Source: Bolinopsis microptera | Taxonomy: Eukaryota > Ctenophora > Tentaculata > Lobata > Bolinopsidae | Assembly (NCBI RefSeq): GCF_026151205.1 | Contig: NC_087072.1 | Coordinates: 2,127,375-2,191,374 of the forward strand | DNA length: 64,000 nt | Reading direction: 5' to 3' | Shown: positions 1-64,000 of the stretch, piece by piece | Position numbering within the stretch: the first letter of the stretch is position 1 | Layout of the letters: every line of letters begins with the position of its first letter | Notes under the pieces: generated by a model | The model's database searches: none | What the model saw: the letters and a program-made list of their open reading frames with translations, nothing else | What the model was told of the DNA's origin: nothing | Made by a program: the position numbers and the translations under genes

Positions 1-713
1 GAGTATCGTCTAATAACAGCAACTCTTCCACTGATAACAGAGTCACTTCCGGTTTTTTTATTTCTGAATCCTCGGTTATACTGACTATAGGATCGTCGGT
101 CATACTGATTATAGGATTCTCGGTCATACTGATTCTAGGATCCTCAGTTGTACTGATTATAGGATCGTTGGTTATACTGATTATAGGATCTTGAATCATG
201 ATAACATCAGTAGACACCAACTTCTCAGGAGCTCTGGGACGGTCTAAACAAACATGTTTGCTGTCAGGTAAGATAGGGGATGATAACCTCCGCTTGCACT
301 CTGAAACAGTACCTACCACTGTAACCTCGTCTGAAACAGTACCTACCACTGCAACCTCGTCTGAAACAGTACCTACCACTGCAACCTCGTCTTCGAAATG
401 GTTTTTAAACCTCTCTATATGCTCCTGCCTTGACAAATTGTGGGAAAACCGTTTCAGAAGATATTTAGGAATACTCGTGGCATTATCCTCTATGAACGAG
501 AGAATAGTGTCCTGATACTGTCTGTCGTTTTCCAGAAAACAAAACTGACTGTTCTTATCAGTAATAATATGGAAGAAGTAGAACCAGGGAGAGGTTTTAC
601 CTGCCCGGTAAAGTTTGGAATAACAGAGGATACCGCGTTCTAGACTAATATTCTTGAGGTTTGTCAGTACTCCGAACCAGATTAAACCAGGTGCTGCTAT
701 CTCGTGACACATT
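1..713 (-). CDS. Unidentified gene, terminal part, open to the window edge
   Basis: On the minus strand one frame stays open from a likely splice acceptor (TTTGCTACAG, AG at 715-714) to base 1, about 237 codons. The first part reads like a folded domain, with an aromatic-rich stretch containing SPWFYFFHIITDKN and then QYQDTILSFIEDN. The second part is low complexity: three copies of a 10-residue unit (DEVAVVGTVS type) and five copies of an 8-residue unit (DPIISITN type). An ATG at 712 directly follows the acceptor, so this could be a first exon or an internal one. I recognise no family. Every listed open frame on the plus strand here is shorter and lies over the repeats. That it is coding rests on the long open frame, the acceptor and in-frame repeat lengths (30 and 24 bp). 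Confidence 0.5.
74..193. repeat. Five tandem copies of a 24-bp unit inside the left-edge gene
   Basis: Five consecutive 24-bp units of the form GGTTATACTGATTATAGGAT plus four bases. The period is a multiple of three and encodes an 8-residue repeat on the minus strand, so copy-number change would not break the frame. Confidence 0.85.
301..390. repeat. Three tandem copies of a 30-bp unit inside the left-edge gene
   Basis: Three units beginning CTGAAACAGTACCTACCACT, differing at one base. They encode a 10-residue repeat on the minus strand in the same frame as the 24-bp repeat. Confidence 0.9.
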
Positions 714-1262
714 CTGTAGCAAAATAATTAATAAATAAATAAATTATAACATTTATTACACGCTTCGACATAAAAATATACCCAACAGAGATGTACATTT
801 AAGGCATTCAAGCGAGACTTAGTGTTGAAATATCAAGCTTATGGACTTCTTGATCAGTTCATATTTTATGGAAAAATACAAGGAATATCATCAAAAGCTA
901 GGTGGAAAGTTGCTTAAGAAAAGACAGAAGTTCAGATTGCAGTAGTAATCTTACACCATACAGATACTTACAGTATTTCAAATTTGTATCTGATTTGGTT
1001 GAACATCCTGAACTGTTACAGAAGAAAAGTCTTGTACAGCATGTTTACTGCAGTCGGTTACTAGCTCATTTAACAATTAGACTATACATTTGTACATCAC
1101 GATAATCACTTTACAAGTTATATCCCTGCTGCTGCGGGAAGATAAGCGCTTTTAAAATGATTTAAACTAAAATTAAGCCCCGGTACAGTGGTACAACCCA
1201 TAAAAACTGAAAAGGTTACTGCAATAGCCAACTTTTACTTAACCTAATTAATAAACCTACCA
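714..1262. other. Intergenic or intron sequence, nothing recognised
   Basis: AT-rich, between the acceptor of the left-edge gene and the stop codon of the zinc-finger gene. It must hold the zinc-finger 3' UTR. The short open frame at 902-1105 has no features of a gene. Confidence 0.5.
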
Positions 1263-1610
1263 TTACCCATAATTATAGCAAGAATTAAACCCGTACATAT
1301 AATCGTTCTGAATGTAATACTGACTCTGTCTTATCATTCTGTTTTTATCCTGGGCACTAGCAGCCCGGAGCCGACGAGTCTGTATAAAATAAGAGTGGTG
1401 GCAGGTTGCCACGTGACATGCTACCCTGTACTTGGTGTGGAATGTGGCATGGCACGTGTCCACAGGACAGGACAGGGTTTTGGGGGAGTGGGTTTTGAGG
1501 TGTTCTGTTAGGATGCACTTTCGGGAGAACTTGTTCCCGCACCGGTGACACTGGTAGCCTCGCACTCGGAGGTGTCGGTGCATCTGGTGGTACACCAGAC
1601 TCTTCTTTAA
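1263..1610 (-). CDS. Zinc-finger gene, last coding exon (fingers 8 to 10)
   Basis: Acceptor TTGCTGCAG at 1619-1611, phase 0. It completes finger 8 (HQMHRH), then has finger 9 (CHRC...HLKTH) and finger 10 (CPVDTC...HVATCH, a C-x4-C variant), and ends with a Tyr/Asn-rich tail at stop 1265-1263. A second identical acceptor 66 bp upstream, from a tandem duplication, would lead to a stop after about a dozen codons. Confidence 0.85.
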   Translation of the reverse strand, partial: LKKSLVYHQMHRHLRVRGYQCHRCGNKFSRKCILTEHLKTHSPKTLSCPVDTCHATFHTKYRVACHVATCHHSYFIQTRRLRAASAQDKNRMIRQSQYYIQNDYMYGFNSCYNYG

Positions 1611-4600
1611 CTGCAGCAAGTGAGTATTCAAATATTGGCTTTATGTTAATAACGAATAAGTTAGACTCTTCTTTAACTGCAGCAAGTGAGTATTCAAATA
1701 TTTGCTTTATTTTAATAACCAATAAGTTAGATCATCTTACATAATATCACCTCATTATATTAAGCTTTTTCTATTTATAGTACTACTACTGTATCACTAT
1801 ACAGCTCAGTAGATTGTTCTAGATCGAATATATGTGAACGTTTTTTTAAACACATCTTTAACATTTAAAAAGTTAAAGTGCTTTGAAAAGACAAATAACA
1901 CTATACACACATACACGATACAATTGACATCATGTATTATACTACTCAAAAACAGTTAGTACAGTAACTACTGACCTTGAAGGATTTGTCACACAGGCCA
2001 CAATGGAAGGATTTCTGCGTTGTGTGCACTAGGGAGTGTCTCTTCCGGTTCTTGTTGTTGTTAAATGAGAGGGGACACTCTGTACACAGGTACTTCTTCT
2101 TAGGATGACTCTGTAGAAGTTATGTAATACCGCGTGTGTGTGTGATATTGCCTAGTTGATACCAGGAAATGGCCGGTAGGTATCAACATCAAATAACGTT
2201 TTAGATCTAAACAATTAGCTAATTATATTCACTGTAGTCTGTCTCAAGTGTATAATAAAAGTGTAAACACCAGTGCTCACTGCTCACCAGTGCTCACTGC
2301 TCACCAGTGCTCACTGCTCACCAGTGCTCACTGCTCACCAGTGCTCACTGCTCACCAGTGCTCACTGCTCACCAGTACTCACTGCTCACCAGTGCTCACT
2401 GCTCACCAGTGCTCACTGCTCACCAGTGCTCACTGCTCACCAGTACTCACTGCTCACCAGTGCTCACTGCTCACCATTGCTCACTGCTCACCAGTGCTCA
2501 CTGCTCACCAGTGCTCACTGCTCACCAGTGCTCACTGCTCACCAGTGCTCACTGCTCACCAGTGCTCACTGCTCACCAGTACTCACTGCTCACCAGTGCT
2601 CACTGCTCACCATTGCTCACTGCTCACCAGTGCTCACTGCTCACCAGTGCTCACTGCTCACCAGTGCCCACTGCTCACCAGTACTCACTGCTCACCAGTG
2701 CTCACTGCTCACCAGTGCTCACTGCTCACCAGTGCCCATTGCTCACCAGTGCTCACTGCTCACCAGTGCTCACTGCTCACCAGTGCCCACTGCTCACCAG
2801 TATTCACTGCTCACCAGTGCTCACTGCTCACCAGTGCTCACTGCTCACCAGTGCTCACTGCTCACCAGTGCTCACTGCTCACCAGTGCTCACTGCTCACC
2901 AGTGCTCACTGCTCACCAGTGCTCACTGCTCACCAGTGCTCACTGCTCACCAGTGCTCACTGCTCACCAGTGCTCACTGCTCACCAGTGCTCACTGCTCA
3001 CCAGTGCTCACTGCTCACCAGTGCTCACTGCTCACCAGTGCTCACTGCTCACCAGTGCTCACTGCTCACCAGTGCTCACTGCTCACCAGTGCTCACTGCT
3101 CACCAGTGCTCACTGTTCACCAGTGCTCACTGCTCACCAGTACTCACTGCTCACCAGTGCTCACTGCTCACCAGTGCTCACTGCTCACCAGTACTCACTG
3201 CTCACCAGTGCTCACTGCTCACCAGTACTCACTGCTCACCAGTGCTCACTGCTCACCAGTACTCACTGCTCACCAGTACTCACTGCTCACCAGTGCTCAC
3301 TGCTCACCAGTACTCACTGCTCACCAGTGCTCACTGCTCACCAGTACTCACTGCTCACCAGTGCTCACTGCTCACCAGTACTCACTGCTCACCAGTGCTC
3401 ACTGCTCACCAGTGCTCACTGCTCACCAGTGCTCACTGCTCACCAGTGCTCACTGCTCTGTGTACATAGGCTCTATCAGTACATTTAGGAATTAGGTGTC
3501 TGGTGTACACTTCCAATATAATGTGAGTTAAAAATTAGCGGATTTCTTCACTAGATGAACCTCCTGAAGATTCTTCCTAGAATAAAACACATGCTAAAGC
3601 AACTTACATCAACATGGCTCCACCATTCGTGAAGAGTCTCGAAGTAACCATTACAGTCTCGGCATCTCAAGGTTTTTCGCACATGCTGCAAGATAGGAAA
3701 TTTAAATTCTTAACAAACTAATTAAAATGTTAGTAGTTTGGGGTTGTATCTTTAAAAAGTAAAATTCTCATACATTTCCTGCTATGCCGAGTAAATTATA
3801 CCAAATTGGGACGGTGGCCCTTGTTCACTATAACACGTGTATAGTGTATAAAAACTACACAAGTTACCATGACAACTACCAACCTGCACTAGTTACCATG
3901 ACAACTACACTTGTTACCATGACAACTACACTACCTGCATAAGACGATGCCTCCTCAGATTGTACGAGCTCTGAAAGTAGATCCCACAAGCCTCGCAGTT
4001 CCACTGGGTCTGAGTATCGTGTGTTGTCACGTGACGCTTTAGAGACTGCTGACATCCAAATGTTTTATCACACTGAGAGGGACGTATTTAAGATACAAGT
4101 TTATATTATGATGTAAAGTAGATTGGCATTATTATTGCGGACTTTGGGGGAAGGAACCAGCAGTAAATCGGGGTTTTCGGTTAGTAGGGGTTTTGGTTTT
4201 TGAATCCAAAATTGTTTAAAAACGAGTGTAGAAAGGTTTGTGGTATCGCGATAAAAGTTAACCGTATTAAAAGTAATATAATCAAATTGTTGCTGTCTGT
4301 AGAGGAGACTAGAGGACGCTGTTCCCCATATTATTCAGATAATAATGTGTCTTCCCTTAGATTATTCGATTTTCAGTTATCTGAGCTACATTGTATCAGT
4401 TTGTTATTTCTGTTTATATACTTATATTACTGTAGGTATTAGATTACATTTTTTTGTAATTTTAAACAACTTGTATCACAATAAAGGAAATATATCAGAA
4501 TTTTTGAAAGTGCTCCAAATACTCTCAAACAATACCTTAGATCTGTTTTTCAAACATTTGGGAAACAAAGTTGCCACAATACATCGAGAGGGGATGCGGT

Positions 4601-7600
4601 TTTAATTTATTATTTTATCAATGGTTTTTGAAATATTATATAATCAACGTTAATAATAATGCAAGAAACAAAAGAGCGATGAACTGACTTAACAGTTAAC
4701 ATTGAACAGTTAACATTATAAAATAAAAGTAGGAGTGCTAAAGAGCAGAATTACCTGACTACAAGAAATCTGTCGTTCATACGGAGTATGCATTCTTCTG
4801 GTGTGCCTGGAATACAACAATTTACTTAAGTTAAGCGACTTAACATACGGAGTGTGCATTCTTCTCGTGTGCCTGGAATAAAACAATTTACGTAAGTTAA
4901 GCGACTTAACATACGGAGTATGCATTCTTCTGGTGTGCCTGGAATACAACAATTTACTTAAGTTAAGCGACTTAACATACGGAGTATGCATTCTTCTGGT
5001 GTGCCTGGAATAAAACAATTTACTTAAGTTAAGCGACTTAACATACGGAGTATGCATTCTTCTGGTGTGCCTGGAATAAAACAATTTACTTAAGTTAAGC
5101 GACTTAACATACGGGGTATGCATTCTTCTGGTGTGCCTGGAATAAAACAATTTACTTAAGTTAAGCGACTTAACATACGGGGTATGCATTCTTCTGGTGT
5201 GCCTGGAATAAAACAATTTACTTAAGTTAAGGGACTTAACATACGGAGTATGCATTCTTCTGGTGTGCCTGGAATAAAACAATTTACTTAAGTTAAGGGA
5301 CTTAACATACGGGGTATGCATTCTTCTGGTGTGCCTGGAATAAAACAATTTACTTAAGTTAAGCGACTTAACATACGGAGTATGCATTCTTCTGGTGTGC
5401 CTGGAATAAAACAATTTACTTAAGTTAAGGGACTTAACATACGGAGTATGCATTCTTCTGGTGTGCCTGGAATTAAACAATTTACTTAAGTTAAGCGACT
5501 TAACATACGGGGTATGCATTCTTTTCGTGTGCCTGGAATAAAACAATTTACTTAAGTTAAGCGACTTAACATACGGAGTATGCATTCTTCTGGTGTGCCT
5601 GGAATAAAACAATTTACTTAAGTTAAGCGACTTAACATACGGGGTATGCATTCTTTTCGTGTGCCTGGAATAAAACAATTTACTTAAGTTAAGCGACTTA
5701 ACATACGGAGTATGCATTCTTCTGGTGTGCCTGGAATAAAACAATTTACTTAAGTTAAGCGACTTAACATACGGAGTATGCATTCTTCTGGTGTGCCTGG
5801 AATAAAACAATTTACTTAAGTTAAGCGACTTAACATACGGAGTGTGCATTCTTCTGGTGTGCCTGGAATAAAACAATTTACTAAATTTAAGCGACTTAAC
5901 ATACGGAGTATGCATTCTTCTGGTGTGCCTGGAATTAAACAATTTACTTAAGTTAAGCGACTTAACATACGGAGTATGCATTCTTCTGGTGTGCCTGGAA
6001 TAAAACAATTTACTTAAGTTAAGCGACTTAACATACGGAGTATGCATTCTTCTGGTGTGCCTGGAATAAAACAATTTACTTAAGTTAAGCGACTTAACAT
6101 ACGGAGTATGCATTCTTCTGGTGTGCCTGGAATAAAACAATTTACTTAAGTTAAGCGACTTAACATACGGAGTATGCATTCTTCTGGTGTGCCTGGAATA
6201 AAACAATTTACTTAAGTTAAGCGACTTAACATACGGAGTATGCATTCTTCTGGTGTGCCTGGAATAAAACAATTTACTTAAGTTAAGCGACTTAACATAC
6301 GGAGTATGCATTCTTCTGGTGTGCCTGGAATAAAACAATTTACTTAAGTTAAGGGACTAAACATACGGGGTATGCATTCTTCTGGTGTGCCTGAAATAAA
6401 ACAATTTACTTAAGTTAAGGGACTTAACATACGGAGTATGCATTCTTCTGGTGTGCCTGGAATAAAACAATTTACTTAAGTTAAGCGACTTAACATACGG
6501 AGTATGCATTCTTCTGGTGTGCCTGGAATAAAACAATTTACTTAAGTTAAGCGACTTAACATACGGAGTATGCATTCTTCTGGTGTGCCTGGAATAAAAC
6601 AATTTACTTAAGTTAAGGGACTTAACATACGGAGTATGCATTCTTCTGGTGTGCCTGGAATAAAACAATTTACTTAAGTTAAGCGACTTAACATACGGAG
6701 TATGCATTCTTCTGGTGTGCCTGGAATAAAACAATTTACTTAAGTTAAGCGACTTAACATACGGAGTATGCATTCTTCTGGTGTGCCTGGAATAAAACAA
6801 TTTACTTAAGTTAAGCGACTTAACATACGGAGTATGCATTCTTCTGGTGTGCCTGGAATAAAACAATTTACTTAAGTTAAGCGACTTAACATACGGAGTA
6901 TGCATTCTTCTGGTGTGCCTGGAATAAAACAATTTACTTAAGTTAAGGGACTAAACATACGGGGTATGCATTCTTCTGGTGTGCCTGGAATAAAACAATT
7001 TACTTAAGTTAAGGGACTTAACATACGGGGTATGCATTCTTCTGGTGTGCCTGGAATAAAACAATTTACTTAAGTTAAGGGACTTAACATACGGGGTATG
7101 CATTCTTCTGGTGTGCCTGGAATAAAACAATTTACTAAATTTAAGCGACTTAACATACGGGGTATGCATTCTTCTGGTGTGCCTGGAATAAAACAATTTA
7201 CTTAAGTTAAGGGACTTAACATACGGGGTATGCATTCTTCTGGTGTGCCTGGAATAAAACAATTTACTTAAGTTAAGCGACTTAACATACGGAGTATGCA
7301 TTCTTCTGGTGTGCCTGGAATTAAACAATTTACTTAAGTTAAGCGACTTAACATACGGAGTGTGCATTCTTCTGGTGTGCCTGGAATAAAACAATTTACT
7401 TAAGTTAAGGGACTTAACATACGGAGTATGCATTCTTCTGGTGTGCCTGGAATTAAACAATTTACTTAAGTTAAGCGACTTAACATACGGAGTATGCATT
7501 CTTCTGGTGTGCCTGGAATAAAACAATTTACTTAAGTTAAGGGACTTAACATACGGAGTATGCATTCTTCTGGTGTGCCTGGAATAAAACAATTTACTTA

Positions 7601-10600
7601 AGTTAAGCGACTTAACATACGGGGTATGCATTCTTTTGGTGTGCCTGGAATAAAACAAGCGACTTAAGTTAAGCGACTTAACATACGGAGTATGCATTCT
7701 TCTGGTGTGCCTGGAATTAAACAATTTACTTAAGTTAAGCGACTTAACATGCGGGGTATGCATTCTTCTGGTGTGCCTGGAATAAAACAATTTACTTAAG
7801 TTAAGCGACTTAACATACGGGGTATGCATTCTTCTGGTGTGCCTGGAATAAAACAATTTACTTAAGTTAAGCGACTTAACATACGGGGTATGCATTCTTC
7901 TGGTGTGCCTGGAATAAAACAATTTACTTAAGTTAAGCGACTTAACATACGGGGTATGCATTCTTCTGGTGTGCCTGGAATAAAACAAGCGACTTAAGTT
8001 AAGCGACTTAACATACGGGGTATGCATTCTTCTGGTGTGCCTGGAATAAAACAATTTACTTAAGTTAAGCGACTTAACATACGGAGTATGCATTCTTCTG
8101 GTGTGCCTGGAATTAAACAATTTACTTAAGTTAAGCGACTTAACATACGGGGTATGCATTCTTCTGGTGTGCCTGGAATAAAACAATTTACTTAAGTTAA
8201 GCGACTTAACATACGGGGTATGCATTCTTCTGGTGTGCCTGGAATAAAACAATTTACTTAAGTTAAGCGACTTAACATACGGAGTATGCATTCTTCTGGT
8301 GTGCCTGGAATAAAACAATTTACTTAAGTTAAGCGACTTAACATACGGAGTATACATTCTTCTGGTGTGCCTGGAATAAAACAATTTACTTAAGTTAAGC
8401 GACTTAACATACGGGGTATGCATTCTTCTGGTGTGCCTGGAATAAAACAAGCGACTTAAGTTAAGCGACTTAACATACGGAGTATGCATTCTTCTGGTGT
8501 GCCTGGAATTAAACAATTTACTTAAGTTAAGCGACTTAACATGCGGGGTATGCATTCTTCTGGTGTGCCTGGAATAAAACAATTTACTTAAGTTAAGCGA
8601 CTTAACATACGGGGTATGCATTCTTCTGGTGTGCCTGGAATAAAACAATTTACTTAAGTTAAGGGACTTAACATACGGGGTATGCATTCTTCTGGTGTGC
8701 CTGGAATTAAACAATTTACTTAAGTTAAGCGACTTAACATACGGAGTATGCATTCTTCTGGTGTGCCTGGAATAAAACAATTTACTTAAGTTAAGGGACT
8801 TAACATACGGGGTATGCATTCTTTTCGTGTGCCTGGAATAAAACAATTTACTTAAGTTAAGCGACTTAACATACGGAGTATGCATTCTTCTGGTGTGCCT
8901 GGAATAAAACAATTTACTTAAGTTAAGCGACTTAACATACGGGGTATGCATTCTTCTGGTGTGCCTGGAATAAAACAATTTACTTAAGTTAAGCGACTTA
9001 ACATACGGAGTATGCATTCTTCTGGTGTGCCTGGAATAAAACAATTTACTTAAGTTAAGCGACTTAACATACGGGGTATGCATTCTTCTGGTGTGCCTGG
9101 AATAAAACAATTTACTTAAGTTAAGCGACTTAACATACGGGGTATGCATTCTTCTGGTGTGCCTGGAATAAAACAATTTACTTAAGTTAAGCGACTTAAC
9201 ATACGGAGTATGCATTCTTCTGGTGTGCCTGGAATAAAACAATTTACTTAAGTTAAGGGACTTAACATACGGAGTATGCATTCTTCTGGTGTGCCTGGAA
9301 TAAAACAATTTACTTAAGTTAAGCGACTTAACATACGGGGTATGCATTCTTCTGGTGTGCCTGGAATAAAACAATTTACTTAAGTTAAGGGACTTAACAT
9401 ACGGAGTATGCATTCTTCTGGTGTGCCTGGAATAAAACAATTTACTTAAGTTAAGCGACTTAACATACGGAGTATGCATTCTTCTGGTGTGCCTGAAATA
9501 AAACAATTTACTTTAGTTAAGCGACTTAACATACGGAGTATGCATTCTTCTGGTGTGCCTGGAATAAAACAATTTACTTAAGTTAAGCGACTTAACATAC
9601 GGAGTATGCATTCTTCTGGTGTGCCTGGAATAAAACAATTTACTTAAGTTAAGGGACTTAACATACGGAGTATGCATTCTTCTCGTGTGCCTGGAATAAA
9701 ACAAGCGACTTAAGTTAAGGGACTTAACATACGGGGTATGCATTCTTCTCGTGTGCCTGGAATAAAACAATTTACTTAAGTTAAGGGACTTAACATACGG
9801 AGTATGCATTCTTCTGGTGTGCCTGGAATAAAACAATTTACTTAAGTTAAGCGACTTAACATACGGAGTATGCATTCTTCTCGTGTGCCTGGAATAAAAC
9901 AAGCGACTTAAGTTAAGGGACTTAACATACGGGGTATGCATTCTTCTCGTGTGCCTGGAATAAAACAATTTACTTAAGTTAAGGGACTTAACATACGGAG
10001 TATGCATTCTTCTCGTGTGCCTGGAATAAAACAAGCGACTTAAGTTAAGGGACTTAACATACGGGGTATGCATTCTTCTCGTGTGCCTGGAATAAAACAA
10101 TTTACTTAAGTTAAGCGACTTAACATACGGAGTATGCATTCTTCTGGTGTGCCTGGAATAAAACAATTTACTTAAGTTAAGGGACTTAACATACGGAGTA
10201 TGCATTCTTCTGGTGTGCCTGGAATAAAACAATTTACTTAAGTTAAGCGACTTAACATACGGAGTATGCATTCTTCTGGTGTGCCTGGAATTAAACAATT
10301 TACTTAAGTTAAGGGACTTAACATACGGAGTATGCATTCTTCTGGTGTGCCAAGAATAAAACAATTTACTTAAGTTAAGCGACTTAACATAAGGAGTATG
10401 CATTCTTCTGGTGTGCCAAGAATTAAACAATTTACTTAAGTTAAGCGACTAAACATACGGAGTATGCATTCTTCTGGTGTGCCAAGAATTAAACAATTTA
10501 CTTAAGTTAAGGGACTTAACATACGGAGTATGCATTCTTCTGGTGTGCCTGGAATAAAACAATTTACTTAAGTTAAGCGACTTAACATACGGAGTATGCA

Positions 10601-13600
10601 TTCTTCTGGTGTGCCTGGAATAAAACAATTTACTTAAGTTAAGCGACTTAACATACGGAGTATGCATTCTTCTGGTGTGCCTGGAATAAAACAATTTACT
10701 TAAGTTAAGCGACTTAACATACGGAGTATGCATTCTTCTGGTGTGCCTGGAATAAAACAATTTACTTAAGTTAAGCGACTTAACATACGGAGTATGCATT
10801 CTTCTGGTGTGCCTGGAATAAAACAATTTACTTAAGTTAAGGGACTAAACATACGGGGTATGCATTCTTCTCGTGTGCCTGGAATAAAACAATTTACTTA
10901 AGTTAAGCGACTTAACATACGGAGTATGCATTCTTCTGGTGTGCCTGGAATAAAACAATTTACTTAAGTTAAGCGACTTAACATACGGAGTATGCATTCT
11001 TCTGGTGTGCCTGGAATAAAACAATTTACTTAAGTTAAAGGACTTAACATACGGAGTATGCATTCTTCTGGTGTGCCTGGAATACAACAATTTACTTAAG
11101 TTAAGGGACTTAACATACGGAGTATGCATTCTTCTGGTGTGCCTGGAATAAAACAATTTACTTGAGTTAAGCGACTTAACATACGGAGTATGCATTCTTC
11201 TGGTGTGCCTGGAATAAAACAATTTACTTAAGTTAAGGGACTTAACATACGGAGTATGCATTCTTCTGGTGTGCCTGGAATAAAACAAGCGACTTAAGTT
11301 AAGGGACTTAACATACGGGGTATGCATTCTTCTGGTGTGCCTGGAATACAACAATTTACTTAAGTTAAGCGACTTAACATACGGAGTATGCATTCTTCTG
11401 GTGTGCCTGGAATAAAACAAGCGACTTAAGTTAAGGGACTTAACATACGGAGTATGCATTCTTCTGGTGTGCCTGGAATACAACAATTTACTTAAGTTAA
11501 GCGACTTAACATACGGAGTATGCATTCTTCTGGTGTGCCTGGAATAAAACAAGCGACTTAAGTTAAGGGACTTAACATACGGAGTATGCATTCTTCTGGT
11601 GTGCCTGGAATACAACAATTTACTTAAGTTAAGCGACTTAACATACGGAGTATGCATTCTTCTGGTGTGCCTGGAATAAAACAATTTACTTGAGTTAAGC
11701 GACTTAACATACGGAGTATGCATTCTTCTGGTGTGCCTGGAATAAAACAATTTACTTAAGTTAAGGGACTTAACATACGGAGTATGCATTCTTCTGGTGT
11801 GCCTGGAATAAAACAAGCGACTTAAGTTAAGGGACTTAACATACGGGGTATGCATTCTTCTGGTGTGCCTGGAATAAAACAATTTACTTAAGTTAAGCGA
11901 CTTAAAATACGGAGTATGCATTCTTCTGGTGTGCCTGGAATTAAACAATTTACTTAAGTTAAGGGACTTAACATACGGAGTATGCATTCTTCTGGTGTGC
12001 CTGGAATAAAACAATTTACTTAAGTTAAGCGACTTAAAATACGGAGTATGCATTCTTCTGGTGTGCCTGGAATTAAACAATTTACTTAAGTTAAGCGACT
12101 TAACATACGGGGTATGCATTCTTCTGGTGTGCCTGGAATAAAACAATTGTCTTAAGTTAAGCGACTTAACATACGGGGTATGCATTCTTCTCGTGTGCCT
12201 GGAATAAAACAATTGTCTTAAGTTAAGAACCTTTATTAACTAATACCATAACAATAATAAAGGACATTGACTTGAAAATAATAAAGAAAACCTTTAGTTT
12301 TAAAAGAAAACCACCAAATAAACGAGAACTCACATCCTAAGACTAACTTTAGTCTTGAAGACCTTCAAACAGTGGACACAAGAGAGGTTGCTATTGGTAT
12401 GTACATTCCGAACATGGTCCTGCAGACACCGGTCACTGTTGAACATTTTACCGCACATTTGGCACGGCATCGCACCATTACACACCTCCACGTGGGTTTT
12501 GTACCGCTTTTTATGTTTGAACTCCTTCTGGCACTGACTGCAGGTCAACTGTAAATAAGGGGTTTGGAAAATGTGGTTTCGGGGATTAAAAACGATTTAT
12601 TCTTGTTCTATTCAGCATTTTTTGTAGTCAAAAAAGCTTCTTGGTAGTCAAAAATCAAGCATAATAGTCAAAAGCTTTGACAATAAAATTGCAGAAAACT
12701 TACAACGACTTTTTTCTTGGCATTGGTTTCTACGTTATCATCCGATTTATCTGCAAAAGAAGAATAATTAAGCCACTTGTGGAGTTATGGTCATCAACTA
12801 GCTATAACTAATTGATCCACTTTGAATATTATGAAACTACTTAAAATGTAGAGGAGAATTACCTTACGTAGTCACTCTAAGGTATTACCTGGCGCTATCA
12901 AGGATGGATAATCGCTTATCAGAAGCTTTGGATTGTCTTTAACATGAATATTCGGTTGGAAAACCATGGGTGACTGAAGTAGTCAACAAATTAGTAACAA
13001 ATTAGTAACAAATTAGTAACAAATTAGTAACAAATTAGTAACAAATTAGTAACAAATTAGTAACAAATTAGTAACAAATTAGTAACAAATTAGTAACAAA
13101 TTAGTAACAAATTAGTAACAAATTAGTAACAAATTAGTAACAAATTAGTAACAAATTAGTAACAAATTAGTAACAAATTAGTAACACATTAGTAACAAAT
13201 TAGTAACAAATTAGTAACAAATTAGTAACAAATTAGTAACAAATTAGTAACAAATTAGTAACAAATTAGTAACAAATTAGTAACAAATTAGTAACAAATT
13301 AGTAACAAATTAGTAACAAATTAGTAACAAATTAGTAACAAATTAGTAAAAAATTATATTAACAAATTAGTTACAAATTAGTAACACATTAGTAACAAAT
13401 TAAACAACACTAATCGTTAACCCATCATATGATTTTCACAACACTGAACTACTTTATCATTTGATACTGATTCAATGGCACATATTATAATGATGATACT
13501 AAACAATACTCACATGTAGAGGATAACACTCAGTAGCAGGGTCTCTAGTGACGTAGTAGGGATTAGAAGGTTTGCAGAAATAACACATGCAATTCCTGTG

Positions 13601-13853
13601 CTGATTCCAGAACCTGGTCAAATATTGTCAGTTTTAATCGTTTATATTTAAGTTTTCATAATTTAGTCATTACAATTAAACCACCAACAATATTTTCCAC
13701 CTACAAAATCCTTCCATTAGTCTTTACTAATATAATAGTACTTACTGAATACTGATATAGTACTTACTGATAGAGGAATTCATAAGATGGTTTATCGAAA
13801 TCATACTGGATAGTCCCAGATGACACCCCAATTATTGTACAGGATGCAGACAT
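1263..13853 (-). CDS. C2H2 zinc-finger protein, ten coding exons (whole gene model)
   Basis: Coding exons in transcript order: 13853-13768, 13613-13514, 12973-12889, 12750-12704, 12548-12334, 4806-4755, 4072-3935, 3685-3608, 2110-1976, 1610-1263. All junctions are GT-AG with matching phases; the total is 1284 nt, or 427 residues. The first 106 residues hold no finger but have a small CMCYFC cluster. Ten C2H2-type fingers follow, starting at residue 109 (that one C2HC) and running to about residue 375. Fingers 3, 4, 5, 6 and 8 are each split by an intron, and the spacing C-x2-C-x12-H-x3-4-H is met exactly after splicing; this is strong support for the model. The tail is basic and then Tyr/Asn-rich. 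Linkers are not the TGEKP type. A nuclear nucleic-acid-binding role is expected for the family; the target is unknown. A likely 3' splice site lies one base before the ATG. About 9 of 12.6 kb is intronic minisatellite. Confidence 0.85.
1597..1728. repeat. 66-bp tandem duplication across the exon 10 splice acceptor
   Basis: Two adjacent 66-bp copies (1597-1662, 1663-1728) with a few differences. Each contains 52 nt of intron with the CTTGCTGCAG acceptor plus the first 14 nt of exon 10. The copy nearer the exon body is the usable one. Confidence 0.9.
1976..2110 (-). CDS. Zinc-finger gene, coding exon 9 (fingers 7 and first part of 8)
   Basis: Acceptor CTTCTACAG, donor AAG|GTCAGT, 135 nt, phase 0. 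Finger 7 is CTEC...HSLVH and finger 8 begins CGLCDKSFK. Confidence 0.85.
2268..3462. repeat. 17-bp minisatellite, about 70 copies, in intron 8
   Basis: Near-perfect tandem repeat of CAGTGCTCACTGCTCAC. Variants are mostly one base (GTACTCAC, CATTGCTCAC, GTGCCCAC), with several variants recurring in runs. No stop occurs in the unit, and 17 is not a multiple of three, so three long overlapping plus-strand frames appear; they are by-products of the repeat, not genes. It lies between exons 9 and 8. Confidence 0.95.
3608..3685 (-). CDS. Zinc-finger gene, coding exon 8 (finger 6)
   Basis: Acceptor TATCTTGCAG, donor GAT|GTAAGT, 78 nt, phase 0. It supplies the last His of finger 5 and finger 6 from CRDC to HVD. 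The final His of finger 6 comes from the SH that opens exon 9. Confidence 0.85.
3856..3945. repeat. Short imperfect repeat at the exon 7 donor
   Basis: Three copies of TTACCATGACAACTAC with variable spacers. Two copies are followed by ACCTGCA, and the last of these is the exon 7 donor itself. This is another small tandem duplication touching a splice site of the same gene. Confidence 0.7.
3935..4072 (-). CDS. Zinc-finger gene, coding exon 7 (fingers 4 and 5)
   Basis: Acceptor CCCTCTCAG, donor CAG|GTAGTG, 138 nt, phase 0 both ends. It carries the second part of finger 4 (ending HVTTH) and finger 5 from CEAC up to RRHRLMQ; the last His of finger 5 is the first residue of exon 8. Confidence 0.85.
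4073..4754. other. Intron 6 of the zinc-finger gene, nothing else seen
   Basis: AT-rich intron. Open frames at 4200-4442 and 4345-4605 show no domain or codon pattern and are not called. Confidence 0.55.
4755..4806 (-). CDS. Zinc-finger gene, coding exon 6, founder of the 66-bp satellite
   Basis: A 52-nt exon in the lowest-coordinate unit of the 66-bp array. Acceptor TATTCCAG at 4814-4807, donor CAG|GTAATT, phase 2 to 0. It completes finger 3 with HTRRMH and starts finger 4 with CSQ; exon 7 begins CDKTFG, giving CSQC and a perfect finger 4. Other array units share its acceptor and first 28 nt but then read GTTAAG instead of GAACGACAG, so only this copy leads to a sensible protein. Which acceptor the cell uses among so many identical ones is open. 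Confidence 0.85.
4781..12227. repeat. 66-bp satellite array, about 113 copies, built from the exon 6 splice acceptor
   Basis: Length divided by period gives about 113 units; they are highly similar. On the minus strand a unit reads acceptor TTTTATTCCAG, then 28 nt matching the start of exon 6, then GTTAAGTCGCTTAACTTAAG. Common variants are GGAGTATG/GGGGTATG, TAAGCG/TAAGGG, TTCTGG/TTCTCG and ACAATTTAC/ACAAGCGAC; the last recurs at regular multi-unit spacing around 9690-11820, which suggests higher-order copying. Since 66 is a multiple of three, a 22-residue repeat is open in long minus-strand blocks, ended mostly by a CTAAAC variant that makes a stop. Three neighbouring units near 10340-10490 read GTGCCAAG on the plus strand and have lost the acceptor AG. 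Confidence 0.95.
12334..12548 (-). CDS. Zinc-finger gene, coding exon 5 (fingers 1, 2 and the first part of 3)
   Basis: Acceptor TTATTTACAG, donor AT|GTGAGT, 215 nt, phase 0 to 2. Finger 1 is CSQC...HVEVC (C2HC), finger 2 is CQMC...HVRNVH, and finger 3 begins CVHCLKVFKTKVSLRM. The missing HxxxxH of finger 3 is supplied by exon 6, 7.5 kb away. Confidence 0.85.
12704..12750 (-). CDS. Zinc-finger gene, coding exon 4
   Basis: Acceptor TCTTTTGCAG, donor GTT|GTAAGT, 47 nt, phase 1 to 0. It encodes a charged linker (KSDDNVETNAKKKVV) just before the first finger. Confidence 0.65.
12889..12973 (-). CDS. Zinc-finger gene, coding exon 3
   Basis: Acceptor CTACTTCAG, donor CCAG|GTAATA, 85 nt, phase 0 to 1. 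It encodes SPMVFQPNIHV and onward. Too short and finger-free to be called alone; the phases on both sides fix it. Confidence 0.6.
12985..13400. repeat. 11-bp minisatellite (AACAAATTAGT), about 37 copies, in intron 2
   Basis: Almost perfect repeats, with a few changed units near 13180 and 13350-13400 (AACACATTAGT, a TATATT insertion). It lies between exons 3 and 2, beginning 12 bases upstream of the exon 3 acceptor. Confidence 0.95.
13514..13613 (-). CDS. Zinc-finger gene, coding exon 2
   Basis: Acceptor TTTGACCAG, donor CAT|GTGAGT, 100 nt, phase 2 to 0. It encodes FWNQHRNCMCYFCKP and ends ATECYPLH. The Cys pair spacing CMCYFC is not a C2H2 finger. Confidence 0.7.
13768..13853 (-). CDS. Zinc-finger gene, coding exon 1
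   Basis: Starts at ATG 13853-13851 and ends in phase 2 at donor CA|GTAAGT. It gives MSASCTIIGVSSGTIQYDF and onward, with no finger. AG at 13856-13855 is one base upstream of the exon's first base and could be a cis or trans acceptor. Confidence 0.7.
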
Positions 13854-14743
13854 CCTACAGGAATAAAAACTACTAGTTATTGTAAGTAGACCTATCTAAC
13901 AGGATCATACAGACACAGTTTAATTAGATAAACCAACAGGTTGATAGGCAAATTAATGTTCAAGTCGTGCTGTGTGATTGATACTCATAATATATTTATT
14001 TTTCTTTATATAATACGACTATTATAGTAGTAATATAATAAGACTATACTAGTAAGATGAAGATATTTTTAGGAAACTTTATTTAAAATTATTCCGAATA
14101 TAGAAAATATAGACTAACTCATATTCATTCACTGAAAACAAAGCACGTAAACATTACGTTAATATAACATGACACTTTTGGCTAACTCTTTGATAGTAAA
14201 GAACATCCCAAAAAGCTAACTAGTTCTGCACGAAGAACAAACTATCTAACATCTACCAAGATGTAATAAGATTTAACCTTAAAAACTATAATTTTACACT
14301 TATTTATTAGATCATACTTCTAGTTTCGGGATAGCCTGTAGCAGGCAACGCCCGATACTAATGTATCTACAGACTTACACAAATGCAAGTAAGTAGGTAA
14401 ATATTTCATGCTAGGCATGTGGCACCCATTACGGTAACCATCCATTGGAGTTTTTGCTTAACGCTGTACTACATTTTACACTTTATAACACTTAATTTAT
14501 CACGATTAAAATAATATCATATTAAAATGTTTAATATGTAATGATTTAAAGGGCAGAGCTCAGATATCAAAACATGCACAATACACATTAAAACAGTTAG
14601 GTCCACTGATCCACAATTCAAACTATTTTAAACAAAGATCAGTGTATCTACGTGTATATCACTATCGGAATAAGACGCACTGAATTAGAAGTGCAGTTCA
14701 TATCAGCAATCTGATCTAAGATGAATTGTAATTGTAATATTAT
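13854..14743. other. Intergenic, nothing coding seen
   Basis: AT-rich interval between the zinc-finger start codon and the broken helicase gene on the same strand. It should hold the zinc-finger promoter or 5' exon and the helicase 3' end. No conserved element was recognised. Confidence 0.5.
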
Positions 14744-17198
14744 TCAACTTCCCCACAATAAATTCGACACAAACTTCCTAACCTCATTATCGGGGCTTTT
14801 CTCCAGCTCGCCTCTCGTCATAGTCAGCTTCATTCGATCATGCAACAACATCTTGGAAGCTTCTGGTGTATCTAGACGTATGACATGAGCATATTTCACC
14901 AGTTCTTTCTCCAACTCTAAAATCTCCTCATGAATAGGTGAATCTGGACAATCTAACACAAACACAGTGCAGTAAACTCTAGCTCTGGATATAAGGAGGT
15001 ACAACTCTATGACGAACGACTCCAGTGATCCTCTGTCTGTGCCAAGTACTGCTGTAACAGGCTGGCCATTCAGCAGAGGGAATGCTGCCCAAATTATTCC
15101 TACCAAATTCTTGAGCAGCACTCATAAAAGTGAATGAGTACTTTTCATGATTTTTAGTTCCACAATTAGCTTACGATCATGGGGAGCAAGAAGTTTTAGT
15201 TTTTCATATTCCCATTTGTTCAATACACTAAAATCAGAAACGGTTTCACTGTTCAGAAAATATATAGTCGGTTTGAAACCATGAATATAATGTCCTTTTT
15301 CTTGTGATGGAACTTCTACGTCATTGCTGAAGCCTTTCATTATATTTTCTCTGAGGAAGGAGAGTATGTTAGCGAGTTCTTCTGTATTTCGTAAATTACT
15401 TTTCAGCACCATCATTGATCCTTGAAAATGTGTGGCCAATCCTTTGCTTAATTCACTTCTCTTGGTTCAACTGCTTCAACCACAACCAGAGAATCTCTAG
15501 AGGACTTGGACCCACGCGAGATGGAAGACATTGGAATAACTTATTGTAATAATATTGAACCGGATCATAACTCAGCCAAACATCAGTTTCCTGGACAACA
15601 GCGATTTTTTTAAGATGCTCCAGAAAGCTGTGAACGTCTTCCTCACTCACTGATTCCCAATTGTGAGAAAATATACATTGTCCGTCATCCACCAGGATAT
15701 GATGATCAGGGAACAAATCAAATATCAAGGAAAAGATATCTAATTTAACAATGCTTAATAAGTTTGCCAAATTGTACATTATGGCTACTTTATACAACGG
15801 TTTTTCCTGGAATGAATCTTGAACACACTTTATCATACACTGTTTTACCATCAAATATACGTCTTGTTGCTCAAGAAGTGGAGCTTTATCGGTTTGAGGC
15901 AGGTTTTCAGTGGTAAGAGGGATTGTAAGGTTATTGATAGATGCTGAATCACATGCCTTTTTGTATCTTTCAGCAGAGTACTCACCAAAGGCAAGCACAA
16001 GTATTTTCCGCTCTGACTTTTGTTCTTTTTTTGCCAGTTCCAACATTTTGCCAAGCAGTACGACTGTCTTTCCGGACCCAGCAGGATCGTTAATACAAAT
16101 GTGTTTTTCCTCACACTTGAAGATGTTCATCTGCTCTACAGTAAGGCATTCTATTCCCAAATGATTTTTGAATACTGGTGGAGCTCCCCTTATTTCTCTG
16201 TTTATAGGACCGGAGGGTTTTCTAGTGATTATCTCGGATCTAAGCACTTTGTCAATTTCAATAATACAATGTGGGAGACTGCCTTCTGGGACTTGACGAT
16301 ATAATGAACTCGGGTTTTCCTTATGCATATGAGAAATCCACAACCCTAGAAAAGTTATCTGCATTTTACCGATTGCTTCCATGTTTTTTTGGTATAATGT
16401 TTTATTATTAGCCAATAATGACCATACACCAGGAGTGCTGCAAGAGTTAATATATGTTTCCATGACATTTACATCCCACCATGCAGTAAAATTAGGGAGG
16501 TCATCCTCAAATACAATTTCAGATAAATCTTCAGCAAGGTTAGATCCACTTTGTGTCAGACTGCCAGCCTCCTCCCTAGTTAGTCCACAGAAAATTGTAA
16601 AGTCCAGAATCACTGGGAATGGGTAGCTAAGTCCATATCTTTTTGCCATTCCCTGTAAAAGTTTTACAGTCCTCTTTCTCTGCACGATTGATTCTTTAAG
16701 TCGATCTCTGAACATTTTTGGGCGGTTTTTGCTCTCTTTATTTGGGCTTTTAACCTCAAACACAACAAAGCATGAGTTAACGACCGCTACAAAGTCACAT
16801 TCTCCTTCTTCTTCTTGTGGCTTTTTCGAACAATTTACGTCATGATCGTCTACAAAATACCCATACTGTCCATGAGTATATCTAAGGTTATGTAAAACAA
16901 AATCCAAACTTTGTGTAACTTTCAAATTTTCTAAAGCTCTGAAAACTTGAACCTCAGCATGATATTCTTCCTGGCGCCTTTTTTCTAGTTTCTCTTTTTT
17001 GTTGAGGTCTGTCTCGTTACGGTGAAAGGCATCAATGAACTTAGACAAGTTAGGAGCTCTGGGAAACATGGTGAATTTATCTTCACAAAGTCTTCGGACA
17101 GTTATAGCTGATTCCATCGCATGAACTCGATTACCGATCCAAAGGAGTTTATTCATCAGATCATGTTTCAATTTGTGATTTTCTGTTTCGAAACATCC
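14744..17198 (-). pseudogene. NERD-like nuclease fused to SF1-type helicase, broken by a frameshift and a stop
   Basis: The long frame 17198-15453 (ATG at 17156 or a spliced upstream start; acceptor CCTTTCAG before 17198) has a nuclease-like region, with an HAEVQVFRAL helix then GECDFVAV and VVFEVKS matching the E...D...ExK pattern of restriction-type/NERD nucleases. It is followed by a Walker A (NDPAGSGKT) and Walker B-like ILVDDGQCI. The frame stops at 15453. Homology continues one base shifted from about 15470 (LKSNLRNTEELANIL, like helicase motif IV), meets an in-frame TGA at 15124-15122, and continues to 14744 with GTDRGS and YLLISRARVY, like motifs V and VI. Nuclease-helicase fusions of this sort are known in invertebrates, function mostly untested. 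Two lesions in otherwise good sequence suggest a recent pseudogene or assembly errors. Confidence 0.65.
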
Positions 17199-18223
17199 CT
17201 GAAAGGTCTCTAAAGTATTAGATTAATGCTTAAATAAAATGTTTAAATAAAGGCTACTCATTTTCAGGTTTTTCAGATTAAACTAGTACTTAAGTACTTA
17301 TCATTGTGGGCTTGATGAATAAATGTGCATGCTGTTAATTGGTTATGCCATAACAATTACCTGACTACAAAAATTACTAAGTTGAAGTCCCAGTTTTATA
17401 CATGTAGGACACCGCAATGTTCCACTTCCACCACATCCCTCGGCCTCACAGGGTTCACCCATCCTAATGGTGAGGGTATATTGTTATAATACCTTCCGGG
17501 AATTATATCCACTAAAACTCGGGGACACCGAGAGCTGATAATTTGCACATTTTTCCCGCGCGTTCCCTGCAGCAATCTGTCGGGAATTATCACGCTTAGC
17601 ACTCAGTAGCGGAGGTATTATTGTATTATAACTACACATTAACACAGTCAACAGAATTGCAACTCTTTTTTAGTCAAGAACTAAAGGCTTAGGACACCAA
17701 AGAGCGACACACTGGTTTTAATAATGTGTTTATCAAGTTACTTAAGGAAAATCGAATATTCAAAATTTTGGTCGTGGAAAGTTCATAATAATAATATTAT
17801 ATTACTATCTGAAGACATGGATAAGGGTAATGAGTTCTTGCTCCGAGTACAATCGGTAGCAGCGAGCATACGGCTACGTCATATATGAACGTATGCAGGA
17901 CCAAGGTAATTACACTGAATATTAAAGATCGATCTAACGACCTACGAAGTCGATCTAATCGGGAGAAACCGTAAAAAATTACTTAACAAGAATTTTGAAT
18001 AAATAAGCAATAAGCATAATTAGAGTTTTCATGTAATTAGCATAATTCTGTACTAATGTAAAAAGTTCACCTCAAAATTAATTTCAAAAGCAAAACACCT
18101 GTAACAATGTGGAAACAAAAAAAGAAAACAATTGAAAATAGATATATTATTCCGAGTGTGAATGTCTAAAAATATTCATCACCACCCTTAAAAAAGAATA
18201 AAATTGAAAAGTTAGAATGAAAT
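17199..18223. other. Intergenic, nothing recognised
   Basis: Separates the broken helicase from the ADAR stop codon. The small open frame 17396-17602 has no support. Confidence 0.5.
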
Positions 18224-19767
18224 TCAACAGGCAGGTTTTTTAATCCAAACGCCATAATTCTTCTCCTTTACAAACTTATTATAAACTTCCTTCGCCTCAC
18301 AATATTCGGTAATCCGCTCCTTAACCTTGTTATAATCCTTACACTCGGCCCCAGAAAACTCCTCATACTCCTTCAGCACACTAACACGAGCAAGTCTGGA
18401 GATGACACCCTTAGCGCACCTCCCCCGACACCCATCCAGCACCTCCACCTTGTCATCACCTGCACACCAGTTCATACTCATTTCATTGGTTTTACCCAGC
18501 TCCCTCTCAGCCTCCTGACCAGGCACACATCCCAGCAGTGGGTGGTTGAGGCGGTAGGGGGCCGGGAGGGGGATGTCATTGTAACGACAGCACACTGCGC
18601 GGGACAGGTGACCGTGGTGGTAGAGACAGCCCAGTGTCAGCGAGGACAGGTAGACGGGTTCCAGGTACTCAGAGAGGAGACAACCTTGCAGGCCCAGTAT
18701 GTTCCATCTGCTCACTTTATCACTGCAGGACATCGTTTTTAACCTTTGGTCGCCCATCATAATACCGTCGATTGTGAGAGGATCTTCTGAGGATGATGTT
18801 GGGTTGGTTCCTTGGCCTGATTCCATTTTGCTTCTCAGCAAGCCCTGTTTTTCGTTTTCCATCGTTGGATCATGTGCGACCACGTGTTCATTTGACTGTG
18901 TAGCTTCGGAAATGGGGAATATTGCGCTGTCACCACAGGGCGCGGTGCTGATGAAAAGATGAACTCTGACTTTGTGGTTCAGCCTGTATTTACCACCTGG
19001 AGTTTCCTCCAAAACAGCATCAAACGGCATCGCCTTTCCCTCCTTCCCAGTGACAGTTCGCAGCTGTTTCCACAAAAATCGTCGAAATCCACGTCTGGCA
19101 GTTATTTCAGCATGTGAATCATTGACAGTTTTACCCTCAAAGTTGATGTTATCACCATTCACTGTCCTGTTTCCTGATCCAAGGGAAACAGCGGACCACA
19201 AAGGTAAACCTGATCGTGAATCTTCGATGATGAAAACAGAAATAACTTTTCTTCCAACGGTTGAAAGATGCACGGATGCAGCTAATTTGTTGTAAGTGTC
19301 ATAGGAGAATCTCCCGACTTTACCGAAAAATCCAGTACCCTCGATCGTGCTACTATGGATAGGAGTGAACTCGTTAATCTGATCAACTAATATCTCAGGA
19401 TCCCTGGAACTCTTTTGAGAGACATCAACGACTGCCGTGGACACAGGCACAGCCCCGGACCGCTCTGAGTGTAACATTCTCAGTGCTAGTTCAGCCACAT
19501 TCTGTTTGGCCACCTTTTTGCTGGTGGCTACTGAGTCAAACGTGCGATCCCCCATGGTTAGTCTCATGTGAAATTTCTTTCGATTTGTGGGGCCAGATGT
19601 GCGTGTAATGTTGAAGGCTGGAGCGAGTCCGTTAGCTTGGGCGAGTTCAATTATAGCCGAGATGGGATTCTTGTTGATTGAGTCATGGGCTATTTTACTA
19701 CTTATTTGGATGGCACTTACAGGGTTCAACCTTGCAGTCTTAGCTTGGAATGCTGAACTTTGATCAC
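18224..19767 (-). CDS. ADAR: ADAR last exon, RNA-binding domain and deaminase
   Basis: Acceptor ATATTTACAG, 1544 nt, one uninterrupted exon for the dsRBD and the whole catalytic domain. The dsRBD has NPISAIIELAQANGL at its start and ends KKVAKQNVAELALRML. The deaminase carries HAE, PCG and SCSDK, then RWNILGLQG and GHLSRAVCCRY. The Gln codon CAA in the flipping loop is at 18814-18812. Confidence 0.9.
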
Positions 19768-21866
19768 CTGTAAATATTTTGTTCATCAGGTTAAAATAGT
19801 TGATTTAACAATCATATATAATACATATATATTATAGATCCAGATAAACAAAACAAATTCAGAGTGAAAAAAAATTTGATGAACTAAATTATCTATAGCA
19901 TTTAAATATCGATCATTTACACTTCAGGCACTAAAGTAGCTGAATAAATAACCAAGGAAAGATATTTGCAGTTTAAGAAAAACCTGGCATGGGCAGAGGA
20001 GCTGATCTCTTGGAAGGAAATGTAGATTTTGTAATTTTCTTGAGATTAATCGCATACATTGGCTCTTCATTCCCCATGTCAATCTGCAATATTCAGTTTA
20101 CATCAACATTTACATCAACATTTACATCAACATTTACACAACATTTACACAACATTTACACAACATTTACACAACATTTCCATTTTCCATCATCGTATGA
20201 TCACATTAAATGGCTCATTTCCTTGTTATTTGTGATCACGACAAGAGTGAAATAGAAAAAATAAAAATCTGACATGACATTATCATTACCTTGATGATAA
20301 AGCCCTTATCTATCAATCCCGTACAAAGGTTATGCGTCACGTATCCTCCACCCATTTTCAGCTGTCTGATTGTCCAAGGATTGTTGCTGCTTTTCATCTT
20401 ATCTAGAACAAGTTGTTCCGTACTGGTCAAGGTGTCTTTTTCATTCCTGATAAATTAGATGTTAAATAACTGGTAAAATAATTATAATATGCAATTATTT
20501 TCACTTTAATTTTAAGTAACTGGAAAAGTTTATTCAAAGTAGTAATCATAACAACAACTTGTGATGCCTATGGTGTATTTCTAATATGAGGGTTGGATTA
20601 AAAGTTGAAATACCCACAATATTTACCTAGTGTTTTCTCCATCATGATCTTCTTCCACAAATCTGCTTCTTGAAGGGTGAATTTCAACACCTCGATGATT
20701 TGAAGCGTCAGATTTTAATGCTCCTTGTAGTCTCACTGAGGGACGTGGAGGGGCACTGGTTCCAGCTGCCTGGTTAAATCTAATCGGTCGAGGAGGAGGT
20801 CTACTGCTTGAAAATCCAGGAGACAAAGAAACAGGTATGTTATTACTTATTGGCCGAGGGGCACTGTAGTGAGGTGCAGGCAACCTATTTATGGACAGAG
20901 GAGGAGCTCTTGTAGACTGATTTAGAGCTGCTCCCGGCTGAGCTATTGGTTGAACTGGTCTAGCACCAGAGGAAGGTGGTCTAGTAGGGACTGGACGAGA
21001 ATGTCTTGGTGTGGCCGGGTGTGTAAATGTGGAGCTGGGGATCGGACGAGGAGTGGGTCTAGGCCTTATCGCAGACGAATTGTTGTTACCTGGAAAAGTT
21101 TGACAACATAAATATTTCATCATTATCTGTGTTAAAGGAATATTTAAAACGAGCACGTTATGATGTCAAAAAAACATAAAACAAAAAGAATCATTTGTAA
21201 TATAAAATAATTTAGTATAAAATATGACTCGAATAATATTGTATTTTATACTTTACATTCGATTATGCCTAAAATGTGTTGGAAACTTAGTCCTCTCTAG
21301 GATCCCAACACACTGAAATATTAGACATGAGCGAATAATTTTAATTAGTAAGCAGTCTTTATCCTTGAACTAAATCTTGGCAAAATGTAAATTTATGTAC
21401 CAAGAAATGGTTCTAATTTATAAACTGCTTGTGACGTTGTAATGTTACCGCAGCCTTCATATTTTACGCTTCTACAAAACAATTGTTATGTCAACTGTTA
21501 TGTCAATGCCAAAAAATGAAATAACAATACAAATCGTCTTAACAAAAGGTGCTTTACTTCTGCAATATATTTGCTAGTGGTTAGTATCCATTTTGAGCTT
21601 TAGACCAGCCTTACTTTGAAATCAATCTTATTAAATCTTCAAACAAAAACCTGTATCATGCGAATTTATTTATTACCATGAAATTTCCCAAATTTTGGGT
21701 TGATGCACCACATCTCATCAGTTATCTTGACAATTTGACCTACTGAGGCTAATCTACCACAAGCCAACTCAGTTTCCTCTTTTGAGGATCTTGTACTTTT
21801 GGAAAGTTCAGCTGAAGAGCGAGGCCCTCCCGCAGAACGAAGTATTCTCACAATGTGATCTTCCAT
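18224..21866 (-). CDS. ADAR: ADAR-type double-stranded RNA adenosine deaminase (whole gene model)
   Basis: Coding exons: 21866-21677, 21089-20627, 20446-20290, 20083-19984, 19767-18224. Phases agree and total 2454 nt, or 817 residues. Order: a Z-alpha-like winged helix (residues about 2-57), a Pro/Ser/Arg-rich linker, a second winged helix (about 225-270), one double-stranded RNA binding domain (about 334-405) and the deaminase domain to the end. Zinc and catalytic residues are present: HAE (His522, Glu524), PCG (Cys581) and SCSDK (Cys651). The enzyme converts adenosine to inosine in duplex RNA, in the nucleus and possibly the cytoplasm. Human ADAR1 has three RNA-binding domains; here I see one. 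The base-flipping loop reads ESGQGT, where human ADAR1 and ADAR2 have ESGEGT-like Glu. The start was chosen as the ATG right after an acceptor (TTTAG) 7 nt upstream; more 5' exons are possible. Confidence 0.9.
19984..20083 (-). CDS. ADAR: ADAR small linker exon
   Basis: Acceptor AATATTGCAG, donor CCAG|GTTTTT, 100 nt, phase 0 to 1. It encodes IDMGNEEPMYAINLKK and a basic stretch (KSTFPSKRSAP). The phases on both sides fix it; the donor is weak. Confidence 0.7.
20087..20180. repeat. Short ACATTTAC tandem repeat in ADAR intron 4
   Basis: A run of ATTTACATCAAC units followed by ATTTACACAAC units, directly upstream of the acceptor of the small linker exon (20083). On the transcript it is a GT/A-rich tract next to the 3' splice site. 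Confidence 0.8.
20290..20446 (-). CDS. ADAR: ADAR exon with second winged helix (Z-beta-like)
   Basis: Acceptor TTTATCAG, donor AAG|GTAATG, 157 nt. It encodes EQLVLDKMKSSNNPWTIRQL and ends CTGLIDKGFIIK, the helix-turn-helix pattern of Z-domains. Contact residues differ from Z-alpha, as in human Z-beta. Confidence 0.8.
20627..21089 (-). CDS. ADAR: ADAR exon, disordered Pro/Ser/Arg linker
   Basis: Acceptor CTTTTCCAG, donor AG|GTAAAT, 463 nt. About 154 residues rich in RPxP, PSS and SRPPPRP, likely flexible. It joins the two winged helices and is acidic at the end (EEDHDGEN). Confidence 0.8.
21677..21866 (-). CDS. ADAR: ADAR exon with first Z-alpha-like winged helix
   Basis: It encodes MEDHIVRILRSAGGPRSSAE and ends after DEMWCINPKFGKFH in phase 1 (donor G|GTAATA). 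The wing Trp is kept, but the family's Asn, Tyr and wing Pro contacts to Z-form nucleic acid are not in the aligned positions. Confidence 0.8.
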
Positions 21867-21978
21867 GAGGGTCCTAAACATTTCAATATTTTTTTAAATA
21901 TTAACAAAAAATGAGACATGTTATTAAATACAGAAGAGGAATTTTTTCTCCCTTTGAATCAATCAAGCTAGATAATTT

Positions 21979-22796
21979 GTTCAATGAAACAAGAAATTCA
22001 ATGAAACAAGAAAGTTAATTTTAGCACATTTTACAGAATAAAAAGATGTAAAACAATTCATAAAATATAATGCCCATTTGGTGTATGACTTTTTGTCCTT
22101 GACTGCTAGTTTGGTTTTGGAAGGACAGGTAACTAACGAGGCAAGGAATGCGCGTGCCTGAAAGCTTTTGCACACATATTAGGACCAGAAGAAAATTGTT
22201 AGCAAACCTTAGGGGTTCTGTTTAGACTTTATAGTTGTTACTATAGGTTGCAGTCTTGTTGTGACAAAAAAACAAAAAAACATGCTAATTAAAAAGAAAT
22301 TTTTAATTAGCACTGTATAGTTTAAGATATTTATAGCTTATTATAACCATTGATACAAAGGCCATAATCTTTCGCCAGCTCTCCAATATCCACCTTGAAG
22401 CTGCATTTTATATCGTACACAATATAAACTAAAGCATGTTTTAGTGTAGACTTTTTGTCACAACAAGACTGCAACCTATAATAACAACTATAAACAGAAC
22501 CCCTAATGTCTGCCAACAATTTTTCTCCTAGTCCTAATCTGAGCCTTGTCTCTATAAACTTAACTGAACTAGCATTTCGGTGTGTGCAAAAGCTTCCAAG
22601 CACGCGCATTCCTTGCCCCGTTAGTTACCTGTCCTTCCAAAACCAAACTAGCAGTCAAGGACAAAAAGTCATACACCAAATGCAAATGGGCATTATATTT
22701 TATGAATTGTTTTACATCTTTTTATTCTGTAAAAATGTGCTAAAATTGAATTTCTAAATTTCTTGTTTCATTGAAAAAATTTCTTGTTTCATTGAC
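21979..22796. repeat. Inverted-repeat (foldback) element upstream of ADAR
   Basis: The left arm 21979-22270 is the reverse complement of the right arm 22452-22796, with some indels (the right arm is longer by about 50 bp) and a spacer of about 180 bp. A 15-bp direct repeat ATTAAATACAGAAGA stands outside both ends (21923-21937 and 22826-22840). No coding capacity. A block in its arms (AAAAGCTT, CAAGC, CGCATTC, TTGCCCC) recurs, diverged, in the 0.9-kb repeats at 23203 and 50723. It is best seen as a non-autonomous DNA transposon. Confidence 0.75.
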
Positions 22797-23202
22797 ATAA
22801 GACTAAACAATTTTTAAAGTTGTAAATTAAATACAGAAGACCTGTCCTCAAATGTTGTGAAAAACAATTTAACATTCATGGTGATATATAGATGATACAA
22901 TATAACAGTATTATAATGAGAGGTTCACATTTTTTTGAATAATAAACTACACTAAAAACCTGATTTACCATACTGTTTTAGGGAAATAGCACGATATATA
23001 GCACCAGGTTGTACAAATCATTGGGGTTTGATTAAAGACTCATATCCCTCTTGGATCGCGTAGCTTCTCTTTCCACAATGTAAAATAAAGTAGATCTGGG
23101 GTAATGCGGATCAGGGGTAATGCAGGGGAGAGGAACAAGCCTGACAAGTTTGTTTGAAATCAGCGTATCTTTTCATCAGTAAAACTGTTAATATTAGGAG
23201 GG
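22797..23202. other. Intergenic, nothing recognised
   Basis: AT-rich flank between the foldback element and the 0.9-kb repeat. It includes one copy of the 15-bp direct repeat. Confidence 0.5.
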
Positions 23203-24120
23203 ACTATAGGGGCCTATCTCCTGCTCTTCATACTTTGTCACTCTCCTAGGATCTTTTTGGCTAATTAATGATTAAATGATCTTGTAGTACGTAAATGGTC
23301 AATTACCCAAGCTGCTAGCATCTAGTCTCTATCCGGAATTTTAAACTATAACTCGTGCTGAGGAGAAGCAAAAGATAATACTAATCACCAAGAAAAATCT
23401 GAAATATTGGTACAAAAAACCAACTTTTCTCAAAACTTTTACTTCCACAAAAAAGCTTTCAAGCCCGCCCATTCTTTGCCCCATTATGCATTAGTTGTTT
23501 GTCCTTTCACAATCCAATTAGCTGTCAAGAACAAAATTAACAAAACGTCTTACACGAAATTGGCGTTTTATTAATTTCATTGTTAGTACTGTGAAATGTG
23601 CAAAAAATGTGCAAAAAATTACACACTAAAATTATTTACTTTTTGACAATTTTGCGAGGAATACGACAAAAAAGGGCGAAATTTTCGTAAATTTGTTTAT
23701 TGTCAATTGTAATACATGATGCAGTAATAATAATAATATTTAATTTTTAAGTTAATTTATTATATTAAGTGTTTGATTCACGATCCTTTGTTCACCTATC
23801 CATGTGCTTTCGCGCCACTGCGGGCGCGCTTGTTTCACAAGTCAAGAAAAGCACCTATCCACGAACCCCGATGGGAAGGTTCGTGCGCGCGCGTGCAGTG
23901 CTGACAACAGCGTCTATGTAGCGAAGGAAGTCTTGGCACTTCACCCTCCAGTATGCAGTAACCACTTTTCAGGTTTCTATAGTGCACAGTGACCGTGTAT
24001 AGGGGTTAATTAGGTATAAACTACAGTGCAGCTGTACTTACACCTACATTCACAAGCATGCAAACTCACTTGGTCCAATGAGCGGGAAACTTAGGACAAG
24101 GTCTGGTGACGTCATAGTCA
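23203..24120. repeat. 0.9-kb dispersed repeat, copy 1
   Basis: Starts ACTATAGGGGCC and ends GACGTCATAGTCA. It is nearly identical to 50723-51640, with only a few base changes and a small indel. It contains a GC-rich block (GCGCCACTGCGGGCGCGC) and a 62-codon frame present in both copies, which looks fortuitous. Its right end is cut by the Copia 5' LTR; copy 2 continues with CGTGACCTC. Confidence 0.85.
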
Positions 24121-24285
24121 CCGTCCAATCGGTAAGTATTTACAATGTTTAGTTATTAGGTATATATTTGGAATTGGTTTAATTTGGTTGTAAAGTTATT
24201 CTATTATGTAATAAATTATTGTGTTTTACAGGTTTTGTACATACGACAATTACTGGTTTTAATTGGTCAACTTAGAGTCATCTAA
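24121..24285 (+). repeat. Copia 5' LTR (165 bp)
   Basis: Defined by near-identity with the free copy at 50557-50721. It lacks TG...CA ends. It contains AATAAA and a consensus-like intron (CG|GTAAGTATT ... TGTTTTACAG|GTTTTG). Confidence 0.7.
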
Positions 24286-24426
24286 CAGTGATAGTAGGAA
24301 GCAGGACGATCTACCCAACGACCTAACAACTGTGGAACTTTTCTTTTCTTTTGAGAGACATTGAGAGACATTTTGGAGTTTTTTTTTTAGAGACACTTTG
24401 GGAGTTTTTTTAGTCAAACTGTAATC

Positions 24427-26856
24427 ATGAGTCTTCGTGAGATACCTGTGTTAGACGATAGCGCTGACTACAGCACGTGGAAGAAAAAAGTGCTTATATG
24501 GCAGCTTGGAACCGGAGCATCAGTGAAACAGCAAGCAAGTAAACTTATCATGAACATGAATGGGAAACCACAGGAGGTTTCTATAAATATACCAATAAAG
24601 GTTCTAGGAGCTGAAGATGGAGTTGATAAACTCATTGCTGAACTGGACAAACTGTACAAGAAGGACGGTACTCAGTCTTTATTTAAGGCAATAGACGACT
24701 TTGAGAGATATAGAAGAGGAGATGGAGAAGATATCGACAACTACATCTTGGAATTCCAGCGGAGGTATCAGATCCTTAAACAGCTGAGAGAAAGCAAAGA
24801 GCTCTATGACGATATGATATTAGCATATAGACTGTTAAATCAGGCTAGCCTAAACGATGAACAGGCCAGATTAGTTAGAGCAACTTGCACTAGTACATTA
24901 TCTTATAACTTGATGCAAGAACAGTTAAAAAGGACATTCGGAGATGGATTTACAAGGAATGAGAATCAATCCAGTCTGCCTTTCAAAAGTACTCCAATGG
25001 AGGTGGTAAAGCAGGAACCCGTCTTTCTAACTGAGGATCAGCAAATGGGGTCTGACGTGCACTGGACCAGAAATGGGGATCATCAAAGAAACTTCACTGG
25101 TCAACCTATGAGAGGGGAAAACAGATATAACCCTTACGGTCAGAATAGAGGGCAGTCTAGATTCAACCCATATGCACAGAAACGAGGACAAAAGTCTTAC
25201 ATGAGGGGGAGCAGTAACCAAAGGATCAGTTGTTTTATATGCCATCAACCAGGTCATGTTGTCGCTGAGTGTTCTTTTAACACATTCGCTAAATCTCATC
25301 AAAAACAAGATGATGAGTCTCGCAGAAAGGTCTACGCTTTATTTGAATCAGATTTTTCACTTCCAGATTGCGAAGAAGAGATAATTTACTTAACAGGTGA
25401 ATGTACGAACAAAGCGTTGATAGATACAGGGGCATGTGCAACCATCTGTGGAAAGGAGTGGTTTACGGTGTATGAAAGCTCTTTGACTACAGAAGAGAGG
25501 AAACTGATACAGACTGAGACTACTGAAAGGACATTTCGATTTGGAGATGGTAAGCCAGTGAAGTCGATTGCTTTGAAAACTATACCTATTAACCTTTGCA
25601 ACAAAGATATGTTTTTGAAAACATACGTGGTGACGAACGATATTCCTCTTTTGCTAGCGAAGCAAACCATGACGAAAATGGGTATGGTACTAGACATGGA
25701 AAATATGACCCTAAAAATAAAAGACAGCAAAACACTGGAGAAGTTGCGGAGTACAAAATCGGGTCATGTAGCTGTGCCGATTGCACGTTGTGGAGATGGG
25801 CAAGAAAGTGGAGTAACTTATCAAGTGTCTGAAGAGCAAGACTGTGGAAAAACTGCTGACTTTTATCACCGTTACTACGCTCACGCATCAGCTGCGAAGA
25901 TAGGTAAAGTCATCAAAAACGCAAAGTTGAAAGATGGTAATAAGATCATAGAGGAGCTTGAGAAGATTGATCAAACATGTGATTTTTGCTTGAAGTACAA
26001 GACTAGATCTATTCCGAAGAGGAAAGTGGGAATCCCTCAAGCTTCAATTTTTAATGAAGTCGTTGCTATGGACTTAAAAATTATAAATGATGAGGTGACT
26101 TTACTACATATGGTTGATACCGTAACAAGGTATTCTGTGGCAGCTCGAGTGATCAGCAAGGAAGCTCAAGAAATACTTGATAAGGTATTTAAGCATTGGA
26201 TATCCATATTTGGACCACCATCGACCTTCATATCAGATAATGGTGGAGAATTTGTAAATGATTGTTTTAACCAAGCTTGCTCAGTACTGAACATCAAGAT
26301 TCAGACATCGCCAGCGTATTCACCTTGGTGCAATGGGATTGTAGAACGACACAACGGCATCTTGGGATGCATGATAAAATCTTTGTTAGAAGAAATGAGA
26401 TGTGATCCTGAAATTGCTATAGCGTGGTCTGTTAGTGCTAAAAATTCTCTCAGTAATACATACGGATTCAGCCCTCACCAACTAGTATTCGGAACAAACC
26501 CAAGGGTTCCTGGAATCATGGAAGAAAATATGACTCCTGGAACATTAAACCACGAAGGTGTTCTTAAAATAGTCAGTGATCACCTCAACGCTCTCTCTCT
26601 GGCTAGACTGAAGTTTGTTGAATTAGAAGCTAACGACAAGCTCAAGAGAGCACTCCAACAGAGGATATTTCCGCAAGCTAACTATAGATATTGCAGTGGC
26701 GATCTCGTGTACTTCAAGAGAAGTAAAAAGTTCTGGTATGGACCAGCAACAGTAATAGGACAGGTTGCTAATCAAGTTCTGATCAAGCACGGGGGTCACA
26801 TCGTGAGAGTGCATCCGTGTAAAGTGGTTCTTAAATCTAGAGCAAAAGAAGTTTGA
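24427..26856 (+). CDS. Copia gag-protease-integrase polyprotein (809 residues)
   Basis: An N-terminal gag region with coiled alpha-helical character, then one zinc knuckle (CFICHQPGHVVAEC, about residue 275), an aspartic protease (ALIDTGACATICG), the integrase zinc region (HRYYAHA ... CDFC) and the integrase core with MDLKI and FISDNGGEF. It ends at TGA 26854-26856. The next frame begins one base shifted with no gap, so a frameshift, programmed or mutational, separates it from the RT part. The start is the first ATG of the frame, after a T-rich leader. Confidence 0.85.
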   Translation: MSLREIPVLDDSADYSTWKKKVLIWQLGTGASVKQQASKLIMNMNGKPQEVSINIPIKVLGAEDGVDKLIAELDKLYKKDGTQSLFKAIDDFERYRRGDGEDIDNYILEFQRRYQILKQLRESKELYDDMILAYRLLNQASLNDEQARLVRATCTSTLSYNLMQEQLKRTFGDGFTRNENQSSLPFKSTPMEVVKQEPVFLTEDQQMGSDVHWTRNGDHQRNFTGQPMRGENRYNPYGQNRGQSRFNPYAQKRGQKSYMRGSSNQRISCFICHQPGHVVAECSFNTFAKSHQKQDDESRRKVYALFESDFSLPDCEEEIIYLTGECTNKALIDTGACATICGKEWFTVYESSLTTEERKLIQTETTERTFRFGDGKPVKSIALKTIPINLCNKDMFLKTYVVTNDIPLLLAKQTMTKMGMVLDMENMTLKIKDSKTLEKLRSTKSGHVAVPIARCGDGQESGVTYQVSEEQDCGKTADFYHRYYAHASAAKIGKVIKNAKLKDGNKIIEELEKIDQTCDFCLKYKTRSIPKRKVGIPQASIFNEVVAMDLKIINDEVTLLHMVDTVTRYSVAARVISKEAQEILDKVFKHWISIFGPPSTFISDNGGEFVNDCFNQACSVLNIKIQTSPAYSPWCNGIVERHNGILGCMIKSLLEEMRCDPEIAIAWSVSAKNSLSNTYGFSPHQLVFGTNPRVPGIMEENMTPGTLNHEGVLKIVSDHLNALSLARLKFVELEANDKLKRALQQRIFPQANYRYCSGDLVYFKRSKKFWYGPATVIGQVANQVLIKHGGHIVRVHPCKVVLKSRAKEV

Positions 26857-27845
26857 AATTGAAGGAAGTGGTGCAACCTTGCAGGGCCAGGGGAATGTTG
26901 GTAAGCCTATTATAATCTCCGAGTCGGTTTATCGAGCAGCAGTGGAGGAAGTTAGGCCTGGGGAAAATACTACTCAGTCTATAGAGTTTGATGATATAGA
27001 AGATGAGGACGAGGAGGCCCCAGTAACAACTGTTCAAACATTGGTAGAAGATAGGGCTCAATCTATAGAATCTCATGACACAGTGAATGTAGATGACACA
27101 GCGAATGTAGACGTCTCTTCTATAACAGATGTCTCTGCTGAAACCACAGAAACGGAAACCTCGACGGAGGTAGATGAAGCTAATACAGAAACAGACAACT
27201 CAATCTGGAATAGTATATCTGGGGATTCTACAAAAATCCGACTGATTAGAGGAGATGTGATACGTTTTAGATCTGAGGATGAGGAACCTTGGAAATACGG
27301 AATGATCGAGAAGAGAGCTGACAAGACGTCAGAATGTTCGAGAAATTCATTTCAAATCGAACAGGATCTAGTGGAAGAGCCAATAATAGTAGATTTGGAA
27401 AAGCATCATGTTGAGAAACAAGAAGGTAATCAAAGGAATACAACTGTACTATTGATGCAAGAAGATGCTGAGCCTTATATCTTCGCAATCGGAATACAGG
27501 ACTCAAAGAAGATAGACGTTGCTAAGGAACAGGAACTGAAAAGACTGTCAGAATTCGGAGTATACCAAGAAACTAAAGATACGGGACAAAGTCATGTATC
27601 ATCAAGGTGGGTAGTAACTACTAAGGGAGAAAACGATGAGCAAGTTAAAGCAAGACTGGTTGCTAGAGGTTTCGAGGAGAATTGTGTCATGAGGAAAGAC
27701 TCTCCTACGGTAACTAAGGTAGTTATTAGACTGTTATTTTCACTAGCAGCTTCATATAATTGGACTGTTGACACTTTAGATGTAACCAGTGCTTTTCTAC
27801 AAGCTAAAGGAACTATGAGAGACGTATTTGTTAAACCTCCCCGTG
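26857..27845 (+). pseudogene. Copia linker and first part of reverse transcriptase, cut by Gypsy-1
   Basis: Open frame +1 relative to the upstream ORF. Acidic linker (DIEDEDEEAP, Thr/Glu-rich), then the Copia RT start (SSRWVVTTKGE, VKARLVARGFEE) and the first catalytic Asp (DTLDVTSAFLQAKG). It is interrupted at 27845 by the LTR of Gypsy-1. Confidence 0.85.
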
Positions 27846-27940
27846 TATTGTATTGTCAATTGTACTAATAACTTACTAACTTCAGGGGTTCAACTTAGAA
27901 CTATATGTTTGTTTCTCTTGGTTCAATAGGAGACACTTTA
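27846..27940 (+). repeat. Gypsy-1 5' LTR (95 bp)
   Basis: Matches 32575-32669 except at two positions (CTTAGAAC/CTTATAAC, GGTTCAAT/GGTACAAT). It is unusually short for an LTR, with no clear TATA box. Confidence 0.85.
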
Positions 27941-27953
27941 TTGGCGACGAGGA

Positions 27954-30900
27954 ATGGCACACGTGGGTATGAGGGTATTTGCTGAGGGACAGAACTATGA
28001 GGAATGGGTCGAGGATCTCGAGTTCTTCATTATGGGGATGGGACTGGGAGAGAAAGATGATACTAGGAAGTTGGGGCTATTTATCACTTGCGGGGGAGCC
28101 AAGGTGAAAGAAGTCTACATGCTAAATAAGAGTGAGACAAAAGCTAAAAAGGAGGATGAAACAACTGATGTTTCAGAATACCAACATGCGAGAAACGTGG
28201 TGGATAAAAAGATGAAGGTGAGCAAGAATGCAACTTATGAAACATTCCGGTACAGAAACCTAAGTCAGCGAGAAGGTGAAAGCTTCGCTCATTTTGTGCA
28301 CAGATGTGAGGTTGGCGTAAGCAGTTGTGGTTTCAATGCTGGAGACAAGAACAGACACATCCGGGATCAAGTAGTGTTTGGGACGACTAACACGGCGATA
28401 AGAGAGAAGGCCCTGTCAGAGAATTTAGATTTGAATGAGCTTACTCAGAAAGGCTTGGGAATTGAGTCTTCTACCAAGCTTGGATCGTCTATGAGGATAA
28501 AAGAAGAGCCAGCGTTTGCGGTGTTTGGAGGTAATTCTGATAGAGGAGCTAGAAGAGGGTCGTCTCAGGGTCGTTCTAGAAACTTGGAGTGTTACAAATG
28601 TGGCGGAGTGTATCCACATGAAGGGAGTTGCCCGGCTAGAGATCATCAGTGCCCAAGTTGTAAGCGTTATGGACACTTCAAAGAATTCTGCAACGGAAAC
28701 CCAGGGTTTGGTAGAGGTCAAAGGGGTGGCTGGAGAGGTACAAGAGGTTATGGTTCCCGAGGCTATAATGGACAACGAGGTAATCAAAGCAGAGGTTACA
28801 ATGGGCAGCGTGGTGGTCGGTCAGGAGCTAACAATGTGACGTATGAGGGTGAAGGCCAGGAGTATGAACAGACAGAACGACAAGTTGAGGTGGCACAGTC
28901 GTTACAGGCTGCTACGGAGAGAGATATGTGGGTCTTCGCTGCTTCTGATGCCAGTAAGTTGAAGGGGAGAGTGAACATTCTTATTGACAATAAGGTCCCC
29001 GTGCAGTTTCTGCCTGACACCGGGGCCTCTGTAAATATAATAGATAGGTCAACTTATGATATTTTGTGTCAATCAGGGTCCTACCCTTTATTTGAAACTA
29101 ATACCCGCATTTTTGCGTATGGGAGTGATGAACCATTGAAACTTAGAGGGTACTTTAGTGCTAAATTAATGTTCAACAGGGTGTCAACAATTTTGACTAT
29201 TTATGTTTTGAATGCTCGCAATTGTGGAAATTTGTTGTCTAAGAGTGGCTGTGAGGCCTTGAAAATTGTTGAAATCTGTGCTAGTGTTAACGCTGTTTCA
29301 GGTTGTAACAATCAGGTGGCAGGAGGTACTAATGCTAACATTTCAGGGTGTAGTGTTCCAGCTAACTCTATTAATGACAATATTTCAGATACTATTACAG
29401 AGATTCTTAATAAATTTCCCAGCGGAGTGGGAAAATTGAAAGATTTTCAGCTAAAGCTGGATATTGATGGGTCTGTAGAACCCGTAATACAAACCCCACG
29501 CAGAGTTCCGTTCAGTGCAAGAGCTTTAGTTGAGGAGAAATTGAGAGAGTATGTGGAGCAAGATATTATAGAGAAAGTAGATGAGCCTACTGTGTGGCTG
29601 TCACCGATCCATATCGTCAAGCAGCCAGATAAGTTACGTATGGTGGTGGACATGAGTATAGCTAACAAGGCAATTAAGAGAAACAGGCGAGTATTGCCTA
29701 CCCCAGAGGAGGTGTTTTGTGAACTGGATGGGGCACAAGTGTTTAGCAAGATAGATATGAACAGTGCATATCATCAGATTGAGCTGCATCCTGATTCTAG
29801 ATATATAACTACGTTTGCTACACATGTGGGTAATTATCGTCATAAAACGCTGTTCTTTGGCTGTAATGCGGCCTCAGATGCATTTGATAAATGCATTCAA
29901 GAAAGATTAGCAGGTTTGAGGGGGGTCAAATGTATTGCGGATGATATCTTGGTTTTTGCTAAGACTGTTGAGGAACATGATGCTTATTTAAAGGCGTTGC
30001 TGACTAGGTTGCTAGAAGCAGGTTTGACTATTAACAGGAAGAAGTGTGTTATGAGAGCTAGAGAGGTAAGTTTCTTTGGTCATTGGGTTTCAGCAGCTGG
30101 GGTAAGGCCTATGATTAAAGATACTTTAAGAGAGCTAAAGAGACCTCAAACGAAGCCTGAGGTAAGATCTTTTATGGGGTTGGTCAACTTTATTGGGAAA
30201 TACATCCCGGGGTTTAGTACAGTGATAGCGCCGATATCGGACATGTTAGGTAAGAGGGTAGAGTTTGTGTGGGGCAAGCAGCAGGAGGCTGCTTTCCAAG
30301 TTATTCTTCGAGAGATAAAATCCCCCAGGCTGTTGAAACACTTCGACCCTGCGAAAAAGACAGAGGTCATTGTGGATGCTAGCCCAGTAGGTCTGTGTGC
30401 TATACTTACACAGGAAGAGAAACCAGTGTTGTTTGTGAGTCGTAAGTTATCCAACGTTGAATCTAGGTATTCGCAGACTGAGAGAGAGGCGCTAGCAGTG
30501 GTGTGGGCGTGTGAGCGCCTTCACTTTTATCTGTATGGGATAGATTTTGTCATTTATTCAGATCATAAACCTTTGGAAATATTGTACTCACCTAAAGGCA
30601 AGCCTGCAGCCCGGATACTCAGATGGTATATACGGTTGTTGCCGTACAGGTTTGTGGTACGGTACAGGAGGGGAAGTGATAATCCCGCAGATTACTTCTC
30701 TCGAAAGCCTGTAGATGAGTGCTCGGGAGAGGAGGAGACGTTAGCATCAGAGACAGAGTGTTTTGTTAACAGTATCTTAGTAGATAGTACCCCTAGTTCT
30801 ATCACGTTACAGGAGATTATGGCAGAGAGTTTGAGGGATCCGATGTTTTCTAAGCTCAGAGATTGTATAAACAGCGGTAAGTGGAGCGAGCAGGGTATGA

Positions 30901-32126
30901 CAGGGTACAAACAGGTAAGGAGGGAGTTGATGTGTAAAAACGGTATTGTACTGAGAGGTCAGAGAATGATTCTACCGTCGAGTTTGAGAGAGAGAGCTTT
31001 GAAGTTAGCACATTCTACACATATGGGGATGACCAGGACAAAGCAGTTTATCAGGTCAAAGCTGTGGTGGCCGGGGTTAGATAGTGATGTTGAGGAGATG
31101 ATAAAAAGGTGTACTGTATGTTTGGCGGTCAATCCAGAGGGCGGTGAGAAGCTTGAACCCCTCAGAATAACACCGTTCCCCGAGAGACCGTTTTCAACAG
31201 TTCACATAGACCTGTTTGGCCCATTGCCATCAGGAGAGACCATATTTGGTATAATTGATGAGTTTTCTAAATGGCCGGAGTTGTATGTGCTGAAAGGTGG
31301 GGTAAGTACGCAGGACATTGTGGGGTCCCTAGATAAGCTGTTTGCCACATACGGTTTGGTGGACCAGGTAGTGTCAGACAATGGACCGCAGTTTAGGTCA
31401 TGGAAGTTTGCTAATTATATGGCAAGTAAGGGTATTAAACATCATCTGGTCACCCCCTACTATCCTCAAGCTAATAGCAGTATTGAACGACTGTTTAGAG
31501 GCCTCAAGAAGTTTGTGAAGGCATGTTCTTTAGAGAAATTAGAGTTGAGAGATAAATTGTGTGATTTTCTGAGAATGTACAGAAATACACCTTCTAGGGG
31601 CACAGGTAGGACACCAGCGTCTGTTATTTTAGGTTATGACCCTAGGACAGAATTACCAGGTGTTAATAAGAGCCCAGGTAAGCAGTTTCGGGAATTAAAG
31701 CAATATAGTGAGGAGTACAAATTAAAGGCTAAGTCATATACTGACCAAACTAACAACCGCAGGGAATCTACCTTGAAGGAGGGCGATGTTGTGTTTAAAA
31801 AAAATTTGCGCCCTAGAAAGGCGGACCCAGTTTATTTAGACCATCCTTTCACTGTTCTCCGCAGGTTAGGGAATCAGGTACAACTAGAGGGAGATGATGG
31901 CAAGGTATGCAGGAGGCCCCTGGACCATCTAAAGAAGGTCCCAGCGTCATTAAATAATTTTAGGAGTAACGTTTTAAATAGGACAGAGAGACCTAAAATT
32001 GATTGTGATAAGTTTCGCTCTAAGATATTTCAACATTTTGATTCTAAGAGTAGTGATATTGACAAAAGCAGTGATATTGACAAAAGTAATGAGTCTGAAG
32101 CTGCGACAGGGTCTCGAGTTAAATAG
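27954..32126 (+). CDS. Gypsy-1 gag-pol polyprotein (1390 residues)
   Basis: One intact frame. Gag, with zinc-binding clusters CYKCGG...C and CPSCKRYGHFKEFC near residues 220-245, then an Arg/Gly-rich stretch (RGGWRGTRGYGSRGYNGQRG). Protease FLPDTGASVNIID (about 355). Reverse transcriptase with KIDMNSAYHQIEL and the active-site CIADDILVF, where the usual first residue Tyr is Ile. RNase H (VIVDASPVG). Integrase with an H2C2 region (HSTHMGMTRTK ... CTVC) and the core (HIDLFGPL, VSDNGPQF). The 3' end repeats a short SSDIDK unit. No envelope gene. No stop or frameshift, so it is potentially recent. Confidence 0.9.
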   Translation: MAHVGMRVFAEGQNYEEWVEDLEFFIMGMGLGEKDDTRKLGLFITCGGAKVKEVYMLNKSETKAKKEDETTDVSEYQHARNVVDKKMKVSKNATYETFRYRNLSQREGESFAHFVHRCEVGVSSCGFNAGDKNRHIRDQVVFGTTNTAIREKALSENLDLNELTQKGLGIESSTKLGSSMRIKEEPAFAVFGGNSDRGARRGSSQGRSRNLECYKCGGVYPHEGSCPARDHQCPSCKRYGHFKEFCNGNPGFGRGQRGGWRGTRGYGSRGYNGQRGNQSRGYNGQRGGRSGANNVTYEGEGQEYEQTERQVEVAQSLQAATERDMWVFAASDASKLKGRVNILIDNKVPVQFLPDTGASVNIIDRSTYDILCQSGSYPLFETNTRIFAYGSDEPLKLRGYFSAKLMFNRVSTILTIYVLNARNCGNLLSKSGCEALKIVEICASVNAVSGCNNQVAGGTNANISGCSVPANSINDNISDTITEILNKFPSGVGKLKDFQLKLDIDGSVEPVIQTPRRVPFSARALVEEKLREYVEQDIIEKVDEPTVWLSPIHIVKQPDKLRMVVDMSIANKAIKRNRRVLPTPEEVFCELDGAQVFSKIDMNSAYHQIELHPDSRYITTFATHVGNYRHKTLFFGCNAASDAFDKCIQERLAGLRGVKCIADDILVFAKTVEEHDAYLKALLTRLLEAGLTINRKKCVMRAREVSFFGHWVSAAGVRPMIKDTLRELKRPQTKPEVRSFMGLVNFIGKYIPGFSTVIAPISDMLGKRVEFVWGKQQEAAFQVILREIKSPRLLKHFDPAKKTEVIVDASPVGLCAILTQEEKPVLFVSRKLSNVESRYSQTEREALAVVWACERLHFYLYGIDFVIYSDHKPLEILYSPKGKPAARILRWYIRLLPYRFVVRYRRGSDNPADYFSRKPVDECSGEEETLASETECFVNSILVDSTPSSITLQEIMAESLRDPMFSKLRDCINSGKWSEQGMTGYKQVRRELMCKNGIVLRGQRMILPSSLRERALKLAHSTHMGMTRTKQFIRSKLWWPGLDSDVEEMIKRCTVCLAVNPEGGEKLEPLRITPFPERPFSTVHIDLFGPLPSGETIFGIIDEFSKWPELYVLKGGVSTQDIVGSLDKLFATYGLVDQVVSDNGPQFRSWKFANYMASKGIKHHLVTPYYPQANSSIERLFRGLKKFVKACSLEKLELRDKLCDFLRMYRNTPSRGTGRTPASVILGYDPRTELPGVNKSPGKQFRELKQYSEEYKLKAKSYTDQTNNRRESTLKEGDVVFKKNLRPRKADPVYLDHPFTVLRRLGNQVQLEGDDGKVCRRPLDHLKKVPASLNNFRSNVLNRTERPKIDCDKFRSKIFQHFDSKSSDIDKSSDIDKSNESEAATGSRVK

Positions 32127-32574
32127 CAATTTAAGCCTTGGCAGCACCCTCATGGTGATTGATTATGATTTTTATTCTTGAATGATTTTTTATCTCGTTT
32201 TTATAGATGTATTTAATTATTTGACAAAGTGACGTGTTTTATCTCAATTGTTAACATTTTCTACTTTTTTTTACGATTTCGAGGCTGTAGAAAGTATCTT
32301 GTTGTCAACATTCTGTCGCCGCGCGCGCGCGCGCCGCCCGTTCGTAATATGTTGATCGGTAAAGATAGTTTCTAGCTTTGACTTTTTGGGGGACAATTAA
32401 GTTATTAAAATTAGTCTTGTTTCTAGAACTCTTGGAAGAAGGAGTGTGACCGGATCTAATTTGTTATGTATGTTTTTGAATTTGCAGCTTGTTAAGGTAT
32501 TAATGATTAATATCATTTTATATCTTTTGTATGATTTTGATTTAATATTTATTAAAATATTTAAAGAGGAGTGA
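32127..32574 (+). other. Gypsy-1 3' untranslated region
   Basis: Non-coding. It contains an alternating CG run (CCGCGCGCGCGCGCGCCG at about 32319-32336) and ends in the purine tract before the 3' LTR. Confidence 0.7.
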
Positions 32575-32669
32575 TATTGTATTGTCAATTGTACTAATAA
32601 CTTACTAACTTCAGGGGTTCAACTTATAACTATATGTTTGTTTCTCTTGGTACAATAGGAGACACTTTA
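32575..32669 (+). repeat. Gypsy-1 3' LTR (95 bp)
   Basis: Partner of 27846-27940, followed directly by the second CCGTG target copy. Confidence 0.85.
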
Positions 32670-32674
32670 CCGTG

Positions 32675-33825
32675 ATATAAGGAAGCGAGGAGTAATCTGG
32701 AAATTACTTAAACCGCTATACGGACTTGGTGACAGTGCAAGAAGATGGTACGTTACTATTAAGGAACATCTGACTGAGACTTCTAGCTGTGAGATCTCAA
32801 AGTTAGATAAATCTTTGTTTAGATATTACGAGAACAACAGATTGCAAGGAGTGATGGTTACACACGTTGATGATATACTGCACTGTGGAACAACCCGATT
32901 CAAGAACACTGTAATAAAATCAATCTACAGTACGTTCAAAATCAGCAGAAGTTATACGGGAGTATTCACCTATCTTGGGTGGAAAGTGGTGCAGAATGAA
33001 AAAGACATATACGTCGATCAAAGAGATTACGCATTAGCTATAAGACCAGTGGATATAGCTAGTAGCAGATGTACGGAAGCAGAGAGTGACCTCACGGAGG
33101 AGGAATTAGTAGAATATCAAAAGCTATTGGGAAAACTTTTGTGGTTGAGCTCTCAAACCAGACCTGATTTATCCTTTGACACTCTGGAACATTCCACTTA
33201 CAGTACCAAGAAAGTTAAACACCTTAAAAGTTTAAATAAGGTAACAAAGAAATTGGCTGACGGGCCAAAAAGAGTAGTCTATAGAAAATTAGATATTGAG
33301 AAAGGAAACTTACACCTCTTGTGCTTCACAGATGCAAGCTTGGGCAACATCTCCGAAACCAAGCATAGTGCTAGTGGTTACATTATTTTCCTTACAGATG
33401 GAAATGTAGCAAACCTGATAGCGTGGTCAAGCAATAAAGTTAAGAGAGTCGTGCACTCTATATTCGCTGCTGAAACACTTAGCTGTACTTCTGGCACAGC
33501 TGCAGCGATCTATATAAGACAAGTGTTGTCAGAAATGTTGTTCAGAGATCCGCATAATGAAGTGATCCCGATTGTTGTCTTGATTGATTCAAAACAACTC
33601 TATGATAATGTACACTCCAGCAGTTTATGTCAAGATAAAAGATTAGTCCTTGATATAGCCGTTCTGCAGGAAAACTTACATAAAGGGGTAATAGGAGAGT
33701 TCAGATGGGTTCCTACACCAAAAATGTTGGCTGACTGTTTAACAAAGAAGGGTGTCTCCAGTGGAGATTTGGCAAAGATTCTTGAAATAGGATACTTTCA
33801 CTTGGACGAATATCTCAAAAGATAG
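32675..33825 (+). pseudogene. Copia reverse transcriptase (second part) and RNase H
   Basis: The frame is open from the Gypsy-1 target duplication. It contains LLKPLYGLGDSARRWY, the catalytic VTHVDDILHCG (HVDD where YVDD is usual), the RNase H Asp (CFTDASLGN) and the end WVPTPKMLADCLTKKG. The stop is at 33823-33825. No start codon of its own is expected. Confidence 0.85.
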
Positions 33826-35116
33826 TCATCGGTCATAAGCTGTTCGTGTGTTGTTGAGTGTTTGAGTCTTAAGTTTTTGAGTCTAGAGTCGATGTATTTA
33901 TTTTAGGTTTTGTGAGTTTGTTTCAGTTTTATGTTTGTTGTTAAAATCTTGTCGTGTTTTAAGTTTGTTTATCACAATTTGTTGTCGGGTTCTATGAGTT
34001 TAAATAGAATACTTGTTTAGGACCAATTTTATGTCTGTTATAAGATTAAGCAAAATTTTTCAGTATGTTTATTCAGTTCCATGATTCGTAGAATCGTGTT
34101 TTTTACGAGTTATTTGCTGAGCAATGTCAGGAGTATATATTATTTCGTCTCGTCAGTTTTTATTTTAAGTTTGTATATTTCATTTTAATTTGCAAAAGAG
34201 TGTGGTCGCAGGTAAACATAATAATATATCTGCGTATATAATATGTTTGTAGCTAATTTAGGTAACTAATCCACTTTGCTGAGTTTGTTCTGTTAGCATT
34301 TATTTCAATTTTTTATTCGTTTTATGAGACGCTCTTAGTTTTTGAGCTAGATTTTTAAACCTCCGTGAGTTTTTAAAATCGGACAAAGGATTTTCTAGAT
34401 TGCTAGTTATTTTGTGCGCGTGGGTATAAAAAGTACCAATGTAGCAGCATTTGAAAATGCGCGCTGGTTGCGTGGCGTTTTGTATTTTAGCGGGGTTTGA
34501 AGAGAATTTTAATATGATGTATTATGTTTTCTTGGTAATAAACTTCGAATGTTTTAGTCTCGATAGGTCACTGCGGGTGATAATCAGAAGACAGCGGTAG
34601 CTCCAACGGGGTTGTTGAGCGTAATTATTGGAAACATTTCGAGAGTGTGGCAGTTATTTTATGGATATGTCTAGATAGGTCACTGCGGGTGATAATCTGA
34701 AGACAGATGTAGCTCAGACGGGATCTTCGAGCGTATTTTTGTGTAATTTAGTAGTCAAGAAAACAACAAATTTTTCAAGAAAACAACAAATTTTTATTTA
34801 AATCAATTATAGCAACAATTTGAAAAACTTTAAAGCTCTTCTATTACCATGGAATATACTACGGGTATGGTGACTTGCGCTATTGAGTTGTTAAGTAGAT
34901 TAAGATTAGTAAACCTGCACTTGCATTGTATATTTATAAAAACTAGAAATTAGGCTTCACGGTAAAATGGAGAAGCAGGCTGATCTTGGAGAGAGCAGAC
35001 CGTAAAGTTTACGCACCCACCAGGGCTACCTACCTACTCCAGTTGTTCTTTTTGGTTTATCAGCTTGTATTGTTATATTTATGGACCCCAAGTCACCACA
35101 CTAAGAAAGAGTATGT
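33826..35116. other. Non-coding region after Copia, possible LTR remnants
   Basis: No ORF. A TATAAAA box (about 34425) is followed about 110 bp later by AATAAA (34537), the order of signals inside an LTR. A block with GATAGGTCACTGCGGGTGATAA occurs twice (about 34562 and 34674, period about 112). It does not match the Copia LTR. CAAGAAAACAACAAATTTTT is also doubled near 34758-34795. Confidence 0.4.
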
Positions 35117-35139
35117 AAAAAAAAAAATAATAATAATAA
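35117..35139 (+). repeat. A-rich tail (A)n(TAA)n
   Basis: Eleven A followed by TAA-like repeats. It looks like the 3' tail of a plus-strand retroposon ending here, whose body is not recognised. It directly precedes the 3' end of the minus-strand LINE. Confidence 0.45.
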
Positions 35140-35288
35140 ATTAAGTTAATATCATCATATCTGTTTAAAACAGTAAAAGTCAAGTTGAGGATTGACTTTC
35201 CTAGTTAATTTAAAGGTTCAAACGTTTGGGAATATAATAATGTTGGTATTTGTATCTGCTGCAGCAATAATATCGAAATATCATTTGT

Positions 35289-36908
35289 CTAGAAAATTTT
35301 CGCCACTTCAATAGATATTGGGTCGGCAATTTGGTGAGTGAGTGATGAGATGGTTTGGTCTGTGATTGAGTGAGGGGCGATGTGAAAGTTGTGGTAAGTC
35401 CAGGTGTTATTATTGTTGATGGATTGAGATCCCAGGATGATACTTTTACAGCGTAATTTAACCAAAGATACAGAAGTAGTGAGGATTAAAATTTCCCCAT
35501 TCTCATTTAGAATCCGTTTATGTATGCTATTCCACAATTTGGAGGCTATATAAAGAAAAGTGTTGGTTTTTCTTGGGAGGATTATGACATTGCTTGTATC
35601 ACGTTTTGATGAGTCTATAGTACAATACAACGAGTATGGAGTGCGAAATTTCATAATTCGAAATATCTCAGATATACAGTGGTATTTGTACAAGTTTTGA
35701 ACAGTAAGCAATTTTAGTCGATTAAAAATGGGCTTGGTGTGCTCTTTTTCGAAAAAAGCAGCTCCTAACCTCTGTTTTGTATAAGGTCTGGCTCGTGCAC
35801 AAGTGGCATGTTTGTCGAGGTATGCATTTAGGTCTCCAAAAAGGATTCTTATACAACGTTTCTGAGTTATGAACAGCTTATCGTTTGGTTGGTCTTTGAG
35901 AGCTGAGCCCCAAACACTTATTCCGTAAGCAAGATGTGATTCCAATAATGCAGAGTATATTTTTTGGTAGTGTTCCCCTGGAACTGAATGTTTAATCCTG
36001 TTAAGTGCTCCTGTAGTGGATCTAATTTTTTTTCTTAGATATTCTATATGTGGGCCCCAGCTAAGTTTTTCATCAATTACTACACCAAGAAATTTGGTGT
36101 TGCTAACCTTGACAATTTTGTGTCCATTTATAAATATTCCTTGTGATTTGTCATGTTCATTGGCATACGGCCTAACCCTGGCGCAGGTTTCATCAGATTC
36201 GTATGCAGGTAGAAAATGTATGTAGCAGCATTTAGACATATTTATATGTAAGAGATTACTTCTCATGAATTTGCATACGAAATCAAGAACTTTATTGGCC
36301 TTCAAGTATGTTGCTTCTTTGGACGGTCCAGTGATAAATATATTTGTGTCATCAGCATAGAGCACAAATTTGCATTCATCGCCTTTGTAACAGTTTATTA
36401 TGTCGTTCATATATAATAAGAAAAGTAGAGGGCCTAGTATGGAACCTTGGGGAACTCCATATTTTACATTCATAGTCTCTGATGTAGTGTTGAGAAATGA
36501 AACATACTGTGATCTATCGGATAAATAGCTTTTTAGAAGTCCTAGAGCTAGACCTCTAACCCCATAATTTTCCAGTTTCCTCAGGAGAATGCCATGGTCA
36601 AGAGTATCAAAAGCTTTGCTTAGGTCAATAAAGATTCCTAGAACATGATTACCACTGGATGTTGATGTTGTGATTGAATGAACTGATTTGTGGAGTGCAT
36701 GTGAGGTTGAGTGGCCTTTTCGAAAACCAAATTGTTCATTACTGAGAATGTCATTAGCAGTGAAAAAGGTATAAAGCCGTTTGTATATTATTTTTTCAAA
36801 TATTTTACCAAAGATTGGCAATATTGACACAGGTCTATAATTTTCAATATTTTCTTTATTATCTTTTTTATGGATAGGAGTTACTTTGCCTATTTTGAAT
36901 ATGGATGG
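35289..36908 (-). pseudogene. CR1-type LINE A, ORF2 third segment (reverse transcriptase, C-terminus)
   Basis: Minus-strand frame from the Gypsy-2 insertion point to stop 35289, about 540 residues. RT motifs: FGKIFEKIIYKRL, FGFRKGHSTSHAL, LGIFIDLSKAFDTLDH, GVPQGSILGPLLFLLYMND and the catalytic FVLYADDTNIFI, then the usual C-terminal extension (LGVVIDEKLSWGPHI). This is the downstream part of a LINE whose other parts lie at 41855-42580 and 48625-50373. Summed, the three ORF2 segments give about 1160 residues, matching the intact relative at 45080-48556 (1158). Confidence 0.85.
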
Positions 36909-37037
36909 TGTTATATATTCTAGTAATTTATTGTATGATTAACCGATATACTATTCAGGATGACTACCTGGGTTTTGGTTTTGGTTTAGCTTTTAGCTTT
37001 TAGTCTTGCGTTTACCTTGTCACAACGATTCATAACA
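36909..37037 (+). repeat. Gypsy-2 5' LTR (129 bp)
   Basis: Identical partner at 41726-41854. It contains the doubled GGTTTTGGTTTTGGTTTAGC and AGCTTTTAGCTTTTAG. Confidence 0.95.
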
Positions 37038-40000
37038 ATGGCGACGAGTCTGGTTTCGAACTTACGCTTATCCAAGGAAACTGATTGTGTCAGAGAGTGG
37101 CTGGAAATCTTTGAAAACGCCGCTTCTGTGTTCATTTTCGCACACGCAGATAAGTTACCAGATGACGCAAACGAGAAAACTGCTAAAAAAGCAGAACTCA
37201 TGAGAACACTGTTAACAGTCAATCTGGGACCTGACGCGTTGAAGAAGTTGCGTGCATTTACATTTCCAGCTGAAATTAAAGACACTGACTACGCTACCCT
37301 GAGAAAAACTCTTGTTGATCGGTTATCACCCAAAACGAACATTGTAGCTCAACAGCAGAAGTTTATGACTTTAAATCAGATTGCTGGTGAATCCTTATGT
37401 ACTTTTATGTCACGATTGAAGGAAGCTGCTAATGTTTGTCAGTTCGGTGATTTGTTTGATTTAATGGTGCGTACACGTTTTGTGGCTGGACTATCCTCTG
37501 ATAGGATACGTGCTGAACTCATATCAGAATCTGCTACCAACGACACGTCTGCCAGCCTGTTTGATAAAGCTCAGACGAAGGAGAACGCTCTGCAAAGTTC
37601 AATGTCAGTCACAACGCACTATGTTCAAAAACCCGGGAAGTTTCAAAAACCTCAAAACTCTAAGTTCCATCAGAAGGCCGACCTTAGCATTGTTTGTTCA
37701 CGTTGTACTGTTCGTGGTCATGTTGCGAAAAACTGCAAAGTTCGTTGCAGAAACTGTCGCAAACCCAGACATATCGCGAAGAACTGTCGTTCTGCTAAGA
37801 AGCAATCCCATTATGTTGAAGGGATTGGTGATCATGATGATGGCAACGCTCGCGCTGCTGATTATGGGTACACACACCAAGAGTTGGAGAACACGTTGTA
37901 CTGCGTGGAGACGGCTGATCCTGTCCAGATTCCAGTACAGATTCCTGTTCCCGATGGTACTCTTCCTGCATCAGTTGTTAGTAATTTATCCAGTTGTATT
38001 GATTGTAATCAGAAACCATTTCTTAAAGTTAAGATTAATGATAAGATTTTGAAAATGGAGTTAGATACTGGTTCATCTTTAAGCTGTATAAGTAAGTCTG
38101 ATTTTGCTAGACTAGGACTAACTGATTGCCAGATTGTTCCATGTTCCCAGAAATTGCGAGTAGCTAATTTTAATTGTGAAAGCATTGACTGCAAGGCCCT
38201 TGTAAACGTTGAATTTAGAGGCAAGAAATGGATTTTACCACTATATGTTGTCGATTGTCGGTTTCCCACACTCCTAGGTCGAGAGTGGATCATCCAGATG
38301 TTTGGTAAAGACTGGTTGGATCATATGATAGGACTTGTTGATGTTGAGCAATCTTACGCTGTCTCCAAGCTTCAGAGAGATGAATTTGTTAGTGAGATAC
38401 TCCGCAGTCCTGTGTTCGATCCTGGTGTTGGAACTGTTAAAGGATTCGAAGCTTGTCTACAATTTAAGCCTGATGCGAGAGCAAAGTTTTGCAAGGCAAG
38501 GCAGGTCCCATTTGCCATCGTAGACAAGGTTGGGAAAGCCATAGACGAGTTAGTGAAGAATGGACAGCTGATTCCAACAGAGCACTCAGACTGGGCTTCA
38601 CCCATAGTTCCTGTCATGAAAGCGGATGGTACGATTCGCATATGTGGTGACTACAAGACTACCGTAAATCCTAATCTTGACACAGCTATTTACCCACTTC
38701 CTACGATAGAAGATTGCTTGAGTAAGATTGTCGGAGGTAAACTGTTTACTAAGCTGGATATCAGAGCCGCTTATAATAGTTTGAAGTTGAGAGAATGTGA
38801 CCAAAAGATTGTGACTTTGAACACACACAAAGGATTGTTCAGTCCTACTTCTCTACCATTCGGTATTTCATCTGCCGGACCGATATTTGAACGCAAGATT
38901 GATGATACCTTGAGAAAGACAGAGAACACAGCATGGCGTGTTGACGACATTCTAATAACTGGACCTGATGATGAGAGTCACATGAAGAACGTGAGAACGG
39001 TGATTACAGCACTAGAGAATGAAGGCTACAAATGCCGGCTAGACAAATGTGTTTTCATGGAGCCTAAGGTGACATTTCTTGGCCATGAAGTATCTGCTGA
39101 CGGGATAAGACCGCTGAGTTCGAAAGTTGAAACCATAGTGAGAGCACCGTATCCTACTACTAGAGCGGAGATGATATCATTTCTTGGTGGTGCACAGTAC
39201 TATTCACGTTTTATTCCCAACATGTCAACAGTTGTTGAACCACTTAACCGTTTAAGACCCGCTGACAGTATTTTCCACTTTGGAGATAGAGAAAAGAGAG
39301 CTTTTGATGAGTTAAAAGCACTGTTATCGTCTGACTTGGTTCTAACAGTTTACAACCCTGAGCTGGAGTTAAAGCTTGACACGGACGCTTCATCCGTTGG
39401 TTTAGGAGCTGTTATGTCACATATTGATGAAAATGGGACAGAGCGACCGATCGAGTATATATCTCGAACTCTGACGAAATCTGAGAGAAACTATTCCATG
39501 ATAGAAAAAGAAGCATTGGCAATAGTTTGGGCGACTAAGAGACTGCACCGTTATCTTTTTGGACGACCATTTACCCTAGTTACAGACCACAAGCCGCTGG
39601 AATCTATCTTCCACCCTAGTCGTGGAATTCCTAGCATGGTGGCAGGTCGTTTACAACGATGGTCATTGTTCCTAAGCGGTTACACTTACAAGATCCAGTT
39701 TCGACCCACTGGTAAACATTGTAATGCTGATCTATGTTCCCGTTTTCCACTGCCTTTAGACACATCGGCAGAGACGAGAGAGTTTGATGACGAGTTAACA
39801 GAGGAGTTTGAAATGAAACCTCTAGATACTGTTTTCAGCGTGCACTACTTCGGTGATGACAAACCTTTGATTGACGCTGAGTTAATAGCTAGTCACACGA
39901 GAAGAGACAAGACACTTGGTCGAGTGTTACAGTTTGTTAAAGACGGCTGGAACGAGAAACCCCCTGTTGATGTCGAGCTGAAACCGTTTTACACACGTCG

Positions 40001-41357
40001 AAACGAGTTGTCAGTAGACCAGAACTGTATTGTCTGGGGATCTCGAGTTGTTATTCCAGAGAGTATGAGAAAGAGCGTGCTTTCAATGCTTCATGCAACA
40101 CACATGGGCATTTCACAGACCAAAGCACTAGCGAGAGGCTATGTTTATTGGCCAAACATGGATGCTGAGATCGAGAAAATGGTTAAACTATGTGAACCAT
40201 GTCAACTAAACCAGAAGAAACCCGCTAGATCTACACCACACCCATGGGCTAAAACTATGGAGGCTTGGGAGCGGATTCATCTAGATTTCTGTGGACCCTT
40301 TCTTGGATCTATGTGGCTGATAGTTATCTGTTCGTATTCAAAATGGTTAGAAGTTGTTAGAATGACGAACATTACAAGTAAGAAAGTGATTCAAGAGTTA
40401 CGAGATATCTTTAGCCGTTGGGGACTACCCAAGATACTAGTATCAGACAATGGATCGAGTTTAACTTCAGAAGAGTTTAAAGTATTCACGAACAATAACC
40501 AGATTCGACACGTGCTTATTCCTGCTTACTCACCTGCAAGTAATGGACAAGCAGAAGTTGCAGTCGGACTGTTTAAAAGAGCTATGAAACGGATGATCTT
40601 GAAAAACCCTGACGTTATGTGTAACCTGGCTGATTGGCTGCTAAACTACCGCAACACACCACACACCACTACCGGAGTAGAGCCTGCAGTTGCGATGATG
40701 AAACGACGGACGAGAAACGCCTTGAGTTTTCTACACCCGAGTTCGAGTAGTAAGTTTGCCAAAGTTGCTTTAAACGATCAGAACACGATTGCTGAATCGA
40801 GACTTCGTGATCTGAAGATTGATGACACTATATCGTTCTATGATGAAAACAAGAAGTGCTGGAGAAACGGTGTTATCGAGGGTAAGGAAGGTACCAAAGT
40901 GCTACTGATCAAGACACCTGATGGAGTCTACCGCAAGCATTTGGACCAGGTAATCAAGAGATCTGTTGTGTCAGAAACGTTGCAACAAACAGATCCGGAT
41001 ACACCACGAGTTGAGCTGGAGATAAGAGATGAGCAGAGTTCTACAGCTACTGATGGTGATTTAGAGAAGACAGCTAGTTTACCTGAGAGTACAGAGCCGG
41101 AAACTTCGATTATAGTTGGTAATAATCCAAATCTACCCGCCGAGCCTGACCATAAGGCAGCCGTTGAACCTATAATCACTGCACAACCTGTACTTAAACC
41201 ACGTGAGCTTGCCATAGAAATTAACCGTAGCACTATAAAACCTAATATTGTTAGAGAGCATGAATTGCAAGAACCTAATTTGCTTCTGCCAGCAAACTTT
41301 GCACGTGATAGTAAACCACCAGACAGGCTAAGTTACCGCAAACTGGGAGGAACATAA
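37038..41357 (+). CDS. Gypsy-2 gag-pol polyprotein (1439 residues)
   Basis: The ATG at 37038 is the first base after the 5' LTR and overlaps the primer-site-like sequence. Gag with two zinc knuckles (CSRCTVRGHVAKNC, CRNCRKPRHIAKNC, about residues 220-255); protease MELDTGSSLSCIS; reverse transcriptase with KLDIRAAYNSLKL and WRVDDILITGP, where Arg replaces the usual Tyr of YxDD; RNase H (LDTDASSVGLGAV); integrase H2C2 (HATHMGISQTK ... CEPC) and core (HLDFCGPF, VSDNGSSL). A C-terminal tail of about 100 residues is rich in Glu, Thr and Pro. No envelope gene. A longer reading from TTG 37017 is possible but lies inside the LTR. Confidence 0.9.
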   Translation: MATSLVSNLRLSKETDCVREWLEIFENAASVFIFAHADKLPDDANEKTAKKAELMRTLLTVNLGPDALKKLRAFTFPAEIKDTDYATLRKTLVDRLSPKTNIVAQQQKFMTLNQIAGESLCTFMSRLKEAANVCQFGDLFDLMVRTRFVAGLSSDRIRAELISESATNDTSASLFDKAQTKENALQSSMSVTTHYVQKPGKFQKPQNSKFHQKADLSIVCSRCTVRGHVAKNCKVRCRNCRKPRHIAKNCRSAKKQSHYVEGIGDHDDGNARAADYGYTHQELENTLYCVETADPVQIPVQIPVPDGTLPASVVSNLSSCIDCNQKPFLKVKINDKILKMELDTGSSLSCISKSDFARLGLTDCQIVPCSQKLRVANFNCESIDCKALVNVEFRGKKWILPLYVVDCRFPTLLGREWIIQMFGKDWLDHMIGLVDVEQSYAVSKLQRDEFVSEILRSPVFDPGVGTVKGFEACLQFKPDARAKFCKARQVPFAIVDKVGKAIDELVKNGQLIPTEHSDWASPIVPVMKADGTIRICGDYKTTVNPNLDTAIYPLPTIEDCLSKIVGGKLFTKLDIRAAYNSLKLRECDQKIVTLNTHKGLFSPTSLPFGISSAGPIFERKIDDTLRKTENTAWRVDDILITGPDDESHMKNVRTVITALENEGYKCRLDKCVFMEPKVTFLGHEVSADGIRPLSSKVETIVRAPYPTTRAEMISFLGGAQYYSRFIPNMSTVVEPLNRLRPADSIFHFGDREKRAFDELKALLSSDLVLTVYNPELELKLDTDASSVGLGAVMSHIDENGTERPIEYISRTLTKSERNYSMIEKEALAIVWATKRLHRYLFGRPFTLVTDHKPLESIFHPSRGIPSMVAGRLQRWSLFLSGYTYKIQFRPTGKHCNADLCSRFPLPLDTSAETREFDDELTEEFEMKPLDTVFSVHYFGDDKPLIDAELIASHTRRDKTLGRVLQFVKDGWNEKPPVDVELKPFYTRRNELSVDQNCIVWGSRVVIPESMRKSVLSMLHATHMGISQTKALARGYVYWPNMDAEIEKMVKLCEPCQLNQKKPARSTPHPWAKTMEAWERIHLDFCGPFLGSMWLIVICSYSKWLEVVRMTNITSKKVIQELRDIFSRWGLPKILVSDNGSSLTSEEFKVFTNNNQIRHVLIPAYSPASNGQAEVAVGLFKRAMKRMILKNPDVMCNLADWLLNYRNTPHTTTGVEPAVAMMKRRTRNALSFLHPSSSSKFAKVALNDQNTIAESRLRDLKIDDTISFYDENKKCWRNGVIEGKEGTKVLLIKTPDGVYRKHLDQVIKRSVVSETLQQTDPDTPRVELEIRDEQSSTATDGDLEKTASLPESTEPETSIIVGNNPNLPAEPDHKAAVEPIITAQPVLKPRELAIEINRSTIKPNIVREHELQEPNLLLPANFARDSKPPDRLSYRKLGGT

Positions 41358-41725
41358 AACACGTTTCATTATCACATTTTATGACAGTTGTTTTATTTTG
41401 AATGTGTAAATCTAACCACACATTAATCCAGTTAAATTATCCAGATCAAACATAAAGTTATAAATATTCCCTGTCACGTTCATGTTTTGAAGAGAAACAC
41501 GTTATTTTTTGTTTTAAACGGAATGCGCTAAGTTTTAAATCGTGTAGCGAGCGCAACACGTTTCAGTATTTTCACGTGAGTTCACTTCACAATTTTGTAG
41601 ATTTCATTTTGACCACGTTTTCAAACATTTTAAATTTTGTACGATTGATTTATATCACATTTTTTTACGAATTCAGTTAAATTATTAAATCTATATTGTT
41701 TTTAACACTTTTTAGTTGAACGGGA
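41358..41725 (+). other. Gypsy-2 3' untranslated region
   Basis: Non-coding AT-rich sequence between the stop codon and the 3' LTR. It includes AACGTTATTTTT-like and ATTTTAAATTTTG stretches, with GAACGGGA just before the LTR as the only purine tract. Confidence 0.6.
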
Positions 41726-41854
41726 TGTTATATATTCTAGTAATTTATTGTATGATTAACCGATATACTATTCAGGATGACTACCTGGGTTTTGGTTTTG
41801 GTTTAGCTTTTAGCTTTTAGTCTTGCGTTTACCTTGTCACAACGATTCATAACA
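41726..41854 (+). repeat. Gypsy-2 3' LTR (129 bp)
   Basis: Identical to 36909-37037 and followed by the second GATGG. Confidence 0.95.
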
Positions 41855-42580
41855 GATGGGAACGTGCCTTTTTGAATACATGTATTATACAAATTTGCTA
41901 ATATGTTGGATAAGAGATGAGCCGGTTTCTTGATAACTGCTATTGGTATATCACTGGCTTTTCCGTTAACGAATTCTTGAATTATTTCAAGAATCTCCTC
42001 AGGATGAGTTTCTTCTAGATGTATTGAACTGTTGACTGATTTCGACATAAACTCAACAAATGATTGCATTGGTTGGATAGACAGTTGGTTCTCGGACAAA
42101 ACCTTCTCATTTAAATTACTAGCTAAAGATGTAAAGTAACTATTGAATTTGTTTGCAATACAAATTACTCTAGTTCCATCTATAATGAAGTCATCTTTTA
42201 GCTGATTCTTCTTTTTGCCACGAAGCTCGTTAATTATTTGCCAGGTTTTTTTGGAGTTATGGCTATTTTTCTCAAACTTTTCAGCATAATACCTGGTTTT
42301 GGCAGTTTTTATGGCAATTTTAAGATATTTTGAGTAGTCCTTGTAAACATTATGTCTTTCCAGATCCCCATCTGGAATTAACAATGTTTTTGTTTTTTTC
42401 CATTCAAAATAAAGTCTGGCTTTTTTCTCCACAGAGTTGATAAGGCCGTTTGTGATCCATGGATTTGTTATATTATTTCGTTTGGTGGTTTTTGGTGAAG
42501 CCAATTTGCAAGATATATCTATCTTTTCTTGAAACAGATCCATGAAGGATTTTAATAAAACAAATTTTTTAATAAAACAA
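41855..42580 (-). pseudogene. CR1-type LINE A, ORF2 second segment
   Basis: About 235 codons on the minus strand between the endonuclease and RT parts: ISCKLASPKTTKRNN, NPWITNGLIN, KKTWQIINELRGKK and NGKASDIPIAVIKKPAHLL. It runs into the Gypsy-2 target site at 41855; the last 14 residues of the apparent frame are Gypsy LTR. The upper end falls in a doubled 17-bp AT-rich motif (about 42548-42582), taken as the junction with the inserted LINE. Confidence 0.8.
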
Positions 42581-42582
42581 AT
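42548..42582. repeat. Two 17-bp copies at the LINE junction
   Basis: TTTTAATAAAACAAATT occurs twice in tandem. CR1-like LINEs often end in a few copies of a short motif, so this could be the 3' tail of the inserted minus-strand LINE material. Confidence 0.5.
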
Positions 42583-43792
42583 TTAAATTTTGGTATTTAT
42601 TAATAACAATCAAAACATATCATATCATAAAAATAAAGCCGCGCGTTGGTTGACTGCCTCAGTATGGTGAATAATTTAAGCTTGAAGGTGCCCTGCGCAT
42701 TTACAGAACATTATGCGGCGATCACATGATCACGAGGACCTGTGAGCGCCAAATTTAATTTAAACTTTCTAGAAATCGTACATCACTACGAGTTACTCAT
42801 GCTTTTGAATTATAGGAGTGCGGATTGTCAGGTATTTCATTCATTCATACTTAATCGGTTTAAAGCTGTATATTTAGAGCTCACTATTGTTTGAACTATG
42901 AAAGCAGAACGTAAATAATGGACAATATACCGACGACAATACCAAGGACCCGAGTGCCGCATTGACTTTTCCGGATCCGTTTTTACCGAAGGCTTATCCA
43001 CCAGTTACTCATGCTGCATGTATAGTCTGATAATATTTTGTTTTATCTCTAGCAAGCATTCTGTAAGTTGGAGTGTCGTATTTATTATAGAAGAGCCAGC
43101 CAACCTCCGCATTACAATCTTTTGTATGCCAGGTTCGTTTATAAAATCTAATCATATAATAAGATTGATCCAATAGTCTAAGATGAACGGTATATCTTAG
43201 CTCATCGTTATTAAAATCCCAATGGATGAATTAATCAAGTAATGTTCCCTTCCAACACAACTAAACAACAAACAAATGCTTGCTCACCAGTGGTGACGCA
43301 ATCGTAGGGGCATGCAGTTGGTTCAGATAACTCTCACCCCGACGACAGCGTCGAGAAATTATCAAATTATGCATTTGCGCCATACTGGACACATTTTATA
43401 TTTAATATTTTGTGGTTTGTAGAAATTAGTGTCATCTAAAGTATAGCTTAACTGGCGAGCAAGCATCGCCCCACTCGGCGGGGACGAAAATACCGAGTCC
43501 AATCACAGAAAGTTAACCAAAAGATAAAAACAAGAGCTCGGATATCAACAAAAATCACACGCTCCAGACGACGGGGGAAGAGAGGATAGGAAGTAAGCTG
43601 CTGGGCTCAACAAATTTTGATAATTGTAAACAAATTTGTTCTTGTGCCCTATAATAATTTGGTATTGAGGTATGACCCTGTACTGTGCGTGATAGTGAAA
43701 ATGAAAGTGAATGTGAATCTGTAATGCGAACGAAATGAGTTATGGCCAGACGATTCTTCAATTTCAAAATAATAAAGTCAAAGGACTCTGTG
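42583..43792. other. LINE-derived or unknown non-coding DNA
   Basis: No gene seen. It probably contains the 3' UTR of the LINE fragment that ends at 43793 (minus). Open frames such as 43555-43818 have no features. Confidence 0.4.
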
Positions 43793-44075
43793 TTAAAATA
43801 CAAGCTCATTCTTATCAAAGTTTAATTCTGTCCATTCTAATTCTTCGTACCTGGACTGTATCTTGAGTAGCTCACTTTTCAGTGTTACTTTAACTAAGTT
43901 CGTTGACTTAGTAAAGCTTATCAAACTGTCAATTTTTCGACAGTCGTTCCACATTTTTGTTGATTGATAAATGAAAGAGGAGGATGGGTTCGGGGTGATG
44001 AACTGGTCTGAACGTCTTTGTGATGGTGATCTGTGGAGTAAAGATAGGAGTGATTCAAAAGAGTCACATCTGTGG
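43793..44075 (-). pseudogene. CR1-type LINE C, C-terminal fragment of ORF2
   Basis: About 94 codons with the order seen at the end of LINE B: SLLSLLHRSPSQRRSD, FITPNPSSSFIYQ, TKMWNDCRKIDSL and ELEWTELNFDKNELVF. It is a strongly 5'-truncated third LINE copy. The residues upstream of CDSFES are a few lysine-rich codons that probably belong to flanking DNA. Confidence 0.7.
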
Positions 44076-44122
44076 TAAAATGTAGAGAGAAAAGACAATT
44101 TTTTTTTATTATTTATCACCAA

Positions 44123-45079
44123 TTCAATACATAATCAATAAATATATATCCGAATAAATTTGATTAAAAATTAAATGATACAAGTATGCTAGCAGCTAGC
44201 GCGCTTATATTTGATAAATATTCACGCTGTTAAAATGGGTTTTACCACACCGCCACTCACATTAGCACAGTTGGTGAACGGACCCAGGCGCTGTTAAGCT
44301 TTTATGAGCCCTGGTTGACTGCTGAGAGTGGCGAAGGGGCTGATATTAATTTTATCTTAGTTTTAACCTAGATTCCAGTAAAATTTTAGTTTTGTGTTAT
44401 AATTATATGATTTTTATGCGATATTTAAGTTACAGCTGCTCGCAATACATTATTGCTTAAAAATTGTTAAATGTGCTAGCGCTATACGCTTAATTTTAGA
44501 TACCGTATGTATATATACATATCAGCTCATAATACCAAATAACAATAATAAATAAATTAAAAGCATTGAAGAGGTCCAAAACCAATTCAAGCATGACACA
44601 AAGTTGAATACATTTTCATCGGAAGCTGCAAGCTTATTAACGTTTGATTCCGTACGTTCATGATCCGTTATTATGCATTCACCTTCAGGCGGTGTCGACG
44701 GATCATGCGAAAAGGGTTTTTGACAGGCTGTGCCCTTACCATAATTAAACTGAACCATTGCCTGATACGATGTAAACAAGAGTGTTGGATAGGTGAGCCG
44801 CGCAAGCGCTCGCGCGCGCATTTGTGTCGCTCTGACAAATAGCACTTGAATAATTTAGCTACCAAGACGTAAATCGCGCGTTACGTAAAGTATTATTTTT
44901 CCCTTCGGATAAAGTGAACGTTACACCCGCGTGTAACCTGCTTTAATGTTTTGTGTGCATGTGTGGTGGAGTGAGTGTATAATGTAATGATTGAATGAAT
45001 CTTTTTTCTTTTGTGGTGCATATATGATGTGAGTGACAGGTGTAAAATCTAAAATATATAAATATAAATGGGGGTCTTT
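44123..45079. other. LINE B 3' region and unknown DNA
   Basis: Non-coding. The part next to 45080 is the 3' UTR of LINE B. A GC-rich stretch (GCCGCGCAAGCGCTCGCGCGCGC at 44798-44820) stands out from the AT-rich surroundings. Small ORFs at 44522-44865 lack support. Confidence 0.4.
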
Positions 45080-48000
45080 TCATAGGAAAGTGTTGAAGTT
45101 TAAGTCCTGCCAGTTAATATTGTCAGGTTGGTGTTGAGCCTTCATGATAGAAAGCTTCAATCGGGATTTAATTGAACCTAGTGAACCTATTTTACCACGT
45201 GCATTTGACTGCTCAAGAAACCTATTCCATAAATTTGCCCCTTTATATGCGAAATTGTGAGATGAGTGTGGTGTCACAAATCTGTCATCTCTGAGCTCAG
45301 ACTTCTTAAAGAGAGAATACATGGATATGGGCTGATGACTCTTCACTATCTTCATTGTTTCAGTAATGCATCTGTATCTATATATGTTATGTACTGTCAT
45401 TAGTTCCTTAGATTGGAAAATAGGTTTTGTTGATTCTCTAGAGTGGAATTCTGCCCCAAGTATTTGGCAGCGATGTGGCCTTGCTTGTTTATCACCAGTC
45501 TTCCTCAAGCTGATACATATAGAACACGGTTTAATGTGAGGTATAGTTGATTCATTGGATATTTGACCTTTCTTGTTTATACTGCACTGGATTGGCCTGC
45601 TACGAGAACAAGTTTTAAACTTGTCGCTAAATGCTTCCGAGTCCCCAAATAAGATTCGGACACATTTCTTCTGTGCAAGGAATAGTGGTGAAAGCTTATT
45701 AATTGATACACCACCCCATACAGTTATACCGTATCCTAGATGAGATTCAAAAAGAGTGTGGTAAATCTGTTTGTACAGCTGGCTGGGGAGGGAGTTTTTT
45801 ATTCGATAAATACGGCCACATATGCTGTTTAATTTCTTAGTTTGTTTCTCGATATGAGGTGTCCAACTCAGTTTGTCATCAATAATTACACCTAGAAATT
45901 TCGTTTCAGTAACCTGTTTGATCGGGATCCCATCAATTTCTAGATTCAAGTCATTTTCAGTATTATCAATGGTCTTACGTTTAGTAGGCGAGAAGTACAT
46001 GTAACAAGATTTTTTAACATTAATGTGCAGTAGGTTATGGCGCATATATTGGCACACAGAGTCGAGAATTTCATTCGCTATTTTGTATGCTTGTTCCTTA
46101 GTTTCAGCAGCTACAAAGATGTTTGTGTCATCTGCAAATAGTACAAATTTTCCTAATGTACTACATCTATAGATGTCATTTATATAGATAAGAAAAAGCA
46201 AGGGGCCCAAAACGGATCCTTGAGGTACGCCTAGTTTAACTGGGAGAGGCTCTGATTCTTCACCAAGTACACTAACATACTGGTATCTATTATTTAGATA
46301 GCTGGAGAGCAGCTTTAGTGCGTTTCCTCTAACTCCGTAATTACTAAGTTTCTTAAGTAGCATATCAAATGGTAAGGTATCAAATGCTTTAGAGAGATCG
46401 ATAAATATTCCTAATACGTGGTTTTTATTATTCCGTTTTTCTTCGACGTGATTTACGGAGTAGTTAAGAGCATGACTTGTCGAGTGGTTTTTTCTAAAGC
46501 CGAACTGATTTTCGAATATTATTCCTCGAGATAAGAAAAAGTTGTATAATCTACTGTAAATAATTTTTTCAAATATTTTACCAAATACTGGTAATGTTGA
46601 TACTGGCCTGTAATTCTCTAGTAATTCCTCATCCTCTTTTTTATATATCGGGGTTATCTTACCCGTTTTCAGTTGATCAGGGAAGACACCTTCATTCATG
46701 CAGTTGTTATAAATTCTGGCAAGATGTTCTGATATAGTTTGGCTACACTGCTTCATTACATGTGCCGGTATGTCGCTAGCTTTACCGTTATTAAATTCAC
46801 TTATAATTTGTATTATTTCAGAGCTTGTACATTCAGCAAGATAAATACTTGACGGACAGGACTGTGGCAAGTAGTCAGTGAATGATTTAGCAATTATAGG
46901 ATCTTCATCAATCCTCCTCTCATAGACCTCGTTCAGATTGGAGGCGATTGACACAAAGTACTTGTTAAATTCATGAGCAATAACTCGTCGACAAATAACA
47001 CGCTCATTGTTTATCATGAATGACGGTTTCATTTGCTTATTTTGCTTTCCTCGCACTTTATTAATTAACTGCCAGGTTTTTTTACTGTCACCCTGACACT
47101 CCTCAATTTTGTTGCACGTGTAGAGGCGTTGAGCTAGTCTTATTACGTGTTTAACTCTCCTACGTTTGTCAGTAAAATTAGCATGCTTTTCCCTGGCATC
47201 ATTACAAGGATTGCAGTGACAGGCTTCCTTGATCTCACGACAAAGTTTACCTGGATTATGCAAACATTTTTCTCTCTTCGCTTTATGCCAGTGGTCGTGC
47301 AGCTCATGTTTTTTATTTATAGACGCGATTAATCCTCCTGTTATCCACGGATTTGTCATTGGCGTTCTTTTGGAGACTTTAGGTTTACTGAGTTTACATG
47401 ATTTGTCTAGATTCGTTTTGAATGTGTCGTGAAATTCAATAAAGTTTTTTGGTGGGTGCTCAGAGAAATGTTGGTTTAAGGATGAAACAAGGACTCGAAC
47501 GTTGGATTCACTGTAATCATAATATTGGGTATGTTTAACTTGAGGTTCAGAGTTAGTTACAGCTAGGTCTTCAAAAATATGAAAAACTGGCAGATGATGC
47601 GAGATTCTGTCAGATACTGTACCTGAGGCAACAACCTTGTTTATATCATTTGTGTAAATGTTGTCAATACACGTTTGATTACATCCCGGCTTCTCGTGCG
47701 TGTGTGTTGATATAAGAGGCGAGAAACCGGCACTAAACATTATCTCCTCGAGATTGCTAACTTCTTTACTATTAACATGGAGGTTGACGTTAAAATCTCC
47801 CATTATATACGCAGATTTTTTAGGCAATATCTGGAGTATTCTAGATAGTTCTGTCAGGAAGCTTGCAAAATTACCGCTGGGTGGTCGGTAAATAACCCCA
47901 AAAGTTACTTCTTCTGAGTTTTTACGACTAGTTACGAATAGTGATTCTAAATTCTCGGTAACGTCTGACGCAAGTTCGTTCACAATACTGCTAAGTCTAT

Positions 48001-48556
48001 CTTGAACATATAATGCTACACCAGTTCCTTTGGATTTATTACCTACAGTATTCTGGTAAAAACTATTGTAGTTAGGAATTGAATACACGGTGCTTTCATC
48101 AGGACCTATGTTAGTTTCTGATAAACCTATTACGGTGAAGTTTTGGTTAATGCGGTGCAGTTCAGTTAATAGACTATCAAAATTGCTTTTATTGCCATCA
48201 ATGTTAAGAAAGTAGGAGCTGGAGAACTTTTTAAGATTTTCTCCATGCGATGAGTTGATTTCATTAGCAGAATAAGCTTGGCATTTGTCTAAGATTGAGG
48301 ATATTTTATATGTTTCGTCATGTGCATCTGGTGAGGTTGTGTCATCTTCAAAGTGTTTGAAGGGATTATACTTGTGTACTATTTTATCTTTGCACGAAAA
48401 GCAGTAGAAGTTGTCATTAATAATTTGTGCTTTTGATTGCGAAAAACACTTTGAGTGGGCAATACAATTACATCTACTGCACTCAAACATCGGCTGACCT
48501 ATGTAAACGTTTCTCAGGCAATGGTTACAGTTTTCTCTCAAAATTTTGTTGATCAT
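45080..48556 (-). CDS. CR1-type LINE B, intact ORF2 (1158 residues)
   Basis: The N-terminal PHD-like zinc cluster (CNHC ... CSRC ... HSKC ... CFSC, residues 10-55) is followed by an apurinic-type endonuclease (IGLSETNIG, GVIYRPPSG, YIMGDFNVNL, SHHLPVF, about 120-330), a basic linker and reverse transcriptase (GIFIDLSKAFDTLPF, GVPQGSVLGPLLFLIYIND, FADDTNIFV, about 600-850) plus a C-terminal extension. The ATG overlaps the stop of a residual ORF1 as ATGA, so stop-restart coupling is likely. The frame has no lesion. LINE B is inserted in LINE A in the same orientation, interrupting it after about residue 382. Confidence 0.9.
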   Translation of the reverse strand: MINKILRENCNHCLRNVYIGQPMFECSRCNCIAHSKCFSQSKAQIINDNFYCFSCKDKIVHKYNPFKHFEDDTTSPDAHDETYKISSILDKCQAYSANEINSSHGENLKKFSSSYFLNIDGNKSNFDSLLTELHRINQNFTVIGLSETNIGPDESTVYSIPNYNSFYQNTVGNKSKGTGVALYVQDRLSSIVNELASDVTENLESLFVTSRKNSEEVTFGVIYRPPSGNFASFLTELSRILQILPKKSAYIMGDFNVNLHVNSKEVSNLEEIMFSAGFSPLISTHTHEKPGCNQTCIDNIYTNDINKVVASGTVSDRISHHLPVFHIFEDLAVTNSEPQVKHTQYYDYSESNVRVLVSSLNQHFSEHPPKNFIEFHDTFKTNLDKSCKLSKPKVSKRTPMTNPWITGGLIASINKKHELHDHWHKAKREKCLHNPGKLCREIKEACHCNPCNDAREKHANFTDKRRRVKHVIRLAQRLYTCNKIEECQGDSKKTWQLINKVRGKQNKQMKPSFMINNERVICRRVIAHEFNKYFVSIASNLNEVYERRIDEDPIIAKSFTDYLPQSCPSSIYLAECTSSEIIQIISEFNNGKASDIPAHVMKQCSQTISEHLARIYNNCMNEGVFPDQLKTGKITPIYKKEDEELLENYRPVSTLPVFGKIFEKIIYSRLYNFFLSRGIIFENQFGFRKNHSTSHALNYSVNHVEEKRNNKNHVLGIFIDLSKAFDTLPFDMLLKKLSNYGVRGNALKLLSSYLNNRYQYVSVLGEESEPLPVKLGVPQGSVLGPLLFLIYINDIYRCSTLGKFVLFADDTNIFVAAETKEQAYKIANEILDSVCQYMRHNLLHINVKKSCYMYFSPTKRKTIDNTENDLNLEIDGIPIKQVTETKFLGVIIDDKLSWTPHIEKQTKKLNSICGRIYRIKNSLPSQLYKQIYHTLFESHLGYGITVWGGVSINKLSPLFLAQKKCVRILFGDSEAFSDKFKTCSRSRPIQCSINKKGQISNESTIPHIKPCSICISLRKTGDKQARPHRCQILGAEFHSRESTKPIFQSKELMTVHNIYRYRCITETMKIVKSHQPISMYSLFKKSELRDDRFVTPHSSHNFAYKGANLWNRFLEQSNARGKIGSLGSIKSRLKLSIMKAQHQPDNINWQDLNFNTFL

Positions 48557-48622
48557 ACCTGACGACCATCAGGACTAGGTAAGCTTGCAACTTGCGATGA
48601 TGTTAGCACGTCGTTTGTCGTT
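48555..48622 (-). pseudogene. CR1-type LINE B, residual ORF1 C-terminus
   Basis: In the frame whose stop TGA overlaps the LINE B ORF2 start, about 22 codons (NDVLTSSQVASLPSPDGRQV, stop) are open and then run into LINE A sequence. This marks the 5' truncation point of LINE B, near 48622, inside ORF1. Confidence 0.55.
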
Positions 48623-48624
48623 TT

Positions 48625-49771
48625 CAATTTCTTCACAGAGCTTATCAAGGTTTGCATTACTATAGTTATAATAAATGGTTGTTTTTTCAGGTGATTTATT
48701 CTGTTCCGAACTAGTATCAGAATTCATTACTTGAAGGCAGAAAATGGGCTGGTGATGTGAAGCACTATCCTGAATTACTCCAGATATAGTTGATGAGTGA
48801 ATGTCATTAGTGTGTATGTTATCAATGCACGTTTTTGAGCAGTGGGGCATTTGGTGTGTGGGAATGGATATTGTGGGCGTGAACCCGTGACTATAAATAA
48901 CTTCTTCGAATATATCTTCATCTGGGCCTGATAAATTGGTTATGTTAACATTGAAGTCCCCTAATATGTATGCTTTATGTCCTTTCAGTGCAGTAAGAAC
49001 TTCTTTATACTGTGCATTGAAGTTAGCAAGTGGATTGCTTGGTGAGCGGTATACAACTCCAACTGTTACTGGTTCTGGAGCATTACTTATTGTTATGAAT
49101 AGGGACTCAAATTGCTCTGTACAAACAGATAACTTTTCAATCACACTAAAGTTAAAGGAGTTGTGAATGTAGAGAGAAACTCCACTTCCTTTACTTTTTA
49201 CCTGTTGTGTCTTATTAGAAACGAAGCGTTTTTGGTAACATGAAGTATAGTCTTTAATTTGGTACAGCTGACTATTACAGGGATCAATATTTGTTTCTGC
49301 TAAACCTATCACAGAAAATTTGTGGTCTGTGCAGGCTAATTCTAAGGCCAATTTGTCAAAGTTAGTACCATTTCCATCAATATTTCGAAAGTAGTGTGAG
49401 AATATGCGCTTTGATGTTGTTTGAGGAATCTGCTTTATGAGGTTGTTGAAGTTTTTAGTAGAATATGATTGACAGTTCTCAAGAGTTTTTGAGATTGTAC
49501 TTATTGAGTCTATATAGTCGTGAGGTTCATTGTCAAGTAGTTCGTTGTTTGAAAAGTGAGGTGCTTGATAGAATGGATTATAACGAATTATATCATGATT
49601 TTGAATACAATTTGAGCAGTAAGTTTTTTCTCTAAAAGTGGCAATGTTTTCCTGTGTTTTACATCTCTTGTGAATGATGCAATCACACTTATTGCAATTT
49701 ATAAATGGGTGTCCAGCACGAATAGGTTTGCTGCAGCAGATACAGTTCTCACATATATTTGTTCTATTCAT
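48625..49771 (-). pseudogene. CR1-type LINE A, ORF2 first segment (zinc cluster and endonuclease)
   Basis: Starts at ATG 49771, overlapping the ORF1 stop (ATGA). PHD-like cluster CENCICC...CNKC...HKRC...CSNC, then endonuclease motifs VIGLAETNID, VGVVYRSPSN, YILGDFNVNI and SHHQPIF. After YYNYSNANLDKLCEEIE the frame enters LINE B sequence and ends at 48575. Its continuation is at 42580-41855 and 36908-35289. Confidence 0.85.
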
Positions 49772-50373
49772 GGTTTCGGAGCTCTTTGAACACGTGAATT
49801 GAACATCCCAACTTTACTCCTAGCAATATCACTAAATTGGCGCCCATCTATTGGATTGCGCTGTATTTTATCCACTATTAACCTAGACAACTTAAAGATA
49901 CCAGTAGACCCAAGATGGATGGCATCACTTTTATCCTTGAAACGACCGAACTGGTCAGCTAGTTTACCATCTTCACCAACAAATTCATTAAAATCTAGAG
50001 TTCCCACCCTTGGGTTCATGTCAACATATTGAAATATAAGTTTGTTAAAATATAATGCTTTCTCGTTCAACCAACCAAACTTAGTGGGTAGTACTGGCGA
50101 AACGGTAACCTTGGAGTATGGACATTTACGACATATATCATCAAGTTTTACCTTGAGATCACTGGCACACTGCTCGATATTTGAGCTCCGTTTCTTAATA
50201 TCATTTACTCCACAATGAATAAAAATATTTCTGTAACCTTCACACAAACTTGGGTTAATCATATCAATAGTAAAACATTCTACCCTTTTCCCTGGCATTC
50301 TATGACCAAAACGTCCTTTCCAACTACCGAATTTCAAGAATCTAGTGTTGGAGTCTCCTATTATTAAGTGCAA
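49768..50373 (-). CDS. CR1-type LINE A, ORF1 with SGNH esterase-like domain (201 residues)
   Basis: The N-terminus LIIGDSNTRFL is the GDS block of SGNH/GDSL hydrolases. IFIHCGVNDI carries the block-III GxND motif, and DAIHLGSTG the block-V DxxH. Serine, Asn, Asp and His are all present. Esterase-like ORF1 proteins are a known trait of CR1/L2 LINEs, where they are thought to assist ribonucleoprotein or membrane interactions. It overlaps ORF2 by ATGA. The frame is intact. Confidence 0.85.
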   Translation of the reverse strand: MHLIIGDSNTRFLKFGSWKGRFGHRMPGKRVECFTIDMINPSLCEGYRNIFIHCGVNDIKKRSSNIEQCASDLKVKLDDICRKCPYSKVTVSPVLPTKFGWLNEKALYFNKLIFQYVDMNPRVGTLDFNEFVGEDGKLADQFGRFKDKSDAIHLGSTGIFKLSRLIVDKIQRNPIDGRQFSDIARSKVGMFNSRVQRAPKP

Positions 50374-50556
50374 TCTTGAGAGAAATTGGGGCTAGCATTG
50401 CTGGAAAAGGAAAACCGGGGAATGTTATTACTGTTCACACCTTTCTCTCTCTTTCGTGACAGAATACTTCTAACCGTGTTTACCCTTTCTAGCAATGACT
50501 ACCAAAGAAGGATAACCGATGGGACTGGGGAGGAGTGGAACATTGGCAGCACACTA
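50374..50556 (-). other. LINE A 5' untranslated region
   Basis: Non-coding sequence upstream of ORF1 up to the solo LTR. It includes a T/C-rich tract. The LINE 5' end appears to abut the 0.9-kb repeat at the CACTA where the solo LTR later inserted. Confidence 0.5.
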
Positions 50557-50721
50557 CCGTCCAATCGGTAAGTATTTACAATGTTTAGTTATTAGGTATA
50601 TATTTGGAATTGGTTTAATTTGGTTGTAAAGTTATTCTATTATGTAATAAAGTATTGTGTTTTACAGGTTTTGTACATACGACAATTACTGGTTTTAATT
50701 GGTCAACTTAGAGTCATCTAA
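50557..50721 (+). repeat. Solo LTR of the Copia family (165 bp)
   Basis: Almost identical to 24121-24285 (one visible difference, AATAAAT/AATAAAG). It is flanked by CACTA on both sides (50552-50556, 50722-50726), a 5-bp target duplication, so this is a true insertion later reduced to one LTR. Confidence 0.8.
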
Positions 50722-50722
50722 C

Positions 50723-51640
50723 ACTATAGGGGCCTATCTCCTGCTCTTCATACTTTGTCACTCTCCTAGGATCTTTTTGGCTAATTAATTAAATGATTAA
50801 ATGATCTTGTAGTACGTAAATGGTCAATTACCCAAGCTGCTAGCATCTAGTCTCTATCCGGAATTTTAAACTATAACTCGTGCTGAGGAGAAGCAAAAGA
50901 TAATACTAATCACCAAGAAAAATCTGAAATATTGGTACAAAAAACCAACTTTTCTCAACACTTTTACTTCCACAAAAAAGCTTTCAAGCCCGCCCATTCT
51001 TTGCCCCATTATGCATTAGTTGTTTGTCCTTTCACAATCCAATTAGCTGTCAAGAACAAAATTAACAAAACGTCTTACACGAAATTGGCGTTTTATTAAT
51101 TTCATTGTTAGTACTGTGAAATGTGCAAAAAATGTGCAACAAATTACACACTAAAATTATTTACTTTTTGACAATTTTGCGAGGAATACGACAAAAAAGG
51201 GCGAAATTTTCGTAAATTTGTTTATTGTCAATTGTAATACATGATGCAGTAATAATAATAATATTTAATTTTTAAGTTAATTTATTATATTAAGTGTTTG
51301 ATTCACGATCCTTTGTTCACCTATCCATGTGCTTTCGCGCCACTGCGGGCGCGCTTGTTTCACAAGTCAAGAAAAGCACCTATCCACGAACCCCGATGGG
51401 AAGGTTCGTGCGCGCGCGTGCAGTGCTGACAACAGCGTCTATGTAGCGAAGGAAGTCTTGGCACTTCACCCTCCAGTATGCAGTAACCACTTTTCAGGTT
51501 TCTATAGTGCACAGTGACCGTGTATAGGGGTTAATTAGGTATAAACTACAGTGCAGCTGTACTTACACCTACATTCACAAGCATGCAAACTCACTTGGTC
51601 CAATGAGCGGGAAACTTAGGACAAGGTCTGGTGACGTCAT
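50723..51640. repeat. 0.9-kb dispersed repeat, copy 2
   Basis: Near-identical partner of 23203-24120. Here the sequence runs on past the point where copy 1 is cut (CACGTGACCTCATAGG), so the full repeat extends to the right, perhaps through the palindrome-rich region. Confidence 0.85.
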
Positions 51641-51817
51641 AGTCACGTGACCTCATAGGCTCATAATTAGGTGACCTCAGACCCAATCAATGATCAATTA
51701 GGTTTGGGCATGGTCAGCCCCCTGTCACCTGATCTTTAGGTGACGTACGACACCTCGTTTACGCAATCAATGTCTGAAAGGCTACACACGTTGCATATGA
51801 GGACAAAAGCGCGGGAA

Positions 51818-51849
51818 ATTTTGGCACCACTGTACAGTGGTGCCAAAAT
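51818..51849. repeat. Perfect 32-bp palindrome
   Basis: ATTTTGGCACCACTGT followed immediately by its reverse complement, with no loop. The core is GGCACCACTGTACAGTGGTGCC. Confidence 0.95.
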
Positions 51850-52698
51850 CGTTGGGTGGGTTCATGGCTAGAGCCCTTTTTACCGCCGTGAGGCGGGCGC
51901 GCGCTACTGCAAGCGCAAGGGCTCTGGATAGAGCAAGATCCTTTGCATCTCGCCAATTTGCATAAGTCATGGTTGCGAGAAGCATTATTGGATGTGCGGC
52001 GCGGCCCATGAGTAGTGCATCGCGCTACAAATCAAGTATTGACGGATGTTACTTGTCTGAATTTCTTCGAAGTAGCGCGCGCCGCTTTCTTCTCGACAGC
52101 AAGTGCTACGAAGTAGCGCGCGCCGGGCCAAATCATTAACAATGGTCTAATCAAGTATTGACTAGTATTCACATAGCCATGTGTATACGCGTACTGCGTG
52201 ACGCGCTTATTTCTGCAATGTGCATGCGAGAGGGCTTTGGTTAGAGCAAGACTAGTATTTAAATATCGTCATACGTTTTACGACCCGCCGCGTGCAAGTG
52301 TACACCCCCCCATGTATCGTAAAAACGCTACAGGGGCCATGATTTAGTGAAATAAAAATGGGGGTCACGACATGATATAAATAATTATTTACATTAATAT
52401 CTTTCACGCCAACTTTTATGTGCGGCGCTCTTTTCGATTTTTTATGTGAGACATTGCAGCTTTTTATACATTTTTTGTTTAACTAACTCATCAACGATGT
52501 TATTAATATTTGCTATTAATTACTATTAATTATTTATTCATATTTTGAATAAATAGTGTGCGTTGTGCGTACTGGTATCACCTGTTTAGTTTTTAAATTT
52601 TCCATTTTAATTCATTACTTGACACAGTCTATAACTCCTTGATCGTGCGCGAAGCGCGCGCGGCCGGCCGGCCGGCCATAAAAGGCCTCTCTCGCCGG

Positions 52699-52719
52699 CG
52701 TGCACGCTTCGCGTGCACG
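52699..52719. repeat. Hairpin, 9-bp stem with 3-nt loop
   Basis: CGTGCACGC, loop TTC, GCGTGCACG. CCTCTC and GAGAGG further out can extend pairing. GCGCGAAGCGCGC lies 45 bp to the left. Confidence 0.9.
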
Positions 52720-53150
52720 AGAGGTATACAACGTGTAGCAACATTTTACACATTTGAAGCATGCACAGATGGCAAAAGGCTTACTATACATACATAACAG
52801 CTTGACCCAACTATGATTCACGTTTAATTTTGTATTATTCAACTTTTGGTACCAACATAAATCAGAGATATTTAAAACGTTGTTAAATTTACATTGTGTA
52901 ATAATCCAGTTGCATTATTGCTACGATTGCATATTGCTTCTCGTAAAATGTTGGATCAAGTAGAATGTAATAAAATATTTGGCACCTTCCGGCCTCGTAA
53001 TTCTTTTGTTTCCGTCTTAGCCTTGTATCACGTTGCGACCCCCACGGTCGTTTCACTTTATCGTCCTGACGATACAGGGGGAGCCCGCACTTCGTGCGCG
53101 GCGGGTCATACAACGTATGACAATCTTAGCCTAGGTCTATAATCAATAAT

Positions 53151-54276
53151 CGTAATAATGCCTGCATTAAGAACCATTTCAATTTCTAAAGCTAAAACTA
53201 ATTCACATCCGGTTTAAAATGTCACTGCTATTTCATATACATATACTTCCGTAAATGTTGGTACTTGAAATATGTTGCCTGAATTCTGGTGAAAATGGGG
53301 CTGGGAAATAGGATTTAAAAATAAGGAAATCCCTGGACCTTTTTTAGCTTCGGACTCTAATTGAGTGCCTTAAGAACTTCATATAGTATAGTATAGTACT
53401 TGAAGTTTTAAATATATATACAGTAAATTAATTCAAGTGTTGCAATTGGCAGAGCACAATACAGAGGTAACGGAAATTGTCCACTGCTACCAATATTATA
53501 TAATATGAAATATCAAAAATCAAATATATACACATCTACTCCATCATAGGGGATGGGATGAGGTTATAAGAGACTTCTGATAGTGGTTTCTCATATTTGA
53601 TGTCCATTTTTTTCCCTCTGTACCCTCGTAGAGCAATGAGTGTGGTTCTTAACATTGCGAATCTTATTCTTGTCCTCACATGTCTTACCACATCGCAGTA
53701 TAGTATAGTACTAGTATAGTATAGTAGGGCCTTGGCAGTGTTGCTTAAAGAATAAAGGGACTCGTTATCGAAAGGGACTGGTTCGGAACCCGCTTGTACT
53801 ATCAATCCCAAGGTATGCACATAAATGGGGAAATCCGTGATTAAGGGTGAAATGAGAATTAGGAGGTGCTCTGTCAAAATATCTAAAGTCTTCTTTAGGT
53901 ACCCTTCAGTAGTACGCTGTAAACCATAGTAAAATGTGATGTATTACAGATTTCCCGATCATTCGGCTGAGCTGATAACATAAGTCCTTGGTGTGCCCCC
54001 TAGGATTATTTTTTAAAAATCTTAAACTTTTCAAACAATACATAATTATACAGAATTGAATGCTTCTAAATAAACCCAGTTATAAATGGAGAAAACCGAT
54101 ATAGCCCTAAATTCCACTATCCCAGTATGAAACCCAAATTATGTATTGAAAGAGGGGTAACCAAAACACAGTAGTGTGCAGTAAGAAATACCACACCCGC
54201 AATAACATTGGGCCCTAGCAACAAATTAATTAATCAATGAATTAAAACATATAATATTGTATTTATAGAAAATATA
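53151..54276. other. Intergenic, nothing recognised
   Basis: AT-rich with short TATAGTATAGTA repeats (about 53385 and 53700). The 113-codon minus frame 53536-53877 shows no domain or conserved pattern. Confidence 0.5.
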
Positions 54277-55260
54277 TCACTCTAAAGGCTCCTTCTCCGA
54301 GCTAATGACTCTAAAGTTCCTGATAACATGAACTTTGTCAGGCTCTGCTGTCCTTTTATTTATCAGTTGGTCGACAACTTTCTTGTAGGCTATTCTGTCT
54401 GCAGCTGATCTATCAGGAGTGATGTAAACTGAACTAAACCCGTCTACATGTCTTAGTAGCTTAGTCTTGCTCAAGATAGTACGAGCTTGATCTGAGCTTG
54501 ACAAAATGAATTTCACTGGCCTGACTCGTTCACTTGTGTCCTTTCCAACTCGTTTACATCTCAAAATTTTCGGTTTTTCGTTGAGATGGTCCAACAAAAT
54601 ACCAGATACCTTAGCATCCAGGTTTTCCTCCGTCTCTGGAAGCCCAAAGATAATCAGGCTTTTACTTCGATCATCTTCTAGGGCAACTCTTTTCACTGCA
54701 GCTTGGATCTTCTTCGGTGCAAAGGCGTTTTTGCATGTGTTTTTCAACAGAGACGAAAAGGTTTTGATCTCTTTCTGAGCTGCACTTTTCACAGTTCCAA
54801 TTTCGTCATCCTTCTTCAAAGCTAACTTCTCCTGCAAATCATTGATTTTAGCCATATCTTCTTCTTGCTTGGTGAGTAACTTCTCTTGTAGTTCTATGAT
54901 TTTGGTCGCATCAGCTATTTTTTCTTTCCTGAACATTCGGTTATCGTCAGCTGTTTCTGTGGCGGATTGTAACAATGGTCCACAATAATTGTTCAGTATC
55001 CAGCACATTGTTTCTAACCATTCTGATAACCTTTCTCTAGGCACACTTCTCTGGTTCAGTTTATCAAATCGCACATCATCGTTGTGTTCAACTCCGATTT
55101 TACTTCTAATCTCCTTGAAAATACTGTCCGTCGCCATGTGTATCTGATTCACATATTCCGTAAGGAACTGGCCATTCTCAACCATAGCATCATCTACCAT
55201 CTCAAAATGTTCACTCTGTAGCGGATAAGGCATCGTACACGTTGTACAGAAAATGTACAA
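54277..55260 (-). CDS. LINE ORF1-type RNA-binding protein, standing alone (327 residues)
   Basis: Order: a helical N-terminus, a coiled coil (KIIELQEKLLTKQEEDMAKI, about residues 125-155), an RRM-like segment (KSLIIFGLPETEENLDAKV, CKRVGKDTSERVRPVKFIL) and a C-terminal domain (VYITPDRSAADRIAYKKVV). This coiled-coil, RRM, CTD layout is that of LINE ORF1 proteins, common as 'uncharacterized' proteins in marine invertebrates. It differs from the esterase ORF1 of the LINEs here. No ORF2 neighbour exists in either direction, so it is a solitary remnant, a retrocopy or a domesticated gene. The frame is intact. ATG 55233 is an equally good start. Confidence 0.7.
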   Translation of the reverse strand: MYIFCTTCTMPYPLQSEHFEMVDDAMVENGQFLTEYVNQIHMATDSIFKEIRSKIGVEHNDDVRFDKLNQRSVPRERLSEWLETMCWILNNYCGPLLQSATETADDNRMFRKEKIADATKIIELQEKLLTKQEEDMAKINDLQEKLALKKDDEIGTVKSAAQKEIKTFSSLLKNTCKNAFAPKKIQAAVKRVALEDDRSKSLIIFGLPETEENLDAKVSGILLDHLNEKPKILRCKRVGKDTSERVRPVKFILSSSDQARTILSKTKLLRHVDGFSSVYITPDRSAADRIAYKKVVDQLINKRTAEPDKVHVIRNFRVISSEKEPLE

Positions 55261-55666
55261 ACAATGTATACAAATCTACAAAGCCAGAGAGATAATTCAA
55301 CGCGCACACAGAACTACTGATAAGAGAGCTACAATTTAGCAACGAATGTAAAAGTGTAAATATAAAAATGGTACATGCAGGATTCAAACTGGCTGCTGAT
55401 TGCAATCTCCATCAAGCATGATACCATCCTAGGGGGGAGGGGGTCAAATCCTCGTTTGAATGTAGGAAAACTTTAGAGAGCACTATGGGCTCTTAGAAGG
55501 CACTATGGGCTCGGGTGGAGAGCCAACATGAGAAGATGCACCACTTTCAAGCTGCTTTGAACCATTTGCTTGTCAGTGTTATCATGGTCTTTATTCATAG
55601 TTCAGCATTAGCCATTTTGGAGGACTATGATATATTATATGACTGCCTAAGTTCCCATGTATATTG
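55261..55666. other. Intergenic, nothing recognised
   Basis: Short stretch before the inverted-repeat element. CACTATGGGCTC is doubled at about 55481 and 55501. Confidence 0.5.
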
Positions 55667-58353
55667 TATACACCCCCCGCGCGTGAGGGCACGTTTTTGC
55701 TAGTAATTTGCGACATTACTTTATGGATATCGAATCTCGCGACTTCAACGAAGTGCCGGGGACAAGTTTTCAATAATTCATAAACTTTTCAGTTCCTATC
55801 GTTTTAAGCATCGTTAGGGCTTTCCCAGAAACTAACTCTCATCATCCTAGGATAATCATGTGTCGCACAGCACTTGTTTCAGTAGAGAGTGTACTCGCCT
55901 TTACGAGAGAATGACGTGTACGTTTCGGTCACCTGCGGAAAAAGGAAGTGAGATATCGAAAATCTGAGATAAACCCGATCGATAAAATCCTTTCAGGTAG
56001 GTGCTAGTCAAGGTTTCATCTCTTTAGACATTAAGATGGCTTCAAACACCTCACAAAAAGTTTTCAAAAGTAAAATTTACTCGCGACTTTCAAAAACCAC
56101 CATAAACGTGCCCTCATAGATTTTTGAGGGCAAGTTTTTGAGCGCGCTGCGTGACTTTGTCTGAGCAACAGCAAGACGTATAGTTACAATCTCGCAACTA
56201 TGAACAGACAAGGAAAATATTGTATTAATATCTGTCAAAGGAATTTAATGTATTTTAACAACTTGTTCTAATAATGCTAATAACTAATCGATGAACCTCA
56301 TAAATGGTCGGCCCGGTGTGAGTGTATAGTATGGGTTGTGCTCTGAAATGGGGCGCTGTTATACTTATTGGTTAATACAGCGGCCAATCAGGATCGAGCT
56401 GGTTTGTGGCTGCAGTCCAAATTTAGGATCATATCTGATTAGGTACCTAATTAGTGATTATGCACTTTAAAGTAAGATTAACTCGGTATTCACAATCCAC
56501 ATGATTAAATCGCTACATTTTGCAAATCAGCTGATATTTGTAACTTTAAAAAATAGTTGTAACTTATATATTTATACAGGTCCCCGGTTTAACAAGCATT
56601 CAGGATAGAAGAACCAGCAGCGGTTAATGACACTAAAACAGAGGTGGAGAACAGTAAGAACAGCAGAAAGAGTGGAGTGAGATAAATATCTTTTCTTTTT
56701 CTGCACTGGTTTCTGATACTCAACAGTTATTCAAGCCTGGGTTATGTTTTAAAATTAGATATAGCCAGGCCCATGTCAGTTTTGTTTATGTTCTATTTAT
56801 CATGAAAAATGATTGTGCTCGGAGTGATCTGGGCAAAAAATTAATGCGAACTTCACGGGGAATCGAACGTGCGACCACTCCGCGAGTAGACCGACGCTCT
56901 AGCCGTCACGCCACTCGGGATATACACTGATTAAAATTGTGATGTCTATATAGTGCTTATTTGGCAGAAATTAGTACAGTATACAATCCTCAATTTTGAG
57001 TTTGTTATGATTGTAATTGGGAAGTGGGAACATTAAACAACTCTTCTGCATTTAATTGGAACTGTCTGTACAAAGTACACGATAAAATACATTGGGTAAT
57101 TACGAAGATTGTGTACAGTGCATTCGGGGGCTTTGCTTTTGACTGATTTATTTTCCGGACAGTTCTTGGAAGTTCAATTAAAACCAGTGCAGTAGAAGTG
57201 TAAACTTGCATGAGAGTTAAAATGGTACTATTATAATTTGTGTTGTCAGGTAAGATTTCAGTTTTCACTTTGATACATTGGTATGTGATTTATATGCTGA
57301 TTACAGATTACTGATAAAGATTGTTACATGTACAATTCAGAAAAATGTGTACATCAAATGAGAGTCTAACTGTCTTTTCATTTCACCTCTTAACTGACAA
57401 GTGACATGTCAGAAACATGAGTCGTCTTATAATGATACAAACACTATATAGTATATAATAATATGATTTTCTCGTTAAGTAGTCAGCTTGACCTTGGTTG
57501 GTTGCAGACAATTGTTAATGTGGATTGTGAATACCGAGTTAATCTTACTTTAAAGTGCATAATCACTAATTAGGTACCTAATCAGATATGATCCTAAATT
57601 TGGACTGCAGCCACAAACCAGCTCGATCCTGATTGGCCGCTGTATTAACCAATAAGTATAACAGCGCCCCATTTCAGAGCACAACCCATACTATACACTC
57701 ACACCGGGCCGACCATTTATGAGGTTCATCGATTAGTTATTAGCATTATTAGAACAAGTTGTTAAAATACATTAAATTCCTTTGACAGATACTAATACAA
57801 TATTTTCCTTGTCTGTTCATAGTTGCGAGATTGTAACTATACGTTTTGCTGTTGCTCAGACAAAGTCACGCAGCGCGCTCAAAAACTTGCCCTCAAAAAT
57901 CTATGAGGGCATGTTTATGGTGGTTTTTGAAAGTCGCGAGTAAATTTTACTTTTGAAAACTTTTTGTGAGGTGTTTGAAGCCATCTTAATGTCTAAAGAG
58001 ATGAAACCTTGACTAGCACCTACCTGAAAGGATTTTATCGATCGGGTTTATCTCAGATTTTCGATATCTCACTTCCTTTTTCCGCAGGTGACCGAAACGT
58101 ACACGTCATTCTTTCGTAAAGGCGAGTACACTCTCTACTGAAACAAGTCCTGTGCGACACATGATTATCCTAGGATGATGAGAGTTAGTTTCTGGGAAAG
58201 CCCTAACGATGCTTAAAACGATAGGAACTGAAAAGTTTATGAATTATTGAAAACTTGTCCCCGGCACTTCGTTGAAGTCGCGAGATTCGATATCCATAAA
58301 GTAATGTCGCAAATTACTAGCAAAAACGTGCCCTCACGCGCGGGGGGTGTATA
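55667..58353. mobile_element. 2.7-kb element with 836-bp terminal inverted repeats
   Basis: The left arm 55667-56502 and right arm 57518-58353 are reverse complements with about five mismatches. Ends are TATA followed by CACCCCCCGCGCG; the TATA on each side may be a TA or TATA target duplication. The 1-kb centre (56503-57517) has no transposase frame, so it is non-autonomous if a transposon. The right arm ends about 100 bp before the splice acceptor of the CDKL gene, so the element is in its 5' intron or promoter. Confidence 0.85.
56846..56920 (-). repeat. tRNA-like sequence, probably a SINE head or tRNA pseudogene
   Basis: On the minus strand there is an A-box-like TGGCGTGACGGCTAGAGC and a perfect B box (GTTCGATTCC) with a T stem CACG/CGTG. 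The acceptor ends do not pair and the anticodon arm is irregular, so a working tRNA is unlikely. It sits in the centre of the inverted-repeat element. Confidence 0.6.
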
Positions 58354-58492
58354 TACCTTGCATTGTTTTGACTAAATCTTCTAAATTTATACAAATATAA
58401 ATGATTGATTTCATACCTTATATTATCATTTTAACTTTAACTACAATTTTTTGCAGATGACAACTACTCAGAACACTGCTTCAGTGCAATGA

Positions 58493-59623
<1,131 letters not shown>

Positions 59624-60466
59624 AGACTCTAACATTTCTTGGTGAAGTTGTTAATTGTTAATCCGTAATGCTAGCTACTAATTCATTTGATAATCATATA
59701 ACTATAATACTATTGATTTGACCTTTCTCAGAGTGCATGTTAATTGTAATGCAAATGATTTTCTTGTTGATTAGATTTTTGTTTAAACGAAAGTAGAAGA
59801 TTGATAATGAATTCTATTTTAGAGAGGTGTACTCAAATTTTCTTGATAACAGATGTAACAGTATAGTCTGTGGATGTGATCTACAGAAAAGAGTAGTTAA
59901 AAATTAACTAAACAACCAATTCTAGTGCTTTCTCATGAATAATTGTAGCTTACAATCATCTAGTGAAAGTAATCAATTATATATGAGTCCGTTACACTAT
60001 CTTAAATAACTTCAACTAAATTGTAGTAGAAATTTTAATTCATATAATAGTTCTTGTCAGCAGTAATTTTATCTAATTTATTATTTTTCAGAGTTTATTT
60101 AACAAAGATTTGAACAGAGCATGTTTTGCTTCTATGTAAAAAATGTAAGATAATTTTCTACTCACAACAAGTTTATATTGTCTGTAATAATTGCACATGT
60201 ACATATACATATATATCATTAATATAATTTAAGAAATGGTATGCTTGAATGATAATTTTTGCTGTTTTAATCGTGTCAGTTCAGACTTTAAATAAACACT
60301 TTATCTACTGACAAATTCTGTAACTGTTAATTACCAATGAAGTCACAAATCTGTTTAAAAGTTTAAATCTCCTTAATTTTAAATCATTTCAATCGATTAT
60401 ATTGTGTTTTTCCGTAGTATCAGTCATATTTCTGTTACTCAATAATGTATCATATGTTCAGGTGAT
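59624..60466 (+). other. CDKL 3' UTR and gap to the next gene
   Basis: AT-rich. AATAAA at 60291-60296 is a likely polyadenylation signal. The next gene's acceptor AG is at 60460-60461, only about 165 bp further. Confidence 0.6.
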
Positions 60467-61489
60467 ATGGAAATTCCTCACAAGGACATATCAATAAATG
60501 ACTCAGATTCTGGTAAGGAACTTGTCGCCACTCTTCGACCAAGTTGGTCTTCAATCAAGTGCAAGGTGTTTGATGCTGGTATCACTAATAAACTGTTTGG
60601 CTTCATCGGGGAATCGTGCACAGACAAGAATGAAATGATCCTGTTGCGTATTTATGGGAATAACACGAGTTTCATCATCGATCGCAAACGTGAACTTGAC
60701 ACTCATATAAAGTTGCACAAAAGTGGATTTGCTTCAGAAGTTTATTGCACATTGAATAATGGTTATCTATATGGTTTTGTAGCTGGGGACACGTTGACTG
60801 AACATTCTGTGAGGGATCCAGCAATTGCCCCACTTATCGCTAGATCTATCGCCCGGATGCATTGCAAGGTACCGATCTCCGACAATGAACCAGTATTTTA
60901 CTCGACTCTTTGCTCTTGGCTGGAACAACTTCCGGATGACTTGACTTCTGGCAAGCTGGTAGTTTTGAAAGATATTTTAGAAAACAAAGGCACACTTCTA
61001 GATGAGCTTGAAGCGTTGAATGGTAAGATTCTCAGTAAGTCTGATCTGCAGATTGGTTTCTGCCACAATGACCTTTTACTTGGAAACATCATCCATAATC
61101 CTGCCAAAAAATCTATTTCGGTTATAGATTATGAATACGGTAACACCAACTACCTTTCATTTGACCTCGGCAATCACTTTGATGAGTATGCGGGTATTGA
61201 AACGGTAGATTTCAGTCGATATCCTGACGAAGTTTATCAGAAATGTTGGCTTAGGATTTACCTAGACGAAGTGCACGTACAGAAAGGTTTAGGTCCTGTT
61301 TCAGATGGTCAAGTAGACCAGCTTTTCAAGGAAGTCAACTTTTTCTCATTGTGTGGGCATTTCTGGTGGGGAACTTGGGCGATCTTCCAAACTCTTAATT
61401 CAGACGTCGACTTTGATTTCGCTGATTACAGCAAACAAAAACTCGAAGAATATTTCAAGCAAAAAGAAAAGTTTTTCAATTATATCTAA
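60467..61489 (+). CDS. ETNK1: Ethanolamine kinase (340 residues)
   Basis: Choline/ethanolamine kinase fold. The phosphotransferase loop GFCHNDLLLGNII (Brenner-type, catalytic Asp) is at about residue 198, and the CK motif VIDYEYGNTNYLSFDLGNH, with Asp for the metal, at about 217. The aromatic pocket HFWWGTWAIFQ is near 300. The N-terminus resembles ETNK (RPSWSS, KLFGFIG, RIYGNNT) rather than choline kinase. It phosphorylates ethanolamine in the first step of the CDP-ethanolamine route to phosphatidylethanolamine, in the cytosol. Single-exon CDS. A candidate acceptor TTCAG ends 5 nt before the ATG, so a 5' leader exon or trans-spliced leader is likely. Polyadenylation signal AATAAA at 61642. 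Confidence 0.93.
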   Translation: MEIPHKDISINDSDSGKELVATLRPSWSSIKCKVFDAGITNKLFGFIGESCTDKNEMILLRIYGNNTSFIIDRKRELDTHIKLHKSGFASEVYCTLNNGYLYGFVAGDTLTEHSVRDPAIAPLIARSIARMHCKVPISDNEPVFYSTLCSWLEQLPDDLTSGKLVVLKDILENKGTLLDELEALNGKILSKSDLQIGFCHNDLLLGNIIHNPAKKSISVIDYEYGNTNYLSFDLGNHFDEYAGIETVDFSRYPDEVYQKCWLRIYLDEVHVQKGLGPVSDGQVDQLFKEVNFFSLCGHFWWGTWAIFQTLNSDVDFDFADYSKQKLEEYFKQKEKFFNYI

Positions 61490-62296
61490 AACGGATCATA
61501 TCAGTAGTTTATTGTAATAATTCAGGGGATTTTCATGATTTTGAATGTCAAAAATTTAAGTAAGTAATATGTTTACAGTTTTTAAATTTTTATATTACGA
61601 TGAATTTATTAAGTGATAATAAGTGTTACAATTAGAATTATAATAAACTTTTTATGTAGCAATGATAGAAGATAATTAAATTATTTACAGATGCTTGAGC
61701 TATATACTGTGAATAGTGAAGAATCAAATAATTTCTAATATGAATATACCTTACTAAGGACTTAAACTTACTTTACCTAACCAACTTGACCTTAAATTGC
61801 ATAACTCCAAACTTAACTTCTACTTGATTATGGTATCGTGCGGATGCTGTGCTAGTGTATGTATATAATTAAATATATTGAGTATTCTTTGTGATTTTTT
61901 CTAGTTAATTGTATTCTTACATTTCAACGCATTTAATAATAAGATTTTAAATTATGATATCAAATATGAACGATTTCTCTTTATATAATAGTTATTAGGT
62001 CATGTATGTTTCTTGTCTTTAATACTATCAGAATAGATAAGATCTTTTCAATTGGATGATTTGCCTTTTTAACGTTAAATTTGCAATGGTTGGGTATGAT
62101 AAAAATATCGTTTTAATTGCCTTATTTTTTAAATTGATCCTGTAAATCTTAACAATTTAAACCAGTCACTCAAAAAGCATATTATAATCAGTTTATTCGC
62201 AGATCATATTTTTCGGAAGTAAAAAGTTGTCAATGATGATGTTATTCCAAATTTATTTGTAATTACAATTTCACTCTAGAACAAAAAACTAGAAAC
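61490..62296 (+). other. Ethanolamine kinase 3' UTR and MCM7 upstream region
   Basis: Very AT-rich. AATAAA at 61642-61647. TTTCACTCTAG ends at 62279, 17 nt before the MCM7 ATG. Confidence 0.6.
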
Positions 62297-62431
62297 ATGG
62301 CAGACGTATATGGAGATGCGTTGGAGAAAAGTAAGAGGTTTCTCAGTGAGTTCTCGGTTCCAGGACCCAGAAAGGGAACCAAACTACACAAATACGGAAC
62401 CCAACTTGTAGCCCTCGCCCATCGAGAACAG
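62297..62431 (+). CDS. MCM7: MCM7 replicative helicase subunit, exon 1
   Basis: 45 codons, MADVYGDALEKSKRFLSEFS and ending YGTQLVALAHREQ, the MCM7 N-terminus. Donor CAG|GTGAAT, phase 0. The apparent frame beyond 62431 is intron. Confidence 0.92.
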
Positions 62432-62593
62432 GTGAATATTCAATTAATTAATCCGAGAACAAGGTCTGTTCAATGTTATGTACATACATTAAACGTTGAT
62501 GGTACAATATTTAGATCGTGCCCTGTATTTTAGTAGTTTATGAACAGAATTATTATTGTATTGATAGCTGTATTAATTATATCTGTTTTGCAG
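62432..62593 (+). other. MCM7 intron 1
   Basis: 162 nt, GTGAAT ... CTGTTTTGCAG. It joins phase 0 ends. Confidence 0.85.
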
Positions 62594-64000
62594 GTGTCCC
62601 TGAGACTTTCAATGGACGATATCGCTGAGTTCGACGAGGATCTCAGCAGAGAAATAATGGGTAACACAGTGAGATACCAGAAGTTGCTGAGTGAAGCAGT
62701 GTCTGATATCCTGCCTGACTACCAGCAACACGAGGTACAGAACAAAGACTCTCTAGACGTTTACATCCAACACAGACTGCTGCTGGAGGCTCGAAACAGG
62801 GGCTCTGATGAAATAAGAGATCCAAAGAACCAGTACCCTCCTGAGCTACTTCGACGATTTGAGCTGAACTTTACCCCTCCCTCCGCCCAGAAGCCTTTGT
62901 CTATCCGCCAGATAACTGCAGATAGGATCGGTACTCTGGTAACTATTCGGGGTACAGTAACCAGGGCTACAGAAGTAAAACCAGCCATGACGGTAGCTAC
63001 CTACACATGTGACCAGTGTGGTTCTGAAACCTACCAGCCTATCACTGGAATACAGTTTACTCCCATTGACATGTGTCCCAGCAAGGACTGTCAAACTAAC
63101 AAGAGTAACGGGAGATTGTACCTGCAGGCTAGGGGTAGCAAGTTTGTTAAGTTCCAGGACGTGAAGATACAGGAGGACAGTGACCAGGTACCTGTGGGAG
63201 ACACACCCCGGAGTATGACTCTACTCTGTAGTGGAGAAAACACGAGGCTCTGTCAGCCGGGTGATCACATCAACGTTACTGGGGTCTTCTTACCTGTTCA
63301 GAGATCAGGGCTCAAAGCCATGATGGGGGGCTTGATGTCCGATACTTTCCTCCAAGTTCACAAGATTGAGAGAGTAAAGAAAGGTTTCGAGGAATCCACT
63401 CTGGAGTGCTTGGCGGAGGAAGAATGCAGGACTCTCGCTCAAGAACCTCTCTTCTACGATAAACTTGCAGCTTCTCTAGCTCCCGAGATTTACGGTCATG
63501 ACGACGTTAAGAAAGCTCTGTTGCTACTTCTTGTTGGTGGGGTAGACAGAAATACCCAGGGTATGAAGATTAGAGGCAGTCTTAACATCTGCCTCATGGG
63601 AGATCCCGGTGTGGCTAAATCTCAGTTGCTGTCCTATATTGACCGAATAGCACCTCGGTGTCAGTACACTACTGGTAGAGGTAGCACGGGAGTAGGTCTC
63701 ACTGCGGCTGTCATGAAGGATCCTATAACTGGGGAGATGATTCTAGAAGGAGGTGCTCTGGTTCTGGCTGATAAAGGTATCTGTTGTATTGACGAGTTCG
63801 ATAAGATGAACGAGAGTGACAGGACAGCGATACACGAGGTCATGGAACAGCAGACCATCAGTATCGCTAAAGCAGGCATCCTCACCACACTGAACGCCAG
63901 AGTTTCTATCCTAGCTGCTGCTAACCCAGCGTATGGTAGATACAACGTGAAGAAGAGTGTAGAACAGAATATCCAACTTCCTGCCGCCCTACTCTCTAGG
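62594..64000 (+). CDS. MCM7: MCM7, exon 2, truncated by the window end
   Basis: Open for 469 codons from acceptor TTTTGCAG. MCM7 is one of six subunits of the MCM2-7 replicative helicase in the nucleus. Visible: the MCM N-domain, a C4 zinc finger ([12 protein letters not shown] ... CPSKDCQT), the OB fold (TVRGT-like [15 protein letters not shown]) and the AAA+ core with Walker [12 protein letters not shown], Walker [10 protein letters not shown] and sensor/arginine-finger region [11 protein letters not shown] up to LPAALLSR. About 200 C-terminal residues should lie beyond the window. No lesion seen. Confidence 0.95.

Follow-up and report, generated by a model that had tools for sequence, protein, structure and literature searches.

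How can a single exon be spliced correctly when 113 near-identical copies of its 3' splice site stand ahead of it in one intron? This question is raised by a C2H2 zinc-finger gene on the minus strand of the window, by which we mean the whole stretch of 64,000 nucleotides of the Bolinopsis microptera contig NC_087072.1 that was analysed. The gene model built here comprises ten exons and 427 aa, is in phase throughout, including across the 66-bp array of intron 5 (Table 1), and yields a joined protein that matches the Pfam families zf-C2H2 (7.2e-17) and zf-C2H2_4 (5.9e-19). In-phase joining and the Pfam matches thus bear out a first-pass annotation of this DNA, which had claimed that exons 5, 6 and 7 restore two C2H2 fingers.

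Table 1. Features of the zinc-finger gene and its arrays, in window coordinates
Feature	Position	Strand	Basis
Model exon 1 (holds the first ATG seen; more 5' exons possible)	13768..13853	-	gene model
Exon 2	13514..13613	-	gene model
11-bp array, 38 copies, 7 nt from exon 3	12980..13402	-	TRF and sequence reading
Exon 3	12889..12973	-	gene model
Exon 4	12704..12750	-	gene model
Exon 5, phase 2 end, then donor GTGAGT	12334..12548	-	gene model
66-bp array, 112 units and a partial unit before the first	4807..12227	-	TRF, fuzzy acceptor search, unit alignment
True exon 6, 52 nt, exon-proximal copy, then donor GTAATT	4755..4806	-	acceptor search and gene model
Exon 7	3935..4072	-	gene model
Exon 8	3608..3685	-	gene model
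Exon 9	1976..2110	-	gene model
Exon 10 acceptor duplication, 66 bp, 2.2 copies	1597..1738	-	TRF and sequence reading
Exon 10, as far as the last base ahead of the stop codon region at 1265	1265..1610	-	gene model

TRF placed the intron 5 array at 4778-12227, with a period of 66, 112.9 copies, 96% matches and 0% indels. Fuzzy matching of the acceptor core returned 113 sites on the minus strand, and all 112 spacings between them are exactly 66 bp, which excludes chance. Each full unit repeats the opening 29 nt of exon 6 and adds 37 nt that end in a branch-like motif, a pyrimidine tract and CAG; the 112 units ahead of the true exon fall into 39 distinct sequences with a mean identity of 97.7% to their consensus. 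With head-to-tail units in the range of about 10-100 bp and of high identity, the array is a minisatellite, and with a unit that overlaps the exon border by 29 nt and an AG kept in 110 of 113 acceptors (units 26-28 end in TG), it is a splice-junction minisatellite. Past the shared 29 nt, true exon 6 reads on AACGACAG...TCAG|GTAATT, and only this exon-proximal copy, 4806-4755, forms a whole exon followed by a donor. The first-pass annotation was therefore right in counting about 113 near-identical acceptors in one intron and in letting the lowest-coordinate unit alone become a real exon; its derivation of the unit from the gene's own acceptor and exon start also stands, except that 29 rather than 28 nt of exon 6 are shared.

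The array is probably an expanded tandem duplication across the 3' intron/exon border. In the sequence of events that we envisage, a short local duplication would have spanned the intron 5/exon 6 border, copying the 3' splice site and, from the start of the exon, 29 nt. This additional copy would have come to lie on the intron side and have been tolerated there, since the original exon was left whole; growth to 113 copies may then have proceeded by unequal exchange or slippage, leaving a locus-specific minisatellite whose units are decoy splice sites. When the assembly was searched with two unit copies, one candidate place was found, and all 50 matches listed lie within the array; repeat counts are lower bounds in this search, which skips very common words. 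The 56-bp unit of an array in the neighbouring gene SRP19 likewise had all 14 matches listed in one place, so that, among the matches listed, both units point to a local origin. An origin of the 66-bp unit from a dispersed satellite or transposon was rejected, as no second place appeared among the matches listed for the source assembly. The array has no higher-order repeats, mean unit differences staying between 1.98 and 2.60 at lags 1-24 with the minimum at lag 2, and hairpins do not emerge as a cause, neither 66-bp unit folding more stably than its shuffled versions (z -0.86 and +0.84). It is hardly credible that the array is an assembly artefact: the spacing is indeed very regular, but there are 39 distinct units among the 112, and similar arrays occur in conserved, readable genes.

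Within the same gene, the acceptor of exon 10, TTGCTGCAG, is duplicated along with 14 nt of exon sequence; the copies are identical at 63/66 positions, their acceptors end before 1676 and 1610, and they represent an early-stage case of a junction array. We took it as a coincidence that the duplications at exons 6 and 10 share a 66-bp period. The 11-bp array near exon 3 is without exon sequence, and its minus-strand unit contains TTACTAAT, a branch-point-like motif. Among the neighbouring genes, named by homology, ADPGK carries two acceptor arrays and one donor array, DDRGK1 two donor arrays and SRP19 one acceptor array. The homology is gapless over the array-bearing junctions NR|YIVHRD and TATR|YVCGD of ADPGK, EFI|DFLKTKK and ING|VIDDRGKF of DDRGK1, and LGR|VKVQL of SRP19. 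A donor array is also present in a sample from another contig. Reading array edges by eye gave clear junction arrays in 3/4, 3/4, 3/7 and 1/8 cases in four batches, fractions that are no survey, since the first three batches (4, 4 and 7 arrays) were picked by nearby reading frames or splice scores. In the batch of seven, array -85780 includes no more than 2 nt of exon beside its acceptor and is borderline, -74967 lies at a start-codon exon and is an uncertain junction array, -74304 is none, and -37126 gave no clear call. In four samples TRF gave nine arrays of at least 100 bp, with overlapping rows merged, of which eight were read by eye; one array, in L032, is truncated by the start of its stretch. 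A possible donor duplication was seen at 707-814 of L031, where Pfam had no match.

Which of the copies is used? Judged by reading frame and homology, it is the exon-proximal copy that restores the protein in all eight mapped arrays, and in seven of them the next copy out leads to a stop or a frameshift. The functional site is thus probably the exon-proximal copy, and the others would be silent. We infer from the layout that the choice is made by exon definition, the pairing of both splice sites across a short exon: in the acceptor array, the last acceptor faces the donor of exon 6 itself at a distance of 52 nt, and the first donor of a donor array faces the acceptor of the same exon. Eight exon-proximal positions are by themselves no proof of this, since an array beside an intact exon must sit on its intron side. 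It is unlikely that several acceptors are used, exon 5 being joined to any of the last 24 units and the isoforms gaining n x 22 residues (HTRRMHTPYVKSLNLSKLFYSR) between two intact fingers, which would make the array a length-variable coding linker. The arithmetic suits such a linker (66 = 3 x 22), 24 of the 113 acceptors (units 90-113) are open in frame to the end of exon 6, each of these would complete the finger of exon 5, and human IFI6 uses downstream copies (PMC4526556). However, the 25 variant types divide into 6 silent, 17 missense and 2 stop, against 6.0, 17.9 and 1.1 expected, a neutral pattern in which no coding constraint is visible and for which we rejected a selected coding repeat; five units contain in-frame stops, and the remaining seven mapped arrays all run into a stop or frameshift at the next copy.

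A 5' to 3' scanning mechanism, which we consider quite improbable here, would account for why donor arrays use their first donor, and a review explains human F7 in this way (PMC6627357). In acceptor arrays, however, it would favour the first unit, the zinc-finger message would then retain five in-frame stops, and ADPGK and SRP19 already meet a stop at the next copy out. Even less probable is a serial gain of introns, each unit acting as a 24-nt exon and a 42-nt intron with a GTATGT donor created at the duplication joint. The 3' border is indeed crossed and a latent donor supplied, GTATGT being present in 107/112 units by the CCGTATGTT test and missing from the true exon, and in potato a latent donor of this kind was activated by a duplication across a 3' border (PMC4974935). 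Yet the candidate donor matches only 5/9 consensus positions, against 6 to 8 in the gene's nine real donors, and 42 nt is very short for an intron in a gene whose other introns exceed 130 nt by exon coordinates. Recursive splicing by a ratchet, in which AG is directly followed by GT, does not fit these units, which read CAG|GCAC. As a whole, local junction duplication, expansion, regional recurrence and a choice of the exon-proximal site by exon definition probably form the best explanation.

Such junction arrays recur around the window, at donors and acceptors alike, above the expectation of uniform seeding. In the four neighbour genes, 6/12 arrays straddle a splice junction against 1.91 expected (P=0.0013), and with the zinc-finger gene included 8/16 against 2.88 (P=7.9e-4), figures from one region and a small sample, with gene models made here and a collapsed-gene null. 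In ADPGK alone all three arrays lie at junctions (P=0.0015); in the zinc-finger gene by itself, junction arrays are not in excess (2/4 against 0.97 expected, P=0.24). A counted 135-bp array of DDRGK1 had a chance of 0.79 of straddling a junction, and the null includes a gene that we take to be CD2BP2-like, for whose product Pfam gave no family and whose one array does not straddle a junction. That the recurrence is ordinary is possible, if doubtful: with short exons and introns before expansion, a fair share of randomly seeded duplications must cross junctions. A 66-bp unit placed at random in the collapsed zinc-finger gene does so with probability 0.38, the 2/4 of this gene being not unusual, and arrays are abundant (49,833/264,000 bases); the excess in the neighbour genes and in ADPGK argues against it, within one region and a small sample. 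Splice-like motifs showed no clear enrichment in 37 array units, with 5' motifs in 8/37 against 1.63 expected, five of these eight representing a single 54-bp coding repeat from a gene cluster, and 3' motifs in 13/37 against 9.65.

We hold tentatively, as not quite probable, that exon/intron junctions are preferred birthplaces of minisatellites here, so that from 2 to more than 100 site copies come to lie next to the true site in ordinary genes, and that only exon definition keeps the genes working. If so, the arrays would serve, across the whole genome, as a natural experiment in how splice sites are chosen and might give rise to new introns and exons. Scanning, proximity across the intron and pairing across the exon have usually been studied with few engineered copies. 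Here, a natural series of 2 to 113 copies covers acceptors and donors, conserved products reveal which copy must work, and, since the same pattern recurs at several exon edges nearby, array-bearing genes offer natural tests of choice among near-identical splice signals. Should the recurrence be genome-wide, it would imply that minisatellite seeding has a preference so far unsuspected and that decoy splice sites are supplied steadily, which bears on intron gain and on repeat-adjacent mis-splicing.

The first-pass annotation had called splice-site-derived minisatellites on this scale unusual, which does not hold around this window: such arrays recur nearby at donors and acceptors (zinc-finger exon 10, ADPGK, DDRGK1, SRP19), and smaller-scale precedents are already published for human and potato. 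The phenomenon is a recurrent, large variant of known splice-junction repeats, of which single cases are known in human F7 and IFI6 and in potato RdRp. Turri in 1995 reportedly described, in human IFI6 (6-16), a minisatellite that contains several splice donors, and Rogers in 1989 is said to have modelled intron gain by tandem duplication. Intron 7 of human F7 contains 37-bp repeats with the true donor in the first copy, and the most upstream donor alone is normally used, which the review attributes to oriented scanning and not to exon definition (PMC6627357). As in F7, a row of near-identical repeats bears the splice site; that case, as presented there, concerns the donor side of one gene, whereas the zinc-finger array has 113 copies on the acceptor side and several genes of one region are affected here. 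IFI6 likewise has a minisatellite that supplies extra splice sites, but its downstream repeats serve as donors (PMC4526556), whereas the conserved proteins here require the exon-proximal copy. In potato RdRp, a tandem duplication over the 3' intron/exon border, like the one proposed here, copied the branch site, pyrimidine tract and acceptor (PMC4974935); there a single duplication gave a spliced new intron, whereas here up to 113 copies exist and single units are not known to be spliced. Tandem repeats make up 13% of the genome in the ctenophore Hormiphora (PMC8527503). Like intronic minisatellites generally, the arrays described here are locus-specific and homogenised, with short units; what sets them apart is a unit that includes a splice junction along with some exon sequence.

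The 66-bp array in intron 5 of the zinc-finger gene is regular throughout: a search anchored on the acceptor core found 113 acceptor sites, with all 112 spacings at 66. On the minus strand, the consensus unit consists of a 29-nt exon copy, GCACACCAGAAGAATGCATACTCCGTATG, and 37 further nucleotides, TTAAGTCGCTTAACTTAAGTAAATTGTTTTATTCCAG, comprising a CTTAAC motif, which we take to resemble a branch point, a pyrimidine tract and CAG. The first-pass annotation was thus right about the reality of the array and its composition from an acceptor and the start of exon 6, the length of the exon copy being 29 rather than 28 nt. Identity to the consensus averages 97.7%, with 39 distinct sequences among 112 units, and AG is kept at 110 of the 113 acceptors. 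As had been claimed, a single unit, the last, runs on into the real exon with AACGACAGATTTCTTGTAGTCAG/GTAATT.

The ten minus-strand exons join with consistent phases into a 427-residue C2H2 protein, as identified by Pfam on the joined protein. Exon 5 closes with ...CVHCLKVFKTKVSLR and two bases of the following codon, exon 6 contributes MHTRRMH and the start of the next finger, and exon 7 completes that finger; the in-phase joining bears out the proposal that exons 5-6-7 rebuild C2H2 fingers. Any 66-bp unit could restore the HTRRMH half of the finger, and from 24 acceptors (units 90-113) in-frame reading stays open until exon 6 is complete, with in-frame stops sitting in units 21, 27, 41, 80 and 89. 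Because variant types look neutral in this frame (6 silent, 17 missense and 2 stop, against 6.0, 17.9 and 1.1 expected), translation of the array is not indicated, and we see no sign of it in the sequence. At exon 10 of the same gene, the acceptor and 14 exon nucleotides are duplicated as a 66-bp unit (63/66 identical), and a stop follows 11 codons after the upstream acceptor. Intron 8 holds 70 copies of a 17-bp unit (2268-3458), away from exon edges and repeating the donor-like hexamer GTGAGC on the minus strand. An 11-bp array (12980-13402, 38 copies) stops 7 nt short of exon 3; its repeated TTACTAAT resembles a branch point and pyrimidine tract copied many times over, with exon sequence absent.

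With 100-kb flanks added on each side (C1 coordinate = 2127374 + window coordinate), tandem arrays occupy 49,833 of 264,000 bases. Further junction arrays lie in the genes for ADP-dependent glucokinase (ADPGK; Pfam PF04587, 1.3e-101; PDB 5ccf, 8.2e-46), DDRGK1 (PF09756, 3e-57; 8qfc, 4.6e-46) and SRP19 (PF01922, 6.5e-29; 1jid, 3.4e-24).

Features in the window and flanks, in window coordinates; copy numbers for ADPGK, DDRGK1 and SRP19 are sites with at most three mismatches
Feature	Position	Description
66-bp array, minus-strand acceptor units	4778-12227	period 66, 112.9 copies
ADPGK acceptor array	-2296..-2079	44 bp, 5 copies
ADPGK acceptor array	-5013..-3563 (C1:2122361-2123811)	about 34 bp, 43 copies
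ADPGK donor array	-9113..-8076	18 copies
DDRGK1 donor array	-70826..-67396	47 bp, 72 copies
DDRGK1 donor array	-73393..-71033	135 bp, 19 copies
SRP19 acceptor array	-81571..-80786	56 bp, 14 copies
Acceptor array	-12809..-11740	read by eye only; stretch without Pfam family
Donor duplication	-15533..-15380	read by eye only; stretch without Pfam family
Donor array	-43985..-41988	read by eye only; adjoins Kazal exon (PF07648, 1.5e-9)
ADAR-type deaminase gene	18224-19804	complete Pfam domain in single intronless open frame
Protein kinase gene	58493-59620	complete Pfam domain in single intronless open frame
Choline kinase gene	60446-61486	complete Pfam domain in single intronless open frame

Every unit of the 43-copy ADPGK array reads CTCAG/GTACAT, an acceptor abutting GT, and could be a candidate recursive-splicing point. 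A 65-bp array of about three copies (C1:2052407-2052623, window -74967..-74751) at the SRP19 start-codon exon (TTTATAG/CATGG) may be an array of 5'UTR or trans-splice acceptors; an excerpt of PMC8527503 mentions trans-spliced leaders in Hormiphora.

An array was counted at a junction when its TRF interval shared 4 nt or more with a mapped exon and also took in 4 nt or more of intron. The null reduced every array to a single unit and drew positions for a unit of the same length from a uniform distribution over the gene thus shortened, leaving out positions entirely within exons. Six of 12 arrays with a period of at least 20 lie at junctions in the four neighbour genes, against 1.91 expected (P=1.3e-3), and 8 of 16 once the zinc-finger gene is included (2.88 expected, P=7.9e-4). 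ADPGK alone has 3/3 (0.34 expected); the zinc-finger gene alone shows no unusual count (2/4, 0.97 expected). Splice-like motifs were not clearly enriched in the 37 array units scanned. These counts strongly suggest that arrays recur at splice junctions beyond uniform placement; we grade this below proof because the gene models were built in the same analysis, one gene is unconfirmed, one counted array has a chance probability of 0.79, and a single region is covered.

For each of the eight mapped arrays, the gene model calls for the exon-nearest copy, the last in acceptor arrays and the first in donor arrays. Geometry accounts for some of this pattern, since an array next to an intact exon sits on the exon's intron side. 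Using the next copy out would introduce a stop or shift the frame in 7/8, the exception being zinc-finger exon 6. Homologues align without gaps on both sides of five array-bearing junctions (two in ADPGK, two in DDRGK1, one in SRP19), the first ADPGK array falling where the alignment begins, outside this comparison. A shortest-intron rule would leave entire arrays in messages. In human F7, whose 37-bp donor repeats stand in series, the first repeat is the one used, and PMC6627357 explains this by oriented scanning; the last acceptor of an acceptor array is not what scanning would select. Pairing of both splice sites across the exon would select the fitting copy at acceptor and donor arrays alike, and we infer that the choice is probably made in this way. 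In an excerpt on IFI6 (PMC4526556) downstream repeats are used too, and leakage to other copies is therefore possible.

Four other contigs were sampled at one set position each, 40 kb in total. Eight arrays were read there, and one is clearly a donor array, with six copies at positions 8986-9281 of sample L030, in a gene whose DUF4139 match falls under the Pfam cut-off. Within the window (24391-33825), a long reading frame, presumably of retrotransposon type, is flanked by two parts of another frame; the residues ETLY are repeated at the two edges, an arrangement like that of a nested insertion. Coding repeats occur in both flanks: a 33-bp array of 34 copies keeps an open frame of KKPRTEDGGDE repeats (C1:2078401-2079519, window -48973..-47855), and a C2H2 gene cluster at several places in C1:2199940-2249360 shares a 54-bp repeat, PELIKTEIKKEGLEDCNL, of varying copy number.

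Splice-site arrays on this scale had been called unusual; around the window such arrays recur, at exon 10 and in ADPGK, DDRGK1 and SRP19. The literature search gave, among the matches listed, no acceptor array of this size and no genome with recurring junction arrays. The passages seen of a ctenophore chromatin paper (PMC12221973) contain neither "tandem" nor "minisatellite". Single splice-junction repeats are already published for human F7 (PMC6627357) and IFI6 (PMC4526556), as is intron gain through duplication across a 3' border (PMC4974935).
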